Assembly: GCF_024710845.1 (NCBI RefSeq)
Contig: NZ_JANJTZ010000066.1
Span: 124,001 to 188,000, forward strand
Direction: 5' to 3'
Length of the DNA stretch: 64,000 nucleotides
Source of the DNA: Mesorhizobium sp.
GTDB taxonomy: Bacteria > Pseudomonadota > Alphaproteobacteria > Rhizobiales > Rhizobiaceae
Part shown: one piece after another, positions 1 to 64,000 of the stretch
Layout of the letters: every line of letters begins with the position of its first letter
Numbering within the stretch: position 1 is the first letter of the stretch
Program-made: the position numbers and the translations under genes
The notes under the pieces: model-generated
Told to the model about the DNA's origin: nothing
The model's database searches: none
What the model saw: only the letters and a program-made list of their open reading frames with translations

Positions 1-1056
1 GTGGTCACGGATCCGGGGTTGCGCAAGCTCGGCCTTTGCGATCCGGCGATCGCCTCGCTCGAACAGGCCGGCGTCGCCGTCACGGTTTTCGACGAGGTCG
101 AGGCCGACCCGTCGCGCGCGACGCTGATGAGGGCGGTCGAGGCCGGCAGGGCGGCCGGCGTGACGGGTGTCGCCGGCTTCGGCGGGGGATCGTCGCTCGA
201 CGTGGCGAAGCTTGCCGCCCTGCTTCTCGGCTCCGGCGAAAACCTCGACGAAGCGTGGGGCGTTGCGCAGGCCAAGGGCCCCCGCCTGCCGCTGGCACTG
301 GTTCCCACCACAGCGGGGACGGGCTCGGAAGTGACGCCGGTGTCGATCATCACGGTCGGCGAGGAAGAGAAGCGCGGCGTGTCGTCGCCGGTGATCCTGC
401 CCGACGTCGCCGTGCTCGACGCGGAACTGACGCTCGGCCTGCCCGCCGCGATCACCGCTGCGACCGGCGTCGATGCGATGGTGCATGCGATCGAGGCTTA
501 TGCCTCCAAGAATGCCAACAACAATCCGCTGTCGAAGATGCTGGCGAAGCAGGCGCTGCAGCTGCTGGGCGCCAACATCGAGACGGCCGTGTTCAACGGG
601 AAGGATGTGGAGGCGCGCGGCGCGATGCTCTTGGGCTCGATGCTGGCGGGCCAGGCTTTCGCCAATTCGCCGGTCGCGGCGGTGCACGCGCTCGCCTATC
701 CGATCGGCGGGACGTTCCATGTGCCGCACGGCCTGTCGAACGCACTCGTCCTGCCGCATGTGCTGCGCTTCAATGCGCCGGATGCTGCGCATCTCTATGC
801 CGAGATCGCCGCGGATGCGTTTCCGCGGCTGGCCGGCGAGGAGGGCGCCCAGGGCCGGTGCTCGGCCTTCATCGAGGAACTTGCGGCGCTGTCGAAGAAG
901 CTCGGCATGCAGACGAAACTGCGCGAGGTCGGCATCGGCGAGGAGCATCTCGCCAAGATGGCGTCCGATGCGATGAAGCAGCAGCGGCTTCTGGTCAACA
1001 ATCCGCGCGCGGTCGGCGAGGCCGACGCGCTGACGATCTACAAGGCAGCCTGGTGA
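1..1056 (+). CDS. Iron-containing alcohol dehydrogenase (5' end outside window)
   Basis: Member of the group III metal-dependent alcohol dehydrogenase family, which oxidises or reduces alcohols, aldehydes or keto acids with NAD(P). The visible part starts at base 1 and covers 351 residues. GGGSSLDVAK (about residues 61-70) is the nucleotide-binding turn and TTAGTGSEVT (about 103-112) is the second family signature. The metal-ligand histidines are in GVDAMVHAIEAY and in HALAYPIGGTFHVPHG. Full-length members have about 380 residues, so the N-terminus probably lies outside the window and the GTG at base 1 need not be the true start. The stop overlaps the next start (TGATG), so the two are co-transcribed. 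The substrate cannot be told; maleylacetate reductase-like activity is an alternative. Confidence 0.85.
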   Translation: MVTDPGLRKLGLCDPAIASLEQAGVAVTVFDEVEADPSRATLMRAVEAGRAAGVTGVAGFGGGSSLDVAKLAALLLGSGENLDEAWGVAQAKGPRLPLALVPTTAGTGSEVTPVSIITVGEEEKRGVSSPVILPDVAVLDAELTLGLPAAITAATGVDAMVHAIEAYASKNANNNPLSKMLAKQALQLLGANIETAVFNGKDVEARGAMLLGSMLAGQAFANSPVAAVHALAYPIGGTFHVPHGLSNALVLPHVLRFNAPDAAHLYAEIAADAFPRLAGEEGAQGRCSAFIEELAALSKKLGMQTKLREVGIGEEHLAKMASDAMKQQRLLVNNPRAVGEADALTIYKAAW

Positions 1057-1496
1057 TGGCCGGCCGTCCCGTTCCCTCCGAGCGCGGCGCCTATCGCGCC
1101 TTCCGGACGATCACCACCCGCTGGATGGACAACGACCTCTACGGGCACATGAACAATGTGGTCCATTATTCGCTGTTCGACACGGCGGTGAACGGCTGGC
1201 TGATCGAGAACAAGGTGCTCGACATCCACGGCGGCGACCAGATCGGCCTCGTCGTCGAGACCGGCTGCCGCTATTTCGGAGAGCTCGCCTTTCCCGACAC
1301 CGTGACGGCCGGGATCCGCGTGGCGCAGATCGGCTCCTCATCGGTGCGCTACGAGGTCGGTCTGTTCCGCAACGAAGAGGATGTCGCGGCCGCCGAAGGG
1401 TTCTTCATCCACGTCTATGTCGACCGGCAGACACGGCGGCCGAAGCCGCTGAACGCAGCACTGCGCGCGGCGCTGGAGACGATCTCGGCGAACTAG
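1056..1496 (+). CDS. Hotdog-fold acyl-CoA thioesterase
   Basis: Small (146 aa) thioesterase of the 4-hydroxybenzoyl-CoA thioesterase/YbgC type, expected to hydrolyse an acyl-CoA in the cytoplasm. The signature WMDNDLYGHMNNVVHYSLFD (about residues 23-42) carries the catalytic Asp and the helix that contacts CoA. The length fits a single hotdog domain. The ATG at 1056 shares its A with the stop of the alcohol dehydrogenase, so translation is coupled. Its TAG stop lies in a CTAG shared with the stop of the convergent downstream gene. The acyl substrate is unknown. Confidence 0.85.
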   Translation: MAGRPVPSERGAYRAFRTITTRWMDNDLYGHMNNVVHYSLFDTAVNGWLIENKVLDIHGGDQIGLVVETGCRYFGELAFPDTVTAGIRVAQIGSSSVRYEVGLFRNEEDVAAAEGFFIHVYVDRQTRRPKPLNAALRAALETISAN

Positions 1497-2515
1497 CCCG
1501 ATCCGAATCCGGTCAGGAAAGAGGTTAGGTTGTCGCCGAGCTCGTCGCAGAGATAGCCGCCTTCCTGGACGATGACCGTTGGCAGCCTGAGCGCCGCGAT
1601 CTTCTCCGCGATGCGGGCGAAGCCGGGTGTCGAGACCGACAGGCCGCCGAACGGGTCGCCCTCGAAGGCATCGAGGCCGAGCGCCACCACAAGGGCGTCC
1701 GGCGCGAAGGCGCGGATGCGCTTGATGCCGACATCGAGCGCTTCGAGGAATCCGGCGTCGGCGGTCTTGCGGGGCAGGGGCAGGTTCAGGTTGTAGCCGA
1801 GGCCCGGACCTTCGCCGCGCTCGTCGGCATGTCCCCAGAAGAACGGGTAGAAGCGCACCGGATCAGCGTGGAGCGAGACGGTCAGCACGTCGGCGCGGTT
1901 GTAGAATATCCCCTGCGTGCCGTTGCCGTGGTGCAGGTCGACGTCGAGGATCGCCACCCGCGCGGCGGTCTTTCGCAGGTGCTGCGCGGCGACGGCGGAA
2001 TTGTTGACGAAGCAGAAGCCGCCCGCGACGTCGGCAAAGGCGTGGTGGCCGGGCGGGCGGCAGAGCGCATAGGCGGAAGGTGCGCCGGCCATGACCGTGT
2101 CCGCCGCCTCGACCGCGCTCCAGGCGCTCCACTGCACGCTCTCCCAGGTCTCGGCCGAGATCGGGCAGGCGGTGTCGGCCATGTGGTAACCGGCCTGGCC
2201 AACGGCGGAGGCCGGATAGGCACCGTTGCGCGCGATCGGGTGGATGTTGGGGATCACCTCCTCCGAGGCACCCTCGATGCGGCGCCAGCGCGGATAGATG
2301 TTGGCGAGGAAGTCGAGATATTCCGGGGTGTGGACGGCGGCGATGGGACCGAGGCCGTGGTTGTTCGGACGGACGATCTCGCAGCCTGCAGCTCTCGCGC
2401 CGGCAAGCAGGCGCTCGACACGCTCGGGCTGTTCGGGGTTGGGCTGCGGCGCGCCGGAGGAGAGAAAAGCCTTCGGATCGTGCTTCTTCTGCTCGGCGGC
2501 GTAGAAGGCTTTCAT
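1493..2515 (-). CDS. Histone deacetylase family protein (acetylpolyamine amidohydrolase-like)
   Basis: 340 aa class II HDAC/acetylpolyamine amidohydrolase family protein, a zinc hydrolase that removes acetyl groups from amines. RPPGHHAF (His157, His158) is the catalytic His pair. DVDLHHGNGT (Asp193, His195) and the later GLDAFEGDPFGG segment provide the zinc ligands. EGGY near the C-terminus is also conserved in the family. In bacteria such proteins act on acetylpolyamines or small acetylated amines. The start overlaps the stop of the GNAT gene upstream (ATGA), so an acetyltransferase and a deacetylase are co-translated. The actual substrate is inferred only at family level. Confidence 0.85.
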   Translation of the reverse strand: MKAFYAAEQKKHDPKAFLSSGAPQPNPEQPERVERLLAGARAAGCEIVRPNNHGLGPIAAVHTPEYLDFLANIYPRWRRIEGASEEVIPNIHPIARNGAYPASAVGQAGYHMADTACPISAETWESVQWSAWSAVEAADTVMAGAPSAYALCRPPGHHAFADVAGGFCFVNNSAVAAQHLRKTAARVAILDVDLHHGNGTQGIFYNRADVLTVSLHADPVRFYPFFWGHADERGEGPGLGYNLNLPLPRKTADAGFLEALDVGIKRIRAFAPDALVVALGLDAFEGDPFGGLSVSTPGFARIAEKIAALRLPTVIVQEGGYLCDELGDNLTSFLTGFGSG

Positions 2516-3006
2516 CGCTCGTCCCCTTCACTCAATCTGTCGAACGCCTCGCCATAGGCGGCGTGGATGCGGTCGTCGGCGTAGTGCGAGACGCCCAGGC
2601 GTTCGTAGAAGGCCTGCGCCCTGGTGTTGTCGAAGCCGACGGCCAGCCGCAGATGATTGGCGCCGCGCGCGCGGCCGATCCGCGCCACACGCCGGATCAG
2701 CGCCTCGCCGATCTTCATGCCGCGGAAGCGATCGTCGACATAGAGGTCTTGTATGTAGACGCCGGGCTTCCCCAGCCAGGTGGAGAAGACGGGCAGATAG
2801 AGGCACATGCCGGCGAAGGCGCCGTCGACCTCGGCCACCAGTCCCTCGAAGGCGCGGCCGGGCGCCAGGCCTTCGCGGGCGAAGATCTCGGGCGTGCTAG
2901 CGATCTTGTTTGCCGTTCCCAATGCTTCGCCCAACGCGAGGATCGCGCGGTGGATGGTCGCGGCGTCGGCGGGAGTAGTGTCGCGGATGAGGAGGCGGGG
3001 GCTCAT
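2512..3006 (-). CDS. GNAT family N-acetyltransferase
   Basis: 164 aa acetyltransferase with a single GNAT fold. It resembles diamine/spermidine N-acetyltransferases: an N-terminal IRDTTPADAATI strand-helix, YIQDLYVDDRFRGMKIGEALI as motif A with the acetyl-CoA loop R-G-M-K-I-G, and NTRAQAFYERLG as motif B. It would transfer acetyl from acetyl-CoA to an amine. I chose the ATG at 3006 (MSPRLLIRD), not the in-frame ATG eight codons upstream, because family homology begins there. It overlaps the downstream HDAC-like gene by 4 bases. The pair suggests reversible acetylation of a polyamine-like compound, which is inference. Confidence 0.8.
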   Translation of the reverse strand: MSPRLLIRDTTPADAATIHRAILALGEALGTANKIASTPEIFAREGLAPGRAFEGLVAEVDGAFAGMCLYLPVFSTWLGKPGVYIQDLYVDDRFRGMKIGEALIRRVARIGRARGANHLRLAVGFDNTRAQAFYERLGVSHYADDRIHAAYGEAFDRLSEGDER

Positions 3007-3065
3007 CGCGGTCCTGGCGTCGTGGCGCACGCCCCCCTCACCCTGCCTCCGCTTCGCTCGGCGGA

Positions 3066-3149
3066 CCTCTCCCCGAGGGGAGAGGAGGTAACCAACGCCG
3101 GCGCCAGACCTCTTCTCCCCAGCGGGGAGAAGGTGGCCGCGAAGCGGCC
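3066..3149. repeat. Intergenic palindromic repeat: three adjacent hairpins
   Basis: Three inverted repeats lie in the 175-base gap between two minus-strand genes. They are CCTCTCCCC/GGGGAGAGG (3066-3085, 2-base loop), CTTCTCCCC/GGGGAGAAG (3112-3132, 3-base loop) and GGCCGC/GCGGCC (3135-3149). From memory, this kind of CTCTCCCC...GGGGAGAG element with a following GCGAAGCGG is a dispersed intergenic repeat in Mesorhizobium-like genomes. It may fold in RNA and affect readthrough or mRNA stability. There is no T-run typical of an intrinsic terminator. Confidence 0.75.
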
Positions 3150-3181
3150 GGATGACGGGGATACCTGGTTCACGATGCAGA

Positions 3182-4558
3182 CTACTCGTTCACCGGCAAG
3201 CCGAATTCGCGCGCGGCGGCGGCGATGGAATCGCCGAGGATCGAAACGATCTCGCCGATCTGCTCGCGGGTGACGATGAGCGGCGGGGCGACCATGATGC
3301 AATCGCCCTGCACGCCGCCTTTCACGCGGCGGAAATAGACGATCAGGCCGCGCTCGTAGGCGAGGTCGAGGACGCGCTGGCCGATGGTGATCTCGGGCGG
3401 CAGGTTCTTCATCGTCGCCTTGTCGGCGACGAACTCGATTGCCGTCATCAACCCCTTGCCGCGCACGTCGCCGATGAACGGGAAGCGGTCGGCGAGCGAC
3501 TGCAGCCCGGCGATCAGGTCCTCGCCGCGCGCGGCGGCGTTGTCGATCAGCTTCAGGCGGTCGATCTCCTGCATCACGGCGAGTCCCGCCGCGCAGGCCA
3601 GCGGGTTGCCGGCATAGGTATGGCCATGCGCAAAGCCGCCCATGTCGAGCACCGGCTTGACGATGCGCATCGGCGCGCACATGGCGCCGAGCGGCATGTA
3701 GCCCGAGCCGATGCCCTTCGACAGCGAGACGATGTCGGGCGTGCAGTTCCAGTGGTCGCCGCCGAGGAACTTTCCAGTGCGCGCGACGCCGCTCATCACC
3801 TCGTCGTGGATGAGGAGGATGCCGTAGCGATCGCAGATTTCGCGGATGCGGGGATAGTAACTGTCGGGGGCGACGAGCGCGTTGGTGGCCGCTCCGCCGA
3901 TTGGCTCCATGATGAAGGCGACGACGCTCTCCGGCCCTTCGGCCAGGATCTTCTCCTCCAGCATGTCGGCATATTTCACGCCGCGCTGCTCGAGCGTGAG
4001 GTTGTCGCGGTCGCGGTAGGCCGTCGGCGCGGGGATGGAGGGCATGGCCTTCATCTGCTCCTCGAAGTGGCCGGTGAGCATCGCGTCGTGCGTGACGGTG
4101 AGCGCGCCCAGCGTGCCGCCATGGTAGGAGGGCATGCGGCCGATCACCTTCCAACGCTTTGGCTGGCCGGTCGCGACCGCCCATTGGCGGGCAAGCTTGA
4201 TGCAGGATTCCACCGCTTCGGAGCCGCCCGAGACGAAGAAGATCCGGTCGAGCTGGTTGGGCATGCGGCCGGCGATGTCGCGGGCGAGGTCCTCGGCCGG
4301 CTCGTTCTCGAAGTGGAGCCGATAGGCGAAGGTGGTCTTCTCCATCTGCGCCTTCATCGCGTCGAGGACGTGGCGGTTGGAATAGCCAAGGTTGACCGCG
4401 ACCGGGCCGGAGGAGCCGTCGATGAAGCGGCGGCCGTCCTGCGTCCAGAGGTAAATGCCCTCCGCGCGGTCGACCAGCGGCCGGCGCAGGCGCGTGACAT
4501 AGAAGAGATGGGAGGGCGCGCGGTTCGCGCCGACGGCGACGGTCTGGTTCATGGTCAT
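3182..4558 (-). CDS. Class III aminotransferase (PLP-dependent)
   Basis: 458 aa class III (omega-type) aminotransferase that moves an amino group between an amine or amino acid and a keto acid with PLP. Markers are FVSGGSEAVESCIKLAR (phosphate-binding turn), YHGGT, LLIHDEVMSGVARTGK (Asp that binds the PLP ring nitrogen) and SLSKGIGSGYMPLGA with the Schiff-base Lys281. GHTYAGNPLACAAGL is also typical. The ATG at 4558 forms an ATGA overlap with the upstream dimethylformamidase-like gene; a second ATG two codons on is possible. The coupling suggests it handles an amine or amino acid released by that neighbour. Substrate unknown. Confidence 0.88.
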   Translation of the reverse strand: MTMNQTVAVGANRAPSHLFYVTRLRRPLVDRAEGIYLWTQDGRRFIDGSSGPVAVNLGYSNRHVLDAMKAQMEKTTFAYRLHFENEPAEDLARDIAGRMPNQLDRIFFVSGGSEAVESCIKLARQWAVATGQPKRWKVIGRMPSYHGGTLGALTVTHDAMLTGHFEEQMKAMPSIPAPTAYRDRDNLTLEQRGVKYADMLEEKILAEGPESVVAFIMEPIGGAATNALVAPDSYYPRIREICDRYGILLIHDEVMSGVARTGKFLGGDHWNCTPDIVSLSKGIGSGYMPLGAMCAPMRIVKPVLDMGGFAHGHTYAGNPLACAAGLAVMQEIDRLKLIDNAAARGEDLIAGLQSLADRFPFIGDVRGKGLMTAIEFVADKATMKNLPPEITIGQRVLDLAYERGLIVYFRRVKGGVQGDCIMVAPPLIVTREQIGEIVSILGDSIAAAAREFGLPVNE

Positions 4559-6198
4559 GTCTTTCCGAGATATCTGTCGAGCACGTTGGCCGTCACCTTC
4601 TCGACCATCGCGTCCTTGCGCAGCAGTCCGGCGACCCATTCGCAGCTGCCGGCGTGGAAAACGTCGCCGTCGCCCTTGGGGAAGTTGACGATCATGCCGT
4701 TGGAGCGCTTGACCTTGTCGAGGTTCTCGTCGCTGGGCGAGCCGTAGAGCGTTTCGGCAATGAAGCGGCCGTCCTCGTCGGCGAGGAAGCGGGCGCTGGC
4801 GGGAAGGTCGGCGCTCTCCTCGACCTGGCTGGCCATGCCGACGGCGAGGATCGAGAGCCCGTCGGGCGCGCCGCTTTCGGGGGTGGGGTAGGGCAGGCCG
4901 CCGCGGATCTCGTGGTCGAGCCCGTCGACCTCGTAGCCGTAGACGCCGCCTTCGGCGCCCAGCAGGTCGCCATAGTAGATGCCAGTGCCCTTGAAGGCCC
5001 AGTGCTCCGGCCGGTAGATCGGAAAACCGCGCACGCCGCGCGGAGCGCAGCCGCCCCAGCCGGTGTAGACGCCTTTCGCGGCGTTGAGGCCGAAGGTGGT
5101 AACGCCGGGCCGGCCGATTTCGGGGGCTTCCCAGGAGTTTGTGGCGCGGGTGACGTCGCCGCCCGGCTGATAAGCGGGGTCGTCCGTTCGCGCCTTGTAC
5201 TTGTAGCAGACCTGCTTGCGGCCCTGATCCTCGAAACGCGTCTGCCACATGAAGTTGCCGGCGAAGCGCGCCGCGCCCCCGCCGCGGGCGACCCAGGCAT
5301 CGACCGTGTCGCGCATCTCCCAGGTCCAATATTCGTCGTGGCCGACAAAGGCGGCGCAGTCGTAGCCGTCGAGGATCTCGGGCTCATAGTGCAGCTCGTG
5401 CTGTCCGATCAGGTCGACTTCGTAGCCGGCGCGTTCGGCCCAGCGGAAGAAGTGGCTGTCGTAGCTCGCCCAGCCCGACGAGGCGTATTTCTTGGAATGG
5501 CCGGTGGCGAAGGCCCATTCCATATGCGGGTAGCGCGGCACGGTGGCGATGGGCGTGGCGAAGTCGAGCGGCACGCGCGGTGCGTCGGGCGGCAGCACGA
5601 TGAAGCCGCGGCACCAGGGGCGCTGGTTCGAGACGGTGGTGGCGAACTGGTCCCGGTTCGGCCCGGTGATGCCCTGGTAATGGTTGGAGCCGCCCCAGGT
5701 GTTGTAGGCGTGCCAGGTGCCGGTGGCGGCGACCTGCAGCACACGGCCCGGCCGCTTGCCGGGGCGCGGCTTGACGATGAAGAGGTGGTGGCTTGTGATC
5801 GGCTTCCCGTCGCGGCCCTCGGCGGACAATGTCGCGCGGTAAGCGCCGGATGGCCATTCCTCGGGTACGCGGAAGGCGAAAGTGGTGTCCCAGCCGCAGC
5901 CTTCGACCGAGCACTGGTCGGGCGTGTCCTGCCAGCGCGCGGGGATGTTGTCGCGGGTCAGGACGTGCCGTTCCTCGCCGCCGTCGCGGACGATGTCGAG
6001 CCGGAAGGAGGGCGCAGTGGAACTGACCCGCAGGTCCACCTCCTCGCCGGGGAAATAGGCGTAGCGCGACGTGTAGGCCCAGATTTCGCCGCGGTCGCCA
6101 TCCATGCCCGGCCACTCGTAGTAGTGGCCAAGCACCGCCTCGCGGCGCTGATCTTCCGTCAGGCCGAAATCGGGAAAGGTGCCGCTCTGCGCGCGCAT
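4555..6198 (-). CDS. N,N-dimethylformamidase large-subunit-like protein
   Basis: 547 aa protein related to the C-terminal part of the large subunit of N,N-dimethylformamidase, an iron amidohydrolase. Visible hallmarks are YNTWGGSN (165-172), GHDEYW (286-291) and a C-terminal HAGSCEW that offers the His/Glu expected at the metal site. It starts after AGGAGC at 6198. Classic DMFase has a longer large chain (over 700 aa, from memory) plus a small subunit, and no small-subunit gene is visible here. The true substrate is therefore probably another amide. It overlaps the downstream aminotransferase by 4 bases. Confidence 0.7.
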   Translation of the reverse strand: MRAQSGTFPDFGLTEDQRREAVLGHYYEWPGMDGDRGEIWAYTSRYAYFPGEEVDLRVSSTAPSFRLDIVRDGGEERHVLTRDNIPARWQDTPDQCSVEGCGWDTTFAFRVPEEWPSGAYRATLSAEGRDGKPITSHHLFIVKPRPGKRPGRVLQVAATGTWHAYNTWGGSNHYQGITGPNRDQFATTVSNQRPWCRGFIVLPPDAPRVPLDFATPIATVPRYPHMEWAFATGHSKKYASSGWASYDSHFFRWAERAGYEVDLIGQHELHYEPEILDGYDCAAFVGHDEYWTWEMRDTVDAWVARGGGAARFAGNFMWQTRFEDQGRKQVCYKYKARTDDPAYQPGGDVTRATNSWEAPEIGRPGVTTFGLNAAKGVYTGWGGCAPRGVRGFPIYRPEHWAFKGTGIYYGDLLGAEGGVYGYEVDGLDHEIRGGLPYPTPESGAPDGLSILAVGMASQVEESADLPASARFLADEDGRFIAETLYGSPSDENLDKVKRSNGMIVNFPKGDGDVFHAGSCEWVAGLLRKDAMVEKVTANVLDRYLGKT

Positions 6199-6313
6199 GG
6201 ATGGGTGCTCCTATCGGCCCGAGATCACCACGCCGGAGAGCGGATGGGCAAGCTTTATCATGGGGCCATCGATGCCTGACCCATTGGTGCTGCTCTCGCA
6301 GCTGCTGATGTTG

Positions 6314-6453
6314 CCCCTCACCCGTACCCTCTCCCCGTGAAGGACGGGGAGAGGGGGGCGCCAGTGTCGGCATGCCTCTTTCCACGTCGAAGTTGGGCAT
6401 GAACCTGCGCGATCCCCTCTCCCCGCTTGCGGGGAGAGGGTACGGGTGAGGGG
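6314..6453. repeat. Nested inverted repeat, 24-bp perfect outer arms
   Basis: The arms at 6314-6337 and 6430-6453 are perfect reverse complements over 24 bases, 92 bases apart. Each arm also lies in its own hairpin: 6327-6338 pairs with 6344-6355 (12 bp, GAAGG loop) and 6415-6426 pairs with 6429-6440 (12 bp, 2-base loop). The element can thus fold as one long stem or as two hairpins. The CTCTCCCC core is shared with the repeat at 3066-3149. It fills most of the 295-base gap between two minus-strand genes. No coding sequence is credible in the gap. Confidence 0.85.
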
Positions 6454-6493
6454 CAGTGGAGACAATTGAGGCGGCGCGCGCGTCGCGAATCGC

Positions 6494-7999
6494 TCAGCCC
6501 GTGAAGCTGTCCTTGTAACTCTCCCGCAACTGCGCCTTCTGCACCTTGCCCATCGTGTTGCGGGGGAGTTCCGCGACGATCTCGTAGCGGCGCGGGTGCT
6601 TGAAACGGGCGAGTTTCTCGCTGACCGTCGCCTGCACGGCCTCGATGTCCAGGCCGGGCCTGGCCACGATCACCGCGACCGCCGCCTCGCCCATGTCGGG
6701 ATGCGGCACCCCGACAACCGCTGTCTCGACGACGCCGTCGATCGCATCGATGACCTCCTCGATCTCCTTCGGGTAGATGTTTAGCCCGCCGGCGATGATC
6801 AGGTCCTTCTGGCGGCCGACGATGTGGACGTAGCCGTCGGCATCGATCATCGACATGTCGCCGGTGATGAACCAGCCGCCCGGACGGAACTCGGCCGCCG
6901 TCTTCTCGGGCAGGTTCCAGTAGCCCTTGAAGACGTTGGGGCCCTTCACCTCCAGGATGCCGATCTCGCCCTGCGGCAGGACCTTGCCCTCGGGGCTGGC
7001 GACGCGGACGCTGACGCCCGGCAGCGGGAAGCCGACGGCACCGGCGCGCCGCTCGCCCTCGTAGGGGTTGGAGGTGGTCATCGACGTCTCGGTCATGCCG
7101 TAGCGTTCGAGGATGCGATGGCCGGTCTTCTGCTCGAACTCGACATGCGTCTCGGCGAGCAGAGGCGCGCTGCCGGAGATGAACAGGCGCATGCCGACGA
7201 CATGGTCTCTAGTCAGGCGCGGGGACGCCAGCAGGCGCGTGTAGAAGGTCGGCACGCCCATCAGCGCGGTGGCGCGCGGGATCGCGTCGAGCACGGCGTC
7301 GGGGTTGAAGGCGGCGTGAAAGATCATCGTGCCGCCGACCTTGAGCATGATGTTGCAGGCCACGAACAGGCCGTGCGTGTGGTAGATCGGCAATGCGTGC
7401 ACCAGCACGTCGTTCTCGGTGAAGCGCCAGATGTCGACCAGCGCCAGCGTGTTCGACAGCAGGTTGTCGTGGCTGAGCATCGCGCCTTTGGAGCGGCCTG
7501 TGGTGCCAGAGGTGTAGAGGATCGCGGCGAGGTCGTCGGGGCTGCGCTCGACGACTTCCACCAGCGGCGAGGCCTTCGCTGCTTCCGCCGGGAGGCTGCC
7601 GCCGCGATCGGCCGAAATCGTCAACTGGCCGATGCGGAGCTTCGCCGTGAGGCCTGCGTGCCCATCCTTCGCTGCCTCGTCGCAGACGAAAAGGCGTGGG
7701 GAGGCGTCGGCCAAGAAGAATTCGACCTCGGTGGGCGTGTAGGCGGTGTTGAGCGGCAGGAACACCGCGCCCACCTGCTGGCACGCGAGATAGACGGCGA
7801 GCGTCTCCGGCGTCTTGGGCGCCTGGACCGCGACTCGGTCGCCGGGCTCCACGCCGTGAGCGACCAGCACCGACGCAATGCGGGCGACGAGGTCGGCGAA
7901 GTCGCCGAAGGTGAGGCGTCCCTTGCCGTCTAGATCGAGAAAGGTCTTCGTCCAGCCGCGATGCGGCAGGACCAGAGCGTCATAAAGCGGATTGGCCAT
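6494..7999 (-). CDS. matB: Malonyl-CoA synthetase-like AMP-dependent ligase
   Basis: 501 aa member of the ANL superfamily that activates a carboxylic acid to its CoA thioester with ATP. AILYTSGTTGRSKGAM is the P-loop-like motif, GYWNLPEKT and GWFITGDMSMID the later core motifs, and PRNTMGKVQKAQLRE near the C-terminus carries the catalytic Lys. The N-terminal YLACQQVGAVFLPLNTAYT and FFLADASP segments resemble MatB of rhizobia, hence malonate/methylmalonate as the likely substrate, though this needs confirmation. It starts after GGGAGGAA. It is the last gene of the long minus-strand operon, and with the thiolase upstream it could supply or recycle CoA intermediates. Confidence 0.72.
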   Translation of the reverse strand: MANPLYDALVLPHRGWTKTFLDLDGKGRLTFGDFADLVARIASVLVAHGVEPGDRVAVQAPKTPETLAVYLACQQVGAVFLPLNTAYTPTEVEFFLADASPRLFVCDEAAKDGHAGLTAKLRIGQLTISADRGGSLPAEAAKASPLVEVVERSPDDLAAILYTSGTTGRSKGAMLSHDNLLSNTLALVDIWRFTENDVLVHALPIYHTHGLFVACNIMLKVGGTMIFHAAFNPDAVLDAIPRATALMGVPTFYTRLLASPRLTRDHVVGMRLFISGSAPLLAETHVEFEQKTGHRILERYGMTETSMTTSNPYEGERRAGAVGFPLPGVSVRVASPEGKVLPQGEIGILEVKGPNVFKGYWNLPEKTAAEFRPGGWFITGDMSMIDADGYVHIVGRQKDLIIAGGLNIYPKEIEEVIDAIDGVVETAVVGVPHPDMGEAAVAVIVARPGLDIEAVQATVSEKLARFKHPRRYEIVAELPRNTMGKVQKAQLRESYKDSFTG

Positions 8000-8058
8000 G
8001 CGATTCCTCCCGGCTCATCTCGCATGAAGAGGACCGGGAATTCCAGAGGTGGCCTGGA

Positions 8059-9240
8059 TCAGACCCTCTCCACCGCAAGCGCAATGCCCTGGCCGCCGCC
8101 GATGCACATGGTGATCAGGCCGTAGCGGCCGCCGGTGCGCTGCAGGTAGTAGAGCGCCTTGACGGTGAGGATCACCCCGGTGGCTCCGACCGGATGGCCG
8201 AGCGCGATGGCGCCGCCGTCGGGGTTGACCTTGGCCGGGTCGAGGCCGAGTTCGCGATTGACGGCGAGTGCCTGCGAGGCGAAGGCTTCGTTGGATTCGA
8301 TCACGTCGAAATCGGTCAGCTTCAGGCCGGCGCGATCGATCAGCGCCCGCACCGCGGGAACGGGGCCGATACCCATCAGGCCTGGTTCGACACCCGAATG
8401 CGCATAGGCGACGATGCGGCCGAGCGGCGTAACGCCGGTGCGCTTGACGTAGGATGCGGACGCGAGGACGACCGCGCCGGCTCCATCATTGATGCCCGAC
8501 GCATTGCCGGCCGTGACGACGCCGTCCTTCTTGAAGGCCGGCTTCAGGCCGGCGAGCGTCTCGGCCGTCGTGTCCGGCTTCGGATGCTCGTCGGTGTCGA
8601 AGACCAACGTCTTGCGGCCGGCCTGAACCTCCATCGGCAGGATCTGCGACTTGAAATGGCCGGCGGAGATGGCCGCCGCGGCGCGGCGCTGGCTTTCGAC
8701 GGCGAAGCTGTCCTGGTCGGCGCGGGAGATCTGGTATTTTTCGGCGACGTTTTCCGCGGTGACGCCCATGATGCCGTTGCCGAACGGGTCCATCAGGATG
8801 CCGGTCAGGCCGTCGATTATCTTGACGTCGCCCATCTTGTGGCCGAAGCGGGCGGACTGGACGTAGTGCGGAGCGCGGCTCATCACCTCCGCGCCGCCGG
8901 CCAGCGCCACGTCGACGTCGCCCAGCATGACGTTCTGCGCCGCCGAGATGATCGCCTGTGTGCCGGAGCCGCACAGCCGGTTCAGCGTCATGGCCGGCGT
9001 CTCTTTCCGGATGCCGGCATTGATCGCCGCGACGCGGGCCAGATAGGCGTCCTTCGGGCCGGTCGGGATGACGTTGCCATAGACGACGTGGCCGATCTCG
9101 GAGGGCTCGATGCCGGCGCGCTTCATCGCCTCGACGGCGACCGCCGCGCCGAGCGACGCAGGCTCCTCGCCCGACAATGCGCCGCCGAAAGTGCCGATCG
9201 CGGTGCGCGCGCCGGAGAGGATGTAGGTGGTCTCAGTCAT
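8059..9240 (-). CDS. Acetyl-CoA C-acyltransferase (thiolase)
   Basis: 393 aa thiolase that cleaves 3-ketoacyl-CoA with CoA, or condenses two acyl-CoAs. NRLCGSGTQAI holds the nucleophilic Cys90, GHPVGATG the active-site His, and MCIGGGQG the second Cys. The length is normal for degradative thiolases. I used the ATG at 9240 (MTETTYILSGAR), preceded by CAGGGA, in place of an upstream ATG that would add ten unconserved residues. In the operon it lies between the MatB-like ligase and the transglutaminase-like gene, fitting the last step of a branched acyl-CoA pathway. Confidence 0.9.
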   Translation of the reverse strand: MTETTYILSGARTAIGTFGGALSGEEPASLGAAVAVEAMKRAGIEPSEIGHVVYGNVIPTGPKDAYLARVAAINAGIRKETPAMTLNRLCGSGTQAIISAAQNVMLGDVDVALAGGAEVMSRAPHYVQSARFGHKMGDVKIIDGLTGILMDPFGNGIMGVTAENVAEKYQISRADQDSFAVESQRRAAAAISAGHFKSQILPMEVQAGRKTLVFDTDEHPKPDTTAETLAGLKPAFKKDGVVTAGNASGINDGAGAVVLASASYVKRTGVTPLGRIVAYAHSGVEPGLMGIGPVPAVRALIDRAGLKLTDFDVIESNEAFASQALAVNRELGLDPAKVNPDGGAIALGHPVGATGVILTVKALYYLQRTGGRYGLITMCIGGGQGIALAVERV

Positions 9241-9266
9241 GTCCCTGCCAATCGTGTCTGATGCGG

Positions 9267-9911
9267 TCAATTCGTGGTGCCGGCGGCCCGGCGGTCGTCG
9301 TCCAGGCCTTCCAGCATGCGCCGGTGGTGGGTAAGCATGGCGTCGGCGAAGCCGTCAAAGGGCATGTCGTCGAATTCGCCGATGAAGGCGACGTATTCCA
9401 TGTGAGGGCGCCCGGCCTGGTCGTGGGGCTGGAAGATCGAATCCTCGCGCCCGTCGAAATCAAGCGGCGTCACGCCATGACGCTCGCACAGCCGGATGTC
9501 GAAGGCGGGCGTCGCCTTCACCCATTTCCCGTCGAGGAAGAGCGAGGTGTAGGCGTGCCAGTAGAAGATGTCGTCGTCCATCAGCGCCAGCAGCTTCGGC
9601 GAAGCCAGGTGGTTGCGGACATTGGCGAAGCCGATACGCGAGGGGATGCCGACCGCGCGGGCGAGAGCTGCCAGCGCCACCGCCTTCGGCACGCAGAAGG
9701 CCGATTTCGACTGAAGGACGTTCGAGGCGACGAACCGGTCCTCGTCCAGCGCGAAGGCGCGCATGTCGTAGGAGACGGCGTCGCGCAGCGCATAATAGAG
9801 GTTCACGGCCTTTGAGACATCGTCGCCGGAGCCCGCGTGGGCTTCGGCGTAGGCGCGCACGACCGGGCTGTCGGCGTCGACGAAACGGGTCGGCTTCAGG
9901 GTATCGTCCAT
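9267..9911 (-). CDS. Transglutaminase-like cysteine protein, copy 1
   Basis: 214 aa single-domain protein of the transglutaminase/protease-like superfamily. The expected triad is visible: Cys73 in SAFCVPKA, His119 in YWHAYTSLF and Asp138 in ATPAFD. There is no signal peptide, so it should act in the cytoplasm. A clear paralog lies at 50057-50740 with the same triad and a shared PTRF N-terminus and PHMEY/RHMEY C-terminal region. Both copies sit among acyl-CoA catabolic genes. Members may hydrolyse amide or thioester bonds; no function can be assigned from sequence. It overlaps the upstream thioesterase end by 16 bases. Confidence 0.75.
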   Translation of the reverse strand: MDDTLKPTRFVDADSPVVRAYAEAHAGSGDDVSKAVNLYYALRDAVSYDMRAFALDEDRFVASNVLQSKSAFCVPKAVALAALARAVGIPSRIGFANVRNHLASPKLLALMDDDIFYWHAYTSLFLDGKWVKATPAFDIRLCERHGVTPLDFDGREDSIFQPHDQAGRPHMEYVAFIGEFDDMPFDGFADAMLTHHRRMLEGLDDDRRAAGTTN

Positions 9912-10357
9912 GTCCGTTCTCCCGCGGGTGGCCTTGATCCCACCCGCTTCCAGATGCCGCTGGCCGAGGCGATGATCCGGTCGCCCACCTTGCAGTCGCC
10001 ACGCATGAACATCATCGATTTCGTCGCGCTGACGACCTCGGTCTCGGCGACGACCAGATCTCCGACCACGCTTCCGCCGATGAACTGGCAGTCGAACCCA
10101 ATTGTGAAGAAGCTGTCGTGCGGGCGCGCAATGTGCGTCGACCAGCCGAGAGCCTCATCGAGGAAGGACATCACCATGCCGCCATGCGGGCGGCCTTGCG
10201 TGTTGTCGTGCTTGGGTGCGACGCGGAAGCAGTATTGTGGCTTGTCGTCCCGAATGCGGATGTAGAACGGCCCGATCAGGGTGATGAATGCGCCCGGCCG
10301 GATGGGTTTCCAGCCGTCGGCGAGCAAATCCGGTTCGAGTTCCGCATTCGTCGTCAA
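9896..10357 (-). CDS. PaaI-family hotdog thioesterase
   Basis: About 153 aa hotdog protein with the PaaI/YdiI-type motif RPHGGMVMSFLDEALGW, where the Asp/Glu of the helix is the likely catalytic acid. It should release free acid and CoA from a stalled acyl-CoA. There is no ATG before the conserved core. I chose TTG 10357, which has AAAGGGAT at good spacing; another TTG eight codons upstream (10381) would overlap the previous gene by 20 bases. It lies inside the operon between the transglutaminase-like and PaaG-like genes. Confidence 0.75.
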   Translation of the reverse strand: MTTNAELEPDLLADGWKPIRPGAFITLIGPFYIRIRDDKPQYCFRVAPKHDNTQGRPHGGMVMSFLDEALGWSTHIARPHDSFFTIGFDCQFIGGSVVGDLVVAETEVVSATKSMMFMRGDCKVGDRIIASASGIWKRVGSRPPAGERTWTIP

Positions 10358-10361
10358 GCGA

Positions 10362-11132
10362 TCATCCCTTTCGCTTTGCAAAGAAGGCGGCGATCTGCGC
10401 CTTCATCGCGGGCGTGCGTCCGGCCTCGCCCTGCAGGTCGCGCTCGAGCGCGAGTTGCCCGTCCGCGTCGAAATCGGCGGCGCGGTCGATCAGGCGCTTG
10501 GTGCCGGCAAGCGCGGCAGCGTCGAGCTTCGACAGCCGGGCGCAGATCGATTCGGCGGTAGCTGCGAGATCGGAGTCGTCGACGACGTCCCACAGCAGCC
10601 CCCATGCGAGCGCCTTCTCGGCGGGAACGCGGTCGCCGAGCAGCATCATGCCCGACGCGCGCACGCGGCCGAGCATGCGCGACAGGAACAGCGTGTTGCC
10701 GGCGTCCGGCACCAGCGCGATGCCGACGAAGGGTTCGTAGAAATAGGCGGAGCGGGCGGCGATGACGATGTCGGCGGCGAGCGCGATGCCGACGGCCGCG
10801 CCCGCGCAGGGGCCGTTGACGGCCGAAACGATCGGCAGGCGCGATTGGCGCATCGCCAGCACCAGCGGATTGAAATGGCGCTGCAGCACGTCGTCGAGCG
10901 CGGGAACCTCATCGGGCTTCACCGTGGCGAGGTCGTAGCCGGCGCCGAAGGCGCGGCCTTCGCCGGTCATGAGGATCGAATGCACGGACGGGTCGCGCCC
11001 GGCGCGAAGGACGGCGTCGCGCAGTTGGTCCGCCGTTTCGTTGCGGTAGGCGTTGAGCTTGTCGGGCCGGTTGACCGCGATGCGAGCCCGACCGTTCTCG
11101 ACCGAGTATGTGATGTCCTCGTAGGCGGTCAT
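10362..11132 (-). CDS. Enoyl-CoA hydratase/isomerase (PaaG-like)
   Basis: 256 aa crotonase-family enzyme acting on an enoyl- or epoxy-acyl-CoA. The oxyanion-hole segments are GAGYDLA (about 63-69) and NGPCAGAAVGIALAAD. FVGIALVPDAGNTLFLSR puts Asp where PaaG-type isomerases have their catalytic Asp, in place of the two Glu of true hydratases. This favours isomerase or ring-opening chemistry over hydration, but that is inference. The start overlaps the stop of the DsbA-fold gene (ATGA). Confidence 0.82.
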   Translation of the reverse strand: MTAYEDITYSVENGRARIAVNRPDKLNAYRNETADQLRDAVLRAGRDPSVHSILMTGEGRAFGAGYDLATVKPDEVPALDDVLQRHFNPLVLAMRQSRLPIVSAVNGPCAGAAVGIALAADIVIAARSAYFYEPFVGIALVPDAGNTLFLSRMLGRVRASGMMLLGDRVPAEKALAWGLLWDVVDDSDLAATAESICARLSKLDAAALAGTKRLIDRAADFDADGQLALERDLQGEAGRTPAMKAQIAAFFAKRKG

Positions 11133-11746
11133 GTCCTTCCTCCCGACAGGAACCAGCGCAATTGCGGCAGCCTGTCTGCACCGAAAAGGCCTTCGCCGTC
11201 GACCAGGAAATGCGGCGAGCCGACGACACCCGATGTGACCGCTTCCGCTACCGCGGCCTCCAGGCCGGCCCGGCCGACAGCGCTCTGCATCGCTGCCGCA
11301 GTCGCTTCGGGCGCGATTCCAACCTCCGCCGCCAATTCAGCCAGTGTCGTCGCGTCCGAGATATCCCGTTCCTCGGCGAAGAAGGCGGGCAGCAGGCGGC
11401 GGGCCAGCGCCAGGGCCTTGTCCGGATCCTGCGCGTGCACCGCATAGAAGAGGCGGCCCGCCAGATGCGAGGAGAGCGGCAGCTTGGCCGGCGTCTTATA
11501 GGGCATGCCGAAGAACGCCGCGGAGCGCTGCATGTCGTTCAGCATGTAGGCGCGTTTCGCCGGCGCATCCATCGGGGCTGCGATACCGTGCGCCTTGAGG
11601 ACCGCCCACATCAGGATCGGCCGCCACTCGACCGCCCGCCCGAACTCCGCTCCGATCCCGTCGATCTGGCTCGCCGCGAAATACGCGTAGGGCGAGGCGA
11701 AGTCGAAGTAGAAGCGGATCGGGTCCTTCCGGTCGGGACTGGCCAT
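11129..11746 (-). CDS. 2-hydroxychromene-2-carboxylate isomerase family protein (DsbA fold)
   Basis: 205 aa thioredoxin/DsbA-fold protein of the glutathione-dependent HCCA isomerase (kappa GST) family. FYFDFASPYAYFAASQID near the N-terminus holds the Ser that activates glutathione, and SGVVGSPHFLVDGE near the C-terminus holds the conserved cis-Pro region. The ATG at 11746 begins MASPDRKDP. The family isomerises aromatic ring-cleavage products, but homologs are common beside acyl-CoA operons with no known role. It overlaps the downstream PaaG-like gene by 4 bases. Confidence 0.8.
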   Translation of the reverse strand: MASPDRKDPIRFYFDFASPYAYFAASQIDGIGAEFGRAVEWRPILMWAVLKAHGIAAPMDAPAKRAYMLNDMQRSAAFFGMPYKTPAKLPLSSHLAGRLFYAVHAQDPDKALALARRLLPAFFAEERDISDATTLAELAAEVGIAPEATAAAMQSAVGRAGLEAAVAEAVTSGVVGSPHFLVDGEGLFGADRLPQLRWFLSGGRT

Positions 11747-11748
11747 GG

Positions 11749-13353
11749 TCAGAACCTGAACACGCCGTAGCCGGGGTCGCCCAACGGGGCATTCAGCGAG
11801 GCGGAGATGGCGATGCCGAGCGCATTGCGGGTGTCGACCGGATCGATGATGCCGTCGTCCCAGAGTTCCGATGTCGAATAGTAGGCCGACAATTGCTCCT
11901 GGTAGGCCTTGCGGGTGTCCTCCCAGACGCGGTCGACCTCGGACTGGTCGACCAATCCGGCGCGCTTCATCTGGTTGAGCTTGACCTCGGCCAGCGTGTT
12001 CGCCGCCTGGTCGCCGCCCATCACGCCGATCTGGTGGTTCGGCCAGGTGAACAGGAAGCGGCCGTCGAAGGCGCGCCCGCACATGCCGTAATTACCGGCG
12101 CCGAAGGAGCCGTTGCACATGACGGTGAACTTCGGCACCCGCGAGCAGGACTGCGCCATGATCATCTTGGCGCCGTCCTTGGTGATGCCGCGACGCTCGT
12201 ATTCGCGGCCGATCATGTAGCCGGTGATGTTCTGCAGGAAGACCAGCGGCGTGTTGTTCTGGTTGCAGAGCTCGATGAAGTGGCCGCCCTTGAGCGAGCT
12301 ATCGTTGAAGAGGACGCCGTTGTTGGCAAGGATGCCGACCTTGTAGCCCCAGATGTTGGCGTAGCCGCAGATCAGCGTCGTGCCGTAGTTGGGCTGGTAT
12401 TCGTGGAAGCGGCTGCCGTCGACCATGCGGGCGATGATCTCGCGCATGTCGAACGACTTCTTGATGTCGTCGGGAACGATGCCGTAGATTTCCTCGGGAT
12501 CGTAGGCGGGGTCCTCCGGCGTTTCCTGCTGGCAGTCCCATTTTTTCGGACGGTCCCACTGGGCGACGATCTCGCGGCCGATATGGATCGCCTCGTCCTC
12601 GCTCGCAGCCGGATAGTCGGCGGTGCCGGAGACCGAGGTGTGCATGTCGGCGCCGCCGAGCTCCTCGACGCTCACCTCCTCGCCGGTCGCGGCTTTTACC
12701 AGCGGCGGGCCGCCGAGGAACACCGCGCCCGTGCCGCGCACGATGACGCTGTAGTCGGACAGGCCGGGGATGTAGGCGCCGCCTGCGGTACAGTGGCCGA
12801 AGACGAGCGAGAGCTGCTTGACGCCCATCTTCGACAGGATCGACTGGTTCCGGAAGATGCGGCCGGCCATGTATTTGTCCGGGAACACCTCCGACTGGAG
12901 CTGGAGGAAGCCGCCGGCGGAATCGCACAGGTGGATGACCGGCAGCCGGTTCTCCATCGCGATGTCGAGGGCGCGGACGATCTTCTTCGCCGTCAGCGGA
13001 TACCAGGCGCCTCCCTTCACCGTCGGATCGTCGGCGCGGATGACCACCTCGCGGCCCGAGACGATGCCGATGCCGACGATGGAACTCGCGGACGGCGAGT
13101 CGCCGTCATAGGCCATGTTCCCCGCGAGCGAGGAGAGTTCCAGGAACGGCGTGCCGGGATCGAGCAGTTTCTCGATCCGCTCGCGAGGCCGCATCTTGCC
13201 CTGCTTGGCGAGCCGATCGAGGTCGCGGGCAGGGCGCTGGTGGCGCGCAGCCTCTTGCTTGGCCCGGAATTCCGAGACGACGCGGCGGTTGTGCACGTCA
13301 TAGCGGCGGAAGTCCGCCGACGAGGTGCTGATCATGGACTGGATCTTGCGCAT
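11749..13353 (-). CDS. Acyl-CoA carboxylase, carboxyltransferase (beta) subunit
   Basis: 534 aa carboxyltransferase of the methylcrotonyl-/geranyl-CoA carboxylase class. It moves carboxyl from biotin to an acyl-CoA. GHCTAGGAYIPGLSD and the C-terminal GSFGAGNYGMCGRAF supply the two oxyanion holes, and AVFLGGPPLVKAATGE is typical of MCC/GCC beta chains. Near the substrate pocket it reads YMAGRIFRN; from memory MCC has Phe and GCC Gly near this place, so the Ala hints at a substrate other than plain methylcrotonyl-CoA. It begins MRKIQSMIS at 13353. It works with the BCCP and biotin carboxylase genes immediately upstream. Confidence 0.88.
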   Translation of the reverse strand: MRKIQSMISTSSADFRRYDVHNRRVVSEFRAKQEAARHQRPARDLDRLAKQGKMRPRERIEKLLDPGTPFLELSSLAGNMAYDGDSPSASSIVGIGIVSGREVVIRADDPTVKGGAWYPLTAKKIVRALDIAMENRLPVIHLCDSAGGFLQLQSEVFPDKYMAGRIFRNQSILSKMGVKQLSLVFGHCTAGGAYIPGLSDYSVIVRGTGAVFLGGPPLVKAATGEEVSVEELGGADMHTSVSGTADYPAASEDEAIHIGREIVAQWDRPKKWDCQQETPEDPAYDPEEIYGIVPDDIKKSFDMREIIARMVDGSRFHEYQPNYGTTLICGYANIWGYKVGILANNGVLFNDSSLKGGHFIELCNQNNTPLVFLQNITGYMIGREYERRGITKDGAKMIMAQSCSRVPKFTVMCNGSFGAGNYGMCGRAFDGRFLFTWPNHQIGVMGGDQAANTLAEVKLNQMKRAGLVDQSEVDRVWEDTRKAYQEQLSAYYSTSELWDDGIIDPVDTRNALGIAISASLNAPLGDPGYGVFRF

Positions 13354-13358
13354 TCTCG

Positions 13359-13862
13359 TCAGGCCTTCTCGGTCTCGGGCTCGAGCGTCACGATGATCTC
13401 GTCCTTCTCGAACGTTTCGCCTTCGCCCTTCAGGATCTTCGCGATCACGCCGTCGCGCGGCGCGGGCAGGGCGGTCTGCAGCTTCATGCTCTCGATGGTG
13501 ACGATCGCCTCGCCGCGCGTGACCTTGTCGCCCGCCTGCTTCTGCACCGAGACCACGGCGCCGGGCATCGGTGCCTTGACCGCATCCTGACCGGCGCCGC
13601 CGGCACCGCCTTGCGAGAACGGATCGACGACGCCGACTTCGAAGGTGCGGCCGCCGATCCTCACGACCTGGCGGTCGCGCAGTTGCGCACGGGAGAAGGC
13701 GACCTCGTTGCCGCCGACCGTGATCGACTTGCGACCGTCGCCGAGGCCGGGAAGGCTGGACACCTCGTGCTCCACGCCGTCGATGACGAGGACGAGATGG
13801 GGATGGCGCCGGGCGATGGTCACGCCGTGAACCTTGCCGTCGAGGGTGAGCTTGATCGCCAT
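13359..13862 (-). CDS. Biotin carboxyl carrier subunit of the acyl-CoA carboxylase
   Basis: 167 aa protein made of a BT-like beta domain (1-80), a Gly/Ala linker (85-95) and a biotinyl domain. Biotin should attach to Lys127 in VTIESMKLQT; the common motif is AMKM, so SMKL is a variant. In most MCC/GCC enzymes this part is the C-terminus of the alpha chain. Here it is a separate gene starting 2 bases after the biotin carboxylase stop (TGAGCATG) and in another frame. 494 + 167 aa equals a normal alpha chain, so the gene appears cleanly split. Confidence 0.87.
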   Translation of the reverse strand: MAIKLTLDGKVHGVTIARRHPHLVLVIDGVEHEVSSLPGLGDGRKSITVGGNEVAFSRAQLRDRQVVRIGGRTFEVGVVDPFSQGGAGGAGQDAVKAPMPGAVVSVQKQAGDKVTRGEAIVTIESMKLQTALPAPRDGVIAKILKGEGETFEKDEIIVTLEPETEKA

Positions 13863-13864
13863 GC

Positions 13865-15349
13865 TCAGTTCCTCCAGCCGCCGATGGCGGAATAGGGCTC
13901 GGGCGTCCCGAGCGCGAGGTCCTGAAAGTCGCGGAAACCGAGCGCCGCCGCCGCCAGGAGTTGCACCAACTCGGTCTCGTCGAGCGGAACAGGGCCGAGA
14001 TCGGATTTGTGCTCGGCGACGAAGCCGGTGTGCAGATCGCCATCGCGGAAGGCCTCGTGGTCGAGCACGCGCGCCAGATAGTCTATGTTCGTCTTGACGC
14101 CGAGGAGCGCCAGCCCATTCAGCGCGGCGATCGAACGGTCCACGGCCTCGGCGCGATCCGCGCCATGCACCACCAGCTTCGCCAGCATCGGGTCGAAGTC
14201 GGCCGTCACCTTCTGCCCCTGGTCGAGCGCATTCTCGAAGCGCAGCCAGGGCTCCTCGGGCACGCCGAGATACTTCACGACGCCCGTCTCGGGCATGAAG
14301 TCGTTGTCGGGGTTCTCGGCGCAGACGCGGCATTCGATGGCGTGACCGTTGGCCTTCACCTGCGCCTGCGTCAGGGGAAGGCCCTTGCCGGCGGCGATCT
14401 CGATCTGGCAGCGGACGAGGTCGAGGCCGGTGATCATCTCGGTGACCGGATGCTCGACCTGAAGCCGGGTGTTCATTTCGAGGAAGAAGTAGCGGCCGTC
14501 GGCGCCGAGGATGTATTCCACCGTGCCGGCGTTCTTGTAGTTGGCGGCGGCGGCGAGTCGCACGGCGGACTCGCAGATCTCGGCGGCGAGTTTCGCCGGC
14601 AGGTTCGCGGACGGGGCCTCCTCGATGATCTTCTGGAAGCGGCGCTGCACCGAGCATTCGCGCTCGAACAGGTGGATCGCGGCGCCCTTGCCGTCGCCCA
14701 GCACCTGCACCTCGATGTGGCGCGGACGCTCGACATAGGTCTCGGCATAGACGCGGCCGTCGCCAAAATAGCGCTGCGCCTCGCTCGACGCGAGACGTGC
14801 CGCCTCGCGCAGCTGGGAGGCGGAGCGAACGATGCTCATGCCCTTGCCACCGCCGCCGGCCGCGGCCTTGATCAGGAGCGGGAAGCCGATCCCTTCGGCC
14901 TGCGCGATGAAGGCGTCGAGGTCGCCGGTCGGCATGACGGACGGAGCGACCGGCACGCCATGCGCCTCGGCGAAGTTCCGCGCGGAGATCTTGTCGCCCA
15001 TCAGCGAGATGGTCTCGGCGTCAGGTCCGATGAAGGTCAGGCCCGCATCCGCCACAGCTTTCGCGAAGCCGGCGTTCTCGGACAAGAAACCGTAGCCGGG
15101 GTGAATCGCGTCCGCGCCAGTCGCCTTGGCCGCCGCGATGATCTGGCCGATGTCGAGATGGGCGGCGACGGGGGTGTCGCCGGCGATTTCGACCGCTTCA
15201 TCCGCCATGCGGACATGCTTGGCGCGAGCTTCGACGCGGTGGTGGATCGCGACGGAGGCTATGCCCATCTCGGCCAGCGTGCGCATGACGCGGCAGGCGA
15301 TCTCGCCGCGATTGGCGACGAGAACCTTGTTGAACAGCGGAGTGCTCAT
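13865..15349 (-). CDS. Biotin carboxylase subunit of the acyl-CoA carboxylase
   Basis: 494 aa ATP-grasp enzyme that carboxylates biotin with ATP and bicarbonate. It shows KVLVANRGEIACRVMRT at the N-terminus, the glycine-rich ATP loop AAAGGGGKGM, the bicarbonate-site segment FLEMNTRLQVEHPVTE, and the C-terminal biotin carboxylase domain (HAIECRVCAENP). It ends without a biotinyl domain, which is encoded by the next gene. The start at 15349 overlaps the AtuA-family stop (ATGA). A poorly conserved 45-residue tail follows the BC domains and may be the remnant contact region. Confidence 0.9.
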   Translation of the reverse strand: MSTPLFNKVLVANRGEIACRVMRTLAEMGIASVAIHHRVEARAKHVRMADEAVEIAGDTPVAAHLDIGQIIAAAKATGADAIHPGYGFLSENAGFAKAVADAGLTFIGPDAETISLMGDKISARNFAEAHGVPVAPSVMPTGDLDAFIAQAEGIGFPLLIKAAAGGGGKGMSIVRSASQLREAARLASSEAQRYFGDGRVYAETYVERPRHIEVQVLGDGKGAAIHLFERECSVQRRFQKIIEEAPSANLPAKLAAEICESAVRLAAAANYKNAGTVEYILGADGRYFFLEMNTRLQVEHPVTEMITGLDLVRCQIEIAAGKGLPLTQAQVKANGHAIECRVCAENPDNDFMPETGVVKYLGVPEEPWLRFENALDQGQKVTADFDPMLAKLVVHGADRAEAVDRSIAALNGLALLGVKTNIDYLARVLDHEAFRDGDLHTGFVAEHKSDLGPVPLDETELVQLLAAAALGFRDFQDLALGTPEPYSAIGGWRN

Positions 15350-17166
15350 GCTGCGGCGTCCTTGTCCCATCCGTCGAGCGCGCCGCCCGTGGCGAGCCAG
15401 TCGGCCGGCACTTCGACGGGGAAGTCCATGAAGATCTGCGCCAGCGCCTTGCCCTGCGGGTCGTGGCGCAGCGAGGCGATGCCGCCGCCGCCGAGCCCCT
15501 CGTGCAGCATGAAGTTCAGCCCGCTCAGCCCCGGCCACTCGAAGCGCTCGACCTTGCCTTTGACGAAATGCGCGAAATAGCGGCCGACCGCCTCGGGTGT
15601 GGCGCTGCGGCGGATCCAGGGCAGGTAGTCGGCCTTGCGCGCAAGAATGCCGATATTGCCGATGTCGCCCTTGTCGCCGCTGCGTCCGTGCGCCAGCGCC
15701 ACCAGCGGCACGGTCGCGAGCTTGCCGGAGGGGGCAGGGAGCTCGCCCGGCGTTTCCGGTGACAGGTCGCCCAAAACGTCGTTCGGCAGATGCGGCACGA
15801 CCTCGCGGGTCATGCCGTCGAACTCGTAGGCGACGGGGATGTCGGCCTTGGGCGCGAGGAAGGAGAACAGGCGCACGATCGGCTGCGGCTCCGGGCGCCC
15901 GCCGGCAAAGCCGGTGATCGACTGCGCCATGGTAGTCGCTGCGGGGAAGATCTCGCGTCCGAAGATGGCCAGCGCGTCCTTGCTGGCATGGCGCACGGCG
16001 ATCTTGAGCACGACCTCGCGCGTGCCGCCGGTGCGGGCCTGGGCACCGTAGTTCGTCTCGCTGCCGAGGACCTCCACCGATGTATCGGCGAAGCCGTCGA
16101 AGCCGGCGGCGCGCATCAGCCTCTCGGAGCGGGCGAGGATCGCCTTCGCGGTCGCTTCGGCGCGTTCCTTGGCCTCGCGGCCGGCGATCATCATCGTCAC
16201 CTGCGCGCGATAGCCGTCGGCGTAGGTGGCGCTGACCTTGTAGCTGTCAGTGGGTGCCGCACCTCTCGCGCCGCTGACCTTCACGCGGTCCGGCCCGACC
16301 TGTTCGAGCCGGACCGCGCTCCAGTCCGCGGTCACATCTGGGAGGATGTAGCGCCTGGGATCTCCAACCTCGTAAACGACCTGCTCGGCGATCGTCCCGA
16401 TCGAGACGAGGCCGCCGGTGCCCTCGGGCTTGGAGATCACGAACGAGCCGTCGGCGGCGCATTCGGCGATCGGGAAGCCCATGTCGTCCCAGTCGTCCGC
16501 CACCTCGCGCCAGTCGGTGAAGACGCCGCCCGTTGCCTGGGTGCCGCATTCGATGACGTGGCCGGCGAGGCTGCCCGCCGACAAAAGGTCGTAGTCACCC
16601 GGCTTCCAGCCGAATTCGTGAATCAGCGGGCCGAGCACCACGGCCGAATCGACGACGCGGCCGGTGATGACGACATCGGCGCCGGCGTCCAGCGCCGCCG
16701 CGATCGGGAAGGCGCCGAGATAGGCATTGACGCTGGCGAGCCGCTCGGGCATCGGCGCGCCGGAGAACATCTCCGTCGTGCCCGCCGCGCGATAGGCATC
16801 GGCCGAGGCCGAAAGATCGTCGCCGCGTACCACCGCGACCTTCAGGTCGACGCCGGCTTCCCTGAACGCTGCCAGCAGCGCGTCGCGGCAGGCATCCGGG
16901 TTGACGCCGCCGGCATTGGTGACGACGCGGATCTTCTTGGCCGCGATCTCCTTCGCCAGCGGCTTCATCACCATCGTCACGAAGTCGGTGGCATAGCCGA
17001 GTTCCGGCTTTTTGGCCTTCATCCGGGCGAGGATCGACATGGTGATCTCGGCCAGATAGTCCATGACGAGATAGTCGATGTCGCCCTTGCGGACGAGCTG
17101 GGCCGGGCCTTCCGGGCTGTCGCCCCAGAAGCCCGCGCCGCAGCCGATGCGTACGATCTTGCCCAT
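15346..17166 (-). CDS. AtuA-family protein (DUF1446, acyclic terpene utilization type)
   Basis: 606 aa protein of the AtuA/DUF1446 family. The N-terminal domain begins with KIVRIGCGAGFWGD and contains NAGGVNPDACRDAL and ITGRVVDSAVVLGPLIHEF. The C-terminal AtuA-like ferredoxin-fold domain starts near LAHGRSGDKGDIGNIGI. AtuA is needed for citronellol/geraniol use in Pseudomonas aeruginosa and clusters with geranyl-CoA carboxylase, but its biochemical role is not settled. Here too it is joined to a carboxylase and a hydratase. A branched acyl-CoA route (terpene or leucine-like) is likely, the exact substrate is not shown. Confidence 0.85.
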   Translation of the reverse strand: MGKIVRIGCGAGFWGDSPEGPAQLVRKGDIDYLVMDYLAEITMSILARMKAKKPELGYATDFVTMVMKPLAKEIAAKKIRVVTNAGGVNPDACRDALLAAFREAGVDLKVAVVRGDDLSASADAYRAAGTTEMFSGAPMPERLASVNAYLGAFPIAAALDAGADVVITGRVVDSAVVLGPLIHEFGWKPGDYDLLSAGSLAGHVIECGTQATGGVFTDWREVADDWDDMGFPIAECAADGSFVISKPEGTGGLVSIGTIAEQVVYEVGDPRRYILPDVTADWSAVRLEQVGPDRVKVSGARGAAPTDSYKVSATYADGYRAQVTMMIAGREAKERAEATAKAILARSERLMRAAGFDGFADTSVEVLGSETNYGAQARTGGTREVVLKIAVRHASKDALAIFGREIFPAATTMAQSITGFAGGRPEPQPIVRLFSFLAPKADIPVAYEFDGMTREVVPHLPNDVLGDLSPETPGELPAPSGKLATVPLVALAHGRSGDKGDIGNIGILARKADYLPWIRRSATPEAVGRYFAHFVKGKVERFEWPGLSGLNFMLHEGLGGGGIASLRHDPQGKALAQIFMDFPVEVPADWLATGGALDGWDKDAAA

Positions 17167-17171
17167 CGTGC

Positions 17172-17969
17172 CTATTCCGCCGTCCAGTTCGGTGCGCGCT
17201 TCTCGTTGAAGGCGAGCATGCCCTCGCGGGCATCCTTGGTGCGGGTCATGTTGGCCAGCATGAACTGGGCATATTCGAGCGCCGCGTCAGTCGACATCTC
17301 GCGGATCTTGGCGAGCGCCTGCTTGCCGAGCCTGATGCCGGTCGGCGACTTGTCAGTGACGCGTGCGAGCAGCCAGTCGAGTTTCCGGTCGAGTTCCTCG
17401 AACGGCACGGCGTAGTTGACGATGTTGTCGGCGATCGCTTCGCGCGCCGTGATCAGCTCACCGGTGATGCAGAGTTCCATCAGTCGGCGGTAGGAAACGA
17501 TCCGCAGCAGATAAGGCAGGATCATCATCGGAAAGATGCCGACCTTGACCTCGGTGACGCCGAGCCTGGCGTCTTCGCGCGCGACGACGAGGTCACAGGC
17601 GCACATGATGCCGAAGCCGCCGGCCAGCGCCGGACCGTTGACGCGGGCGATGATGGGCAGGCGGCAGGCGTCCATGCGGCGGAGCAGGCGCGCAACATAG
17701 TGCCGGGGATCGGCGGCCTCGATGGTGAACGGGGTTCCGTCGGCCTGGAGCTGCAGGTCGCCGCCGGCGCAGAAGGCCTTGTCGCCCGCTCCGGTGAGCA
17801 CGACCGCGCGCACGCTCCTGTCGGCCTCGGCGGCGTCGAGACCCGCCTGGATGCCGAGCGCAACCTTTTCATTGAGCGCGTTGCGGCGCTCCTCGCGATT
17901 GATCGTGATCCATTGAACCGCGCCGCGGCGTTCGATCAACACTGGTTCCGTCACGGTCTCCCCCGACAT
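17172..17969 (-). CDS. Enoyl-CoA hydratase (methylglutaconyl/isohexenylglutaconyl-CoA type)
   Basis: 265 aa crotonase-family hydratase. AFCAGGDLQ and NGPALAGGFGIMCACD form the oxyanion hole. ARLGVTEVKVGIFPMMI carries a Glu at the catalytic position. In liu/atu pathways a hydratase like this acts on the carboxylated product of MCC/GCC, which matches its place with the carboxylase genes. As the first gene of the minus-strand operon it faces an acyl-CoA dehydrogenase across a 211-base divergent promoter region holding two dyad sites. Confidence 0.83.
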   Translation of the reverse strand: MSGETVTEPVLIERRGAVQWITINREERRNALNEKVALGIQAGLDAAEADRSVRAVVLTGAGDKAFCAGGDLQLQADGTPFTIEAADPRHYVARLLRRMDACRLPIIARVNGPALAGGFGIMCACDLVVAREDARLGVTEVKVGIFPMMILPYLLRIVSYRRLMELCITGELITAREAIADNIVNYAVPFEELDRKLDWLLARVTDKSPTGIRLGKQALAKIREMSTDAALEYAQFMLANMTRTKDAREGMLAFNEKRAPNWTAE

Positions 17970-17989
17970 GTCTCACTTGACGAGCCTAA

Positions 17990-18004
17990 ATGATTTCAGT
18001 TCAT
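17990..18004. promoter_or_regulatory. Candidate operator, 15-bp dyad
   Basis: ATGAT-TTCAG-TTCAT: two 5-base half-sites separated by 5 bases, one mismatch from a perfect dyad. It lies 21 bases upstream of the minus-strand hydratase start in the divergent region 17970-18180. The same ATGAN-N5-NTCAT layout recurs at 18112, 33718 and 48472 and, less well, at 53494. A TetR-family repressor is the likely binder; this is inferred from symmetry and position only. Confidence 0.4.
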
Positions 18005-18111
18005 CAACCTTGTCAACCGGAATGCGGCGCTTTTCCGCATACGTGTTATCGAGGAGAAGGGAACCCTTTCATTTCCGTGTCAAATCTGCTCATTGGCCTC
18101 TTGCACAAATG

Positions 18112-18126
18112 ATGAAATGATCTCAT
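18112..18126. promoter_or_regulatory. Candidate operator, 15-bp dyad (second copy)
   Basis: ATGAA-ATGAT-CTCAT, overlapping the perfect inverted repeat AATGA-TC-TCATT (18116-18127). It lies 55 bases upstream of the plus-strand acyl-CoA dehydrogenase start. Together with the site at 17990 it would give each divergent gene its own operator. Confidence 0.42.
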
Positions 18127-18180
18127 TAACGGTGAAACCGTGGCCGTCCGGCACGGCCTGTGCGGGAGGGATGAGACGAC

Positions 18181-19395
18181 ATGCAGAACTTCACGGGGCT
18201 GAACGAGAAGCGGAACCTGTTCGATCTCGACGCCGAGCAGCAGATGATCCTCGACAATGCGGACCGCTTCGCCCGCAACGAGCTCTATGCGCTGTCCGAG
18301 AAGATGGACAATGAGGAGTGGTGGCCCGAGGAGGCGTTCCCGAAGATCGGCGACAACGGCCTGTTCGGCATCACGGTGCCGGAGGAGTATGGCGGGGCGG
18401 GGCTCGATCTCGTGGCGGCCGGCCTTGTGCTGCAGGGTCTGGCGCGCTGGAACCATGCGATGGCGCTGGCCTGGGTCGCGCACGACAATCTCTGCGCCAA
18501 CAACATCTATCGCAACGGCAATGACGCGCAGCGGCGGAAGTATCTCCCGGACCTCTGTTCGGGCCGCAAGATCGGCGCGCTCGGCCTGACGGAGCCCGGC
18601 GCCGGCTCCGACGCACTTGGCTCGATGCGCACGACGGCGCGGCGCGACGGCGACCACTACGTGCTCAACGGCTCGAAAATCTACATCACCAATGGACCGG
18701 TGGCCGACGTGCTGCTCGTCTACGCCAAGACGGACAAGGACAAGGGTGCGCACGGCATTTCGGCGTTCATTGTCGAGAAGGACATGAAGGGCTTCAAGGT
18801 CGCGCAGAAGCTCAAGAAGATGGGCTATCGCGGCAGCCAGACGGGCGAACTGCTGTTCGAGGACTGCAGGGTGCCGGCGGAGAATCTCGTCGGCGGGGAG
18901 AACCGTGGCGTTGCGGTCGTGATGAGCGGGCTCGACCTCGAGCGCGCGATGATCTCGCCGCTGTGCCTCGGCATCGCCGAGCGCGCTCTGGAACTGTCCG
19001 TCGACTACGCCAAGACCCGCAAGCAATTCGGCAAAGCGATCGGTTCGTTCCAGATGGTGCAGTCGATGCTGGCCGACATGTATGTGCAGGTCGAGACCAT
19101 CCGCAGCTTCACCTACCGCGTGCTGGCGGCGGCCGCGCCGCTCGAGATCGGCGAGGGCGGGCGCGGCGACATCCATATGCTGACGGCGGCCTCGGTTATG
19201 TATGCCGCCGAAGCGACGCACAAGGTGCTCGACCTCGCCGTGCAGGTGCATGGCGGAACCGGCTATATCTGGGAATCGGAGATCAATCGCCTGTTCCGCT
19301 CGACCAAGCTGATGGAGATCGGCGCCGGCACGACGGAAGTGCGCAAGATGATCATTTCGGGCGAACTGCTGAAGGGGACGGACCGCAATGGCTGA
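18181..19395 (+). CDS. Acyl-CoA dehydrogenase, isovaleryl/citronellyl-CoA type
   Basis: 404 aa FAD flavoprotein introducing a 2,3 double bond into an acyl-CoA. GALGLTEPGAGSDALGSM is the FAD/substrate signature. GSKIYITNGPVADVLLVYAKT and the SGLDLERAMIS segment resemble isovaleryl-CoA dehydrogenase and AtuD, with a Glu in LDLER where isovaleryl-type enzymes place the base. The C-terminal QVHGGTGYIWESEINRLFR is also typical. It starts after GGGAGGGATGAGACGAC. The product would feed the carboxylase encoded on the opposite strand, giving a liu/atu-like order of reactions. Confidence 0.9.
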   Translation: MQNFTGLNEKRNLFDLDAEQQMILDNADRFARNELYALSEKMDNEEWWPEEAFPKIGDNGLFGITVPEEYGGAGLDLVAAGLVLQGLARWNHAMALAWVAHDNLCANNIYRNGNDAQRRKYLPDLCSGRKIGALGLTEPGAGSDALGSMRTTARRDGDHYVLNGSKIYITNGPVADVLLVYAKTDKDKGAHGISAFIVEKDMKGFKVAQKLKKMGYRGSQTGELLFEDCRVPAENLVGGENRGVAVVMSGLDLERAMISPLCLGIAERALELSVDYAKTRKQFGKAIGSFQMVQSMLADMYVQVETIRSFTYRVLAAAAPLEIGEGGRGDIHMLTAASVMYAAEATHKVLDLAVQVHGGTGYIWESEINRLFRSTKLMEIGAGTTEVRKMIISGELLKGTDRNG

Positions 19396-20248
19396 AGCGG
19401 GCGAGGCACCGGAGTTCGGGCTCGACGACGAGGCGCTGTGGGCGCATCCGACGATCTACGGACCGGCCGCCTTCGCCGGCAAGACGGTGCTGATCTCCGG
19501 CGGCGCTGGCGGCATCGGCCGGGCGACCGGGTGGCTGTTCGGCCGCTGCGGCGCGAAGCTCATCCTGGCCGGGCGCAGCGAAGCCAAGCTCGGATCGGCC
19601 GTCGAGGTGATGCGGGCAAAGGGGCTCGACGTCTCGGCCCACACCGTCGACATCCGAGAACCGGACAGCGTCGCCGAACTCTATCGCAAGACGAGCGAGG
19701 AGGGCGGTTTCGACATCCTCATCAACAGCGCCGGCGGCCAGTTCCCGCAGGCGGCGATCGACTTTTCGGTGAAAGGCTGGAACACGGTCGTCAACACCAA
19801 TCTCAACGGCACCTGGTACATGATGCAGGGCGCCGCACGCGCCTGGCGCGACCAGAACCGGCCGGGCAGCATAACGACGATCGTCGTGGTCACCCGGCAG
19901 GGCCTGCACGGTGTCGCTCACACCATCGCGGCGCGGTCGGGCGTGGTCGGCCTGACGCAGGCGCTCGCGGTCGAATGGGCGCCGCTGAAGATCAGGCTCA
20001 ACTGTATCGCGCCGGGCGTCATCGAGACGCCGGGTTGGCGGGTCTATGATCCGAAGGCGCTGGAGGCCTATCCGAAATCCAACCCGATGATGCGCAACGG
20101 CAGTACATGGGACGTCGCCGAGGCCTGCGGCTATCTCGCCGGGCCGGGGGCGGAGTATGTGACGGGCGAGGTTCTCAACGTGGCTGGCGGCGCTCAGCTC
20201 TGGGGCGAGACCTGGACGACCGGCAAGCCGGACTATTTCAAGGTTTGA
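19388..20248 (+). CDS. SDR family protein, trans-2-enoyl-CoA reductase-like (atypical active site)
   Basis: 286 aa Rossmann-fold protein. SGGAGGIGRATGWL is the cofactor loop and NSAGGQFP the NAG-like motif. The usual YxxxK is replaced: the segment reads VAHTIAARSGVVGL, with Thr for Tyr and Arg for Lys. From memory a similar GAARAGV stretch occurs in PECR-like enoyl-CoA reductases and related SDRs, so this looks like a subfamily trait, not decay. The ATG overlaps the end of the dehydrogenase gene by 8 bases (ATGGCTGA), so the two are coupled. Confidence 0.8.
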   Translation: MAEAGEAPEFGLDDEALWAHPTIYGPAAFAGKTVLISGGAGGIGRATGWLFGRCGAKLILAGRSEAKLGSAVEVMRAKGLDVSAHTVDIREPDSVAELYRKTSEEGGFDILINSAGGQFPQAAIDFSVKGWNTVVNTNLNGTWYMMQGAARAWRDQNRPGSITTIVVVTRQGLHGVAHTIAARSGVVGLTQALAVEWAPLKIRLNCIAPGVIETPGWRVYDPKALEAYPKSNPMMRNGSTWDVAEACGYLAGPGAEYVTGEVLNVAGGAQLWGETWTTGKPDYFKV

Positions 20249-20257
20249 CGATCCGGC

Positions 20258-20761
20258 CTACGCCGGGCGCAGGAAGTGCATGAACTCGAAGACGACGCCA
20301 TCCGGGTCCTCGGCGCAGAAAATCTTCATCACTGAGCCGCCAAGTGTGATGTCGGTCGGCGGGGAGTAGACGCGGAAGCCGGCCGCGACGAGGCGGTCGT
20401 GCACCGCGTCGGCATCGGTCGTGCGCATGCAGATCCGCCCGACGCCGGGATGCGCGAGCGTCCTTGGCGGAAGCGATGCTTCCTTCGGCGATCTCCATTC
20501 GATCAGGTCAATGCGTGGTCCGTGGCGGTCGCCCTTCAGCTTCATGAGCACGGCGCGGCCGGCGCAGTCGTCGGGCAAGTTCAGGACCGGCCCCAGCCCG
20601 ACTTCGCCGAAGCCGGCGTCGCCGGAGAAATCGTTCACGACCTCGAAGCCGAGGAGGCGGTAGAAGGCGAGTGAGCGTTCGAAATCCGTGCAGTTGACGT
20701 TGATGTGGAAGAACGAGGCGACGTCGCCCCGGTCCTCGCCGTCCTGCCTGATCGCCGTCAC
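20258..20761 (-). CDS. VOC superfamily (glyoxalase-like) protein
   Basis: 167 aa protein with two beta-alpha-beta-beta-beta modules: HINVNCTDFERSLAFYRLLGFEVV at the start and VGRICMRTTDADAVHDRLVAAGF, then CAEDPDGVVFEFMHF. The His near residue 19 and the Glu in VVFEF are the usual metal ligands of glyoxalases, dioxygenases and epimerases. A methylmalonyl-CoA epimerase-like or lyase role is possible, not shown. The start overlaps the TetR stop (ATGA), so it is expressed with that regulator. Confidence 0.78.
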   Translation of the reverse strand: MTAIRQDGEDRGDVASFFHINVNCTDFERSLAFYRLLGFEVVNDFSGDAGFGEVGLGPVLNLPDDCAGRAVLMKLKGDRHGPRIDLIEWRSPKEASLPPRTLAHPGVGRICMRTTDADAVHDRLVAAGFRVYSPPTDITLGGSVMKIFCAEDPDGVVFEFMHFLRPA

Positions 20762-21417
20762 TTGAAGACCTTGCCCCGCAGGAGTTTCACGTAGGTATCC
20801 ACGACGCTCGGAGCCGGTCTTACGAAATCCCCGTCCTCGTAGCAGAAGCGACCCGACAGGTATTCGCGGGTCGAGATCAGCATCTGCATCAGGATGTCGA
20901 TCTCCAGCGGATCATCGATCAGGAGGTTGCCGCGCCGCCGCTCATATTCCAGGGCCCGGCGATAGCTTGCCGACTGCTTCTCGAGGTGGGCGCGGAAGCC
21001 CCGCGGCGCCTGAACGGGGCCTTCGCTGAGAATCTTGAAGAGGTGGGGCTCCTTCTCGAGGAACTCGAAGAAGCCGCTTAGCCGCGCCCGTTCGCGCTCG
21101 ATCGGGTCGTCCGGAGCCTGCATGACCCTCTGGCGGATCAGGTCGTGCAGCCGTTCGCTGATCGATGGCAGCAACTGGTCGAGCAGATCCTGCCGCGATT
21201 CGAAATAGTTGTAGAACGTGCCCTGCGCGACGTCTGCCCGCGCTGTGATCAGCGCCACCGACGCCCCCGCATAGCCCAGTTCGCCGACGATCTCGATCGC
21301 CGCCTCGAACAGGCGCGCCCGCGTGGCCTCGGCCTTTTCCGCGCGCGTCGGCCGCGTCTTGCGGACGTCGCGGGGCAAGAGCGGTGCAACTTTCGATGTC
21401 GGCGAATTGGTAGCCAT
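20758..21417 (-). CDS. TetR family transcriptional regulator
   Basis: 219 aa regulator with an N-terminal helix-turn-helix (about 30-75): ATRARLFEAAIEIVGELGYAG, then DVAQGTFYNYFESRQDLLDQ. The rest is a helical ligand-binding domain. It is divergent from the TRAP/Lva-like operon and followed by the VOC gene. A 27-base inverted repeat sits 44 bases upstream of its start, in position to control both directions. The likely inducer is an acyl-CoA or the transported acid, which is inference. Confidence 0.88.
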   Translation of the reverse strand: MATNSPTSKVAPLLPRDVRKTRPTRAEKAEATRARLFEAAIEIVGELGYAGASVALITARADVAQGTFYNYFESRQDLLDQLLPSISERLHDLIRQRVMQAPDDPIERERARLSGFFEFLEKEPHLFKILSEGPVQAPRGFRAHLEKQSASYRRALEYERRRGNLLIDDPLEIDILMQMLISTREYLSGRFCYEDGDFVRPAPSVVDTYVKLLRGKVFK

Positions 21418-21460
21418 GGATCACCGAACGCTAATGACGCAAAGCGGATGTGTCAAACCG

Positions 21461-21487
21461 AAATGAATTATGACTCGTGATTCATTT
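21461..21487. promoter_or_regulatory. Candidate TetR operator, 27-bp inverted repeat
   Basis: Perfect 8-base arms AAATGAAT (21461-21468) and ATTCATTT (21480-21487) with an 11-base spacer, in the divergent region between the TetR gene (start 21417) and the TRAP operon (start 21668). The size and position suit a TetR dimer or pair of dimers. It carries the same ATGAA/TTCAT half-sites as the 15-bp dyads elsewhere but with different spacing. Confidence 0.5.
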
Positions 21488-21576
21488 CTGTTTACAACCC
21501 GGGGAAATCGAATAGCATGGCGATTGCGGGCGGTTCCGGAGGAGGTGGTCCGAGAGGACGCGGGAACGCGCGCATG

Positions 21577-21598
21577 ACCGGCATTGGCCGGTTGTTTT
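21577..21598 (+). terminator. Terminator-like hairpin in the leader of the TRAP operon
   Basis: ACCGGC-ATTG-GCCGGT (21577-21592) followed by TGTTTTC, about 75 bases upstream of the DctP GTG start. A short GC stem with a T-rich tail inside a 5' leader could act as an attenuator. The stem is only 6 bp, so it may be chance. Confidence 0.3.
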
Positions 21599-21667
21599 CA
21601 TCGTCTGGCCGTTCCGATCGGGACCCCTGGCCTCGAAACGATTCCGGCTGTCCCAAGGGAGGGCATA

Positions 21668-22762
21668 GTGAGTTCATTTGCACGAAAGCTTATCGCTGCG
21701 ACCGCCATTCTCGGCGTGGCACTGACGACGACGGCCAGCGCCGCCGACCTCATCATCTCCACCGGCCTCGGCAAGCCGCATCCGTGGGTCGGCGCCCATA
21801 TGGACCCGTTTGCGGACGCGATCGAGAAGGGCAGCCCAGACGTCAAGTTTACCCGGTTCTATGCCGGCGAGCTCGTCGGTGTCGGCAAGGAGCTCGACGC
21901 GCTGACCAGCGGCACCATCGCGGTCGCCGCACCGCTCCTGGCGCCCTATCACGAGGGCCGCTTCCCGCTGTCCGACGTGACCCAGCTCCCAGCCTACGGC
22001 ACCGACTCGCCGATGGTCACGCGCGCCTTCCAGAAGATGCTCGATTCCGACGTCGCGCTGAAGGACGGGAAGACGTTCTACCAGTACGAGATCGCGGATA
22101 AGGGCATCCGCGCCTGGGCGCTCGGCGCCACCGCCCCGTATTCGATCTCGACCGTCAAGAAGGTGCTCAAGGAGCCGGCTGACTTCTCCGGCACGCCGCT
22201 GCGCGCCGGTTCGGCCTTGCACACGATCATGCTGGAGAAGCTCGGCGCCACGCCGGTGACGCTGCCCGGCTCGCAGGCCTTCGAGGCCGCCTCGCGCGGC
22301 ACGATCGAGGGTCTCGTGATCGCGATCTCCGACTGGCCGTCCTATTCGCTGCAGCAGTTGCTCCGCCATTCGATCGTCGACGTGTCGATCGGCCATTGGG
22401 AGAGCTACCTGGCGATCAGCGACGCCGCCTGGAACGAGCTCACCGACGACCAGAAGGCTCTGTTCGACAAGAGCGCCCGCGACGTCGGCATGTCCAACGA
22501 GAAGGAATGGGAAGACCGTCTGACCAAGGTCAAGGACGAATCGATCGCCAAGGATGGCGGCTCGTTCGTCTCCATCGACGACCTGTCCCAGGCGATGAAG
22601 GATCACATCCAGAAGGCCGCCGCCGACACCTGGGTCGCCTGGATCGAGAAGACCGAGGCCAACGGCCACCCGGCCAAGGCCGCCGCGAAGCTCTATGCGG
22701 AGCTGATCCAGGCCGAGGGCGGCACGCTGCCCGAAGGCGTCGCCGACTACCTCGCGAAGTAA
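21668..22762 (+). CDS. TRAP transporter solute-binding protein (DctP family)
   Basis: 364 aa periplasmic binding protein of a TRAP transporter, the type that captures carboxylic acids. The GTG at 21668 is preceded by AAGGGAGGG and gives a clean signal peptide ending TTTASA before ADLIISTGLG. Further ATG codons upstream would spoil the signal peptide. The mature part has typical DctP segments (GSQAFEAASRGTIEGLV; WNELTDDQKALFDKSA). It begins the operon that continues with the permease genes and the Lva-like enzymes, so its ligand is probably the acid those enzymes degrade. Confidence 0.88.
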   Translation: MSSFARKLIAATAILGVALTTTASAADLIISTGLGKPHPWVGAHMDPFADAIEKGSPDVKFTRFYAGELVGVGKELDALTSGTIAVAAPLLAPYHEGRFPLSDVTQLPAYGTDSPMVTRAFQKMLDSDVALKDGKTFYQYEIADKGIRAWALGATAPYSISTVKKVLKEPADFSGTPLRAGSALHTIMLEKLGATPVTLPGSQAFEAASRGTIEGLVIAISDWPSYSLQQLLRHSIVDVSIGHWESYLAISDAAWNELTDDQKALFDKSARDVGMSNEKEWEDRLTKVKDESIAKDGGSFVSIDDLSQAMKDHIQKAAADTWVAWIEKTEANGHPAKAAAKLYAELIQAEGGTLPEGVADYLAK

Positions 22763-22825
22763 GCGAAGCAACCGGCCCAAAGCGGCGCCGCCCTCGCGCG
22801 GCGCCCACCCACCGGTGGAGCGAGC

Positions 22826-24139
22826 ATGTCCAAGGACTGGATCATCTGGGTCGTCACCCTCTGGATCGTCGTCTTCATGATGGCGGGCCAGGCGGTCGCC
22901 ACCTGCCTGCTCGGCGCGGGCATTCTCGGCGTCATGCTGTGGATGAACCCGGCCGTGCTCAACGGCATCATCGGTCAGGACACGTTCTACACCGCGTCGA
23001 CCTATACGCTCTCGATCATCCCGCTCTATCTCCTGATGGCGCAGCTGCTGCTCAAGGGCGGCGTCATCGTCGACCTGTTCCGCGTCGGCCACCGCATCGC
23101 CGGATACCGCCGCTTCCCGCTCGGCGTCGCCACGCTGGTCACCGGCGGGCTGCTCGGCGCCGTCTCCGGGTCGGGCTCCGCCAGTGCGGCCGCGCTCGCG
23201 ACGCTGGCCGGCCCCGAGCTCGAGCGCGTCGGCTACACCCGCTCCTTCTCGGTCGCGCTCGCCGCCATCTCGGGCTCGCTGTCGGTCATCATCCCGCCGA
23301 GCCTCCTGATCATGATCTACGGCTCGCTGACCGAGACTCCGATCGGCCATCTCTTCATCGGCTCGATCGGGCCGGCGATGCTGTGCATCCTCGTCTATAT
23401 CGCCTGTCTCTACGTCCTCGGCGACGTGGTGCCGGGCGTGGCCGACGGCGTGAAGGGCGACGAGGGCGAGGAGGATCCCGCCGCCACGCGCCGCTCCGTC
23501 GCCGCCTTCACCTTCGTGCTGGCGCTGATGTTCGTCGTGTTCGGCGGCATCTACGGCGGCGTCGTCACGGTGGGCGAGGCGGGTGCGCTCGGAGCCTTCG
23601 CTGCCTTCGTCGGCATGCTCGCGATGCGCCGCGTCACAGCGCGCGACATCGGCCAGGCGCTCGTCGATTCCGTCAAGGTCTCGGCCATGCTCCTGATGCT
23701 GCTCATCGCCGCGCAGATCTTCTCGCGCTTCATGTCCTTCTCGCGCCTGCCGACCGAACTGCTGCACTTCGCCGAGCCGCTGGTCGCCAGCCCCACGGTC
23801 CTGGTCCTCGTCCTGATGGCCGGCCTGTTCGTCGCCGGCATGGTGCTCGAAGAGGTGACCACGATCGTGCTCGCCATTCCCATCATCCTGCCGATGGTAC
23901 AGGCGGCGGGCATCGACGTCATCTGGTTCGGCGTGCTCGCGTGCTTCGTCATCTCGCTCGGCCTGCTCACTCCGCCGGTCGGCCTGGTCGCCTTCTCGGC
24001 GGCGACCGCCGCGCGCACCCCCGTGGGGCCGGTGTTCCGGCCCTGCATGGTCTTCTCCACCATCTCCGCCGTCGTGGTCGTGCTCGCGATGATGCTATTT
24101 CCCGGCATCGCGACCTGGCTGCCGAGCCATCTGAACTGA
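22826..24139 (+). CDS. TRAP transporter large permease (DctM family)
   Basis: 437 aa inner-membrane protein with about 12 hydrophobic segments, the Na+-coupled transport subunit of a TRAP system. Conserved stretches are LGAVSGSGSASAAALATLAGPE, IIPPSLLIMIYGSLTE and GLLTPPVGLVAFSAA. It follows the binding-protein gene after 63 bases and precedes the small permease gene by 9 bases. The order P-M-Q differs from the more frequent P-Q-M. Confidence 0.92.
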   Translation: MSKDWIIWVVTLWIVVFMMAGQAVATCLLGAGILGVMLWMNPAVLNGIIGQDTFYTASTYTLSIIPLYLLMAQLLLKGGVIVDLFRVGHRIAGYRRFPLGVATLVTGGLLGAVSGSGSASAAALATLAGPELERVGYTRSFSVALAAISGSLSVIIPPSLLIMIYGSLTETPIGHLFIGSIGPAMLCILVYIACLYVLGDVVPGVADGVKGDEGEEDPAATRRSVAAFTFVLALMFVVFGGIYGGVVTVGEAGALGAFAAFVGMLAMRRVTARDIGQALVDSVKVSAMLLMLLIAAQIFSRFMSFSRLPTELLHFAEPLVASPTVLVLVLMAGLFVAGMVLEEVTTIVLAIPIILPMVQAAGIDVIWFGVLACFVISLGLLTPPVGLVAFSAATAARTPVGPVFRPCMVFSTISAVVVVLAMMLFPGIATWLPSHLN

Positions 24140-24148
24140 GGGCGGACG

Positions 24149-24694
24149 ATGCGATTCTGGAGAGCGATCTGGGCCTTCGAATGGGGTCTCGCGGCCTTCG
24201 GCGCCGGCTCGATGCTGTTCGTCATGATGATGGTGACGGTGATCAGCGTCGCCGGGCGCTACTTCCTGCAGATGGACCTGATCCCGGGCGCCTACAACAT
24301 CGTCGAGCGCATTCTGTTCCCGCTGCTCGTTTTCTGGGCCCTGCCGATCGCACACCGCGACGGGCTCTTCCCGCGGCTGGAAACCTTCGTCGACACCCAG
24401 CCGTCTGGCCGCCGGGCGCTGGTCGGCGCGGTCGTGCTGGCGGTCGAGATCGCCGTCTACGGCGTCTTCCTCTACTACGTGTCGCGCTTCGTCTGGAGCA
24501 GCATCGCCAGCAACCGCTCGATGCAGATCGGCACGGACTTCCTGCCGCTGTGGCCGATCCTGATCATGATGCCGCTCGCCTTCGGCCTGATGCTGCTCGA
24601 AATGCTCAGGCTGCTCTACCGCGACGTCCGCCGGGTGCTCGGCCACGCACCGCCGCCCGACGACGCCCCGCACCACGGAAGCTCCGCCGTATGA
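24149..24694 (+). CDS. TRAP transporter small permease (DctQ family)
   Basis: 181 aa membrane protein with four hydrophobic segments (about 12-35, 45-65, 90-112, 130-152) and the family stretch MMVTVISVAGRYFLQMDLIPGA. It pairs with the DctM subunit encoded just upstream. Its stop overlaps the start of the phosphotransferase gene (ATGA at 24691-24694), which ties transport and catabolism into one transcription unit. Confidence 0.9.
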   Translation: MRFWRAIWAFEWGLAAFGAGSMLFVMMMVTVISVAGRYFLQMDLIPGAYNIVERILFPLLVFWALPIAHRDGLFPRLETFVDTQPSGRRALVGAVVLAVEIAVYGVFLYYVSRFVWSSIASNRSMQIGTDFLPLWPILIMMPLAFGLMLLEMLRLLYRDVRRVLGHAPPPDDAPHHGSSAV

Positions 24695-25776
24695 CTGCCA
24701 CGACCCTTCGCCCGCGGCCGGCCGATGCGCCCGCGGCCGTCTTCGACCCGACCGACGTCGAGACCGTCCGCGCGACGCTGGCCGACTTCGCCGCCGCGCA
24801 GGTCGGCGGCCTGGTCGAGATCGGCCCGCTCAGGCGCTTCACGGTCGGCTTTTCCTGGGTGACATATGGCTTCCGCGCGATATGGGCAGAGGAGGGGCGC
24901 ACGGTCGAGCGGAACCTCATCCTGCGCGCCGGGCCGCCCACGGGCATCTTCGGCCCCTACAAGGCCTATCCGGAGTTCGTCACGCTGAAGGCGCTTGAGA
25001 CGAGCACCGTGCCGGTGCCGCGCGTCTACTGGTCCAGCGACGACCTTTCGATCCTCGGCGCGCCGTTCTTCGTCTGCGACCTGGTGCCCGGCGAAGCGCC
25101 GATTCCGTGGACGCATGACGGCGGCCCCGCCTTCGACGAGGAGCGGCGAGTGCTGCTCGGCACGCAGTTCGTCGGCGCGCTGGCCGCCCTGCACGATTTC
25201 AGATGGCAGGACACGCCCGTCGCGACCATCGACGGCACCAAGGACGTTGCCCACACGGCGATCGACCAGGTCGACCACTGGATGGATCTGCTCGGGCGCT
25301 GGTCGCCGGAGCGGGTGCCGATGCTGGAGATGGCGGCCGCCTGGCTGCGCGAGCACGCGCCCGTGGCGTCGCGCATCTCGATCACGCATGGCGACTACCG
25401 GATCGGCAATTTCCTCGAGGTGGACGGGAAGATCACCGCGATCCTCGACTGGGAACTGGTAAGGCTCGGCGATCCGGTCGAGGATCTCGGCTGGGTCTGC
25501 CTGCAGGCCTGGCGCGGACGCTCGCCCTACATGTGCCATTTCTTCGAGCGCGAGGAGCTGCGCGACCGCTACGCGGCGCTGACCGGCAACGAGGTGACAC
25601 TCGCGCAAATGGCCTATTGGGAGGCCTTCGGCACCTACAAGCTGGCGATCATGCATTACGGCGCGACCGACTGCTTCTCGCGGCGCGGCTTCAACGACCT
25701 GCGAATGGCCGGCATGGGCGCGCAGATCCCGCGCATGCTGCTGCAGCTCGAATCGGCGATGGAGCGCGCGTCGTGA
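24691..25776 (+). CDS. LvaA-like acyl-CoA phosphotransferase (APH/ACAD10-11 kinase type)
   Basis: 361 aa aminoglycoside-phosphotransferase-fold kinase. The catalytic loop is ITHGDYRIGNF (231-241) and the metal-binding motif ILDWELVRLGDP (251-262). It is the same class as the kinase domain of ACAD10/ACAD11 and as Pseudomonas LvaA, which with LvaB phosphorylates the 4-hydroxyl of 4-hydroxyacyl-CoA using ATP. The gene order supports this reading: the small partner follows at once (GTGA overlap), then a CoA ligase and an acyl-CoA dehydrogenase. The exact chain length is unknown. Confidence 0.78.
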   Translation: MTATTLRPRPADAPAAVFDPTDVETVRATLADFAAAQVGGLVEIGPLRRFTVGFSWVTYGFRAIWAEEGRTVERNLILRAGPPTGIFGPYKAYPEFVTLKALETSTVPVPRVYWSSDDLSILGAPFFVCDLVPGEAPIPWTHDGGPAFDEERRVLLGTQFVGALAALHDFRWQDTPVATIDGTKDVAHTAIDQVDHWMDLLGRWSPERVPMLEMAAAWLREHAPVASRISITHGDYRIGNFLEVDGKITAILDWELVRLGDPVEDLGWVCLQAWRGRSPYMCHFFEREELRDRYAALTGNEVTLAQMAYWEAFGTYKLAIMHYGATDCFSRRGFNDLRMAGMGAQIPRMLLQLESAMERAS

Positions 25777-26246
25777 ACATTCCGCTCAGCCGCCTGATCG
25801 ACGGCATCATCGCGACGATGCGCAGCGACGTGATCCCGCATGTCGCCGACCCCTATGCGCGCGGCCAGGCGGTCGGCGTGATCGACCTGCTCAACAACAT
25901 CGCGCCCCGCGTGGAATGGGCGCAGGCGCCGCTTGCGCGGCTCGTCCAGGCCAAGCGCGACCTGCTGGCCGAGATCGCCGCGCTGGCGCCCGGTGTCGCG
26001 GCGCCGCCTGCAGCGGACGCGGCGCTCGACAGCGCCGACGACCTGCTGGCAGCCAAGGGACGGCTCGACGCCGCGATCGGCGACGCCATCGCTCTGATCT
26101 GGCCACGCCGGCACGAGGCGGCGTTCGGCCGTGCGGCGGCGCTGGTCCAGGCGCATCTGCACGACGAAATGGCGGCGGAACTGAAAATGACGCGCAAGCC
26201 CCTGTTCGCGGAAATCGCGAGCGGCGGCGAGGGTGCCAAGAGCTGA
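25773..26246 (+). CDS. Small helical protein, possible LvaB-like partner of the phosphotransferase
   Basis: 157 aa, mostly alpha-helical and Ala-rich, no signal peptide and no catalytic motif I know. The N-terminal part reads MNIPLSRLIDGIIATMRSDV, then IPHVADPYARGQAVGVIDLL. It uses GTG 25773, overlapping the kinase stop (GTGA). In the levulinate pathway a small protein (LvaB) encoded right after LvaA is required for kinase activity. Position, size and helical character match, but I cannot confirm homology by eye. Confidence in the gene is high, in the role moderate. Confidence 0.72.
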   Translation: MNIPLSRLIDGIIATMRSDVIPHVADPYARGQAVGVIDLLNNIAPRVEWAQAPLARLVQAKRDLLAEIAALAPGVAAPPAADAALDSADDLLAAKGRLDAAIGDAIALIWPRRHEAAFGRAAALVQAHLHDEMAAELKMTRKPLFAEIASGGEGAKS

Positions 26247-26257
26247 GGGAGGCGGGC

Positions 26258-27877
26258 ATGACCTATCATCTTGATCCCAGAATGCCGGCGGCAGAAGCAT
26301 GTATCCAGCGGTCCATGCTGGAGCGCTGGGCGTCCGTGCAGCCGGACAAGGTGTTTGCAGTCTTTGCCGACGGCAGCACGTGGACCTATGCGCAGACGCT
26401 CGACGTGACGATCCGCACGGCGAACGCGCTGCGGGCGCTCGGCGTCAAGCAGGGCGAGCGCGTGATGGTCTGGCTGCCGACCAGTGCCGACTGCCTGCGC
26501 GTCTGGTTCGGCCTCAACTATCTCGGCGCGGTCTTCGTGCCGCTCAACCTCGCCTATCGCGGCAACCTGCTGCAGCACGCGCTGAAGCTGTCGGAGGCGC
26601 GGCTCGGCATCGTGCATGGCGATCTCCACCAGCGGCTGGGAGACATCGATCGCGGGCAGCTCCAAACGATCGTCGTGCTCGGCGGCGAAGGCCAGCCGGT
26701 GGAGGGCCTGAAGGTCTTACCGGACTCGTCGCTCCAGTCGACAGACGCGCGCGCACCGGAACTGGAACGCGAGATCGCGCCCTGGGACCTGCAATCGATC
26801 ATCTTCACGTCCGGAACAACCGGTCCGTCCAAGGGCGTGCTGTCTTCCTATGTCCACCTTCACGAGATGGCCAAGGCCGCGCCCTTCCTCGACGGCGACG
26901 ACCGCTACCTGATCACGCTGCCGATGTTCCATTCGGGCGGCGTCATGCCGGTGACGGCGATGCTGATCCACGGCGGCTCGATCGCCATCGTCGAATCCTT
27001 CAGCACCGAGAATTTCTGGCCGACCATCCGCCGCGCGCAGATCACGACGGTGATCCTGCTCGGCGTGATGGGCAGCTTCCTGCTCAAGCGCCCGCCGAGC
27101 GATGACGACAGGAACCACACATTGCGGACCTGCACCTACGTGCCGCTCAACGACACCGCCCCCCAGTTCCACGAACGGTTCGGCACCGACATCCACACCC
27201 ATTTCAACATGACCGAGATCTCGATGCCGATCGTGTCGCAGGCGAACCCGACTGCGCTCGGCAGCGCCGGCCGGCCGCGCGATGGTGTCCAGGTCCGCCT
27301 CGTCGACGCCAACGATTGCGAGGTGCCGGTCGGCACGGTCGGCGAGATGGTCGTGCGCACCGACTGCCCGTGGGCGATGAACCACGGCTATGCCGGCAAT
27401 GCGGAGGCGACCGCAGCCGCCTGGCGCAACGGCTGGTTCCACACCGGCGATGGGTTCCGCATGGACGCCGAGGGCAACTTCTTCTTCGTCGACCGGCTGA
27501 AGGACGCGATCCGCCGGCGCGGCGAGAACATCTCCTCCTTCGAGGTCGAATCCGAGGTGCTGGCTTATCCGGCGATCCGCGAGGCGGCCGCCGTCGCGGT
27601 CAAGAGCGAGGTGGCCGAGGACGAGGTGATGGCGATCGTGGCGTTGAAGGAAGGCGAGGCTTTCGACCCGGCCGACCTGATCGAGTTCCTGCGGCCGCGC
27701 ATGGCCCATTTCATGATCCCCCGCTACGTGCGCGTGGTCGACGGCTTGCCGCGCACGCCGACGGCCAAGATCGAGAAGGTGAAGCTGCGGGAGGAAGGGC
27801 TGACCGCGGACACCTGGGACCGCGAGAAGGCGGGAATCACCATCAAACGCGAAAAGGTCGGCGTGAAGAACGCCTGA
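26258..27877 (+). CDS. Acyl-CoA synthetase (CaiC/LvaE-like AMP-dependent ligase)
   Basis: 539 aa ANL ligase. [16 protein letters not shown] is the phosphate-binding motif, [10 protein letters not shown] the adenine-side motif, [12 protein letters not shown] and [15 protein letters not shown] the hinge region, and [13 protein letters not shown] the catalytic-Lys region. It resembles crotonobetaine/carnitine-CoA ligases. It starts at ATG 26258 after GAGGGAGGCGGGC. Inside the Lva-like module it would form the CoA thioester of the imported acid before phosphorylation. A close paralog lies at 59747-61351. Confidence 0.88.
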
Positions 27878-27888
27878 CGGAGGAAGTT

Positions 27889-29091
27889 ATGTTCGCTGAA
27901 CTGTCGCCCCATGCCCGGGACTTGCGCGACCGCCTGGTCGCGTTCATGGACGAGTACATCTACCCCAACGAGCACGAGCTCCTGACGCCGCCGCCCGAGG
28001 CGCAGCGCTGGGCGCCGCGGCCGCTCGCCATGGCGCTGATGGAGGAGGCCAAGGCGCAAGGCCTGTGGAACCTGTTCTACAATCACGGGCCGGAAGGGCA
28101 GGGGCTGTCCAACTTCGAATATTCGCAGCTCTGCGAGATTCTCGGCCGCTCGCTCGCCGCCCCCGAGATTTTCAACTGCAACGCGCCCGACGTCGGCAAC
28201 ATGGAGATCCTGTCGACCTACGGCACCGAGGCGCAGAAGCAGCGCTGGCTGAAGCCGCTGCTGACCGGCGAGATCCGCTCCTGCTTCGCGATGACCGAGC
28301 CGCGCGTCGCCTCGTCCGACGCCACCAACATCGAGACCGAGATCCGGCCGGACGGCGACCACTACATCGTCAGCGGCCGCAAGTGGTGGGCGACCGGCGC
28401 GCCGTCGCAGCGCTGCAAGGTCGCGATCGTGATGGGCAAGAGCGACAAGTCGGCCGCCAAGCACAAGCAGCAGTCGATGATCCTGGTGCCGATGGACGCG
28501 CCGGGCGTGCGCGTCGAGCGCGCGCTCAGCGTCTATGGCTACGAGCATGCGCCGCTCGGCCATGCGGAAATCGTCTTCGACAACGTGCGGGTGCCGGCGG
28601 AAAACATCCTGCTCGGCGAAGGGCGCGGGTTCGAGATAGCGCAGGGGCGGCTGGGGCCCGGTCGTATCCATCACTGCATGCGCTTCATCGGGCTGGCCGA
28701 GCGGGCGCTGGAGATCATGTGCCAGCGCGCGAAGTCGCGCGTCGCCTTCGGCTCCAGCCTTGCCGAGATGGGCGCGGTGCGCCAGGCGATCGGCCAGTCG
28801 CGCTGCGACATTGAGCAGATGCGCTTGGTGACGCTGAAGGCCGCCTGGATGATGGACAGGGTCGGCAACAAAGCCGCCCGCAACGAGATCGCGATCGCCA
28901 AGATCGTGGTGCCGGAGACGGCCGGCAAGGTGATCGACCGCGCGATCCAGGTGCATGGGGGGGCGGGCCTGTCGCAGGACTTCTTCCTGGCGGAAGCCTT
29001 TGCCGAAACCCGCTTCCTGCGCATCGGCGACGGGCCCGACGAGGTCCACCGCGAGGCGCTCGCCCGTGTCGAACTGGCGCGACTCAACTGA
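27889..29091 (+). CDS. LvaC-like acyl-CoA dehydrogenase (ACAD10/11 type)
   Basis: 400 aa flavoprotein. [21 protein letters not shown] is the ACAD10/11 version of the FAD signature, followed by [23 protein letters not shown] and [20 protein letters not shown]. The C-terminus has [19 protein letters not shown] and [10 protein letters not shown]. This subgroup acts after the APH-type kinase: in the lva route LvaC processes the 4-phosphoacyl-CoA toward the 3-hydroxy isomer. It starts after GGAGGAAGTT, 11 bases past the ligase stop. Confidence 0.87.
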
Positions 29092-29101
29092 GGGACATGA
29101 G

Positions 29102-29548
29102 ATGATTCCACTGCAAGCCGGCCAATCGGTCGTTACCGGCGGCCGCACCATCGGGGAGGGCGACGTGAACCTGTTCGCCGGCCTCGTCGGTGATTTCACG
29201 CCGATCCATATCGACGAGACCTTCGCTCAGAAGTCGCCGCATGGGACACGCATCGCGCACGGGCCGCATTCGATGGCCACCGCTATCGGCATGGCGACGC
29301 ATACCGGCCTGTTCGGCGAGCGCGTCATCGGGCTGGTCAACCTCAACTGGGATTTCGCCGGCGCGGTGAAGATCGGCGACACGATCCGTTCGCGCGTCAC
29401 GGTCGAGGAGGTGCGCCCCACCTCCAAGCCCGGGCGCGGGCTCGCGACCTACCTGTTCGAAGTTCTCAACCAGCGTGACGAGCCGATCCAGCGCGGGCGC
29501 ATGAAGGTCATCGTCACGCTGGACGACACCGCGGAGGCGGGACAATGA
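29102..29548 (+). CDS. MaoC-like (R)-specific enoyl-CoA hydratase
   Basis: 148 aa hotdog-fold protein with the hydratase-2 motif LFAGLVGDFTPIHIDETFAQ, giving the catalytic Asp/His pair. It would hydrate a trans-2-enoyl-CoA, for example the enoyl-CoA made by the upstream dehydrogenase. It lies 10 bases after that gene, and its stop overlaps the start of the next (ATGA). The chain length preference cannot be read from sequence. Confidence 0.85.
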   Translation: MIPLQAGQSVVTGGRTIGEGDVNLFAGLVGDFTPIHIDETFAQKSPHGTRIAHGPHSMATAIGMATHTGLFGERVIGLVNLNWDFAGAVKIGDTIRSRVTVEEVRPTSKPGRGLATYLFEVLNQRDEPIQRGRMKVIVTLDDTAEAGQ

Positions 29549-30549
29549 GCGACAAATACATCATGCGGCCCGAGCACGAGTTCAGCCACCAGCCGGACCA
29601 GTCGATCAACTTCAACGAGAGCGTCTACACCAACGCCTTCGACCCGAAATCCGCCTTCGGCGGCTGGATGCGGCTCGGCAACCGGGTCAACGAGGGCTAT
29701 GCCGAGCTCTCCGTCTGCCTCTACCTGCCCGACGGGCGCATCGCCTGCCAGTTCCAGCGGCCCGCGATCACGACGAACGAGAAGCACGAGGCCGGTGGCA
29801 TCAAGTATATCGTCAACGAGCCGCTGAAGAGCGTCACGATGTCGTATGACGGCGACCTCATCATCGTCGACAATCCGGAGGATCTGCGCAATCCGCAGGA
29901 GCTGTTCGCCAAGGGGCCTCGGCTGCCGGGTCACGTGTCGTGGACCCATGTCGCCGAGTCGCCGGTCCACGGTGGCGAGCCGGTCGACGACAGCGTGCAG
30001 ACGATGTACGGCCGCGATTTTTCGCTCGGCCATTTCAACCAGCACGGCCGCGCCAGGGGTGTGATCAAGGTCGGTGACGAGAGCTGGGAGATCGACGGCC
30101 ATGGCTGGCGCGACCATTCCTGGGGCCCGCGCTACTGGCAGGTGATCTATTTCTACCGCCTGTTCATCGCCAATTTCCCCAATGGCGACGGCTTCATGCT
30201 GCTCAAGATCACTGACCAGGAGGGCAAGGTGCGCCGCCAGGGCGTGCTGCTGGTCGACGGCGACTACGAGGAGGTGCTCGACCTCGAGGTGCAGACCGAC
30301 TGGACGGAGCAGCAGGACCCCGCCTTCGTGCGGCTGGGCGTCATGACGGCGAAGCGAAAGGTCCGCATCGACGGCGAAATCCTCAAGCTCGCGCCGCTGC
30401 GCAATCGCCGCAAGACGGACGAGGGCGTGCTGGTCAGCCGGGTCGCGGAAGGCTTCACCCGCTTCACCTGGGGCGATCAGGTCGGCTACGGCATGACCGA
30501 ATATATCGAGCGGATCGAGGACGGGAAGATCGTCGGCTATCCGCTCTGA
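29545..30549 (+). CDS. Lipocalin/AttH-like protein of unknown function (DUF7064-like)
   Basis: 334 aa protein without signal peptide. The conserved GHGWRDHSWGPRYW (about 188-201) is typical of AttH/CrtC-like double-lipocalin-fold proteins seen beside acyl-CoA or steroid genes. Other features are YGRDFSLGHFNQHGRARG and a C-terminal FTWGDQVGYGMTEYIER. It may bind or act on a hydrophobic acyl compound. It is co-translated with the MaoC-like hydratase by a 4-base overlap and ends the TRAP/Lva-like operon. Function unknown. Confidence 0.72.
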   Translation: MSDKYIMRPEHEFSHQPDQSINFNESVYTNAFDPKSAFGGWMRLGNRVNEGYAELSVCLYLPDGRIACQFQRPAITTNEKHEAGGIKYIVNEPLKSVTMSYDGDLIIVDNPEDLRNPQELFAKGPRLPGHVSWTHVAESPVHGGEPVDDSVQTMYGRDFSLGHFNQHGRARGVIKVGDESWEIDGHGWRDHSWGPRYWQVIYFYRLFIANFPNGDGFMLLKITDQEGKVRRQGVLLVDGDYEEVLDLEVQTDWTEQQDPAFVRLGVMTAKRKVRIDGEILKLAPLRNRRKTDEGVLVSRVAEGFTRFTWGDQVGYGMTEYIERIEDGKIVGYPL

Positions 30550-30567
30550 CGAGCGCAGAGGATCGGC

Positions 30568-32109
30568 TCAGGATTTGAGCCGGTCTTCCATCTCGTGGCG
30601 AAGGATCTTGCCGGTGGTGGAGCGGGGAAAATCCTCGAAGCGGATGAAGTGCACGGCCTTCGGCCGCTTGTAGCCGGCCAGCTCCTGCCGGCAGAGTCTT
30701 TCAACGTCGCCTTCGGACAGGCTGTCGTCGGTGCGCGAGACGAAGGCCACCGGAACCTCGCCCCAGCGGTCGTCCTTCTGGCGCACGACGATCGCGTCGC
30801 TGACGCGCGGGTCGGACAGGAGCACGCGCTCGATCTCCGCCGGATAGATGTTCTCGCCGCCCGATTTGATCATGTATTTGGCGCGGTCGACGAAGTCGTA
30901 GCTGCCGTCCTCGTTGCGGCGGAACAGGTCGCCCATGCGGAACCAGCCGCCCTTGAAGTCGCGCGCATTGGTCTCGGGCGCGTTCCAGTAGCCGGAGAAA
31001 ACCGTCGGACCGCGCACGGCCGCCTCGCCCGGCTCGCCGTCGGGCACCTCGTTGCCGTCGGGGTCGACGAGCTTGAGGTCGCAGAACGCGCTCTTGCGCT
31101 TGGACAGGCTTTCCGGAACGACGCCCGGCGGGAACAGGCGGGACGATGCCGGCGGAAGGCCGGTCTCGGTCGAGCCGAACGAGTTGAGATAGGGCGCGCC
31201 GGCCAGCCGCGAGAGTTCGGCGATCAGGTGATGAGGCACCAGGTCGGCCATAGCGCCAACGGCCCGGATGCTTCTGGGGCGCCGGCCGGTCCTCTGCAGC
31301 AGTTCGACCACCGGCTCGATCGAGCCCGGCATCAGCAGCATCCAGCCGAGGTCGTTCTCCTCCATCAGGTCGACGATCCGCTCGGCGTCGAACCCGTCGA
31401 CGATGTGGACGGTCGCGCCGGACATCAACGCACCCAGCACCTGGTCGGTCGAGCCCATGTGGAACATCGGCGCCCAGGCGATGAAGCCGTCGCTCTCGCG
31501 GGCATGCATGTCGATCCGCAGGACCATGTTGCGCGCCATCTCGGCGCGATGGCTGATCAGCGCGCCCTTCGGCAGCCCGGTGGTCCCTGAGGTGTAGAGG
31601 ATAACGAGCCCGTCTTCCGGGTCGACATCGGGAAGCTCGGCCAACGGCTCTGCATCCGACAGAAGCAGCTCATACTCGGATTCGAGGACGAGCAGCCTGC
31701 GCCCGCGCAGATCGAGGCTTCGGGCGGTTGGAGCATAGCGCTCCGAGGCGATGACGAGGCACGGCTCGACGAGATCGATGCAGTGCTGCAACTCGGCCGG
31801 CGCCAGGCGCCAGTTCTGGCAGGCGACGATGGCGCCGAGGCAGGCGGCGGCAAGCTCGATCTCGGCATATTCCTGCCGGTTCTCGGAGATGAGCGCGATG
31901 CGCTCGCCGCGCGCAACGCCAATTCCGGCGAGCGCCGAGGCAAGGCGAAGCACGCGCTTATCCAGATCGCGGTAGGTGAGGCGCGCGGAGGCGGTGTTCA
32001 GCGCAATGGCGTCGGGGTCCCGCCGCACGCAGGCGCGGAAGAGGCCGTGGACGGTCAGCTTGCCCGCAGCCGCGACGCCGTCGCGCCAATTGCCTGTGGT
32101 CGATTGCAT
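30568..32109 (-). CDS. AMP-dependent acyl-CoA synthetase (fatty-acyl type)
   Basis: 513 aa ANL ligase. VILYTSGTTGLPKGAL is the phosphate loop, SFGSTETGLP the adenine motif, GWFRMGDLFRRNEDGSYDFVDRAKYMIKSGGENIYP the hinge region, and PRSTTGKILRHEM holds the catalytic Lys. It starts after GGGAGGAGACCC. It is the last of three minus-strand genes with a TetR and an enoyl-CoA hydratase, so probably activates the acid whose CoA ester controls that TetR. Substrate unknown. Confidence 0.87.
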   Translation of the reverse strand: MQSTTGNWRDGVAAAGKLTVHGLFRACVRRDPDAIALNTASARLTYRDLDKRVLRLASALAGIGVARGERIALISENRQEYAEIELAAACLGAIVACQNWRLAPAELQHCIDLVEPCLVIASERYAPTARSLDLRGRRLLVLESEYELLLSDAEPLAELPDVDPEDGLVILYTSGTTGLPKGALISHRAEMARNMVLRIDMHARESDGFIAWAPMFHMGSTDQVLGALMSGATVHIVDGFDAERIVDLMEENDLGWMLLMPGSIEPVVELLQRTGRRPRSIRAVGAMADLVPHHLIAELSRLAGAPYLNSFGSTETGLPPASSRLFPPGVVPESLSKRKSAFCDLKLVDPDGNEVPDGEPGEAAVRGPTVFSGYWNAPETNARDFKGGWFRMGDLFRRNEDGSYDFVDRAKYMIKSGGENIYPAEIERVLLSDPRVSDAIVVRQKDDRWGEVPVAFVSRTDDSLSEGDVERLCRQELAGYKRPKAVHFIRFEDFPRSTTGKILRHEMEDRLKS

Positions 32110-32151
32110 CGGGTCTCCTCCCTGCGTGCAACTCGGAATGTCCTGGGAGCG

Positions 32152-32853
32152 CTACAAGGCCGGCTTGCCCGCCAGATTTTCGAGCCTTTCGACGGCCTTT
32201 TCCAGCCGGTCGGCAAGGTCGGGTCCCTGGGGCGTGCGGCGGATCTGAAGGCCGCTCAACACGAGGTCGACGATGGAATCGGCCGTTGTGTCCGGATCGA
32301 ACTGCCCTTCACCGCGCAGATAGGCCCAGGTGTGGTGTTCGATGCAGCCGTAGATCATGTCGCGGACGAGGCGCAGCGTGACGTCATTGCGGAGTTCGCC
32401 GGCCGCGATGCCCTCCTTGATGATGTCGAGCGTACGGCGCGTGTACTGCTTGTTGAGCTCGTAGACCGTGGTGTGGCTGTAGTCCCTGCCTGTGCGCAGG
32501 AACTGGAACATGAGATCGCAGAGCGCCGGTTCCTCGTGGATGGTCATGAGGTGGCGCCAGATCATGAAGCGCAGCCGGTTGCGCGTGCCGCGGATGCCCG
32601 AGAGCTGCTGGTCGTAGTCGGCCAGCATCGCCTCGTACCAGTCCTCGATCACCTTGACGAGCAGGTCGCGCTTGTTTTCGAAGTAGCGGTAGATCGAGCC
32701 TTCGACGACGTTGGCGCGTTCGGCGATGTCGGACATCGGCGCGTCTTCGTAGCCCTTTTCGCGGAAGACGTCGCGGGCGGCGGCCATGATGTCGGCGACG
32801 CGGCGTTCGCGCGAAAGCCTGAAAACCTGGCGGCGTGCTGGTCCGTTCTTCAT
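32152..32853 (-). CDS. TetR family transcriptional regulator, paralog A
   Basis: 233 aa. The helix-turn-helix spans about 17-62 (RVADIMAAARDVFREKGYED, then NVVEGSIYRYFENKRDLL). The ligand domain has RFMIWRHLMTIHEEPALCD and RDMIYGCIEHHTWAYLRGEG. The same segments recur almost unchanged in the TetR at 50858-51556, so the two are paralogs and may share operators and ligands. The start at 32853 overlaps the hydratase stop (ATGA). It probably regulates its own operon through the dyad at 33718. Confidence 0.88.
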   Translation of the reverse strand: MKNGPARRQVFRLSRERRVADIMAAARDVFREKGYEDAPMSDIAERANVVEGSIYRYFENKRDLLVKVIEDWYEAMLADYDQQLSGIRGTRNRLRFMIWRHLMTIHEEPALCDLMFQFLRTGRDYSHTTVYELNKQYTRRTLDIIKEGIAAGELRNDVTLRLVRDMIYGCIEHHTWAYLRGEGQFDPDTTADSIVDLVLSGLQIRRTPQGPDLADRLEKAVERLENLAGKPAL

Positions 32854-33659
32854 CCGTCCTCCATCCGGAAGCTCGCCGGCCGCCGTTCGGCGAAAGCCGC
32901 CATGCCCTCCCACCATTCCGCGCCGGCGGATGCGGCAAGAACCGCGTCCAATGCGATTCGGTCGGCCTCGTCCGGCGCGGCCGTTTCGCAGCGGTACAAT
33001 GCGCGTTTGGTCTCTGCAACGGAAATGGGGCTGCACAGCAACAGCCTTTTGGCGAAGGCGAGCGCCGAATCGGCAAGTTCGGAGCCGGGGTGAACCGCAG
33101 TGACGAGGCCTGCGGCTTTCGCGTCGACCGCCGTCAACTGGTCGCCAAGGAGCGCTATTTCCAGGGCCTTGGCGCGACCGACGACGTGAGCGAGCGACTG
33201 CACACCGCCGGCGGCGGCGAGCGCGCCGAGGCGGGTTTCAGTCAGGCCGATCCGCGCATTGTCCGCCATCAGGCGGAAGTCGCAGGACAGCGCCAGCTCG
33301 CAGCCGCCGCCCAGCGCAAAGCCGTTGATCGCGGCGATCGTGACGAAGGGCGCTTCGCGTAATCGGCGGAAGACCCGGATGATGGGGAGCACGTAGTCGT
33401 CGCGGATCGCGCGGGCATTGCGGTAGAGCGGCGAGGCGGGGTCGGTGAACAGCCTGATATGGGCACCGCCGCAGAAGGTCTTGCCCGAACCGGTGACGAT
33501 CAGCACGCGCGCACCACCGGCCGAAGCCTCGTCGAGCAGGCGGTCGAGGGCCACGAGCAGTTCCGTGGTGAGAGTGTTGTGCGTGTCGCCTCTCGCCAGC
33601 GTGATCTGCGCGATGCCCGCGACCGGCCATGCCAGTTCCGCCGCCTCTGCCTGCCCCAT
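32850..33659 (-). CDS. Enoyl-CoA hydratase/isomerase family protein
   Basis: 269 aa crotonase-fold enzyme. TFCGGAHIRLFTD and NGFALGGGCELALSCD are the oxyanion-hole segments, and ARIGLTETRLGALAAAGGVQSL covers the active-site region. It has Glu at the first catalytic place (TETRLG) but Ala-rich sequence where the second Glu usually is, so a hydratase or an isomerase is possible. The ATG at 33659 follows GGAGGAATGG; upstream in-frame starts lack a ribosome site. First gene of a three-gene minus-strand operon. Confidence 0.82.
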   Translation of the reverse strand: MGQAEAAELAWPVAGIAQITLARGDTHNTLTTELLVALDRLLDEASAGGARVLIVTGSGKTFCGGAHIRLFTDPASPLYRNARAIRDDYVLPIIRVFRRLREAPFVTIAAINGFALGGGCELALSCDFRLMADNARIGLTETRLGALAAAGGVQSLAHVVGRAKALEIALLGDQLTAVDAKAAGLVTAVHPGSELADSALAFAKRLLLCSPISVAETKRALYRCETAAPDEADRIALDAVLAASAGAEWWEGMAAFAERRPASFRMEDG

Positions 33660-33717
33660 CCATTCCTCCACAATTCCGATAATGGCCAGTTGACAAACTG
33701 TGCCGATCAATCTCTTA

Positions 33718-33732
33718 ATGAACACAATTCAT
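33718..33732. promoter_or_regulatory. Candidate operator, perfect 15-bp dyad
   Basis: ATGAA-CACAA-TTCAT, perfect 5-base arms, 59 bases upstream of the hydratase-TetR-ligase operon. It sits in the 289-base region (33660-33948) divergent from the Liv-type ABC operon. The best-matching copy of the ATGAN-N5-NTCAT motif. The rest of this region holds no credible gene. Confidence 0.48.
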
Positions 33733-33948
33733 CATTTCGTAGCCAAGCGCAAGAGAACTTATGAGCGCGGGCGGCGGTTCCGGGGAGGGGAGAGATGAGC
33801 TGGACCGACTGGAATTCTTTGCGCTGCAGTGCGGAAACCGCCTGCTCGTGATGGCCTGCACCAATCTTCCTCGCTCCACCGGAATTCATTCAAGATGACC
33901 GTCCGTCGAATTGATAAGCGTTGTTCATTTGTGCCGCGGTCCTGACGC

Positions 33949-34737
33949 ATGCTGGCTCTGAAGAACATCCAGATCCTCTACGACCGGGCCATCGAAGCCG
34001 TCCGCGACGTCTCGCTCGAGGTGCCGACCGGCCAGATCGTGGCGCTGCTCGGCTCGAACGGCGCGGGCAAGTCGACGATCCTGAAAGCAATCTCGGGCGT
34101 CCTCTACCAAGAGGACGGTGAGATCATGAGCGGCTCGATCCAGCTCGAAGGCGAGCAGATCTCCGGACGCACGCCTCGCGACATCGTCGAGAAGGGCGTG
34201 CTGCAGGTGCCGGAGGGCCGGGCGCTGTTCGCGACACTGACAGTCGAAGAAAACCTCCTGATGGGCGGCTTCACGCGCAGCCGCGCCGAGACGTCGGAAG
34301 GGCTGGAACGCGTCTACCAGATGTTCCCGCGGGTCAAGGAACGGCGGACGCAGATTTCCGGCTACCTGTCTGGTGGCGAGCAACAGATGGTTGCGATCGG
34401 CCGTGCCCTGATGGGAAAGCCACGGCTGCTGATGCTCGACGAGCCGTCTCTCGGGCTGGCGCCGCAGATCGTGGACACGATCTTCGACGCGGTCATCGCG
34501 CTCAACCGGGACACCGGGCTCACCGTTCTCCTGGTCGAGCAGAATGCGCAGCTCGCGCTGCAGACGGCCTCCTACGGTTACATCATCGAGAACGGGCGCA
34601 TCGTGCTCGACGGCGCGGCGGAGAAGCTGCGGGCGAACGACGATGTGCAGGAATTCTACCTGGGCTTCTCGGGAGGCGAGCGCAGGAGCATGCGCGACGT
34701 GAAGCACTACAAGCGGCGCAAGAGGTGGCTGTCGTGA
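33949..34737 (+). CDS. livF: Branched-chain-type ABC transporter ATP-binding protein (LivF-like), system 1
   Basis: 262 aa ATPase. Walker A is LGSNGAGKSTI, the signature LSGGEQQMVAIGRAL and Walker B LLMLDEPSLGL. The C-terminal tail (FSGGERRSMRDVKHYKRRKR) is longer and more basic than usual. The start lies just after a divergent promoter region and has no strong ribosome site (GCCGCGGTCCTGACGC precedes it), so initial translation may be weak. It leads an operon with LivG, a CoA ligase, LivH, LivM and a binding protein, so the system probably imports a carboxylic acid, not an amino acid. Confidence 0.9.
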   Translation: MLALKNIQILYDRAIEAVRDVSLEVPTGQIVALLGSNGAGKSTILKAISGVLYQEDGEIMSGSIQLEGEQISGRTPRDIVEKGVLQVPEGRALFATLTVEENLLMGGFTRSRAETSEGLERVYQMFPRVKERRTQISGYLSGGEQQMVAIGRALMGKPRLLMLDEPSLGLAPQIVDTIFDAVIALNRDTGLTVLLVEQNAQLALQTASYGYIIENGRIVLDGAAEKLRANDDVQEFYLGFSGGERRSMRDVKHYKRRKRWLS

Positions 34738-35510
34738 CCGCCTTTCTCGAACTCAGCGGCGTAACCAAGCGGTTCGGCGGCCTCGTCGCGGTGAGCGATG
34801 TAGGCCTCACCGTCGAGCAGGGGCAGATCTATTCGCTGATCGGGCCGAACGGCGCCGGCAAGACGACGCTGTTCAACCTGATCAGCGCAGTGTTCCGCCC
34901 GACCTCGGGCAGCATCCTGTTCGAGGGCAAGGACCTGACGCGGCTGCCCACCCACGCGCTGGCGCGCCTCGGCATTGCGCGGACGTTCCAGAACCTCGCG
35001 GTGTTCAAGCACGAGACGGTGGTGAACAATCTCCTCGTCGGCATGCACACGCATCTCAGGTCCGATCCTATCTCGGCGGCCATCTTCTGGGGCCGCACGC
35101 GGCGCGAGGAGATGCAGGCGCGCGACCGGGTCGAGGAGATCATCGATTTCCTGGAAATCGAAGACATCCGCGACCATCCGGTCGGCACGCTGTCCTACGG
35201 CCAGCAGAAGCGCGTCGAACTCGGCCGGGCGCTCGCGGTCTCTCCGAAGCTGCTGCTCCTAGACGAGATGGTGTCGGGCATGAACCAGGAGGAGCGCGAG
35301 GACATCGCCCGCTTCATCCTCGACCTGAAGGACGAGCTCGGCATGACCGTGTTCATGGTCGAGCACGACATGGGAATCGTGATGGACATTTCCGACCATG
35401 TCTGCGTGGTCAATTACGGCCGCAAGATCGCGGAAGGGGCGCCGGCCGAGGTCGCGGCGAACCCGGCGGTGATCGATGCCTATCTCGGCGCCAAGAGGAG
35501 CGCGGCATGA
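34734..35510 (+). CDS. livG: Branched-chain-type ABC transporter ATP-binding protein (LivG-like), system 1
   Basis: 258 aa ATPase with Walker A IGPNGAGKTTLF, signature LSYGQQKRVELGRAL and the LivG-typical Walker B region LLLDEMVSGMNQEE (Met for Pro after DE). I chose GTG 34734, which overlaps the LivF stop (GTGA) and has AGAGG at good spacing; a GTG three codons upstream is also open. Its stop overlaps the next start (ATGA). It forms the cytoplasmic ATPase pair with LivF. Confidence 0.9.
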   Translation: MTAFLELSGVTKRFGGLVAVSDVGLTVEQGQIYSLIGPNGAGKTTLFNLISAVFRPTSGSILFEGKDLTRLPTHALARLGIARTFQNLAVFKHETVVNNLLVGMHTHLRSDPISAAIFWGRTRREEMQARDRVEEIIDFLEIEDIRDHPVGTLSYGQQKRVELGRALAVSPKLLLLDEMVSGMNQEEREDIARFILDLKDELGMTVFMVEHDMGIVMDISDHVCVVNYGRKIAEGAPAEVAANPAVIDAYLGAKRSAA

Positions 35511-37351
35511 GCGGGGCGATCGATTTCGCGCGCGTGACGATGCCGCAGGTGCTGCAGCACCATGCGCAGACGCAAGGGTCCGAACTTGCCTTGCGGGTGA
35601 AGGAGAAGGGGCTCTGGCGCCGCTTCACCTGGCAAGACTATTTCGACCACGCCCGCCTCGTGGCGATCGGATTGCGCGCGCTCGGCCTGGAGGCCGGCGA
35701 CCGGATCGCAGTTGCGGGCGACGACAGCCCGGAATGGCTGTTCTCCGACCTTGGCGTGCAGATGGCCGGCGGTGCCTGCCTCGGCATCTATCCGACCAAC
35801 CCATGGCCGGAGCTGCAGTATATCGTGCGCCATTCGAAGGCGCGGATCGTCGTGTGCGGCGACCAAGAGCAGACCGACAAGGTGCTGGATGCGCGCTCGA
35901 AGGACGGCGGCCTGCCGGACCTCGAGCACATCGTCTGCATCGACACGAAGGGCATGCGCCACTACCGCGAGCCCGGACTGATCTCGTTCGAGGACCTTCT
36001 CGAACTGGGGCGCGCGAACGAGGCGAAGCTCGGTCCCGTGGTCGACGCGCAACTTGCCGGGGGCAAGCCCGACGACGTCGCCATCATCGTCTACACCTCG
36101 GGCACGACCGGCATGCCGAAGGGCGCGATGCTGACGCATCGCAACATGCTGCATTCGGCTTCGCAGGTGGTGCAGATCCACGGGCTCAGCCGAGAGACCT
36201 ATTCGGTCCTCTGCTACCTGCCGCTCTGCCACGTCGCGGAGCGCAGCTTTTCCACCGTCATGCAGCTCGTCACCGGGTGCACCGTGTCCTTCGCCGAGTC
36301 GGTCGACACGGTGGTCGTCAACCTGCGCGAAATCGCGCCGAAGGGTTTTCTCGGCGTGCCGCGCATCTGGGAGAAGATGCAGCAGAGCGTGCTCTACCGG
36401 GTCAAGGACACGACGCCCTTCCAGCGCCGCGTCTACGAGGCCTGCATGAAGCGCGGACGCCCGATCGCCGAGCGGCGGCTCGCCAATGGCGGCACATTTG
36501 CGAGCCTCGGCGACCGGCTGACGTTCGCGCTGCTCTCGCTGATCTGCTTCCGCAGCCTGCGGACATTCCTGGGCATCAACCGCGTGAAGAACGGCTTCTG
36601 CGGCGGGGCGACCGTCTCGCCGGAAGTGCTCCTGTTCTTCTGGATCCTCGGCGTGCCGGTCTACCAGATCTACGGAATGACGGAGAGCGCGGGCGTCTCG
36701 CACACCCAGCGCCCTGGCGCGACGACGCTCGGCCGGTCCGGTCCGTTGATCCCGGGTCTGGAGCAGAAGGTCGATGACGACGGCGAACTGCTTCTCAAGG
36801 GAGCCAGCGTCTTCAAGGGCTATCTCTTCGACGACACGGCCACGTCCCGCGCCTTCAGCGACGGCTGGCTGCACACCGGCGACATCGTCGAGATCGAGGC
36901 GAGCGGCGAAGTCCATGTGCTCGACCGCAAGAAGGACATCCTGATCACGTCGGGCGGCAAGAACATCACGCCCTCGCTGATCGAGAACTCGCTGAAGGAC
37001 TCGCCCTATATCCGCGAAGCGATCCTGCTCGGCGACGGCCGCAACTTCCTCGCCGCACTCATCCAGATCGACCTGGAGACGACAGGCAAATGGGCGCAGC
37101 AGCAGAACATCCAGTACACGACCTACCGGACGCTGGCCCAGAACGAGAAGGTCCGCGAGCTCATCTCCGGTGAGGTCAAGCGGGTGAACGACCGCTTCGC
37201 CCGCGTCGAGAACGTACGCAAATTCCTGATCCTGGCCAAGGAACTCGACCATGACGACGGCGAGCTGACCGCGACCATGAAGGTCCGCCGGCGGATCATC
37301 GAGGACAAGTTCCGCAGCGAAATCGAGACGATCTACGGGAGCGCGGCCTGA
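35507..37351 (+). CDS. Long-chain-type acyl-CoA synthetase inside an ABC transporter operon
   Basis: 614 aa ANL ligase of the long-chain FadD15/ACSL class, recognisable by its extra mid-region (GFLGVPRIWEKMQQSVLYRV; FCGGATVSPEVLLFFWILGV) and by IIVYTSGTTGMPKGAM, YQIYGMTESAG, GWLHTGDIVEIE and LDRKKDILITSGGKNITP. It sits between the ATPase and permease genes, overlapping the former by 4 bases and the latter by 1, so it is surely co-expressed with the transporter. Import followed at once by CoA ligation is the likely scheme. Confidence 0.88.
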   Translation: MSGAIDFARVTMPQVLQHHAQTQGSELALRVKEKGLWRRFTWQDYFDHARLVAIGLRALGLEAGDRIAVAGDDSPEWLFSDLGVQMAGGACLGIYPTNPWPELQYIVRHSKARIVVCGDQEQTDKVLDARSKDGGLPDLEHIVCIDTKGMRHYREPGLISFEDLLELGRANEAKLGPVVDAQLAGGKPDDVAIIVYTSGTTGMPKGAMLTHRNMLHSASQVVQIHGLSRETYSVLCYLPLCHVAERSFSTVMQLVTGCTVSFAESVDTVVVNLREIAPKGFLGVPRIWEKMQQSVLYRVKDTTPFQRRVYEACMKRGRPIAERRLANGGTFASLGDRLTFALLSLICFRSLRTFLGINRVKNGFCGGATVSPEVLLFFWILGVPVYQIYGMTESAGVSHTQRPGATTLGRSGPLIPGLEQKVDDDGELLLKGASVFKGYLFDDTATSRAFSDGWLHTGDIVEIEASGEVHVLDRKKDILITSGGKNITPSLIENSLKDSPYIREAILLGDGRNFLAALIQIDLETTGKWAQQQNIQYTTYRTLAQNEKVRELISGEVKRVNDRFARVENVRKFLILAKELDHDDGELTATMKVRRRIIEDKFRSEIETIYGSAA

Positions 37352-38223
37352 TGGATTTCTTCCTTCTCCTGGTCGCCACGGGCCTGGTTTCCGGCGCCGC
37401 CTACGGGCTCATCGCGATGGGCTTCGCGCTCATCTTCAAGTCGACCGGGGTGGTGAACTTCGCCCAGGGCGAACTGGTCATGCTCACCGCCTACATCTCG
37501 TTCTCCCTCTACACGACGTTCGACCTTTCCTTCTTCCCGCTGATGCTGGTGACGATCCCGATCTCGATGCTGATCGGGCTGGTGCTCGAGCGGCTGTTCA
37601 TCCGTCCGATGCTCGGCGAGCCGATCTTCGCGATCGTCATGGTGACGGTCGGCCTCGCGGTCATCCTGCGCGGCGTGACGATCATGATCTGGGGGCCGGA
37701 TCCGTTCAATTTCACCGCCGGCATCCCGACGGAGGTGGTCTATATCGGCTCGGTTCCGTTCTATCCGGCGCAGCTCTACCTGATCGGTGCGCTGGCCGTG
37801 ATGACGTTCGCCGGCTGGGCCTTCCTGCGCTTCAGCCGCATGGGCATCGCCATGCGGGCGGTCGCGGCCAACGAGACGGCGGCGCTGCTGGTCGGCATCA
37901 GCGTCAGTCGCATCCATGCAGTCGCCTGGATGCTGTCGGCGGCGATCGCGTCGGTGGCCGGCGTGCTTTTCGCAGCGAACTTCAAGCTCGCGCCGGACCT
38001 CTGGTTCCAGGGGCTGAAGTCGTTCCCGGCGGTCATCCTCGGAGGGCTGGATTCGGTCATCGGGTCGGCTGTCGCCGGTCTCATCATCGGCATGATCGAG
38101 AACCTGTTCCAGGGCTATGTCGGCCAGGGACTGCGGGAAATCTCGGGCTTCATCGTCATCGTCATCGTGCTGATGGTCCGTCCTTACGGCCTGTTCGGCT
38201 CCAAGGATATCGAGCGCGTCTGA
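37351..38223 (+). CDS. livH: Branched-chain-type ABC permease (LivH-like), system 1
   Basis: 290 aa integral membrane protein with about eight hydrophobic segments. GAAYGLIAMGFALIFKSTGVVNFAQGE near the N-terminus and the GGLDSVIGSAVAGLIIGMIENL loop near the C-terminus are LivH marks. It starts at the A of the ligase stop (TGATGG) and ends one base into the LivM start, so the permease pair is tightly coupled. Confidence 0.9.
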   Translation: MDFFLLLVATGLVSGAAYGLIAMGFALIFKSTGVVNFAQGELVMLTAYISFSLYTTFDLSFFPLMLVTIPISMLIGLVLERLFIRPMLGEPIFAIVMVTVGLAVILRGVTIMIWGPDPFNFTAGIPTEVVYIGSVPFYPAQLYLIGALAVMTFAGWAFLRFSRMGIAMRAVAANETAALLVGISVSRIHAVAWMLSAAIASVAGVLFAANFKLAPDLWFQGLKSFPAVILGGLDSVIGSAVAGLIIGMIENLFQGYVGQGLREISGFIVIVIVLMVRPYGLFGSKDIERV

Positions 38224-39269
38224 TGCGGACAGGTCATTTCAAGGAACGCACGGGACAGCTGGTCGCGCTCAGCGACAGCAAGGTGGTCTGGTCCTTCGTC
38301 GCGCTCTTGTTCGCCCTGGCGCTCGTCGCGCCCTTCGTGCTCGGCAACTATCAGGTCACCCTGCTGGTCTCGGCGCTGATCGCCATCGTCGGCGCCGTCG
38401 GGCTCAACATGCTGACCGGCACCACCGGGCTGATCTCGCTCGGCCAGGCCGGGTTCCTTGCCGTCGGCGCCTACACAAACGCGATCCTGATGATGGATTT
38501 CGGCTGGCCGGTCTGGCTGTCGCTGCCGGCGGCGGGTGTCGTCGCGGCGCTGATCAGCATCCTTGTCGGTGTCCCCTCGTTGCGGCTGAAGGGTCTCTAT
38601 CTGGCGATCACCACGCTCGCCTTCGCCTTCATCATCAACCACGTGATCCTGTACGCCGAATGGCTGACCCACGGTCCGAACGGCATCTTCGTCTCGGGTG
38701 CGAAGCTCTTCGGCTTCGATATCCAGAAGGGCAAGCCGCTCTACTACACGGCGCTCGCGGTTGCCGCGATCGTGGTCTTCGCCGCGCTCAACATCCAGCG
38801 CTCGCGCATCGGCCGCGCCTGGATGGCGATCCGCGACCACGACATCGCCGCCCGCGTCATGGGCGTCGACCTGGTGCGCTACAAGCTCTACGCCTTCATG
38901 GTCTCGTCCTTCATCGTCGGTATCGCGGGCGCCCTGATCTCGCTGCAGATCCGCTTCGTCAACATCGACGTCTTCGCGCTCATCCTGTCGATCGAGGCCC
39001 TCGCCATCATCATCCTCGGCGGGCTCGGCTCGATCGCCGGCGCCATCCTCGGGGCGATCTTCCTGTCGCTCCTGCCCGAGGCCATCCGGCTCTTCTTCGA
39101 CACCTTCTCGGACACGAATTCGAGCTTCTACACGACCTATGTCTACGAGATCCGCGGCATCACCTACGGCGTCGTGATCATCGCCTTCCTGCGGCTGAAG
39201 CCGGAAGGGCTGATCGGGCTTTGGCGTGACATCCGGAAATACTGGAGCAACTGGCCGCTCGCCTACTGA
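38223..39269 (+). CDS. livM: Branched-chain-type ABC permease (LivM-like), system 1
   Basis: 348 aa permease with about nine hydrophobic segments. GLNMLTGTTGLISLGQAGFLAVGAY and the EAA-type loop MAIRDHDIAARVMGVDLVRYKLYAF are LivM signatures; LGGLGSIAGAILGAIFLSLLPEAIR is the second conserved loop. It forms the channel together with the LivH-like protein. The binding-protein gene follows after 34 bases. Confidence 0.9.
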   Translation: MRTGHFKERTGQLVALSDSKVVWSFVALLFALALVAPFVLGNYQVTLLVSALIAIVGAVGLNMLTGTTGLISLGQAGFLAVGAYTNAILMMDFGWPVWLSLPAAGVVAALISILVGVPSLRLKGLYLAITTLAFAFIINHVILYAEWLTHGPNGIFVSGAKLFGFDIQKGKPLYYTALAVAAIVVFAALNIQRSRIGRAWMAIRDHDIAARVMGVDLVRYKLYAFMVSSFIVGIAGALISLQIRFVNIDVFALILSIEALAIIILGGLGSIAGAILGAIFLSLLPEAIRLFFDTFSDTNSSFYTTYVYEIRGITYGVVIIAFLRLKPEGLIGLWRDIRKYWSNWPLAY

Positions 39270-39303
39270 CGCGCGACCGCAACGACAAAGTGGAGGAAAC
39301 AGC

Positions 39304-40473
39304 ATGAAGAAGACATTGATTGCACTCGCTGCCGCACTGCTCGCCTCGACAGCCGCCTACGCCCAGGACCCGGGCGTGACGGACACCGAGATCAAGATCG
39401 GCGACGTCAACATCATGACGGGACCAGCTTCGTTCATCGGCAAGGCCGTCTCGGTCGGTTCCAAGATCGCGGCGGCCGAGATCAACGAAGCCGGCGGCGT
39501 CAACGGCCGCAAGATCACGGTCATCACCGAGGACGACGGCTACGTGCCGGCGCGCTCGTTCCAGGCCTTGACCAAGCTGATCGAGGTCGACGGCATCTTC
39601 GCGCTCAACGGCACGTCGGGCACGGCGAACGTGCTCGCGATGATGCCGCTGATCGAGGAGAACAACCTGCCGACCGTGGTCACCACCGCGCCTAACGAAC
39701 TCGTCTACAAGCCGGTGCGTCCGTCGGTCTTCACCGTCGGCGCGAGCTATGCCGACGCGTTCTACGGCCAGCTGAAATACATCCACGAGAATATGAAGGT
39801 CGAGAACCCGGTCTATGGCTTGATCCGCCAAGACGATGATTTCGGCGCCGCGATCGAGCATGGTTTCGACCGTGCGATCAAGGAGTTCGGGGTCAAGGAA
39901 GGCCCGCGTGTCCGCTTCAAGAAGGGCACGACCAACTTCGCGGCCGAGATCGCGCAGATGAAGCAGGCCGGCGTCAACGTGCTCGCCAATGGCGGGATCA
40001 TCGCGGGCGCGGCCAACATCCTGGGCGAGGCGCGCAAGCTGAGCATGGACCTTCAGGTGGCCGGCGTGTGGTCGGAAGACATGCCGCCGTCTGTGAACCT
40101 CGCCGCTCCGGCCGGCTACGACTACCTCGTCGCCGATTATGTGGCGCTCAACGGTCCGGCGATCGACGCCTTCATGGAGAAGGCCAAGAAATACGCCTCG
40201 GCCGATGAAGTCGGCGCGATCAACCGCTACACCTACCTCACCTATGTCGGCCTGCATGCGCTGGCGGAGGGGATGAAACGCTGCGGCAAGGAGCTGACGC
40301 GCGCCTGCACCATCGAGCAGCTGCGCGGGCTGAAGGACTTCGATACGCAGGGCGTGTCGGCTCCGATCAGCTTCGACAACGAAAGGCAGCTCTCCGGAAC
40401 AGCGCTGAAGATCTACCAGCTGAACTCGAAGGACAAGACCTTCAAGACGCTGCAGGACTTCACCCAGTACTGA
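39304..40473 (+). CDS. ABC transporter substrate-binding protein (LivK-type), system 1
   Basis: 389 aa periplasmic type I binding protein. A signal peptide (MKKTLIALAAALLASTAAYA) is followed by QDPGVTDTEIKIGDVNIMTG. Conserved lobes include INEAGGVNGRKITVITEDDGY and ALNGTSGTANVLAMMPLIEENN. It follows a GTGGAGGAAACAGC ribosome site at 39304. It delivers the solute to the LivH/LivM-like pair. Being next to a ligase gene, the ligand is probably an organic acid. A strong hairpin terminator follows its stop. Confidence 0.9.
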   Translation: MKKTLIALAAALLASTAAYAQDPGVTDTEIKIGDVNIMTGPASFIGKAVSVGSKIAAAEINEAGGVNGRKITVITEDDGYVPARSFQALTKLIEVDGIFALNGTSGTANVLAMMPLIEENNLPTVVTTAPNELVYKPVRPSVFTVGASYADAFYGQLKYIHENMKVENPVYGLIRQDDDFGAAIEHGFDRAIKEFGVKEGPRVRFKKGTTNFAAEIAQMKQAGVNVLANGGIIAGAANILGEARKLSMDLQVAGVWSEDMPPSVNLAAPAGYDYLVADYVALNGPAIDAFMEKAKKYASADEVGAINRYTYLTYVGLHALAEGMKRCGKELTRACTIEQLRGLKDFDTQGVSAPISFDNERQLSGTALKIYQLNSKDKTFKTLQDFTQY

Positions 40474-40488
40474 GTTACACCCCGCCTC

Positions 40489-40521
40489 GGCCCGCCGCTC
40501 GCGCGGCGGGCCTCTTTCTTT
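40489..40521 (+). terminator. Intrinsic terminator after the first Liv-type operon
   Basis: GGCCCGCCGC-TCGC-GCGGCGGGCC: a perfect 10-bp GC stem with a 4-base loop (40489-40512), followed by TCTTTCTTT. It lies 16 bases after the binding-protein stop and before the next start at 40537, so it should end most transcripts of the transport operon. Confidence 0.85.
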
Positions 40522-40536
40522 CCGAGGGCTCCTGCG

Positions 40537-41463
40537 ATGCCGCTTCCCGCCAGCTGGACCGGGCGCCTGCGCCTGCCGGTCGTCGCCGCGCCGATGTTTC
40601 TCATCTCGGGACCCGATCTCGTGGTCGAGACGTCCAATGCCGGCGTAGTCGGCAGCTTCCCGGTGCTCAACCAGCGCACCAGCGACGGCTATCGCGACTG
40701 GCTCGACGAGATCGCCGGACGGCTGAACCATGACGCCGCGCCATTCGGCGTCAATCTGGTCGTGCACAAGAGCAATCCGCGGCTGGATACGGATCTCGCC
40801 ATCACCGTCGATCGCAAGGTGCCGCTGGTGATCACCTCGCTCGGGCTCAACCGCGACCTGATCGCGGCCGTGCATTCCTATGGCGGCCTCGTCTTTCACG
40901 ATGTCACCAATCTCAAATTCGCGGCCAAGGCAGCCGAGGCGGGCGTCGATGGGCTGATCGCCGTTTCCTACGGTGCCGGCGGTCATGCCGGCTTGATCAG
41001 TCCCTTCGCTGCGCTGCACGAGATCCGCCAGATCTTCGATGGCACGCTGCTGCTGGGAGGCGCGATCTCGACCGGGCGGCAGATCGCCGCCGCGCGTCTG
41101 ATGGGCGCCGACATGGTCTACATGGGCACGCGCTTCATGGCGACGGCCGAGAGCATGGCGGTGGAACGGCAACGCCAAATGATCCTCGACGCGAAGGCGG
41201 CCGACATCGTCTACACGCCGTCCGTCAGCGGCATTCCCGGCAACTTCCTGCGCGCCAGCCTCGCGGCGGCAGGCCGGAACCCGGACGATCTGACGCCGCC
41301 CGACGCGTTCAATTTCGGCACCGCGCAGGGCGACGTGAAGGCCTGGCGCGATCTTTGGGCGGCCGGGCAGGGCGTCGGCGCGATCGACGACGTGCCGCGT
41401 GTCGCGACCCTGGTCGACCGGCTGGAAGCAGACTACCGATCTGCGGCCTCGCTGCTCGCCTGA
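40537..41463 (+). CDS. Nitronate monooxygenase/2-nitropropane dioxygenase-like flavoprotein
   Basis: 308 aa TIM-barrel FMN protein. RLPVVAAPMFLISGPDLVVE at the start, GVNLVVHKSNPR, the catalytic-loop segment VSYGAGGHAGLISPFA with the conserved His, and GGAISTGRQIAAARLMGADMVYMGTRFM for FMN phosphate binding. The family oxidises alkyl nitronates, but many members in acyl-CoA clusters have other or unknown roles, including enoyl-reductase-like chemistry. It follows the terminator of the transport operon, so may have its own promoter or rely on readthrough. Confidence 0.82.
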   Translation: MPLPASWTGRLRLPVVAAPMFLISGPDLVVETSNAGVVGSFPVLNQRTSDGYRDWLDEIAGRLNHDAAPFGVNLVVHKSNPRLDTDLAITVDRKVPLVITSLGLNRDLIAAVHSYGGLVFHDVTNLKFAAKAAEAGVDGLIAVSYGAGGHAGLISPFAALHEIRQIFDGTLLLGGAISTGRQIAAARLMGADMVYMGTRFMATAESMAVERQRQMILDAKAADIVYTPSVSGIPGNFLRASLAAAGRNPDDLTPPDAFNFGTAQGDVKAWRDLWAAGQGVGAIDDVPRVATLVDRLEADYRSAASLLA

Positions 41464-41518
41464 GCAGGCATAGCCGCGGCCCCGCGCCGAATACAGCTCC
41501 CGCTTTGCCCTTCGCTTC

Positions 41519-42505
41519 TCACAGGTTGCGCTTCAGCCGGTCGGCGATGGTGCCGACAATGCCGGCCCGGAACGTCAGCACGCACAGAACGAAGATCACT
41601 CCCTGGATGACGGTGATCCACGATCCCGCCGAGACAAGGTAGTTCTGCAGCGTCGTCATGACCGCGGCGCCAACCAGCGGGCCGAATATCGTGCCGACGC
41701 CTCCAACAAGCGCCATCAGGATCGGCTCGCCCGACATCGACCAATGAACGTCGACCAGCGTCGCAACCTGGAACACGATCGCCTTGGTCGCCCCGGCGAG
41801 TGAAGCGATCGCCGCGGACATCACGAACGCCATCAGCTTGTAGCGCTGGGCGCGGTAGCCAAGCGAAACGGCGCGGCGCTCGTTGTCGCGCACCGCCTGC
41901 AGAACCTGGCCATAGGGCGAATGAACGAAGCGGTGAATCAGGAGCATGGCGCCCATGAAGATCGCGGCCACGGTCCAGTAGAGCGTCATGTCGTTCGACA
42001 GGTCGAAGAGGCCGAAGAGGTGGCCGCGCGGAACCGCCTGGATACCGTCCTCGCCATTCGTGAAGTCCGGACGCTGGACGGAGAAGAAATAGACCATCTG
42101 GGCAAGCGCGAGGGTGATCATGGCGAAATAGATGCCCTGACGGCGAATGGCGATGGCGCCGAAGGCCAGACCGAGCAAGGCGCCGGCGGCTGTTCCCGCC
42201 AGGATCGCCAGTTCGGGCGTGATGCCCCAGAACTTCGCAGTATAGGCGGAGACGTAGCTGGCGAGGCCGAAAAAGGCGGCGTGACCGAAAGAGAGGAGTC
42301 CGGCATAGCCGAACAGCAGGTTGAAGGCCGAGGCGAAGAGCGCGAAGCACAGCACCTTCATCAGGAAGACAGGATAGATGAAGGCAGGGGCTACGCAGAT
42401 CGCCAGCGCGAGCACGATGAAGATGACGCGGTGAAGGGCCTTGTCATCGCGCTCGGCTGGCACGACAGGCACGAAATCCGGAGTGATGGAAAGAGGCTCG
42501 GCCAT
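41519..42505 (-). CDS. livM: Branched-chain-type ABC permease (LivM-like), system 2
   Basis: 328 aa permease with about nine membrane segments. FNLLFGYAGLLSFGHAAFFGLASYVSAY, the loop LQAVRDNERRAVSLGYRAQRYKLMAF and LVGGVGTIFGPLVGAAVMTTLQNYL identify it. It is the last gene of a minus-strand LivG-LivF-LivH-LivM operon that has no binding-protein gene of its own. The gap 41464-41518 to the convergent flavoprotein gene shows no clear terminator. Confidence 0.9.
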   Translation of the reverse strand: MAEPLSITPDFVPVVPAERDDKALHRVIFIVLALAICVAPAFIYPVFLMKVLCFALFASAFNLLFGYAGLLSFGHAAFFGLASYVSAYTAKFWGITPELAILAGTAAGALLGLAFGAIAIRRQGIYFAMITLALAQMVYFFSVQRPDFTNGEDGIQAVPRGHLFGLFDLSNDMTLYWTVAAIFMGAMLLIHRFVHSPYGQVLQAVRDNERRAVSLGYRAQRYKLMAFVMSAAIASLAGATKAIVFQVATLVDVHWSMSGEPILMALVGGVGTIFGPLVGAAVMTTLQNYLVSAGSWITVIQGVIFVLCVLTFRAGIVGTIADRLKRNL

Positions 42506-42514
42506 CGATTTCTC

Positions 42515-43405
42515 CTAGCTGGCGCGGCCGAACAGGCCTTCGGGCTTTACCATCAGCACCAGGATCATGATGAAGAAGATCACGACCGACGACGCCTCCG
42601 GGTAGAAGACCTTGGTGAGCCCCTCGACGAGGCCGAGACAGAGGCCGGTGACGACCGAGCCGAGGATCGAGCCCATGCCGCCGATGACGACGACCGCGAA
42701 GACAACGATCAACAGATCGGCACCCATCTGCGGCTGGACGGAATAGATCGGCGCGGCGAGGACGCCGGCGAATGCGGCGAGCGCCACGCCGGCGCCGTAG
42801 GTGATCGTGATAAGGCGCGGCACGTTGATGCCGAACGCCTCGACCAGATTGGGGTTCTCCTGCGCGGCGCGCAACGTCGAGCCGATGGTGGTGCGTTCGA
42901 TGAGGAACCAGGTCACCAGACACACCGCCAGCGAAACGAAGAGGACCCAGGCGCGATAGTGCGGCAGGAACATGAAGCCGAGATTGGTGCCCGACGAGAG
43001 CGCGGCGGGGATCGGGTAGCGCAGGCCGGATGCGCCGAAATAATTGCGGAACAGGCCCTGGATGATGAGCGCCAGACCGAAGGTGAGAAGTAGGCCGTAG
43101 AGGGCCGGCAGGTTGCGGATGCGGACCAACAGCAGGCGCTCGATCGCAACGCCGATCAGGCCGACGACGAGCGGCGCGAGCAGCAGCGCCCACCAGTAGT
43201 CGATGCCGGCATAGGTCATGCCCATCCACGCAGCGAAGGCTCCCATCGTGTACTGCGCGCCATGGGCAAAGTTGATGATGTGCAGGAGCCCGAAGATGAT
43301 CGCAAGGCCGAGGCTCAGCATCGCGTAAAACGAGCCATTAATGAGACCGAGGAGCAGTTGCCCGGCAAGCGCCTGTATTGGGATTCCGATGAGATCCGTC
43401 AGCAT
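42515..43405 (-). CDS. livH: Branched-chain-type ABC permease (LivH-like), system 2
   Basis: 296 aa permease with about eight hydrophobic segments. NGSFYAMLSLGLAIIFGLLHIINFAHGA is the LivH N-terminal signature, and GGMGSILGSVVTGLCLGLVEGLTKVFYPE the C-terminal loop. It starts 7 bases after the LivF-like stop and precedes the LivM-like gene by 9 bases. Together they form the membrane channel of the second system. Confidence 0.9.
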   Translation of the reverse strand: MLTDLIGIPIQALAGQLLLGLINGSFYAMLSLGLAIIFGLLHIINFAHGAQYTMGAFAAWMGMTYAGIDYWWALLLAPLVVGLIGVAIERLLLVRIRNLPALYGLLLTFGLALIIQGLFRNYFGASGLRYPIPAALSSGTNLGFMFLPHYRAWVLFVSLAVCLVTWFLIERTTIGSTLRAAQENPNLVEAFGINVPRLITITYGAGVALAAFAGVLAAPIYSVQPQMGADLLIVVFAVVVIGGMGSILGSVVTGLCLGLVEGLTKVFYPEASSVVIFFIMILVLMVKPEGLFGRAS

Positions 43406-43412
43406 GCCCGCC

Positions 43413-44156
43413 TCAGATTCCGAGATAGTTCTGGAGCTTGTCGAGATTTGCCGCGATGTCGCGATTCTTGATCATGTCGATCACCCGGCCTTGTTCCACG
43501 ACGTAGTGGCGATCCGCGACGGTGGAGGCGAAGCGGAAATTCTGCTCGACCAGCACGATCGTGTAGCCGCGCTCCTTCAGGAGCCCGATCGTGCGTCCGA
43601 TCTGCTCGATGATGACGGGAGCCAGTCCCTCGGTCGGCTCGTCGAGCAGCAGGAAGCGGGCGCCGGTCCGCAGGATCCGGGCGATGGCCAGCATCTGCTG
43701 CTCGCCTCCGGACAGCCGCGTGCCCTGGCTGGACAGTCGCTCGCGCAGATTTGGAAAGAGGTCGGAGATTTCCTGGTCGGACATCGCCGACCGGCTGAAC
43801 ACCGGCGGCAGGTGCAGGTTCTCCAGAACCGACAGACTGGCGAAGATGCCACGCTCCTCGGGCACGTAGCCGATCCCGAGGCGTGCGACGGTCCTGGCCG
43901 GAAGCGCAATGGTCTGCCTGTCGGCAAAGACGATCGAGCCGGCGCGCTTGCGCATCACCCCCATGATCGACCGCAGCGTGGTCGTCTTGCCGGCGCCGTT
44001 GCGGCCGAGCAGCGTCACCACTTCGCCGGGAGCGACGTCGAAGTCCATTCCCTGGAGGACATGCGATTCGCCGTACCAGGCGTTGAGACCGCGCACGGCC
44101 AGTAGTGGACCCACCGGCTGGACAGCGGAGGCGGCCGCGGCAGGTGCTTCAGCCAT
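43413..44156 (-). CDS. livF: Branched-chain-type ABC ATP-binding protein (LivF-like), system 2
   Basis: 247 aa ATPase. Walker A is LLGRNGAGKTTTLR, the signature LSGGEQQMLAIARIL and Walker B FLLLDEPTEGLAPV. An Ala-rich stretch (MAEAPAAAASAVQP) precedes the domain. It overlaps the LivG-like gene by 8 bases. Family length is about 235 aa, so only the N-terminal extension is unusual. Confidence 0.9.
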   Translation of the reverse strand: MAEAPAAAASAVQPVGPLLAVRGLNAWYGESHVLQGMDFDVAPGEVVTLLGRNGAGKTTTLRSIMGVMRKRAGSIVFADRQTIALPARTVARLGIGYVPEERGIFASLSVLENLHLPPVFSRSAMSDQEISDLFPNLRERLSSQGTRLSGGEQQMLAIARILRTGARFLLLDEPTEGLAPVIIEQIGRTIGLLKERGYTIVLVEQNFRFASTVADRHYVVEQGRVIDMIKNRDIAANLDKLQNYLGI

Positions 44157-44964
44157 GCGAACCTCCGCCGAGATAGGCTTCGATCACGCGCTGGTCGGCT
44201 GCGACCGTCTTGTAGTCGCCTGCCGCCAGAACCTTGCCTCGGGCCAGCACGGTGATCCGATGCGCAAGGCGCGAGACGACGGAAAGGTTGTGCTCGACCA
44301 TCAGGATGGTGCGCCCTTCCGCGGCCGCGAGAATGAGATCGGCCATCCGGTCGATGTCCTCGTGCGCCATCCCGGCCATGGGTTCGTCGAGGAGCAGCAT
44401 CTTTGGTTCTATGGCAAGAGTGGTCGCCAGTTCGAGGGCGCGCTTGCGGCCATAAGAGAGTTCCGAGGCCCGGGTTCGCGCCATCGTGTCGAGCCCGACT
44501 CCCTTCAAAAGCGCCATTGCCTCGTCGTCGAACCGACGGAGCCGGTTCTCCGATTGCCAGAAGGCGAAAGAGTCGCCGGATTTCCGCTGCAGCGCGATGC
44601 GGACGTTCTGCAGGACGGAGAGCTGGTCGAATACCGCGGAGATTTGAAATGAGCGCACCATGCCCAGCCGCGCGACCTCGGCCGGCTTCAAGGCGGTGAT
44701 GTCCTTGCCCTCGAACAGGATGCTGCCGGCGGTCGGCGTCAGGAACTTGGTCAGGAGGTTGAAACAGGTCGTCTTGCCCGCCCCGTTAGGACCGATGAGC
44801 GCATGGATGTGGCCGCGCTCGATGTCGAGCGAAACGCCGTCGACCGCGGCGAAGCGGTTGAAATCTATCCGCAGATCGCGGCTGGACAGGATGACGTCGC
44901 GACCGTCGGAAGTCGGCAATGCGCTCCCGTCAGCCATGACCGGCCCGTCTGTTGCTAGCTGCAT
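44149..44964 (-). CDS. livG: Branched-chain-type ABC ATP-binding protein (LivG-like), system 2
   Basis: 271 aa ATPase with Walker A IGPNGAGKTTCF, signature LSYGRKRALELATTLA and Walker B MLLLDEPMAGMAHEDID. I prefer ATG 44964, preceded by GGGAGGACC, to the ATG ten codons upstream. About 25 extra N-terminal residues come before the first beta strand. First gene of the second Liv-type operon; its promoter must lie in the AT-rich gap 44965-45202. Confidence 0.88.
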   Translation of the reverse strand: MQLATDGPVMADGSALPTSDGRDVILSSRDLRIDFNRFAAVDGVSLDIERGHIHALIGPNGAGKTTCFNLLTKFLTPTAGSILFEGKDITALKPAEVARLGMVRSFQISAVFDQLSVLQNVRIALQRKSGDSFAFWQSENRLRRFDDEAMALLKGVGLDTMARTRASELSYGRKRALELATTLAIEPKMLLLDEPMAGMAHEDIDRMADLILAAAEGRTILMVEHNLSVVSRLAHRITVLARGKVLAAGDYKTVAADQRVIEAYLGGGSHG

Positions 44965-45075
44965 CGATGGTCCTCCCGGCAGGATAATGACCAACCGGCC
45001 GGGCCATGGCCAGCTTGGCTTCGCGCCACGCGGCGCTTTCCACGTTTATGGATATTCAGGCAGGTAAGTAATATG

Positions 45076-45192
45076 CACTCATTTGTTGTGGTGATTTTAC
45101 ATACCCGGAAAATCGAGCAATACCTAGAAAAACTGTCTAGACATCGATGTGCTGACGATATCGTATTCCGGAAATCGCATTTTTAATGAGTG
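45076..45192. promoter_or_regulatory. AT-rich divergent promoter region with inverted repeats
   Basis: Part of the 238-base gap between the second Liv-type operon (-) and the paired acyl-CoA dehydrogenases (+), much richer in A/T than its surroundings. CACTCATT (45076-45083) is the reverse complement of AATGAGTG (45185-45192). Inside lie CTAGA-N7-TCTAG (45124-45140) and the palindrome TTCCGGAA in GTATTCCGGAAATC. These could be operators for either direction. No gene is seen. Confidence 0.35.
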
Positions 45193-45202
45193 GTGCTTGC
45201 AT

Positions 45203-46396
45203 ATGGATTTTTCGCTGTCGCCGGACGAACGCGCGTTCCGTGAGGAGGTGCGTGCTTTCCTGCGCGAGCGCCTGCCGAAGGACATCGCGCGGCGGCATGC
45301 GCGGGGCTATCATCCGCCAAAGGCCGATCTGATACGATGGCAGGTGATCCTGCACGAGAAGGGGTGGTCGGCGCCCGGCTGGCCGCGCGAATGGGGCGGA
45401 CCCGGCTGGAGTGCGATCCAGCAGTTCATCTTCGAGGACGAATGCGCGCTTGCGGACGCGCCGCTGCCAAGCCCGTTCGGCCTCAAGCTGGTTGGCCCCG
45501 TCATCTACACGTTCGGCTCGGACGAGCAGAAGGCGAAATACCTGCCGAAGATACTGTCGGGAGAGACGTTCTGGTGTCAGGGCTTCTCGGAACCTGGTTC
45601 AGGCTCCGACCTCGCGTCTCTCCAGACCAGGGGCGAACGCGACGGAGGAGACTTCGTCGTCAACGGCAGGAAGATCTGGACCACCGAGGCGCATTTCGCA
45701 GACATGATGTTCTGCCTGGCGCGCACGGAAAAATCAGAACGGCAGCAGGACGGCATCTCCTTCCTGCTGATCGACATGAATGATCCGGGCATGACCGTCC
45801 GCCCGATCGCCACGATCGACTCGGGGCATACGGTCAACGAGGTCTTTATCGACGATGTCCGCGTCCCTGGGCGCGACCTGGTCGGCGAGCCGGGCAAGGG
45901 CTGGACCTACGCCAAGTTCCTGCTGGACAACGAGCGGACGACGAACTCCTTCGTCCACCGCTCGAAACGCGACTTCCGGCGAATGATGGACATCGCCCGC
46001 GCGGCCCAGGCCGATGGCGGCAGCGTCCTTGAGGACGAAGCGTTCCGCCGCCGCGCGGCGCGCGTCGAGATCGACCTCAAGGCGCTGGAATGGGCGGTGT
46101 TGCGGATGCTCTCGGGCGAGGTTCCGGATCCGAGCGCCTCCGCTTCGGCCCTGAAGCTCAAGGGTTCGTCCATCCAGCATGAGATCCTCGATCTCGCCAT
46201 CGCGGCGATGGGCCCGGACATAATCCCTTTCTATCCCGACACGGAACAGGGTCCGGGCGACAACCTTCCGTTCTGGACGCCGGACGAAGCTCCAGGCCTC
46301 ATGGCGCAATACCTCTATCGCCGTGCCGGGACGATCTATGCCGGCACGTCGGAGGTCCAGCGCGGCATCATCTACAAGCAGCTTTCCAGGAGATAG
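45203..46396 (+). CDS. Acyl-CoA dehydrogenase, large subunit type (PimC-like)
   Basis: 397 aa flavoprotein. SAPGWPREWGGPGWSAIQQF near residue 60 and CQGFSEPGSGSDLASLQTRGE are typical of the larger partner in two-gene dehydrogenases (pimeloyl-CoA or steroid side-chain types). AGTIYAGTSEVQRGIIYKQL ends the protein. The ATG at 45203 begins MDFSLSPDERAFREEV. The next gene, a smaller dehydrogenase, starts 2 bases after its stop, so a heteromeric alpha-beta enzyme is likely. The acyl substrate may be a dicarboxylic or ring-bearing CoA ester. Confidence 0.88.
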   Translation: MDFSLSPDERAFREEVRAFLRERLPKDIARRHARGYHPPKADLIRWQVILHEKGWSAPGWPREWGGPGWSAIQQFIFEDECALADAPLPSPFGLKLVGPVIYTFGSDEQKAKYLPKILSGETFWCQGFSEPGSGSDLASLQTRGERDGGDFVVNGRKIWTTEAHFADMMFCLARTEKSERQQDGISFLLIDMNDPGMTVRPIATIDSGHTVNEVFIDDVRVPGRDLVGEPGKGWTYAKFLLDNERTTNSFVHRSKRDFRRMMDIARAAQADGGSVLEDEAFRRRAARVEIDLKALEWAVLRMLSGEVPDPSASASALKLKGSSIQHEILDLAIAAMGPDIIPFYPDTEQGPGDNLPFWTPDEAPGLMAQYLYRRAGTIYAGTSEVQRGIIYKQLSRR

Positions 46397-46398
46397 CG

Positions 46399-47493
46399 GT
46401 GGACCTTCGTCCGAACGAACAGCAGAGCATGCTGCGCGACAGCGCGCGCCGGTTTCTCGGTGAAGCGTACGACTTCGATGCGCGGCGCAAGGACATCGTG
46501 GGCAATCCGTCTCCTGGCCTATGGAAGGTGGTCACGGATCTTGGATGGCCGGGTGCTGCCTTGCCCGAAGACGCCGGCGGTCTCGGTGGATCGGTCGTCG
46601 AATACGCGATCCTGATGGAGGAGATGGGGCGCTCGCTCTATGTCGGGCCGTTCCTCTCGACCGCGATCTGCGCAGCTGCGCTTCGGTCCGCCGAGGGGCC
46701 GCGCGCATCCGAATTGGTGGCGCAGATCGCCTCGAACGGCGCGAAGGTTGCTCTGGCCCATGGCGAGCCTGGCGGGCGCGGTTTTTTCGATCGCCCGACA
46801 GCGGTCGCGCGAGGGGACGGAGACGGCTACAGGATCAGCGGCCGCAAGCGCCTCGTGCATGATCTCGCGGCGGCCGATTTCGCGCTCGTCACCGCCGCGA
46901 TCGCCGACGGGGTGGGTCTGTTTCTCGTAACCCCGGACATTTCCGGTCTTGCCCGGCGCGACTACCGCGCGATTGACAATGGTCAGGCGTCGGACCTGGA
47001 ACTCGACGGCACGCCGGCCGAGTTGATCGTCGCAGGCGACGCCGCGCAGCGTGCATTGGACGACGGCTTCTACTGGCTGTCGATCGGATTGGGCGCGGAA
47101 GCCGTCGGCATCGCCGAGGGTGCGCTCAGCCACACCAGTGACTATGTCGGCGTCCGCAGGCAGTTCGGCCGCATGTTGAGCGACTTCCAGGTGATCCAGC
47201 ACAGGCTCGCCGACATGTTCGTCGAGATCGAGCAGTTGAAGTCGTCGCTGCTTGGCGCCATGTCGACGCATGGAGGCGGCCCCCTCGAGCGGATGCGCGC
47301 CGCGCTCGGCCTCAAGGTGCTTGCCGGGCAGGTTGCCGCCAAGGTCTGTGGCGACGGACTGCACCTGCACGGCGGCATGGGGATGACCGACGAGATGCCG
47401 ATCTCGCACTTCTACCGCCGTGCCCGCGTGCTCGAGGCACAGTACGGGAACTCCGACTACTTCCTGGCAGCCTACGCCCGTCTGCTGGATTGA
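46399..47493 (+). CDS. Acyl-CoA dehydrogenase, small subunit type (PimD-like)
   Basis: 364 aa, GTG start after CCAGGAGATAGCG. The N-terminal domain (LRPNEQQSMLRDSARRFLGE; LGWPGAALPEDAGGLGGSVVEY) and the C-terminal helices (VGVRRQFGRMLSDFQVIQHRLADMF; LHLHGGMGMTDEMPISHFYRRA) are of ACAD type. The middle FAD/substrate strand (LAHGEPGGRGFF) lacks the usual T-E-P-x-A-G-S-D, as in small partners of heteromeric dehydrogenases. It probably needs the large subunit for full activity. Confidence 0.87.
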   Translation: MDLRPNEQQSMLRDSARRFLGEAYDFDARRKDIVGNPSPGLWKVVTDLGWPGAALPEDAGGLGGSVVEYAILMEEMGRSLYVGPFLSTAICAAALRSAEGPRASELVAQIASNGAKVALAHGEPGGRGFFDRPTAVARGDGDGYRISGRKRLVHDLAAADFALVTAAIADGVGLFLVTPDISGLARRDYRAIDNGQASDLELDGTPAELIVAGDAAQRALDDGFYWLSIGLGAEAVGIAEGALSHTSDYVGVRRQFGRMLSDFQVIQHRLADMFVEIEQLKSSLLGAMSTHGGGPLERMRAALGLKVLAGQVAAKVCGDGLHLHGGMGMTDEMPISHFYRRARVLEAQYGNSDYFLAAYARLLD

Positions 47494-47560
47494 ACGGCGG
47501 GCCGGGGGTCGCACGGCTGCCGTAATGACGGCCGGCGGCGCGGCCGTTCTTGCCCGCCGT
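47494..47560. terminator. Possible bidirectional terminator between convergent genes
   Basis: ACGGCGGGC (47494-47502) pairs perfectly with GCCCGCCGT (47552-47560), with a smaller ACGGCC/GGCCGT stem inside. It fills the gap between the stops of the dehydrogenase (+) and the IclR gene (-). There is no T-run, so factor-dependent termination or chance is possible. Confidence 0.35.
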
Positions 47561-48417
47561 CAGGCGAAGAGCGGTTCGGCAATCACGGTGCCGCGGGTTG
47601 CACATTCGCCCTTCGCCGACATTTCGGCCGCCGCCGCCAGCGTCAGTTCGAGCAGGCGCGGCAAGTCGCGCCGGATTTCCTCGGCGGGACCGCCCAAGCC
47701 AAGCACCAAAGGCGGTTCCTTAAGCGGCTCGGGCAGCGGCACGGCAATGATGCCCGCACCCTTGAAGAAGCCGTCGCTGGAATAGGCATAGCCTTCGCGG
47801 CGGATATCATGGATCTCGGCTTTCACCTCGGCTGGCTCGATCCGCGCCTGCCCTTCGGTCCGGTCGGCGTTCGCCCGGCGCACGAGGCGGTCGATGGCGC
47901 CGTCCTCGTCGAGAGAAAGCAGCGCGCGCCCCATCGACGTGTCGACCAGCCGCTGCCGGCTGCCGATCGGCAGATAATAGCGAACCCGCGTTTCGGGCGC
48001 GACGACGCGGACGTACTGGATGTGGTTTTCATTGCGGAATCCGAGAACCACGGTCTGCCCGGTCTCTGCGGCGAGGTGCTCGGTGACATCGTTCAGGACG
48101 TCAGGCGCAAAGCCACCGCTGTAGGTCCAGCCGCCGAGCAAACCGACACGAAGGCTCGCCTGGTATGTGCGGGCGGTCTTGTCGAAGTGAAGGTAGCCGA
48201 GCCGCGCCAGGCTTTTGAGCAAGGCCGCCGTGCTGGAGATCGGATAGTTGAGCTGGATCGCGATGTCGGTCGTCGAGAGCGGCCGGCGCACCTCTTTGAG
48301 CAGTTCCAGAATCTGCAGGACGCGTTTGGCCGACTTTATCGTCGCGGAGTCGTTGTCCGGCTCGAAACGGTCACTGTTGCCGGCCTGCATGGCGGCAGGG
48401 CGCTGACTTTGCGACAT
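47560..48417 (-). CDS. IclR family transcriptional regulator
   Basis: 285 aa. The N-terminal winged helix (about 30-95) reads SAKRVLQILELLKEVRRPLS then DIAIQLNYPISSTAALLKSL. The C-terminal effector domain includes YYLPIGSRQRLVDTSMGRALLSL. The ATG at 48417 follows GGGAGAGGGAA; codons further upstream run through the operator region. It is divergent from a binding-protein gene and close to the paired dehydrogenase, so likely controls uptake and first steps of one acid. A 16-bp palindrome lies 61 bases upstream. Confidence 0.88.
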   Translation of the reverse strand: MSQSQRPAAMQAGNSDRFEPDNDSATIKSAKRVLQILELLKEVRRPLSTTDIAIQLNYPISSTAALLKSLARLGYLHFDKTARTYQASLRVGLLGGWTYSGGFAPDVLNDVTEHLAAETGQTVVLGFRNENHIQYVRVVAPETRVRYYLPIGSRQRLVDTSMGRALLSLDEDGAIDRLVRRANADRTEGQARIEPAEVKAEIHDIRREGYAYSSDGFFKGAGIIAVPLPEPLKEPPLVLGLGGPAEEIRRDLPRLLELTLAAAAEMSAKGECATRGTVIAEPLFA

Positions 48418-48471
48418 TTCCCTCTCCCATCTTATTCTTCCGACCCAGACACCCGCACGGACAAATTTATA

Positions 48472-48493
48472 ATGAGCGACATTCATGAATGTC
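48472..48493. promoter_or_regulatory. Candidate operator: 16-bp perfect palindrome overlapping a 15-bp dyad
   Basis: GACATTCATGAATGTC at 48478-48493 is perfectly self-complementary, fitting an IclR-type operator. Overlapping it, ATGAG-CGACA-TTCAT (48472-48486) matches the ATGAN-N5-NTCAT layout found at other promoters. It lies in the 303-base AT-rich divergent region 48418-48720, in which I see no gene, so an IclR and a TetR-type protein could compete here. Confidence 0.5.
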
Positions 48494-48720
48494 CGGCTGT
48501 GCTCCTTCCTAAGCCAGGATGCGAAAAACTAGCAGAAATCCACGGATGTGCAAAGGTTGAGAAAGCGCACTACGGCTCTTCACAACGACAAAAATGAGTG
48601 AGACTTTTTTAAGCGCTGAAGCCAGCGGCGATGTTGTCGACGAGACGGGGAAGCCTGGCCCACGACCGCACCGGCAGCCCGGCGCCAATGAATCGATTTT
48701 CGGCTGGAGGAGAACAGGAC

Positions 48721-49953
48721 ATGAAGACATTCGCAGCAAAGGCAATGGGCTGCACCGCATTCGTCGCGCTCGCGGCGACGGCAGGTGCCGCCTACGCGCA
48801 GGACTCATTCTCAGGAGACGCCATCAAGATCGGGATCTTGAACGACATGGCGAGCGGCTACTCCGACACGGTGGGCGAAGGCCTGTTCCAAACCGTGAAG
48901 TGGGCGGTCGAAGATTTCGGCGGCAAGGTCAAGGGACACCCGGTCGAAGTGCTCAATGCGGACACCCAGCTGAAGGCGGATATCGCCTCGACGACGGCGC
49001 GCCGCTGGATCGATGAAGACAAGGTGGACGTGCTGATATCGGGCTCGGGCAGCCCGATCGCACTCGCTGCGATGGAAGTCGGCAAGGAGAAGGGCGCCGC
49101 AGTGCTCAATACCGGTGGGCTCAGTTCCGACCTGTCGAGCAAGTTCTGCAACGAGATCGCAACGCACTGGAGCCTGGACACCTACGCGGCCGCCAAGGGT
49201 GCGGCAAAAGCCGGCATCGCGATGGGCGCGAAGAAGTGGTTCTTCGTTACCGCGGACTACTCCTTCGGCGAGGCGCTTCAGCGCGACACCGAGGCGGAGC
49301 TGAAGCGCGCAGGGGGGCAGGAGGTCGTGGGTTCCGTCCGGGCACCGCTCGGCACGACGGATTTCTCGTCCTTCCTGCTTCAGGCGCAGGGCTCGGGCGC
49401 TGACACCGTGGCGTTCGCCAACGCCGGCAATGACACGATGAACTCGCTGAAACAGGCAAACGAGTTCGGCCTCGCGGCGGGAGGACAGAAGCTGATCGGT
49501 CTCGTGACCAGCATCACCGACACCTACGCGCTTGGATTGGACGTCGCCAAGGGACTGCTCGTCACCGAGAGCTTCTACTGGGATCGCGACGACGACACGC
49601 GCGCCTACGCGAAGCGTTTCGAGGAGAAGTTCGGTCGCATGCCGACGCAGAGCCAGGCAGTCGCCTACTCGGCGGTGACCCACTATCTGCGCGCCGCGGA
49701 AGCGGCCGGCAGCGACGACGGCAAGACCGTGACGGCCCACATGAAGAAGATGCCGGTGAAGGACTTCTTCGCGATCGACGGCAAGGTGCGCGCGGACGGT
49801 CGCCTGATCCCGTCCTACATCTACCTGCTGCAGGCGAAGAAGCCGGAGGAGTCGAAGGGCGGCTGGGATCTCTACACCATCGTCGAGAAACTGCCCGGCG
49901 ATCAGGCCTACCGGCCGGTGGAAGAGAGCGCGTGTCCTCTCCTGAAGGGCTGA
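48721..49953 (+). CDS. ABC transporter substrate-binding protein (LivK-type)
   Basis: 410 aa periplasmic binding protein. The signal peptide MKTFAAKAMGCTAFVALAAT continues to AGAAYA before QDSFSGDAIKIG. KIGILNDMASGYSDTVGEGLFQ and VLISGSGSPIALAAMEVGKEKG are lobe-1 segments. FVTADYSFGEALQRDTEAELKRAGG is a typical lobe crossing. It starts after GGAGGAGAACAGGAC. It stands alone and is the nearest candidate to serve the binding-protein-less Liv-type system at 41519-44964. Divergent from IclR. Confidence 0.88.
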   Translation: MKTFAAKAMGCTAFVALAATAGAAYAQDSFSGDAIKIGILNDMASGYSDTVGEGLFQTVKWAVEDFGGKVKGHPVEVLNADTQLKADIASTTARRWIDEDKVDVLISGSGSPIALAAMEVGKEKGAAVLNTGGLSSDLSSKFCNEIATHWSLDTYAAAKGAAKAGIAMGAKKWFFVTADYSFGEALQRDTEAELKRAGGQEVVGSVRAPLGTTDFSSFLLQAQGSGADTVAFANAGNDTMNSLKQANEFGLAAGGQKLIGLVTSITDTYALGLDVAKGLLVTESFYWDRDDDTRAYAKRFEEKFGRMPTQSQAVAYSAVTHYLRAAEAAGSDDGKTVTAHMKKMPVKDFFAIDGKVRADGRLIPSYIYLLQAKKPEESKGGWDLYTIVEKLPGDQAYRPVEESACPLLKG

Positions 49954-49977
49954 TACCGCCTCGATCGGCATGCAACC

Positions 49978-50005
49978 GGGGCTTTCCTTCGTGGAAAGCC
50001 CCTTT
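49978..50005. terminator. Hairpin terminator after the binding-protein gene
   Basis: GGGGCTTTCC-TTCGT-GGAAAGCCCC: 10-bp perfect stem with a 5-base loop (49978-50002) followed by TTT. It lies 24 bases after the stop at 49953 and before the convergent gene ending at 50057; the A-rich/T-rich inner stem may let it work in both directions. Confidence 0.7.
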
Positions 50006-50056
50006 GCGCGTCAAGTTCTCCTGCCGTCGAGGCTTGCGCACCGAAGGCGAAGGAAA

Positions 50057-50740
50057 TCAGCCTGCCCGCGGGGCGAAGTCGGTGTCGAGCGCAGCCGCCG
50101 CCTTGCGGTCCCGAGCCTCGATCTGCGACAGAAGGTGGGCGTAGTGTTCGCGCATGTCGGCTGCGAAGGGCTCATAGGGGAAGTCGTCGAACTCGCCGAT
50201 GTCGCGCAGATATTCCATATGACGCCGGCCGGAAGCGTCGAATGCGTGGAACACGGAGTCGCCGGTGCCGTCGAACTCGAGCGGCTTGACGCCGAACCGG
50301 GCGCAAAGGCCCGCATCGAAGGCAGGAGTGGCCTTCAGCCACCTGCCGTCGATGAAGAGGGCGGCGTAACCGTGCCAGCGGAACACGTCGCTGCGCATGA
50401 GTTCGGCCAGACGCGGCGAGGTGAGGTGGTTGCGGACATCGGCATAGCCGAGCTTCGCCGGGATACCGACTGCACGCGCGGCCGCGGCGAGAAGGATGGC
50501 CTTGGGCACACAGAAACCGCTGCCGGCCGCGAGGCAATCGGACGCCGCGTAGCGCGCCGGCTCTAGGCGGAAACTGTAGGGATCGTAGCGGATGCCGTCC
50601 CGGACTGCTAGGTTGAGCCGGACGGCCATTTCGCGCGGACTGCCGGTGCCGGCATGCTGCTGTGCGAACGCGCGTACTGCCGGTGTGTCAAAGTCGAGAA
50701 ATCGCGTGGGTTGCAGATACCGGTTCATTTCATCGTCCAA
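50057..50740 (-). CDS. Transglutaminase-like cysteine protein, copy 2
   Basis: 227 aa paralog of the protein at 9267-9911. The triad is Cys77 (SGFCVPKA), His123 (RWHGYAALF) and Asp142 (ATPAFD). No signal peptide. I chose TTG 50740, which has AAGGA seven bases upstream and gives an N-terminus (x-Asp-Asp) matching the MDD of copy 1; an ATG at 50728 lacks a good ribosome site. It lies alone between a terminator and a divergent TetR gene. Function unknown; the two paralogs in two acyl-CoA clusters suggest a role linked to CoA metabolism. Confidence 0.75.
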   Translation of the reverse strand: MDDEMNRYLQPTRFLDFDTPAVRAFAQQHAGTGSPREMAVRLNLAVRDGIRYDPYSFRLEPARYAASDCLAAGSGFCVPKAILLAAAARAVGIPAKLGYADVRNHLTSPRLAELMRSDVFRWHGYAALFIDGRWLKATPAFDAGLCARFGVKPLEFDGTGDSVFHAFDASGRRHMEYLRDIGEFDDFPYEPFAADMREHYAHLLSQIEARDRKAAAALDTDFAPRAG

Positions 50741-50857
50741 GGCTCGATCCTTCGTGTTGACCGGGCCTTTTGCAGGCTCGGCAAAATCGATCTACAGCTG
50801 TGCGACATATTCCGCCGGCGCGCCATTCCCGCATCGCCGCGGCCCGAGAAGATATGC

Positions 50858-51556
50858 ATGACCCAGAAGACTCCACGCAGACGCCGGCTTCGCAAGGAGG
50901 TTCGCCAGGCCGAACTGCTCGAGGCGGCGGCGGAAATGTTCCGCGAGACCGGCTACCATAATACGTCCACGGCTGAGATCGCGGAACGGGCGGGCGTGGT
51001 CGAGGGCACCATCTACCGCTACTTCTCGACCAAGCGCGAACTGCTCGTCAGCGTCGTGGAGCGCGCCTACGAGAAGGCAATCGCCGATTTCGAAGTGCAA
51101 CTGCAGGGCATATCCGGAACCTGGAACCGGCTGCGCTACCTGATCTGGCGCCATCTCAAGACGATCGAGGAGGACCCGCAACTTGCCAAGCTGGTGACCT
51201 ACGAAATCAAGGTCGACCCGGACTATCGCGGCATGCGCGTCTTCCATCTCAATCGCGCCTACACCCGGCGCACGACCGAGATCATCGAACAGGCGATCCG
51301 CTCCGGCGAGTTCGTGGCCGATGTGCCCATCCCCATCATCCGCGACATGATCTATGGCTGCATCGACCATCACACATGGAGCTATGTGCGAGGCGAGGGC
51401 ACCTTCGATCTCAATTCGACCGCCGACTACATCACCCATCTGGTCTATCGCGGCCTCGTCGCCGACAGGCCGCAGCCCGCTGGCGACCCGTCCCTCGCGC
51501 GGATCGACGAGAGGCTCGCGCGGATCGAAGCTACCCTCGGCGTGGTCGACAAGTAG
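50858..51556 (+). CDS. TetR family transcriptional regulator, paralog B
   Basis: 232 aa regulator with helix-turn-helix AELLEAAAEMFRETGYHNTS, then ERAGVVEGTIYRYFSTKREL. The ligand-binding half shares LRYLIWRHLKTIEEDPQL and RDMIYGCIDHHTWSYVRGEG with the TetR at 32152-32853. Divergent from the transglutaminase-like gene and convergent with the SDR pair. The basic N-terminus (KTPRRRRLRKE) may add DNA contacts. Likely senses an acyl-CoA and could bind the 15-bp dyads seen in this window. Confidence 0.87.
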   Translation: MTQKTPRRRRLRKEVRQAELLEAAAEMFRETGYHNTSTAEIAERAGVVEGTIYRYFSTKRELLVSVVERAYEKAIADFEVQLQGISGTWNRLRYLIWRHLKTIEEDPQLAKLVTYEIKVDPDYRGMRVFHLNRAYTRRTTEIIEQAIRSGEFVADVPIPIIRDMIYGCIDHHTWSYVRGEGTFDLNSTADYITHLVYRGLVADRPQPAGDPSLARIDERLARIEATLGVVDK

Positions 51557-51584
51557 GCGGGCTCCACGGATCCGCGGCTTTCCT

Positions 51585-52508
51585 TCAGAACGGAACCTTC
51601 AGGCCGTGCGCGGCGGCGGCCTTGCCGACGAGGTTGCGGTTCTGCTCGAACGCGTTCTGCATCGTGTGCAGGATACCGGTATCACAGATCCGGCCGAAGG
51701 CCCTTTCGACCGCTTCCGGCGACAGCTCGTCTTCGGTGAAGTGAACGGCGTCCGTCTCGTTGAGCACAATGCGCGCGAAGCTGCCCGCTGCTCCGCCGAG
51801 GATGACGCGGGAAGGGCCGTTCTCGCTGACGAGATAGAGGACGCCCGGCGTGATCAGCTCGGGCTTCATCAGCGCGACGGCTTCCTTCGGCAGGAGCTCC
51901 TCGGTCATGCGGGTCACCGCCGACGGCGCCAGCATGTTGACGCGGACGTTGTGGCGCTCGCCCTCGAGATGCAGGACGTTCATCAGACCGAGCATGCCGG
52001 CCTTGGCCACACCGTATGCGGCCTGGCCGAAATTGCCGTAGAGGCCGGAGGTCGACGTGGTGAAGAGGATGCGCCCGTACTGCTGCTCGCGCATGATCTC
52101 CCAGACCGCCTTGGTGCAGTAGACCGTGCCGTTGAGGTGGACGTCGAGCACCTTGCGGTAGTCGTCCAGCTCCATCTTGGAGAAGGTCCTGTCGCGCAGG
52201 ATGCCGGCATTGTTGATCAGGATGTCGACGCGCCCCCACTTGTCCTTCGCTAGGGCGACCATCGCAGCCACCTGTTCGGGGCTCGAAACGTCCGCTCCGT
52301 CAGCGATCGCTTCGCCGCCTGCCGCGCGGATCTGCTCGACGACGGCTTCGGCGATCGCAGAGGACGATCCGCTGCCGTTCACCGCGCCGCCGAGATCGTT
52401 GACGACGACCTTGGCGCCGCGTGCGGCGAGGCCGAGCGCATGTTCCCTGCCGATGCCGTTGCCGGCACCGGTGACGATGGCGACGCGGCCGTCGAAGCGA
52501 ATGGTCAT
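51585..52508 (-). CDS. SDR, (3R)-hydroxyacyl-CoA dehydrogenase-like (MFE-2 type), copy 1
   Basis: 307 aa short-chain dehydrogenase resembling the dehydrogenase part of peroxisomal multifunctional enzyme 2. Cofactor loop TGAGNGIGREHAL, the long insert KVVVNDLGGAVNGSGSSSAI, NNAGILRD, catalytic Ser in TTSTSGLYG and YGVAK with the catalytic Tyr/Lys. It would oxidise a 3-hydroxyacyl-CoA with NAD. The C-terminal 50 residues extend past the SDR core. It starts after GAGGGAGACC and lies 28 bases after copy 2, which it closely resembles: a tandem duplication. Confidence 0.86.
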   Translation of the reverse strand: MTIRFDGRVAIVTGAGNGIGREHALGLAARGAKVVVNDLGGAVNGSGSSSAIAEAVVEQIRAAGGEAIADGADVSSPEQVAAMVALAKDKWGRVDILINNAGILRDRTFSKMELDDYRKVLDVHLNGTVYCTKAVWEIMREQQYGRILFTTSTSGLYGNFGQAAYGVAKAGMLGLMNVLHLEGERHNVRVNMLAPSAVTRMTEELLPKEAVALMKPELITPGVLYLVSENGPSRVILGGAAGSFARIVLNETDAVHFTEDELSPEAVERAFGRICDTGILHTMQNAFEQNRNLVGKAAAAHGLKVPF

Positions 52509-52536
52509 GTTGGTCTCCCTCGTAGACTGCGCCGAA

Positions 52537-53460
52537 CTACAGTGGCGATGCGATCCCCAGGCCGGCGGCAGCCTTCCTGACGAGATAGCTGTTCTGGTCG
52601 AAAGTGTCGGTCACTTCGCGCTGGCCGGCTGCGGACGAAATCTCGTCGAACCGAGCTGCGATCATCTCGGGCGTCCGCCCCTCAGGCGGGAAGAATACAG
52701 CATCGGATTCAAGCAGTCGGATCCGTGCGAAGCAGCCGGAGCCGGCGCTCAGGATGACACGGGCGGGCGCGTTTTCGCTGACCAGATAGAGCACGCCCGG
52801 CGTGACGGTGTCCGGCCCCATAAGGTCGAGCGCCTCCTGCGGCAGAAGGCCGGCGGTGAGGCGTGTCGCGGCCCAGGGCGCGAGAAGGTTGACGCGGATG
52901 CCGTGTTTGGCGCCTTCGATATGGAGGACGTTCATCAGCCCCAGCATGCCGGCCTTGGCGGAGGCATAGGCGGCTTGCGCGAAGGCGCCGTAGAGGCCGG
53001 AGGTGGACGACGTCAACACAATGCGGCCGTAGCCCTGTTCGCGCATGACGTTCCACACTGCCTGGGTGCACAACGTCGTGCCGACGAGATGAACGTCGAG
53101 CACCTTGCGGAAATCGGCCATGTCCATCTTGCCGAAGCTCTTGTCGCGGGTGATGCCGGCATTGTTGACGAGGATGTCGACGCGCCCCCAATGCGCCATC
53201 GCCGTAGCGACCATATCGCGGACCTGGCCCTCGTCGGAGATGTCGGCTCCGTCCGCAATCGCCTCGCCGCCCGCGCGCAGGATCTCGTCCGCCACCGCTT
53301 CCGCCACCGCGGACGAGCGTCCAGCGCCATTGCCGCTTCCGCCGAGATCGTTGACGACCACCTTCGCACCACGCGAGGCCAACGCCAGCGCGTGCGCCCT
53401 GCCGAGGCCGTTGCCGGCGCCCGTGACAATCGCCACGCGTCCGTCGAACCTGATCTCCAT
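52537..53460 (-). CDS. SDR, (3R)-hydroxyacyl-CoA dehydrogenase-like (MFE-2 type), copy 2
   Basis: 307 aa, the same length as copy 1 and similar from end to end. TGAGNGLGRAHAL, VVVNDLGGSGNGAGRSSAV, NNAGITRD, SSTSGLYG and YASAK (catalytic Tyr/Lys) are all intact, so both copies should be active. Differences cluster in the C-terminal third (residues about 230-300), which may change substrate choice. It starts after GGAGGAAGCTCCC and is first in the minus-strand pair, facing the thiolase operon across 449 bases. Confidence 0.86.
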   Translation of the reverse strand: MEIRFDGRVAIVTGAGNGLGRAHALALASRGAKVVVNDLGGSGNGAGRSSAVAEAVADEILRAGGEAIADGADISDEGQVRDMVATAMAHWGRVDILVNNAGITRDKSFGKMDMADFRKVLDVHLVGTTLCTQAVWNVMREQGYGRIVLTSSTSGLYGAFAQAAYASAKAGMLGLMNVLHIEGAKHGIRVNLLAPWAATRLTAGLLPQEALDLMGPDTVTPGVLYLVSENAPARVILSAGSGCFARIRLLESDAVFFPPEGRTPEMIAARFDEISSAAGQREVTDTFDQNSYLVRKAAAGLGIASPL

Positions 53461-53909
53461 GGGAGCTTCCTCCGTTCCCTGATGGAACCACTAATAAGTA
53501 ATCCTCATTACATACGTTGTTTTCGACGTCAATGCAGACGAGAACGGGCAGCGCGAAGCCTGATTTGCCGCCGCACACCGAGATCGGCGCACATCGGCGA
53601 GGACTGCCCTCCGCACAGGTTCGCGCGGACGAAAAGGCTGCAGCGCGGGCGAGCTCTATGACGGGATTTCGCAGATTATCGCCGATTCCACCGCAATTTT
53701 ATCTGGTTCTGCTTCATCCCGCTCCCGACCCGCCTGGGCGTTTTGTCCAGATATGTGGAGAATCGAAATCTCCCGGTGAGTCTCGGCCGCGAACAGATTC
53801 CGCGCGTTGACATGGGATAAGTGAGCGATACACATTATAGGAGTGATGTGTGAGAGCTTGTGCTCGGATCGAGGGGCGTCGTCTCCCTGATCTCGATGAG
53901 GAATGTCAT
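53461..53909. promoter_or_regulatory. Divergent control region between the SDR pair and the thiolase operon
   Basis: 449 bases with no credible gene. It holds ATAAG-TAATC-CTCAT (53494-53508), whose reverse strand reads ATGAG-GATTA-CTTAT, a one-mismatch form of the 15-bp dyad, overlapping the perfect GTAAT-CCTC-ATTAC (53498-53511). ACACAT-N10-ATGTGT lies at 53830-53851, about 60 bases before the thiolase start. These look like operators for the two directions. The centre (53540-53700) is GC-rich and featureless to me. Confidence 0.45.
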
Positions 53910-55094
53910 ATGGAAATCGTTCTGGCGGGAGGCGTTCGCACGCCATTCGGTGATTTTGGCAAGAGCCTGCGCGATGTCCCACTGCAGAAGCTCGGTATTC
54001 ACGCCGTGAAGGCCTCGCTGGACAAGGCCGGCATCAAGGCGACCGATGCCGACAATCTCGTCTTCGGCAATGTTACGCCGGTCGACCGCGAGGCGGCGAT
54101 CGTCAGCCGGGTCATCGCGGTCAATTCAGGCCTGCCCGTCGAGTCGGGCGCGATGGGTGTCAACCGCGGCTGCGCCTCCGGTCTGCAGGCGATCACCACC
54201 GCGGCCGAAAACATCATGTCGGGCGAATCGCGTGTCGGCGTCGCGGCGGGAGGCGAGAATTTCAGCCGCATTCCCTATGTCGCGCGCACCATGCGCTGGG
54301 GCGACACCAAGGGACACGTACAGCTCGAGGATGGCGCGGACGTGATCTACCGGTGCGGCTTCTCGGGCGAACTGATGGGTTCGACCGCGGAAAACGTGGC
54401 CGAGAAATTCGGCTACACACGCGAGGAGATGGACGCCTGGGGCCTGATGAGCCAGCGCCGCGCCCAAGCGGCGATCGAGAGCGGATTCCTGGCCAGACAG
54501 ATCGCGCCCATCGAGGCGCCGGAGGGTCGCGGCACAAAGATGCTGGCGCAGGACGAGTTTCCGCGCTTCGGCATCACTGCTGAAAAGCTCGCGTCGCTGC
54601 GACCCGTGTTCCGCAAGGAAGGCGGGCGCATCACGCCCGGCAGTTCGAGCGGAGTGACCGACGGGGCGGCCGCGATCGTGGTTGCCTCGCGGCAGGCTGC
54701 CGACGATCTCGGCATCACGCCGGACGCGAGGCTGGTCGGCTGGGCGGTCGCGGGCGTGCCGCCGGAGATCATGGGCATCGGCCCGGTGCCGGCGACGCGC
54801 AAGCTGCTCGACAAGTTCGGGCTTAGCATCGACGACATCGACTATTTCGAGATCAACGAGGCCTTCGCCGCAGTCAACATCCATGCGGAACGCGAACTCG
54901 GCATTTCGCGCGACAAGACCAATCTCTATGGCGGCGGCATCTCGCTCGGCCATCCGCCGGGCGCGACCGGGCTACGGATGACGATGACGGCGATCGACCA
55001 CCTGAAGGATACCGGCGGGCGGTACGCGGTGATCACGATGTGCATCGGCGGCGGCCAGGGCATGGCCGGCCTGATCGAGAACATCAGCCATTGA
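53910..55094 (+). CDS. Acetyl-CoA acetyltransferase-type thiolase
   Basis: 394 aa thiolase. The nucleophile is Cys88 in NRGCASGLQAI, followed by GHPPGATG (His) and MCIGGGQG (second Cys). It starts MEIVLAGGVRTPFGDFG at 53910 after GATGAGGA. It is the first of seven plus-strand genes (ligase, hydratase, SDR, binding protein, ligase, carboxylase). With the SDR pair opposite, a complete set of beta-oxidation steps other than the dehydrogenase is present nearby. Confidence 0.9.
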   Translation: MEIVLAGGVRTPFGDFGKSLRDVPLQKLGIHAVKASLDKAGIKATDADNLVFGNVTPVDREAAIVSRVIAVNSGLPVESGAMGVNRGCASGLQAITTAAENIMSGESRVGVAAGGENFSRIPYVARTMRWGDTKGHVQLEDGADVIYRCGFSGELMGSTAENVAEKFGYTREEMDAWGLMSQRRAQAAIESGFLARQIAPIEAPEGRGTKMLAQDEFPRFGITAEKLASLRPVFRKEGGRITPGSSSGVTDGAAAIVVASRQAADDLGITPDARLVGWAVAGVPPEIMGIGPVPATRKLLDKFGLSIDDIDYFEINEAFAAVNIHAERELGISRDKTNLYGGGISLGHPPGATGLRMTMTAIDHLKDTGGRYAVITMCIGGGQGMAGLIENISH

Positions 55095-55166
55095 ACTGAT
55101 ACGCGGAAATGGCACAAACCCAGGGGCGCCGCTGAAGGGCGGCGCGGCAGTGGCGGGAGGAAGAGA

Positions 55167-56735
55167 ATGCTGTTGACGCAGGCGCTGCGGCGCATGGGAC
55201 AACTGGGCGGTGAGCGGATCGCGACCGTCGACGGGAGCGAGCGTCGCACCTGGGCCGAGGTCAATGACCGCGTCGCGCGGCTTGCCGGCGGACTGGAGTC
55301 GCTCGGGGTCGGCGAGGGCGACCGCGTCGCGATTCTGGCGCTCAATTCGGCGCGCTATATGGAGGCCTATTTCGGCATCCTGTGGATGGGCGGCGTCGTG
55401 GTGCCGCTCAACACGCGCTGGAGCTTCGAGGAACTGGCCTATGGGCTCACCGACTCCGAACCCGTCGTCCTGTTCATCGACGCGGCATTCCTGCCGCACC
55501 TGCCCGGTCTTCGCGAGCGCTGGAAGGGCTTGAAGCACGTGGTCTTCATTGGGGCGCCGATGGACGGCTCGGCCGGCCTGATCTCCTACGAGCGTCTGGT
55601 CGCCGAAAACGGTCCGGCGCAGGTCGCACCTCTCGCGCCCGATGCGCTGGGCGTGATCTGTTACACCGGGGGAACCACCGGCCTTGCCAAGGGCGTCATG
55701 CTCTCGCACCTGGCGGTGTGGGCGAGCTCGGTCGCGCTCAGCATCGACTATGCGCATCTGTCGGATCCAGGCACGATCTTCCTGCACGCGATGCCGCTGT
55801 TCCATTCGGGCGGGTCGGCGGTGCTGTTCGCCACCACCATCGCAGGCGGCAGCCACGTCTTCCTCCCGGGCTTCAATCCGCAGCAGTTGCTCAAGACGAT
55901 CCAGGACGAGAAGATCACGCATACGCAGCTGGTGCCGACCATGGTCCGCATGCTGCTCGACCAGCCGGACTTCGCCGCCTATGACGTGTCCTCGCTAAAG
56001 ACGCTCGTCTACGGCGCGGCGCCCATGTCTGCCGCCCAGATCGAGGAGACGCAGGCCAAGCTGCCGCATGTCGGGCTCCAGCAGGGCTACGGACAGACCG
56101 AGCTCGCGCCCTACATCTCGAGCCTCAGGCCGGCCGACCACCGCGCCACAGGGGAAGCGGCCAAACGGATCCGCTCGGCGGGCTATGCGGGGCTATGCTC
56201 AGAAATCACGATCAACAGTCCGGACGGCAAGGAACTGCCTCGCGGCGAGATCGGCGAGGTCTATGTGCGGGGACCGCACATGATGAGCGGCTATTGGCGC
56301 AAGCCGGAAGAGACCAAGACCGCCCTGGTCGATGGGTGGGTGAGGACCGGCGATGCGGGCTACATGGACGAGGGCGGCTACGTATTCCTGGTCGACCGTA
56401 TCAAGGATATGATCGTGACCGGCGGCGAGAACGTCTATTCGACCGAGGTCGAGAATTCGATCGCCCGTCATCCGGCCGTGTCGACGGTCGTCGTCATCGG
56501 CGTGCCGAGCGAAAAGTGGGGCGAGGCGGTGCACGCGATCGTGATGCTCCGTGCCGGCCATTCAGCGACCGCCGGGGAGATCATCGAGCACTCCCGCAAG
56601 CATATCGCGGGCTACAAATGCCCCCGCTCGGTCGAGTTCCGGACAGAGCCGCTGCCGGTTTCGGGTGCAGGCAAGATCCTGAAACGCGAACTGCGCAAGC
56701 CCTATTGGGAGGGCCGGCAATCGATCATCGCCTGA
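55167..56735 (+). CDS. AMP-dependent acyl-CoA synthetase
   Basis: 522 aa ANL ligase. GVICYTGGTTGLAKGVML is the phosphate loop, with GG in place of the common SG. Then QQGYGQTELAPYI, GWVRTGDAGYMDEGGYVFLVD, RIKDMIVTGGENVYSTEVE and the catalytic Lys in SGAGKILKREL follow. It resembles long- or medium-chain fatty acid-CoA ligases. It starts after GGGAGGAAGAGA, 72 bases past the thiolase stop. Likely activates the acid degraded by this operon. Confidence 0.88.
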   Translation: MLLTQALRRMGQLGGERIATVDGSERRTWAEVNDRVARLAGGLESLGVGEGDRVAILALNSARYMEAYFGILWMGGVVVPLNTRWSFEELAYGLTDSEPVVLFIDAAFLPHLPGLRERWKGLKHVVFIGAPMDGSAGLISYERLVAENGPAQVAPLAPDALGVICYTGGTTGLAKGVMLSHLAVWASSVALSIDYAHLSDPGTIFLHAMPLFHSGGSAVLFATTIAGGSHVFLPGFNPQQLLKTIQDEKITHTQLVPTMVRMLLDQPDFAAYDVSSLKTLVYGAAPMSAAQIEETQAKLPHVGLQQGYGQTELAPYISSLRPADHRATGEAAKRIRSAGYAGLCSEITINSPDGKELPRGEIGEVYVRGPHMMSGYWRKPEETKTALVDGWVRTGDAGYMDEGGYVFLVDRIKDMIVTGGENVYSTEVENSIARHPAVSTVVVIGVPSEKWGEAVHAIVMLRAGHSATAGEIIEHSRKHIAGYKCPRSVEFRTEPLPVSGAGKILKRELRKPYWEGRQSIIA

Positions 56736-56795
56736 GGCCGGGAAGCCGGCGCCGCTGACGGCGCCGGATCGAATCCAAACTGCAGAGGTTGTCAC

Positions 56796-57551
56796 ATGCT
56801 GGACGCCGTCCGGCACGGGCCCGTGCTCGTGCTCACGCTCAACTTGCCGAAGAAGAAAAACGCGATCTCGCGCGCCATGTGCGAGGCCATTCTTCGGCAG
56901 CTCGACGAGGTCGGGGCCGATCCGGACATTCGCGCCGTCGTGATCACCGGGGCAAACGGCACGTTCTGCGCAGGCGGCGATTTCGACGACATGCAGGAGC
57001 GCGGGCTGGGCGGCTGGCGCGAACATTTCGACCACGTTATGCGGCTGGCGCGCCGCATGATCTCCTATCCGAAGCCGATCATCGCGGCGGTCGAAGGTTG
57101 GGCGGTCGGCGCGGGTCTGTCGCTTGCGTGCTGTTGCGACCTGATCGTCGCCGCGGAGGACGCGCGCTTCGCCTATGGCTTCGACCGGGTGGGCGTGCTG
57201 CCCGATATGGCGCTCATCCATACGCTGCCGGTGCGGGTTGGTGTCGTCCGCGCCCGCCAGATCATGATCTGGGGCGAGAAGTTCGATGCCGCCAGGGCGA
57301 AGGTCGACGGGCTCGTCGACCGCCTGGCCGCGCCTGGCAAGGCGCTCGATGCCGCACTCGCGGCGGCCGCGGGGGTGACGAACGCCGCGCCGCTGCCGAT
57401 CGCCTACCTCAAATCGTTCACGGCGGAGGGCCTGGACCGCGCGCTCGCCTTCGAGCGGGACTGCGCGTCCGTGCTCTTCACCAGCGCCGATCATGCCGAA
57501 GGCGTGCGGGCATTCAAGGAACGGCGCGAACCCGTCTTCGCCGGCTGCTAG
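56796..57551 (+). CDS. Enoyl-CoA hydratase/isomerase family protein
   Basis: 251 aa crotonase-family protein. GTFCAGGDFDDMQ and EGWAVGAGLSLACCCD form the oxyanion hole. ARFAYGFDRVGVLPDMALIHTLP places Asp at both active-site positions where hydratases have Glu, so isomerase-type chemistry may be more likely than hydration. It lies 60 bases after the ligase and 11 bases before the SDR gene. Confidence 0.82.
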   Translation: MLDAVRHGPVLVLTLNLPKKKNAISRAMCEAILRQLDEVGADPDIRAVVITGANGTFCAGGDFDDMQERGLGGWREHFDHVMRLARRMISYPKPIIAAVEGWAVGAGLSLACCCDLIVAAEDARFAYGFDRVGVLPDMALIHTLPVRVGVVRARQIMIWGEKFDAARAKVDGLVDRLAAPGKALDAALAAAAGVTNAAPLPIAYLKSFTAEGLDRALAFERDCASVLFTSADHAEGVRAFKERREPVFAGC

Positions 57552-57562
57552 GGGAGATACGA

Positions 57563-58417
57563 ATGTTCAAGGATGACCTTCTGGCCGGCAAGCGTATCCT
57601 GATTACGGGTGGCGGAACGGGTCTCGGCAAGAGCATGGCGTCGCGCTTCTCCGAGCTTGGCGCCGACGTGATTATCTGCGGCCGCCGCGAAGCCGTCCTC
57701 AAGGATGCCGCGAAGGAGATGTCGGCTCGGTCCGGCAGGAAGGTCGGGACCAAGGTTCTCGACGTCAGGGATCCCGACGCCGTCGAGCGCGTCTTCGACG
57801 AGATCTGGGCGGATGGCCCCCTGTCGGCGCTGCTCAACAATGCCGCCGGCAACTTCATCGCGCAGACCGAGCGCCTGTCGGCGCGCGCCTTCGACGCGGT
57901 GGCCAGCATCGTGCTGCACGGCACGGCCTATTGCACGCTCGCCGCCGGGCGGCGCTGGATCGAGGCGGGCGACCCCGGCAACATCCTGTCGATCGTCACC
58001 ACCGCGGCCTGGACCGGCCAGCCTTTCACCGCGCCTTCCGCGGCGGCCAAGGCGGGCGTTCTCGCGCTGATGCGGACGCTCGCAGTCGAATGGGGCCCCA
58101 AGGGTATCCGCACCGCCGCGATCGCGCCGGGCTATTTCCACACGGACGGCGCGTGGGACCGGATGTACCCGCAAGGGGCCATCGCCGAGCCGCTGCACAA
58201 CGAGATCCCCGCCCGCCGCATGGGCGATCACTCCGAGCTCGCCGACCTCGCCAGCTACATGATGTCGGACCGCTCCAGCTACATCACCGGCGAATGCATC
58301 GTCATCGACGGCGGACGCTGGCTCTCCGGCACCAACGGTTTCGCCACGCGGCCGCTGTTCACCTGGGACAACGAGCGCTGGGACCACGCACGCGCCGAGA
58401 TGCGCGAGGCCCGATGA
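57563..58417 (+). CDS. SDR, 2,4-dienoyl-CoA reductase-like
   Basis: 284 aa SDR. ITGGGTGLGKSMASRF binds NADP(H), and CGRREAVLKDA has the Arg typical for NADPH use. NNAAGNFI replaces NNAG, and FTAPSAAAKAGVLALMRTLAVEWGP carries SAAAK where most SDRs have YxxxK. From memory this matches the 2,4-dienoyl-CoA reductase group, which removes double bonds at even positions of unsaturated acids. It starts after GGGGAGATACGA. The binding-protein gene follows. Confidence 0.85.
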   Translation: MFKDDLLAGKRILITGGGTGLGKSMASRFSELGADVIICGRREAVLKDAAKEMSARSGRKVGTKVLDVRDPDAVERVFDEIWADGPLSALLNNAAGNFIAQTERLSARAFDAVASIVLHGTAYCTLAAGRRWIEAGDPGNILSIVTTAAWTGQPFTAPSAAAKAGVLALMRTLAVEWGPKGIRTAAIAPGYFHTDGAWDRMYPQGAIAEPLHNEIPARRMGDHSELADLASYMMSDRSSYITGECIVIDGGRWLSGTNGFATRPLFTWDNERWDHARAEMREAR

Positions 58418-58460
58418 AGGCCGGCTGACTTCGGAAATGACTGAACCAGGGAGGAAGGTC

Positions 58461-59690
58461 ATGAAAGGGAAGAGCTTTGCGACACTGAACGCCAGTGTGG
58501 GACGCCGCACGCTGCTGAAGGGAATGGCGGGCGCGGGTGCCGCGCTCGCGGGCATGACCGGCTTCGCGCCGCTGGTCTTCGCCGAGAACGACGTCATCCG
58601 CATCGGCTGGATCCGCGCCACGACCGGGAAGGCGGCGTCGACCTATGCGCCGATCTTCTCCGGCGGCCTCGTCGCAATCGACGAGATCAACGAGGCCGGC
58701 GGTATTCTCGGCCGCAAGGTCGAGCCCTACGAGGTCGACGACGAAGGCAGCCCGTCGACGCAGCCGGCGGTCGCGCGGCGGCTGATCGAGGAGAAGATCA
58801 ACATCGCGGTGGGTCCGGGCGGCAGTTCGCAAGGGCTCGCATCGCTCGCGGTGACATCGCCGGCGAAGATCCTGTCGACGGCCTATGCGCTGTCGGACGA
58901 TTTCGGCGACGCGCAGAAATATCCCTACCACTACCAGTTCGTGCTCAATACGCGCGCCCAGGCGGAGGCCACCGTCCGGCATCTGGTCGACAAGCTCGGG
59001 ATCAGGAAGATCGGCATCCTGCAGGAGCAGACGGCGTTCGGCGAGGCGCTGGGAAAGAACACCGTCGACTTCCTGTCGCAGCGGGGCATCGAGCCAACGA
59101 CTATTCAGACTGTGCCGCTGTCACCGACGACTGTGCTGCCCAACATCGACAACATCCGCAAGTCCGGGGCGGAGGCCGTCTGCGCCTGGGTCAGCCTTCT
59201 GCCGGCCTACGGCATGACGTTCAAGGCGCTGGCCGATCTCGACTGGGCACCGGTGCTGTGCTGCCATCTGTCGGCTCTCAGCGACACGCTGTTCGAGATG
59301 GCACCCGAAAAGGTGTTCGAGAACGCCGTCGCCACCTCCTACAAGAACCTCACCTGGACAGCGGACGAGCCGATCGGGGCGCGGCAGACGGCTTATCTGG
59401 AGAAAATCCGGCAGAAGCCCGATATGGCCGGGCGCGAGCCGATCGCGATGATGGCGCCGTTCTACGACTTCCTCCATGCGATCAAAGCAGTCGCGGAAGA
59501 GAAGAAGTCGCTCGAGTCCGACGCGCTCAAGGCGGGCATGGACGCGCTGACGAACTACGATGCGATGCTCGGCCGCATCAACTTCTCCGCAACGAGCCAC
59601 TCCGGCCATTCGGCGGACAGCCTTGCTCTGGCGAAGCTCCTCTCGGCCCGCGACGAGCGGGCGCGTGGGGCGTTCCGCGAGCGGGCCTGA
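58461..59690 (+). CDS. ABC substrate-binding protein (LivK-type) with Tat signal
   Basis: 409 aa type I periplasmic binding protein. The N-terminus has a twin-arginine motif (ASVGRRTLLKGMAGAGAALAG) and a cleavage-like site near FAPLVFA-END, so it should be exported folded by the Tat system, unlike the two other Liv-type binding proteins here. INEAGGILGRKVEPYEVDDEGS and GPGGSSQGLASLAVTSPAK are typical lobe-1 segments. It starts after GGGAGGAAGGTC. No permease genes are adjacent, so it may share one of the two Liv-type channels. Confidence 0.88.
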   Translation: MKGKSFATLNASVGRRTLLKGMAGAGAALAGMTGFAPLVFAENDVIRIGWIRATTGKAASTYAPIFSGGLVAIDEINEAGGILGRKVEPYEVDDEGSPSTQPAVARRLIEEKINIAVGPGGSSQGLASLAVTSPAKILSTAYALSDDFGDAQKYPYHYQFVLNTRAQAEATVRHLVDKLGIRKIGILQEQTAFGEALGKNTVDFLSQRGIEPTTIQTVPLSPTTVLPNIDNIRKSGAEAVCAWVSLLPAYGMTFKALADLDWAPVLCCHLSALSDTLFEMAPEKVFENAVATSYKNLTWTADEPIGARQTAYLEKIRQKPDMAGREPIAMMAPFYDFLHAIKAVAEEKKSLESDALKAGMDALTNYDAMLGRINFSATSHSGHSADSLALAKLLSARDERARGAFRERA

Positions 59691-59746
59691 GCCGCAACGT
59701 CCGGCCGTCCAGGCGGCCGGACGACTTCCGAGCTGGAGACATGCCG

Positions 59747-61351
59747 ATGCATCACGATCCAAGAATTCCGCCCGCCGACGCATGCGTGGTGCGCGATCTG
59801 ATCGAACTGCGCGCGCGCGAATGCCCCGACAGGATCTATGCCGTCTTCGACGGCGGCGAGACCTGGACATACCGGCAACTCCGGGAACAGGTTCTTCCGG
59901 TCGCGCGCGGCCTGCAACAGATCGGCGTGCGCCAGGGCGACCGCGTGCTGGTCTGGCTGCCGACCGGCGCCACCTGCCTCAAGGTCTGGTTCGCGATCAA
60001 CTATCTCGGTGCGACTTTCGTGCCGATCAACACCGCCTACAAGGGCCGCCTTCTGGAACATGTGGTGCGCAATTGCGGCGCGCGGGTGGGTGTGATCCAC
60101 GCCGAGCTCGCCGAGCGGCTGAACGATATCGACCGCTCCAACCTCGATACGCTCGTCTGCCTGCTTGGCGATCCCGTGCCGGTGCAGGGTTGCGTCATTC
60201 ACGGAGCCGATGTGCTGGAAGGTGATCCGGTCGGGCTGGAGCCTCCCGGACGGCCGATCGAACCATGGGACGAGCAGACCATCATATTCACCTCCGGGAC
60301 GACCGGTGCGTCCAAGGGCGTGATGATGTCCTATGTCCACATGCTGTCGACGGGGGAGGGATTCTGGTATCTCGACGAGACCGACCGGATGCTGGTCAAC
60401 CTGCCGATGTTCCACATCGGCGGCACGATCTTCTGCCACGTCGCGCTGGCACGGGGCGGCTCGATCGCCATGGTGGAATCGTTCCAGACCGACCGGTTCT
60501 GGAGCGTCATCAGAACGCTCGGCGTCACCTACATGTATCTGCTCGGCGTAATGGCGGCCTTCGTCATGAAGCGCGAGGAGACGGGAGACGAGAAGGGCAC
60601 GACCCTTCGCCATTTCGGCGCGATTCCGCTGAGCGAGGAGGCTATCGCCTTTGGCGAGCGCTACGGCTGCACGGCCTATTCCGTCTTCAACATGACCGAA
60701 ATCTCCTGTCCGCTGGTCACGCAGGCCAATCCGAAAGTGCCGAACACCTGCGGCAGGCCACGGCCGGGCGTGCAGGTGCGCATCGTCGACGAGAACGATT
60801 GCGAGGTGCCGCAAGGGACCGCCGGGGAGCTGATCGTTCGCACCGACCGGCCCTGGGCGATGAACAGCGGCTACAACGGCGACGCGGAAGCGACCGCGCG
60901 GGCCTGGCGCAACGGCTGGTTCCACACGGGCGACGGGTTCCGTCAGGACGAGGACGGCAATTTCTTCTTCGTCGACCGCATCAAGGACGCGATCCGCAGG
61001 CGCGGCGAGAACATCTCCTCGATGGAGGTGGAGGCCGACGTGCTGCTGCACCCGGCGATCCGCGAGGCGGCTGCCGTGGCGGTCAGGAGCGACGTTTCGG
61101 AGGACGAGGTGCTGATCGCGGTTTCGTTCGCGCCGGGCCGCTCGGTCGAGCCCGGCGAGCTGATCGAGTTCCTTCGCCCGCGCATGCCGCATTTCATGAT
61201 TCCGCGCTATGTCCGGATCATGGACAGCCTGCCGCGAACGCCGACGCAGAAGGTGCAGAAGCATCTCGTCCGCGCCGAGGGAATCACGCCTGATACCTGG
61301 GATCGAGAGAAGTCCGGGATCGTCATCAAGCGCGAGCGGCTCGGCACGTGA
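59747..61351 (+). CDS. Acyl-CoA synthetase, paralog of the 26258 ligase
   Basis: 534 aa ANL ligase (CaiC-like). [59 protein letters not shown] and [19 protein letters not shown] match the protein at 26258-27877 nearly throughout, as does the C-terminal WDREKSGIVIKRE. I chose ATG 59747, eight bases past GGAG; the ATG two codons earlier lies too close to it. It is followed 19 bases on by a fused acyl-CoA carboxylase, so its product could be the carboxylase substrate. Confidence 0.86.
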   Translation: MHHDPRIPPADACVVRDLIELRARECPDRIYAVFDGGETWTYRQLREQVLPVARGLQQIGVRQGDRVLVWLPTGATCLKVWFAINYLGATFVPINTAYKGRLLEHVVRNCGARVGVIHAELAERLNDIDRSNLDTLVCLLGDPVPVQGCVIHGADVLEGDPVGLEPPGRPIEPWDEQTIIFTSGTTGASKGVMMSYVHMLSTGEGFWYLDETDRMLVNLPMFHIGGTIFCHVALARGGSIAMVESFQTDRFWSVIRTLGVTYMYLLGVMAAFVMKREETGDEKGTTLRHFGAIPLSEEAIAFGERYGCTAYSVFNMTEISCPLVTQANPKVPNTCGRPRPGVQVRIVDENDCEVPQGTAGELIVRTDRPWAMNSGYNGDAEATARAWRNGWFHTGDGFRQDEDGNFFFVDRIKDAIRRRGENISSMEVEADVLLHPAIREAAAVAVRSDVSEDEVLIAVSFAPGRSVEPGELIEFLRPRMPHFMIPRYVRIMDSLPRTPTQKVQKHLVRAEGITPDTWDREKSGIVIKRERLGT

Positions 61352-61370
61352 AGGAAGCAAGAAAGACCGC

Positions 61371-64000
61371 ATGACATTCAAGAGACTCCTGATCGCCAAC
61401 CGTGGCGAGATCGCCATCCGCATCGCGCGTGCCGCAAGCGAACTCGGGATCGAGACAGTGGGCGTGTTCGCGCCTGAAGATTCGCGCTCGCTGCATGTCA
61501 GGCGAGCCGATCGAGCTATCCAGCTCACGGGGCGCGGCGTCGGCGCCTATCTCGACATCGCCCAGTTGGTCGAGGTCGCGCGCCGGGAAGAGTGCGACGT
61601 CGTGCATCCCGGCTATGGTTTCCTGTCCGAGAACGCCACCTTCGCGCGCGCGCTGGCGGATGCGGGCATCACCTTCGCCGGCCCGACGCCGGAATTGCTC
61701 GAGCTGTTCGGCGACAAGCTGAAGGCGAAGGCGCTGGCGCGCGAAACGGGAGTGCCGATCGCGGGCGGAACGACCGGTGCGACGACGCCTGAGGAGGCGC
61801 GGGCCTTCTTCGCGACGCTGAAATCGGGTGAGGCCGCACTCGTCAAGGCCGTCGCGGGCGGCGGCGGGCGCGGGATGCGCGTGGTGCGCTCCATCGACGA
61901 ACTCGACGGCGCGCTGGAACGCTGCCGGTCCGAGGCGCAGGCAGCCTTCGGCGACGGCTCCGTCTATGTCGAGACGCTGATGCCGCGTGCCCGGCACATC
62001 GAGGTGCAGATCATCGGCGACGGCAAGGGCGGGGTGACGCATCTGTGGGAACGCGAATGCACGCTCCAGCGCCGGCACCAGAAGCTAGTCGAGATCGCGC
62101 CCAGCCCCGGCCTTTCGCCGAAGGTCCGCGCGCGCCTCTTCGACGCAGCGCTCGTGATGGCGGGCAAGGCCCGCTACCTCAGCCTCGGCACGTTCGAATT
62201 CCTGGTCGACGCAGACGGCGGGGACGATGCCGACTTCATCTTCATCGAGTGCAATCCGCGCCTGCAGGTCGAGCATACGGTGACCGAGATGGTGACCGGG
62301 ATCGACCTGGTGAAGACACAGATCGCCATTGCCGGCGGGGCGACGCTTGCCGCCGCTGGGCTCAATCCGGCCTGCGTCCCGCCAGCCGTTGGAAGTGCGA
62401 TCCAGTTGCGGGTGAACATGGAGACCATGCTGCCCGACGGCGCCACGCTGCCTGCGTCCGGCCGGCTGGATGCCTTCGATGCGCCGAGCGGGCCGGGGGT
62501 GCGGGTCGATACGTTCGGCTATGCGGGCTACGAGACGAACACAAGCTTCGATTCCCTCCTCGCCAAGGTGATCGTCCATTCGCCCGATGACTTCGGAGCC
62601 GGGTTGCGGCGGGCGGAGCGGGCCCTTTCGGAGTTCAGGATCGAGGGCGTTGGGACCAATCTCGCCTTCCTGCGGCGCGTCATTGGCCATCCCGACGTCG
62701 TTGCAGATCGGGTCCATACGCAGTTCATCGAGGAGAACGCGGCGTCGCTCGCCCCGGGGTTGGCCGAGCCGGGCGGGCTCTACTTCCCGATCGAGACGAG
62801 CGGGGTGTCCGCGACCGACCGGAAGCAATATGAGGAAGCGCCGGAGAACACGGTGGCCGTGGTGACCCCGATGCCGGGATTGGTCGTCAACGTCATCGTG
62901 TCCGCCGGCGAAACGGTCGAGAGGGGTGCGGAACTCGTCATCGTCGAGGCGATGAAATCCGAGCTGGTGATCCGGGCGGACATCGCCGGCATCGTCCGCG
63001 CCCTGCCGGCCCGGCAGGGCGACGTGCTCCGGCTCGGCGACCCGGTTGCCTTCGTCGAGCCATCCGGCTCGATCCATTCCGAAGCGGAAGTTGCCGAAGC
63101 CTACGATCTCGATGCGATCAGGCCCGATCTTGCCGAAGTCTTGCAGCGCAAGCATGAGCTCAGCGACGAGGCGCGGCCGGACGCGGTTGCCAGGAGACAC
63201 GCGGCCGGCAATCGCACCGCGCGCGAGAATATCGACGATCTGTGCGATGCCGGCAGCTTCATCGAGTACGGCGGGATGATCCTTGCGCTCCAGCGCGGCC
63301 GCCGCTCCATGGACGAGCTGAAGCGGCTCAGTCCTGCCGACGGCATGATCGCGGGGGTTGGGGATGTGAACGGAAGCCTCTTCGCCGCCGACAAGACACG
63401 CTGTACGGTGCTCGCCTACGACTATACCGTCTTCGCCGGTACCCAGGGCTTTCAGGCGCATGCGAAGAAGGATCGGATGTTCGAGCTTGCCGAGCAGCTC
63501 GAAACGCCGCTGATCATGTTCACAGAAGGCGGTGGCGGACGTCCCGGCGACACGGACTATGTCGGCGTGGCCGGCCTCGACATGCGCACCTTCTGGCATT
63601 TCGGCAGGCTGAGCGCCAAGGTGCCGCTGATCGGCGTCAACTCCGGCCGCTGCTTTGCCGGCAACGCGGCCCTGCTCGGCAGTTGCGACGTCATCATCGC
63701 AACGAAGAACTCATCGATCGGCATGGCCGGCCCGGCGATGATCGAGGCCGGCGGGCTCGGCGCGGTGAGCGCCGATGAGGTGGGGCCGGTTTCGGTGCAG
63801 GCACCGAACGGGGTCATCGACATTCTCGTCGAGGACGAAGCGGAGGCGGTTCGCGCGGCCAAGCACTATCTTTCGTTCTTCCAGGGCTCGGTGTTGGAAT
63901 GGTCCTGCCCGGACCAGCGCGAACTGCGCCGGCTGGTGCCGGAGAACCGGCTGCGGGTCTACGACATCCGCGCGGTGCTCGGCACCCTCGCCGATACCGG
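61371..64000 (+). CDS. Single-chain acyl-CoA carboxylase, BC-BCCP-CT fusion (3' end outside window)
   Basis: Open through the right edge; 876 codons seen. Biotin carboxylase comes first: MTFKRLLIANRGEIAIRIAR, the ATP loop AVAGGGGRGMRVV, and FIECNPRLQVEHTVTEMV. A biotinyl domain follows, with Lys529 in IVEAMKSELVI (AMKS, not AMKM). Carboxyltransferase begins near residue 590: HAAGNRTARENIDDLCDAGS and MFTEGGGGRPGDTDYVG are visible. This order resembles the single-chain long-chain acyl-CoA carboxylase (LCC) described in mycobacteria and other bacteria, about 1,100 aa. Substrate inferred only. Confidence 0.87.
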   Translation, partial: MTFKRLLIANRGEIAIRIARAASELGIETVGVFAPEDSRSLHVRRADRAIQLTGRGVGAYLDIAQLVEVARREECDVVHPGYGFLSENATFARALADAGITFAGPTPELLELFGDKLKAKALARETGVPIAGGTTGATTPEEARAFFATLKSGEAALVKAVAGGGGRGMRVVRSIDELDGALERCRSEAQAAFGDGSVYVETLMPRARHIEVQIIGDGKGGVTHLWERECTLQRRHQKLVEIAPSPGLSPKVRARLFDAALVMAGKARYLSLGTFEFLVDADGGDDADFIFIECNPRLQVEHTVTEMVTGIDLVKTQIAIAGGATLAAAGLNPACVPPAVGSAIQLRVNMETMLPDGATLPASGRLDAFDAPSGPGVRVDTFGYAGYETNTSFDSLLAKVIVHSPDDFGAGLRRAERALSEFRIEGVGTNLAFLRRVIGHPDVVADRVHTQFIEENAASLAPGLAEPGGLYFPIETSGVSATDRKQYEEAPENTVAVVTPMPGLVVNVIVSAGETVERGAELVIVEAMKSELVIRADIAGIVRALPARQGDVLRLGDPVAFVEPSGSIHSEAEVAEAYDLDAIRPDLAEVLQRKHELSDEARPDAVARRHAAGNRTARENIDDLCDAGSFIEYGGMILALQRGRRSMDELKRLSPADGMIAGVGDVNGSLFAADKTRCTVLAYDYTVFAGTQGFQAHAKKDRMFELAEQLETPLIMFTEGGGGRPGDTDYVGVAGLDMRTFWHFGRLSAKVPLIGVNSGRCFAGNAALLGSCDVIIATKNSSIGMAGPAMIEAGGLGAVSADEVGPVSVQAPNGVIDILVEDEAEAVRAAKHYLSFFQGSVLEWSCPDQRELRRLVPENRLRVYDIRAVLGTLADT

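Follow-up and report, generated by a model that had tools for sequence, protein, structure and literature searches.

The window, a 64,000-nucleotide stretch of a Mesorhizobium sp. contig, carries at 21668-30549 nine co-directional genes (Pfam) for a complete TRAP transporter (DctP, DctQ and DctM all encoded), an APH-type kinase, a 157-aa protein, a CoA ligase, an acyl-CoA dehydrogenase (ACAD), a MaoC-like hydratase and a DUF7065-DUF7064 protein (Table 1). Every gene named in a first-pass annotation is present in this interval in the order given there, and the two kinase motifs that it quoted both occur in the 24691-25776 product. The ATGA/GTGA overlaps that it described are found at the DctQ/kinase, kinase/157-aa and MaoC/DUF7064 junctions (4 bp), but the remaining operon junctions are gaps of 9 to 63 bp. 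On the other side of the divergent TetR gene lies an Atu-type module that the annotation did not mention.

Table 1. Features of the window discussed in the text, with positions counted from its first nucleotide.
Feature	Position	Strand	Evidence and remarks
Carboxyltransferase subunit, MCC/GCC lineage	11749..14043	-	PF01039 1.9e-131; true start probably downstream of listed ORF start
Biotin carboxylase subunit	13865..15538	-	PF02786, PF00289, PF02785; start uncertain
AtuA	15346..17166	-	PF07287 1.2e-147, PF23544 2.9e-24
Enoyl-CoA hydratase/isomerase family	17172..17969	-	Atu module; PF00378 1e-53
Acyl-CoA dehydrogenase, isovaleryl-CoA-dehydrogenase-like	18181..19395	+	Atu module; best PDB match isovaleryl-CoA dehydrogenase 4o5m 3.2e-107
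SDR oxidoreductase	19388..20248	+	Atu module; PF13561 1.5e-43
Glyoxalase-fold protein	20258..20761	-	PF00903 1.1e-13
TetR-family regulator, divergent from operon	20758..21417	-	PF00440 9e-11
Palindrome AATGAATnnTGAnTCGnnATTCATT, likely TetR operator (predicted)	21462..21486		Conserved between TetR gene and dctP
DctP, TRAP substrate-binding protein	21668..22762	+	GTG start; PF03480 1.2e-23; best PDB relative 5i5p 9.5e-18
DctM, TRAP large permease	22826..24139	+	PF06808 1.1e-64
DctQ, TRAP small permease	24149..24694	+	PF04290 6.2e-16
APH-type kinase, predicted 4-hydroxyacyl-CoA kinase	24691..25776	+	PF01636 1.3e-25; HGDYRIGN, ILDWE
Helical protein of 157 aa, remotely homologous to LvaB/DUF6285 and predicted to partner the kinase	25773..26246	+	GTG start; 4-bp overlap with kinase
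AMP-binding acyl-CoA ligase	26258..27877	+	PF00501 9.2e-61; nearest NCBIfam PRK06155, under its cut-off
ACAD10/11-type acyl-CoA dehydrogenase	27889..29091	+	Asp motif GDGPDEVH; best PDB match ACAD11 2wbi 6e-131; ACAD tree
MaoC-like hydratase	29102..29548	+	PF01575 3.6e-20
DUF7065-DUF7064 protein	29545..30549	+	PF23212 9.5e-19, PF23213 2.9e-12; NCBIfam Rv3169 family 1.7e-9, far under cut-off
Module C (neighbouring): ligase, TetR, ECH (-) and liv-type ABC transporter with ligase (+)	30568..40473		liv subunits named from likeness to annotated Sulfitobacter genes

The same gene order, but for the placing of MaoC, was found in Tianweitania sediminis (L053), Prosthecomicrobium hirschii (L054) and on a plasmid of Sulfitobacter alexandrii (L009), and because it is kept in three other genomes the operon is not a chance arrangement. 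The kinases of these alphaproteobacteria are 62-78% identical to that of the window. All four genomes keep the kinase gene linked to those for the small protein, the CoA ligase and the ACAD10/11-type ACAD, with a 4-bp overlap between kinase and 157-aa gene (taking as start the homologue of the window's start), and all four retain the divergent TetR gene. The palindrome ahead of dctP, the likely TetR operator, follows a consensus built from three genomes; allowing up to three mismatches, it has a single site in the window and none in 100 shuffles. In P. hirschii (a species now named Prosthecodimorpha hirschii) it deviates from this consensus at 2 of 20 fixed positions.

The ACAD has ACAD11 as its nearest structural relative (2wbi, 6e-131; 8v3u, 7.1e-131; 8v3v, 3.5e-130), together with the putative ACAD 4hr3 (2.4e-125), after which the next PDB match drops to 8.5e-43. 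It falls inside the ACAD10/11-type clade (32 rows, support 100/99) of a tree for which the program warns of long branches meeting, and in the alignment, read by eye, Asp is present in 50 of 50 ACAD10/11- or LvaC-type rows and Glu in 4 other ACADs. The operon ACAD shares 36-38% identity with those found at 13 DUF6285-linked loci (labelled lvaC) and is not LvaC-type; the original assignment to ACAD10/11 is borne out by clade and diagnostic Asp, but the grouping with LvaC is absent. Published LvaC-ACAD10/11 identities disagree with these values and with the tree grouping. As for mammalian ACAD10/ACAD11, no named solved structure comes closer than the ACAD domain of ACAD11 and the Asp motif is common to both, whereas kinase and ACAD are fused there and the operon kinase is separate, of another lineage and accompanied by a small partner.

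For the kinase, the best PDB match is 3ats (4e-24), which is Rv3168, followed by 9o56, 3dxp, 9fsg and ACAD11 (8v3v, 1.5e-10). In the kinase tree the window clade is separate (7 core rows, 100/99) and the DUF6285-paired kinases form their own clade (27 rows, 98/89), making the operon kinase a third lineage next to the LvaA-type and ACAD10/11-type kinases. Its position outside both lineages that include types tested on 4-hydroxyacyl-CoA, and its greater closeness to 3ats than to the ACAD11 kinase, count against the 4-hydroxy acid pathway proposed below. An improbable alternative is that the kinase acts on something else, such as a non-CoA alcohol, and that the ACAD does not act directly after it. 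In its favour, and likewise counting against the proposed pathway, no ACAD10/11-type ACAD lies within the 21 kb read for the nearest kinase/small-protein pairs from elsewhere (L010, L011); against it, the kinase gene stays together with those for the small protein, the ligase and the ACAD10/11-type ACAD in four of four genomes. In Mycobacterium tuberculosis a TetR gene (Rv3167c) likewise adjoins the two-gene Rv3168-Rv3169 operon, as described in PMC5340868, where that operon is given without TRAP, ligase or ACAD genes, unlike the one studied here; Rv3169 is linked to the DUF7065-DUF7064 protein by a weak NCBIfam match.

The 157-aa protein has no Pfam match at E ≤ 1, and the Pfam DUF6285 model matches neither it nor any of nine relatives tested. 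An extended profile of 14 sequences nevertheless aligned with 28 DUF6285 sequences (P 4.9e-6, probability 86%, 114 columns). None of 200 column shuffles reached the real score (39.6), and ten unrelated families scored at most 14.4; DUF6285 alone scored 28.3 against TetR, which counts against the homology. Leave-one-out runs gave P from 2.3e-6 to 5.6e-4, with the match shortened to 66-85 columns in five of eight; the weakest value came on removal of the intermediate L021 (probability 30%, 66 columns). The match is made through kinase-adjacent intermediates; the closest relatives alone do not decide. DUF6285 is identified with LvaB because of gene order, locus L152 being lva-ordered (divergent PrpR/sigma-54 regulator, APH, DUF6285, ACAD, SDR, AMP-binding, SSF). 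Judged by profile comparison through these intermediates, the 157-aa protein is a remote LvaB homologue. The predicted structures of the 157-aa protein (pLDDT 79, built on three sequences) and of its DUF6285 counterpart agree in the order of their four main helices; PDB fold searches gave no significant match for either of them. Of the suggested kinship to LvaA and LvaB, it is the LvaB half that holds, while the kinase falls outside the LvaA-type clade. LvaB binds LvaA, and growth on levulinate depends on it, according to PMC6692424, citing Rand 2017.

Taken with the lva operon (lvaABCDE) of Pseudomonas putida KT2440, in a comparison made against lva-ordered loci rather than KT2440 itself, the window operon has the same succession of APH kinase and small helical partner, and likewise a CoA ligase and an Asp-motif ACAD. 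It differs in the kinase lineage, in a partner that is just remotely related, in an ACAD of the ACAD10/11 clade, in having TRAP in place of an SSF symporter and TetR in place of a sigma-54 regulator, and in its extra MaoC and DUF7064 genes. No SDR (the family of LvaD) was found by Pfam in 21668-30549, and of two window ligases used as references, the one at 6494-7999 rather than that of the operon is the better match for the ligases from seven lva-ordered loci. We rejected an lva operon proper on the third-lineage kinase, the non-LvaC-type ACAD and the absence of an SDR from the operon; the Lva-like pathway originally suggested survives in its kinase, LvaB-like partner, ligase and ACAD10/11-type ACAD. 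A plain levulinate or 4-hydroxyvalerate operon with a different transporter is quite improbable: these genes are of the general type and an SDR lies upstream at 19388-20248, but the ligase and lineage differences speak against it, as does a second ACAD10/11-type ACAD and kinase in the same genome (contig C44).

We consider it probable that this TetR-controlled operon serves to take up a 4-hydroxy carboxylic acid and strip it of its hydroxyl by phosphorylation-elimination, a chemistry carried out by ACAD10/11 and bacterial LvaA/LvaC relatives (PMC12440821, PMC11342911). The TRAP system would bring in the acid and the ligase convert it to a 4-hydroxyacyl-CoA; the kinase, with its co-translated LvaB-like partner, would phosphorylate the 4-hydroxyl; the ACAD would turn the 4-phosphoacyl-CoA into a 2-enoyl-CoA with no net oxidation; and MaoC would hydrate this product unless it passed to the Atu-type carboxylation branch. 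Lva-like chemistry is supported by the ancestry of the ACAD and small protein; the sequences show this ancestry, the gene families and the conserved unit. The substrate, a 4-hydroxy or 4-oxo acid in the earlier proposal, is inferred, as are each catalytic step, the kinase-partner complex and TetR control.

Atu (acyclic terpene utilisation) gene sets comprise AtuA, an MCC/GCC-lineage carboxylase, an ACAD, an SDR and a hydratase, all with counterparts in the neighbouring module, which we class as Atu-type by its AtuA and carboxylase. The carboxyltransferase is nearer MCC (1.8e-178) than geranyl-CoA carboxylase (GCC; 1.1e-133), and the selectivity site (Phe in MCC, Gly in GCC) is Ala in the three sequences read; with this Ala and an MCC-type three-residue insertion, it is not a geranyl-CoA carboxylase proper, and the module further differs from the Atu pathway in having the TRAP/kinase operon alongside. 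In each of the other three genomes, counterparts of module C adjoin either the operon or the Atu module, and the glyoxalase-fold gene recurs in L053 and is missing from L009, L054 and L173 as read.

The acid may perhaps be beta-methyl-branched, its enoyl-CoA then feeding the Atu carboxylase. A tentative extension is a single continuous route for such an acid (an isoprenoid, or its gamma-lactone), in which kinase and ACAD would yield a 3-methyl-2-enoyl-CoA for the GCC-like carboxylase, AtuA and the hydratase. Consistent with this, the Atu module accompanies the operon in four of four genomes (adjacent in three), AtuA of at least 66% identity occurs in one of 204 other genomes of the class, and the Atu-module ACAD upstream is isovaleryl-CoA-dehydrogenase-like. 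The MaoC gene, too, is found in either module, inside the operon in two genomes (window, L053) and beside the Atu module in two (L009, L173). The carboxylase belongs to the lineage that acts on the gamma carbon of 2-enoyl-CoAs, and it has Ala in place of the Phe by which MCC shuts out larger substrates (PMC4673880). However, the palindrome, sought before both modules, precedes the TRAP operon only, and co-regulation was not found by this means; the modules lie ~1.4 Mb apart on the P. hirschii contig; genome G057 has an Atu module (L199) but is outside those with a listed small-protein match; and just four operon-bearing genomes are known, one copy being on the S. alexandrii plasmid. An equally tentative explanation is that the modules are separate pathways, each dealing with its own part of a larger natural product, hence their co-location. 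Several ligases and three transporters accompany the modules in varying arrangement, the transporters being TRAP, a liv-type ABC and a sugar-type ABC that carries a fused strictosidine-synthase/SMP-30 domain, and the palindrome distribution points to separate control, but the operon carries its own importer and ligase and a common larger substrate is not known.

In its fullest and rather doubtful form, the 4-hydroxy acid reading describes a two-component 4-hydroxyacyl-CoA kinase of a third lineage, made up of the kinase and its remotely LvaB-like activator, at work in a complete and transferable route for 4-hydroxy acids with a beta-methyl branch or for their gamma-lactones, where phospho-elimination would supply 3-methyl-2-enoyl-CoA to a GCC-like carboxylase, making dehydroxylation and terpene-type carboxylation consecutive. 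If true, 4-hydroxy acid catabolism would reach past levulinate and lipid-derived 4-hydroxy acids and gain a dedicated import route, a second kinase-partner family would become available for studying the unexplained requirement for LvaB, and an entry of hydroxylated branched (isoprenoid-type) acids into the Atu carboxylation route would be suggested.

The nine genes under study all run in one direction, with a divergent TetR gene ahead of them (Table). The first-pass annotation had described a TRAP transporter operon continuing, through successive gene overlaps, into an Lva-like 4-hydroxyacyl-CoA pathway; the genes and their order are as it gave them, but the overlaps are fewer, since only the DctQ/kinase, kinase/157-aa and MaoC/DUF7064 junctions overlap by 4 bp, and the remaining intra-operon gaps are 9–63 bp. 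When genomes were scanned with the kinase, Tianweitania sediminis (L053, 76%) and Prosthecomicrobium hirschii (L054, 78%) came up as named relatives, and a plasmid search added Sulfitobacter alexandrii (L009, 62%); no relative was found in the viral contigs scanned with the kinase. The order TetR / DctP-DctM-DctQ-kinase-small protein-ligase-ACAD-(MaoC)-DUF7064 is kept in all three, and the 4-bp overlap of the kinase and small-protein genes is present in 4/4 genomes, taking the start homologous to that of the window. All four genomes also have a 25-bp palindrome, AATGAATnnTGAnTCGnnATTCATT, in the stretch separating TetR from dctP (consensus built from three, with P. hirschii deviating at 2 of 20 fixed positions); it is the sole such site in the window at ≤3 mismatches. 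Because the closest solved relatives of the binding protein DctP are distant, we claim no ligand for it.

Table. Coordinates of the operon, its neighbours and related loci.
Feature	Sequence	Coordinates	Content or orientation
Minus-strand gene run	Window	1493-12082	Histone-deacetylase-like, dimethylformamidase-like, ligase, thiolase, transglutaminase-like, 4HBT, ECH, DsbA-like
Atu-type module	Window	11749-20248	Upstream of operon; carboxyltransferase, biotin carboxylase, AtuA, enoyl-CoA hydratase, ACAD, SDR
TetR gene	Window	20758-21417	Divergent from operon
Operon	Window	21668-30549	DctP, DctM, DctQ, APH-type kinase, 157-aa protein, AMP-binding ligase, ACAD, MaoC hydratase, DUF7065-DUF7064 protein
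liv-type ABC/ligase module	Window	30568-40473	Recurs in three other operon-bearing genomes
Sugar-type ABC with fused permease	L009	15345-20643	
Sugar-type ABC with fused permease	L053	16026-21048	
Sugar-type ABC with fused permease	L054	15691-21084	
Second ACAD10/11-type ACAD and kinase	L015 (contig C44, window's own genome)	7782-12163	
Two kinase/small-protein pairs	L011 (Variovorax sp. SRS16 plasmid)	7290-11475	

LvaB was reached through the DUF6285 family, which we take to be a neighbour of such kinases. DUF6285 matches occurred in 11 of 150 sampled phylum genomes and, over the cut-off, in 24 of 298 genomes of one genus with Pseudomonas-like loci, and 28 loci were read from 10 of the former and 18 of the latter. 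An APH kinase match lies ahead of DUF6285 in all 28, and seven (L152–L157 and L161) have the kinase-DUF6285-ACAD-SDR-ligase order of lvaABCDE; loci are labelled lva by gene order and families. In one of these, L152, the genes lie between a divergent PrpR/sigma-54 regulator and an SSF symporter, and its 118-aa DUF6285 protein fits the 12 kDa given for LvaB in the accessible text of PMC6692424. A route to lva operons through ACAD matches in a genus presumed to be Pseudomonas was abandoned, as it gave ACAD10/11-type loci without an adjoining DUF6285. The same accessible text reports an lvaB homologue as absent from the Pseudomonas citronellolis region (PMC6692424), whereas the loci read here that resemble this region do carry DUF6285. 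Seven lva-like loci (L158–L160 and L162–L165) hold ~0.5–0.7 kb more between DUF6285 and ACAD than L152; they may have the histidine-phosphatase arrangement that P. citronellolis is reported to have, although here DUF6285 is present.

For the 157-aa protein itself, neither Pfam (E ≤ 1) nor NCBIfam (E ≤ 0.001) returned a match. A single-sequence search of 385 class genomes matched seven at E ≤ 0.01 (its own and six weakly), and only three records of the plasmid collection matched, across approximately the first 50 residues, a stretch that also contains 11 of the 14 columns invariant among six close small proteins. When 337 genomes were searched with an HMM built from these six, 12 had a match at E ≤ 0.05, the window's own genome included; the further matches were weak. 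Eight non-self matches reached E ≤ 0.01: a kinase is adjacent in five (L177, L178, L180, L181 and L188), with the small gene preceding it in L178 and L181, and no kinase adjoins in the stretch read for L176, L179 or L187. The weak L179 match overlaps a DksA-like ORF by inspection and was rejected as a false positive. The single-sequence search supplied one more kinase-adjacent match, L021, and only this one is independent, because the profile used to find adjacent kinases already held those of the other five.

Profile–profile comparison of the small proteins, including the weaker kinase-adjacent matches, with DUF6285 gave P = 4.9e-6 and a probability of 86% over 114 columns, aligned nearly end to end (query 1–147, template 4–119). 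Leave-one-out P values ranged from 2.3e-6 to 5.6e-4, none of 200 column shuffles reached the match score, and ten unrelated families scored ≤14.4 against 39.6 for this match; DUF6285 alone scored 28.3 against TetR. With only the six closest small proteins the probability was 4.8%, and with seven 5.7%. Predicted helices lie at 6–24, 27–62, 72–84 and 91–112 in LvaB (pLDDT 93.8) and at 5–23, 27–71, 88–112 and 116–140 in the 157-aa protein (pLDDT 79, from a model built on three sequences). The DUF6285 Pfam model covers only residues 23–115 of the L152 protein and thus omits the first helix. PDB fold searches with both models returned nothing at E ≤ 0.001 and no Z ≥ 8, which excludes nothing, and a PDB profile search with DUF6285 returned one row (E = 0.047). 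We conclude that the 157-aa protein is a remote homologue of LvaB, with much of the signal carried by one intermediate, L021.

The operon ACAD is closest among solved structures to ACAD11 (2wbi, 6e-131; 8v3u, 7.1e-131; 8v3v, 3.5e-130), followed by a putative ACAD (4hr3, 2.4e-125), the next structure appearing only at 8.5e-43. In a 54-row tree, for which the program warned that long branches meet, the ACAD10/11-type clade that contains it (32 rows, 100/99) is separate from that of the LvaC type (13 rows, 100/100). Published identities of LvaC to ACAD10/11 conflict with this separation. The two types share Asp in the xDG..VH/IH motif (50/50 rows, by eye; Glu in four other ACADs); a predicted catalytic Asp common to LvaC and ACAD10/11 is described in the accessible text of PMC12440821. 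Such ACADs occur in 129 of 398 sampled phylum genomes at E ≤ 1e-100, approximately one third, and the ACAD by itself is therefore not rare.

The operon kinase, which carries the HGDYRIGN and ILDWE motifs, was placed in a tree of 50 kinases that resolved three lineages: kinases adjoining ACAD10/11-type ACADs without a small partner (11 rows, 100/99), DUF6285-paired kinases (27 rows, 98/89; 27 of the 28 DUF6285-locus kinases passed the adjacency filter, L150 failing it) and the window type (7 core rows, 100/99). Five of the kinases labelled as adjoining small proteins (12 in all), those next to weakly matching ones (L177, L178, L180, L181 and L188), are long-branched and lie outside this core, their placement unsure. 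The operon thus brings together an ACAD10/11-type ACAD and a kinase of the partner type that forms its own lineage. The window's own genome also encodes, at L015, a second ACAD10/11-type ACAD (51%) with a kinase of the partnerless lineage. The Variovorax plasmid, from linuron-contaminated soil, carries its two kinase/small-protein pairs near each other, in a region with liv-type ABC genes and no ACAD10/11-type ACAD within the 21 kb read.

The Atu module adjoins the operon in Tianweitania and Sulfitobacter and lies ~1.4 Mb away in P. hirschii. The palindrome is absent before the module, which, together with this unlinked position, argues against a single regulon. AtuA matches at E ≤ 1e-100 occur in 31 of 205 class genomes, the window's own included; the other three operon carriers have AtuA at 76, 70 and 66% identity, and among the 204 other class genomes only G057 (69%) has ≥66%. 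The module of G057 (L199) also has a carboxyltransferase at 85%, and no small-protein match was found there in the class-genome searches, taking G057 to belong to the single-sequence set. The carboxyltransferase of the window belongs to the MCC/GCC lineage, in which Gly162 of GCC corresponds to Phe in MCC (PMC4673880, accessible text). In alignments read by eye, Ala occupies this site in three genomes (that of the window, Sulfitobacter and P. hirschii) and Gly occupies it in G057; for Tianweitania the site lay outside the stretch read. The ACAD of the module is isovaleryl-CoA-dehydrogenase-like. In P. hirschii, thiolase, transglutaminase-like and DsbA-like counterparts of the minus-strand run are found next to the module. 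Directly downstream of the operon in the three other genomes, but not in the window, is a sugar-type ABC set in which a strictosidine-synthase/SMP-30-like domain is fused to one of the permeases; the window's own genome holds two paralogous sets on contig C33 (L114), 46–60% to the Sulfitobacter proteins.

In a literature search reaching few subscription papers, the TRAP/kinase/ACAD/AtuA combination was not described among the matches listed, nor was literature on DUF6285, DUF7064 or DUF7065 found; work on levulinate, 4-hydroxyvalerate and gamma-lactones named no TRAP transporter among the matches listed. In the proposed pathway, the acid would be imported and ligated to CoA, the two-component kinase would carry out 4-phosphorylation and the ACAD phospho-elimination, and the product would then be hydrated by MaoC or enter the carboxylation branch. 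Homology to assayed enzymes (PMC12440821, PMC11342911, in their accessible text) is the basis for predicting the kinase and ACAD steps, and co-occurrence and the carboxylase site hint that the substrate may be branched. The operon is real, conserved and distinct from the textbook lva operon, and would represent a variant of 4-hydroxyacyl-CoA kinase/ACAD systems.
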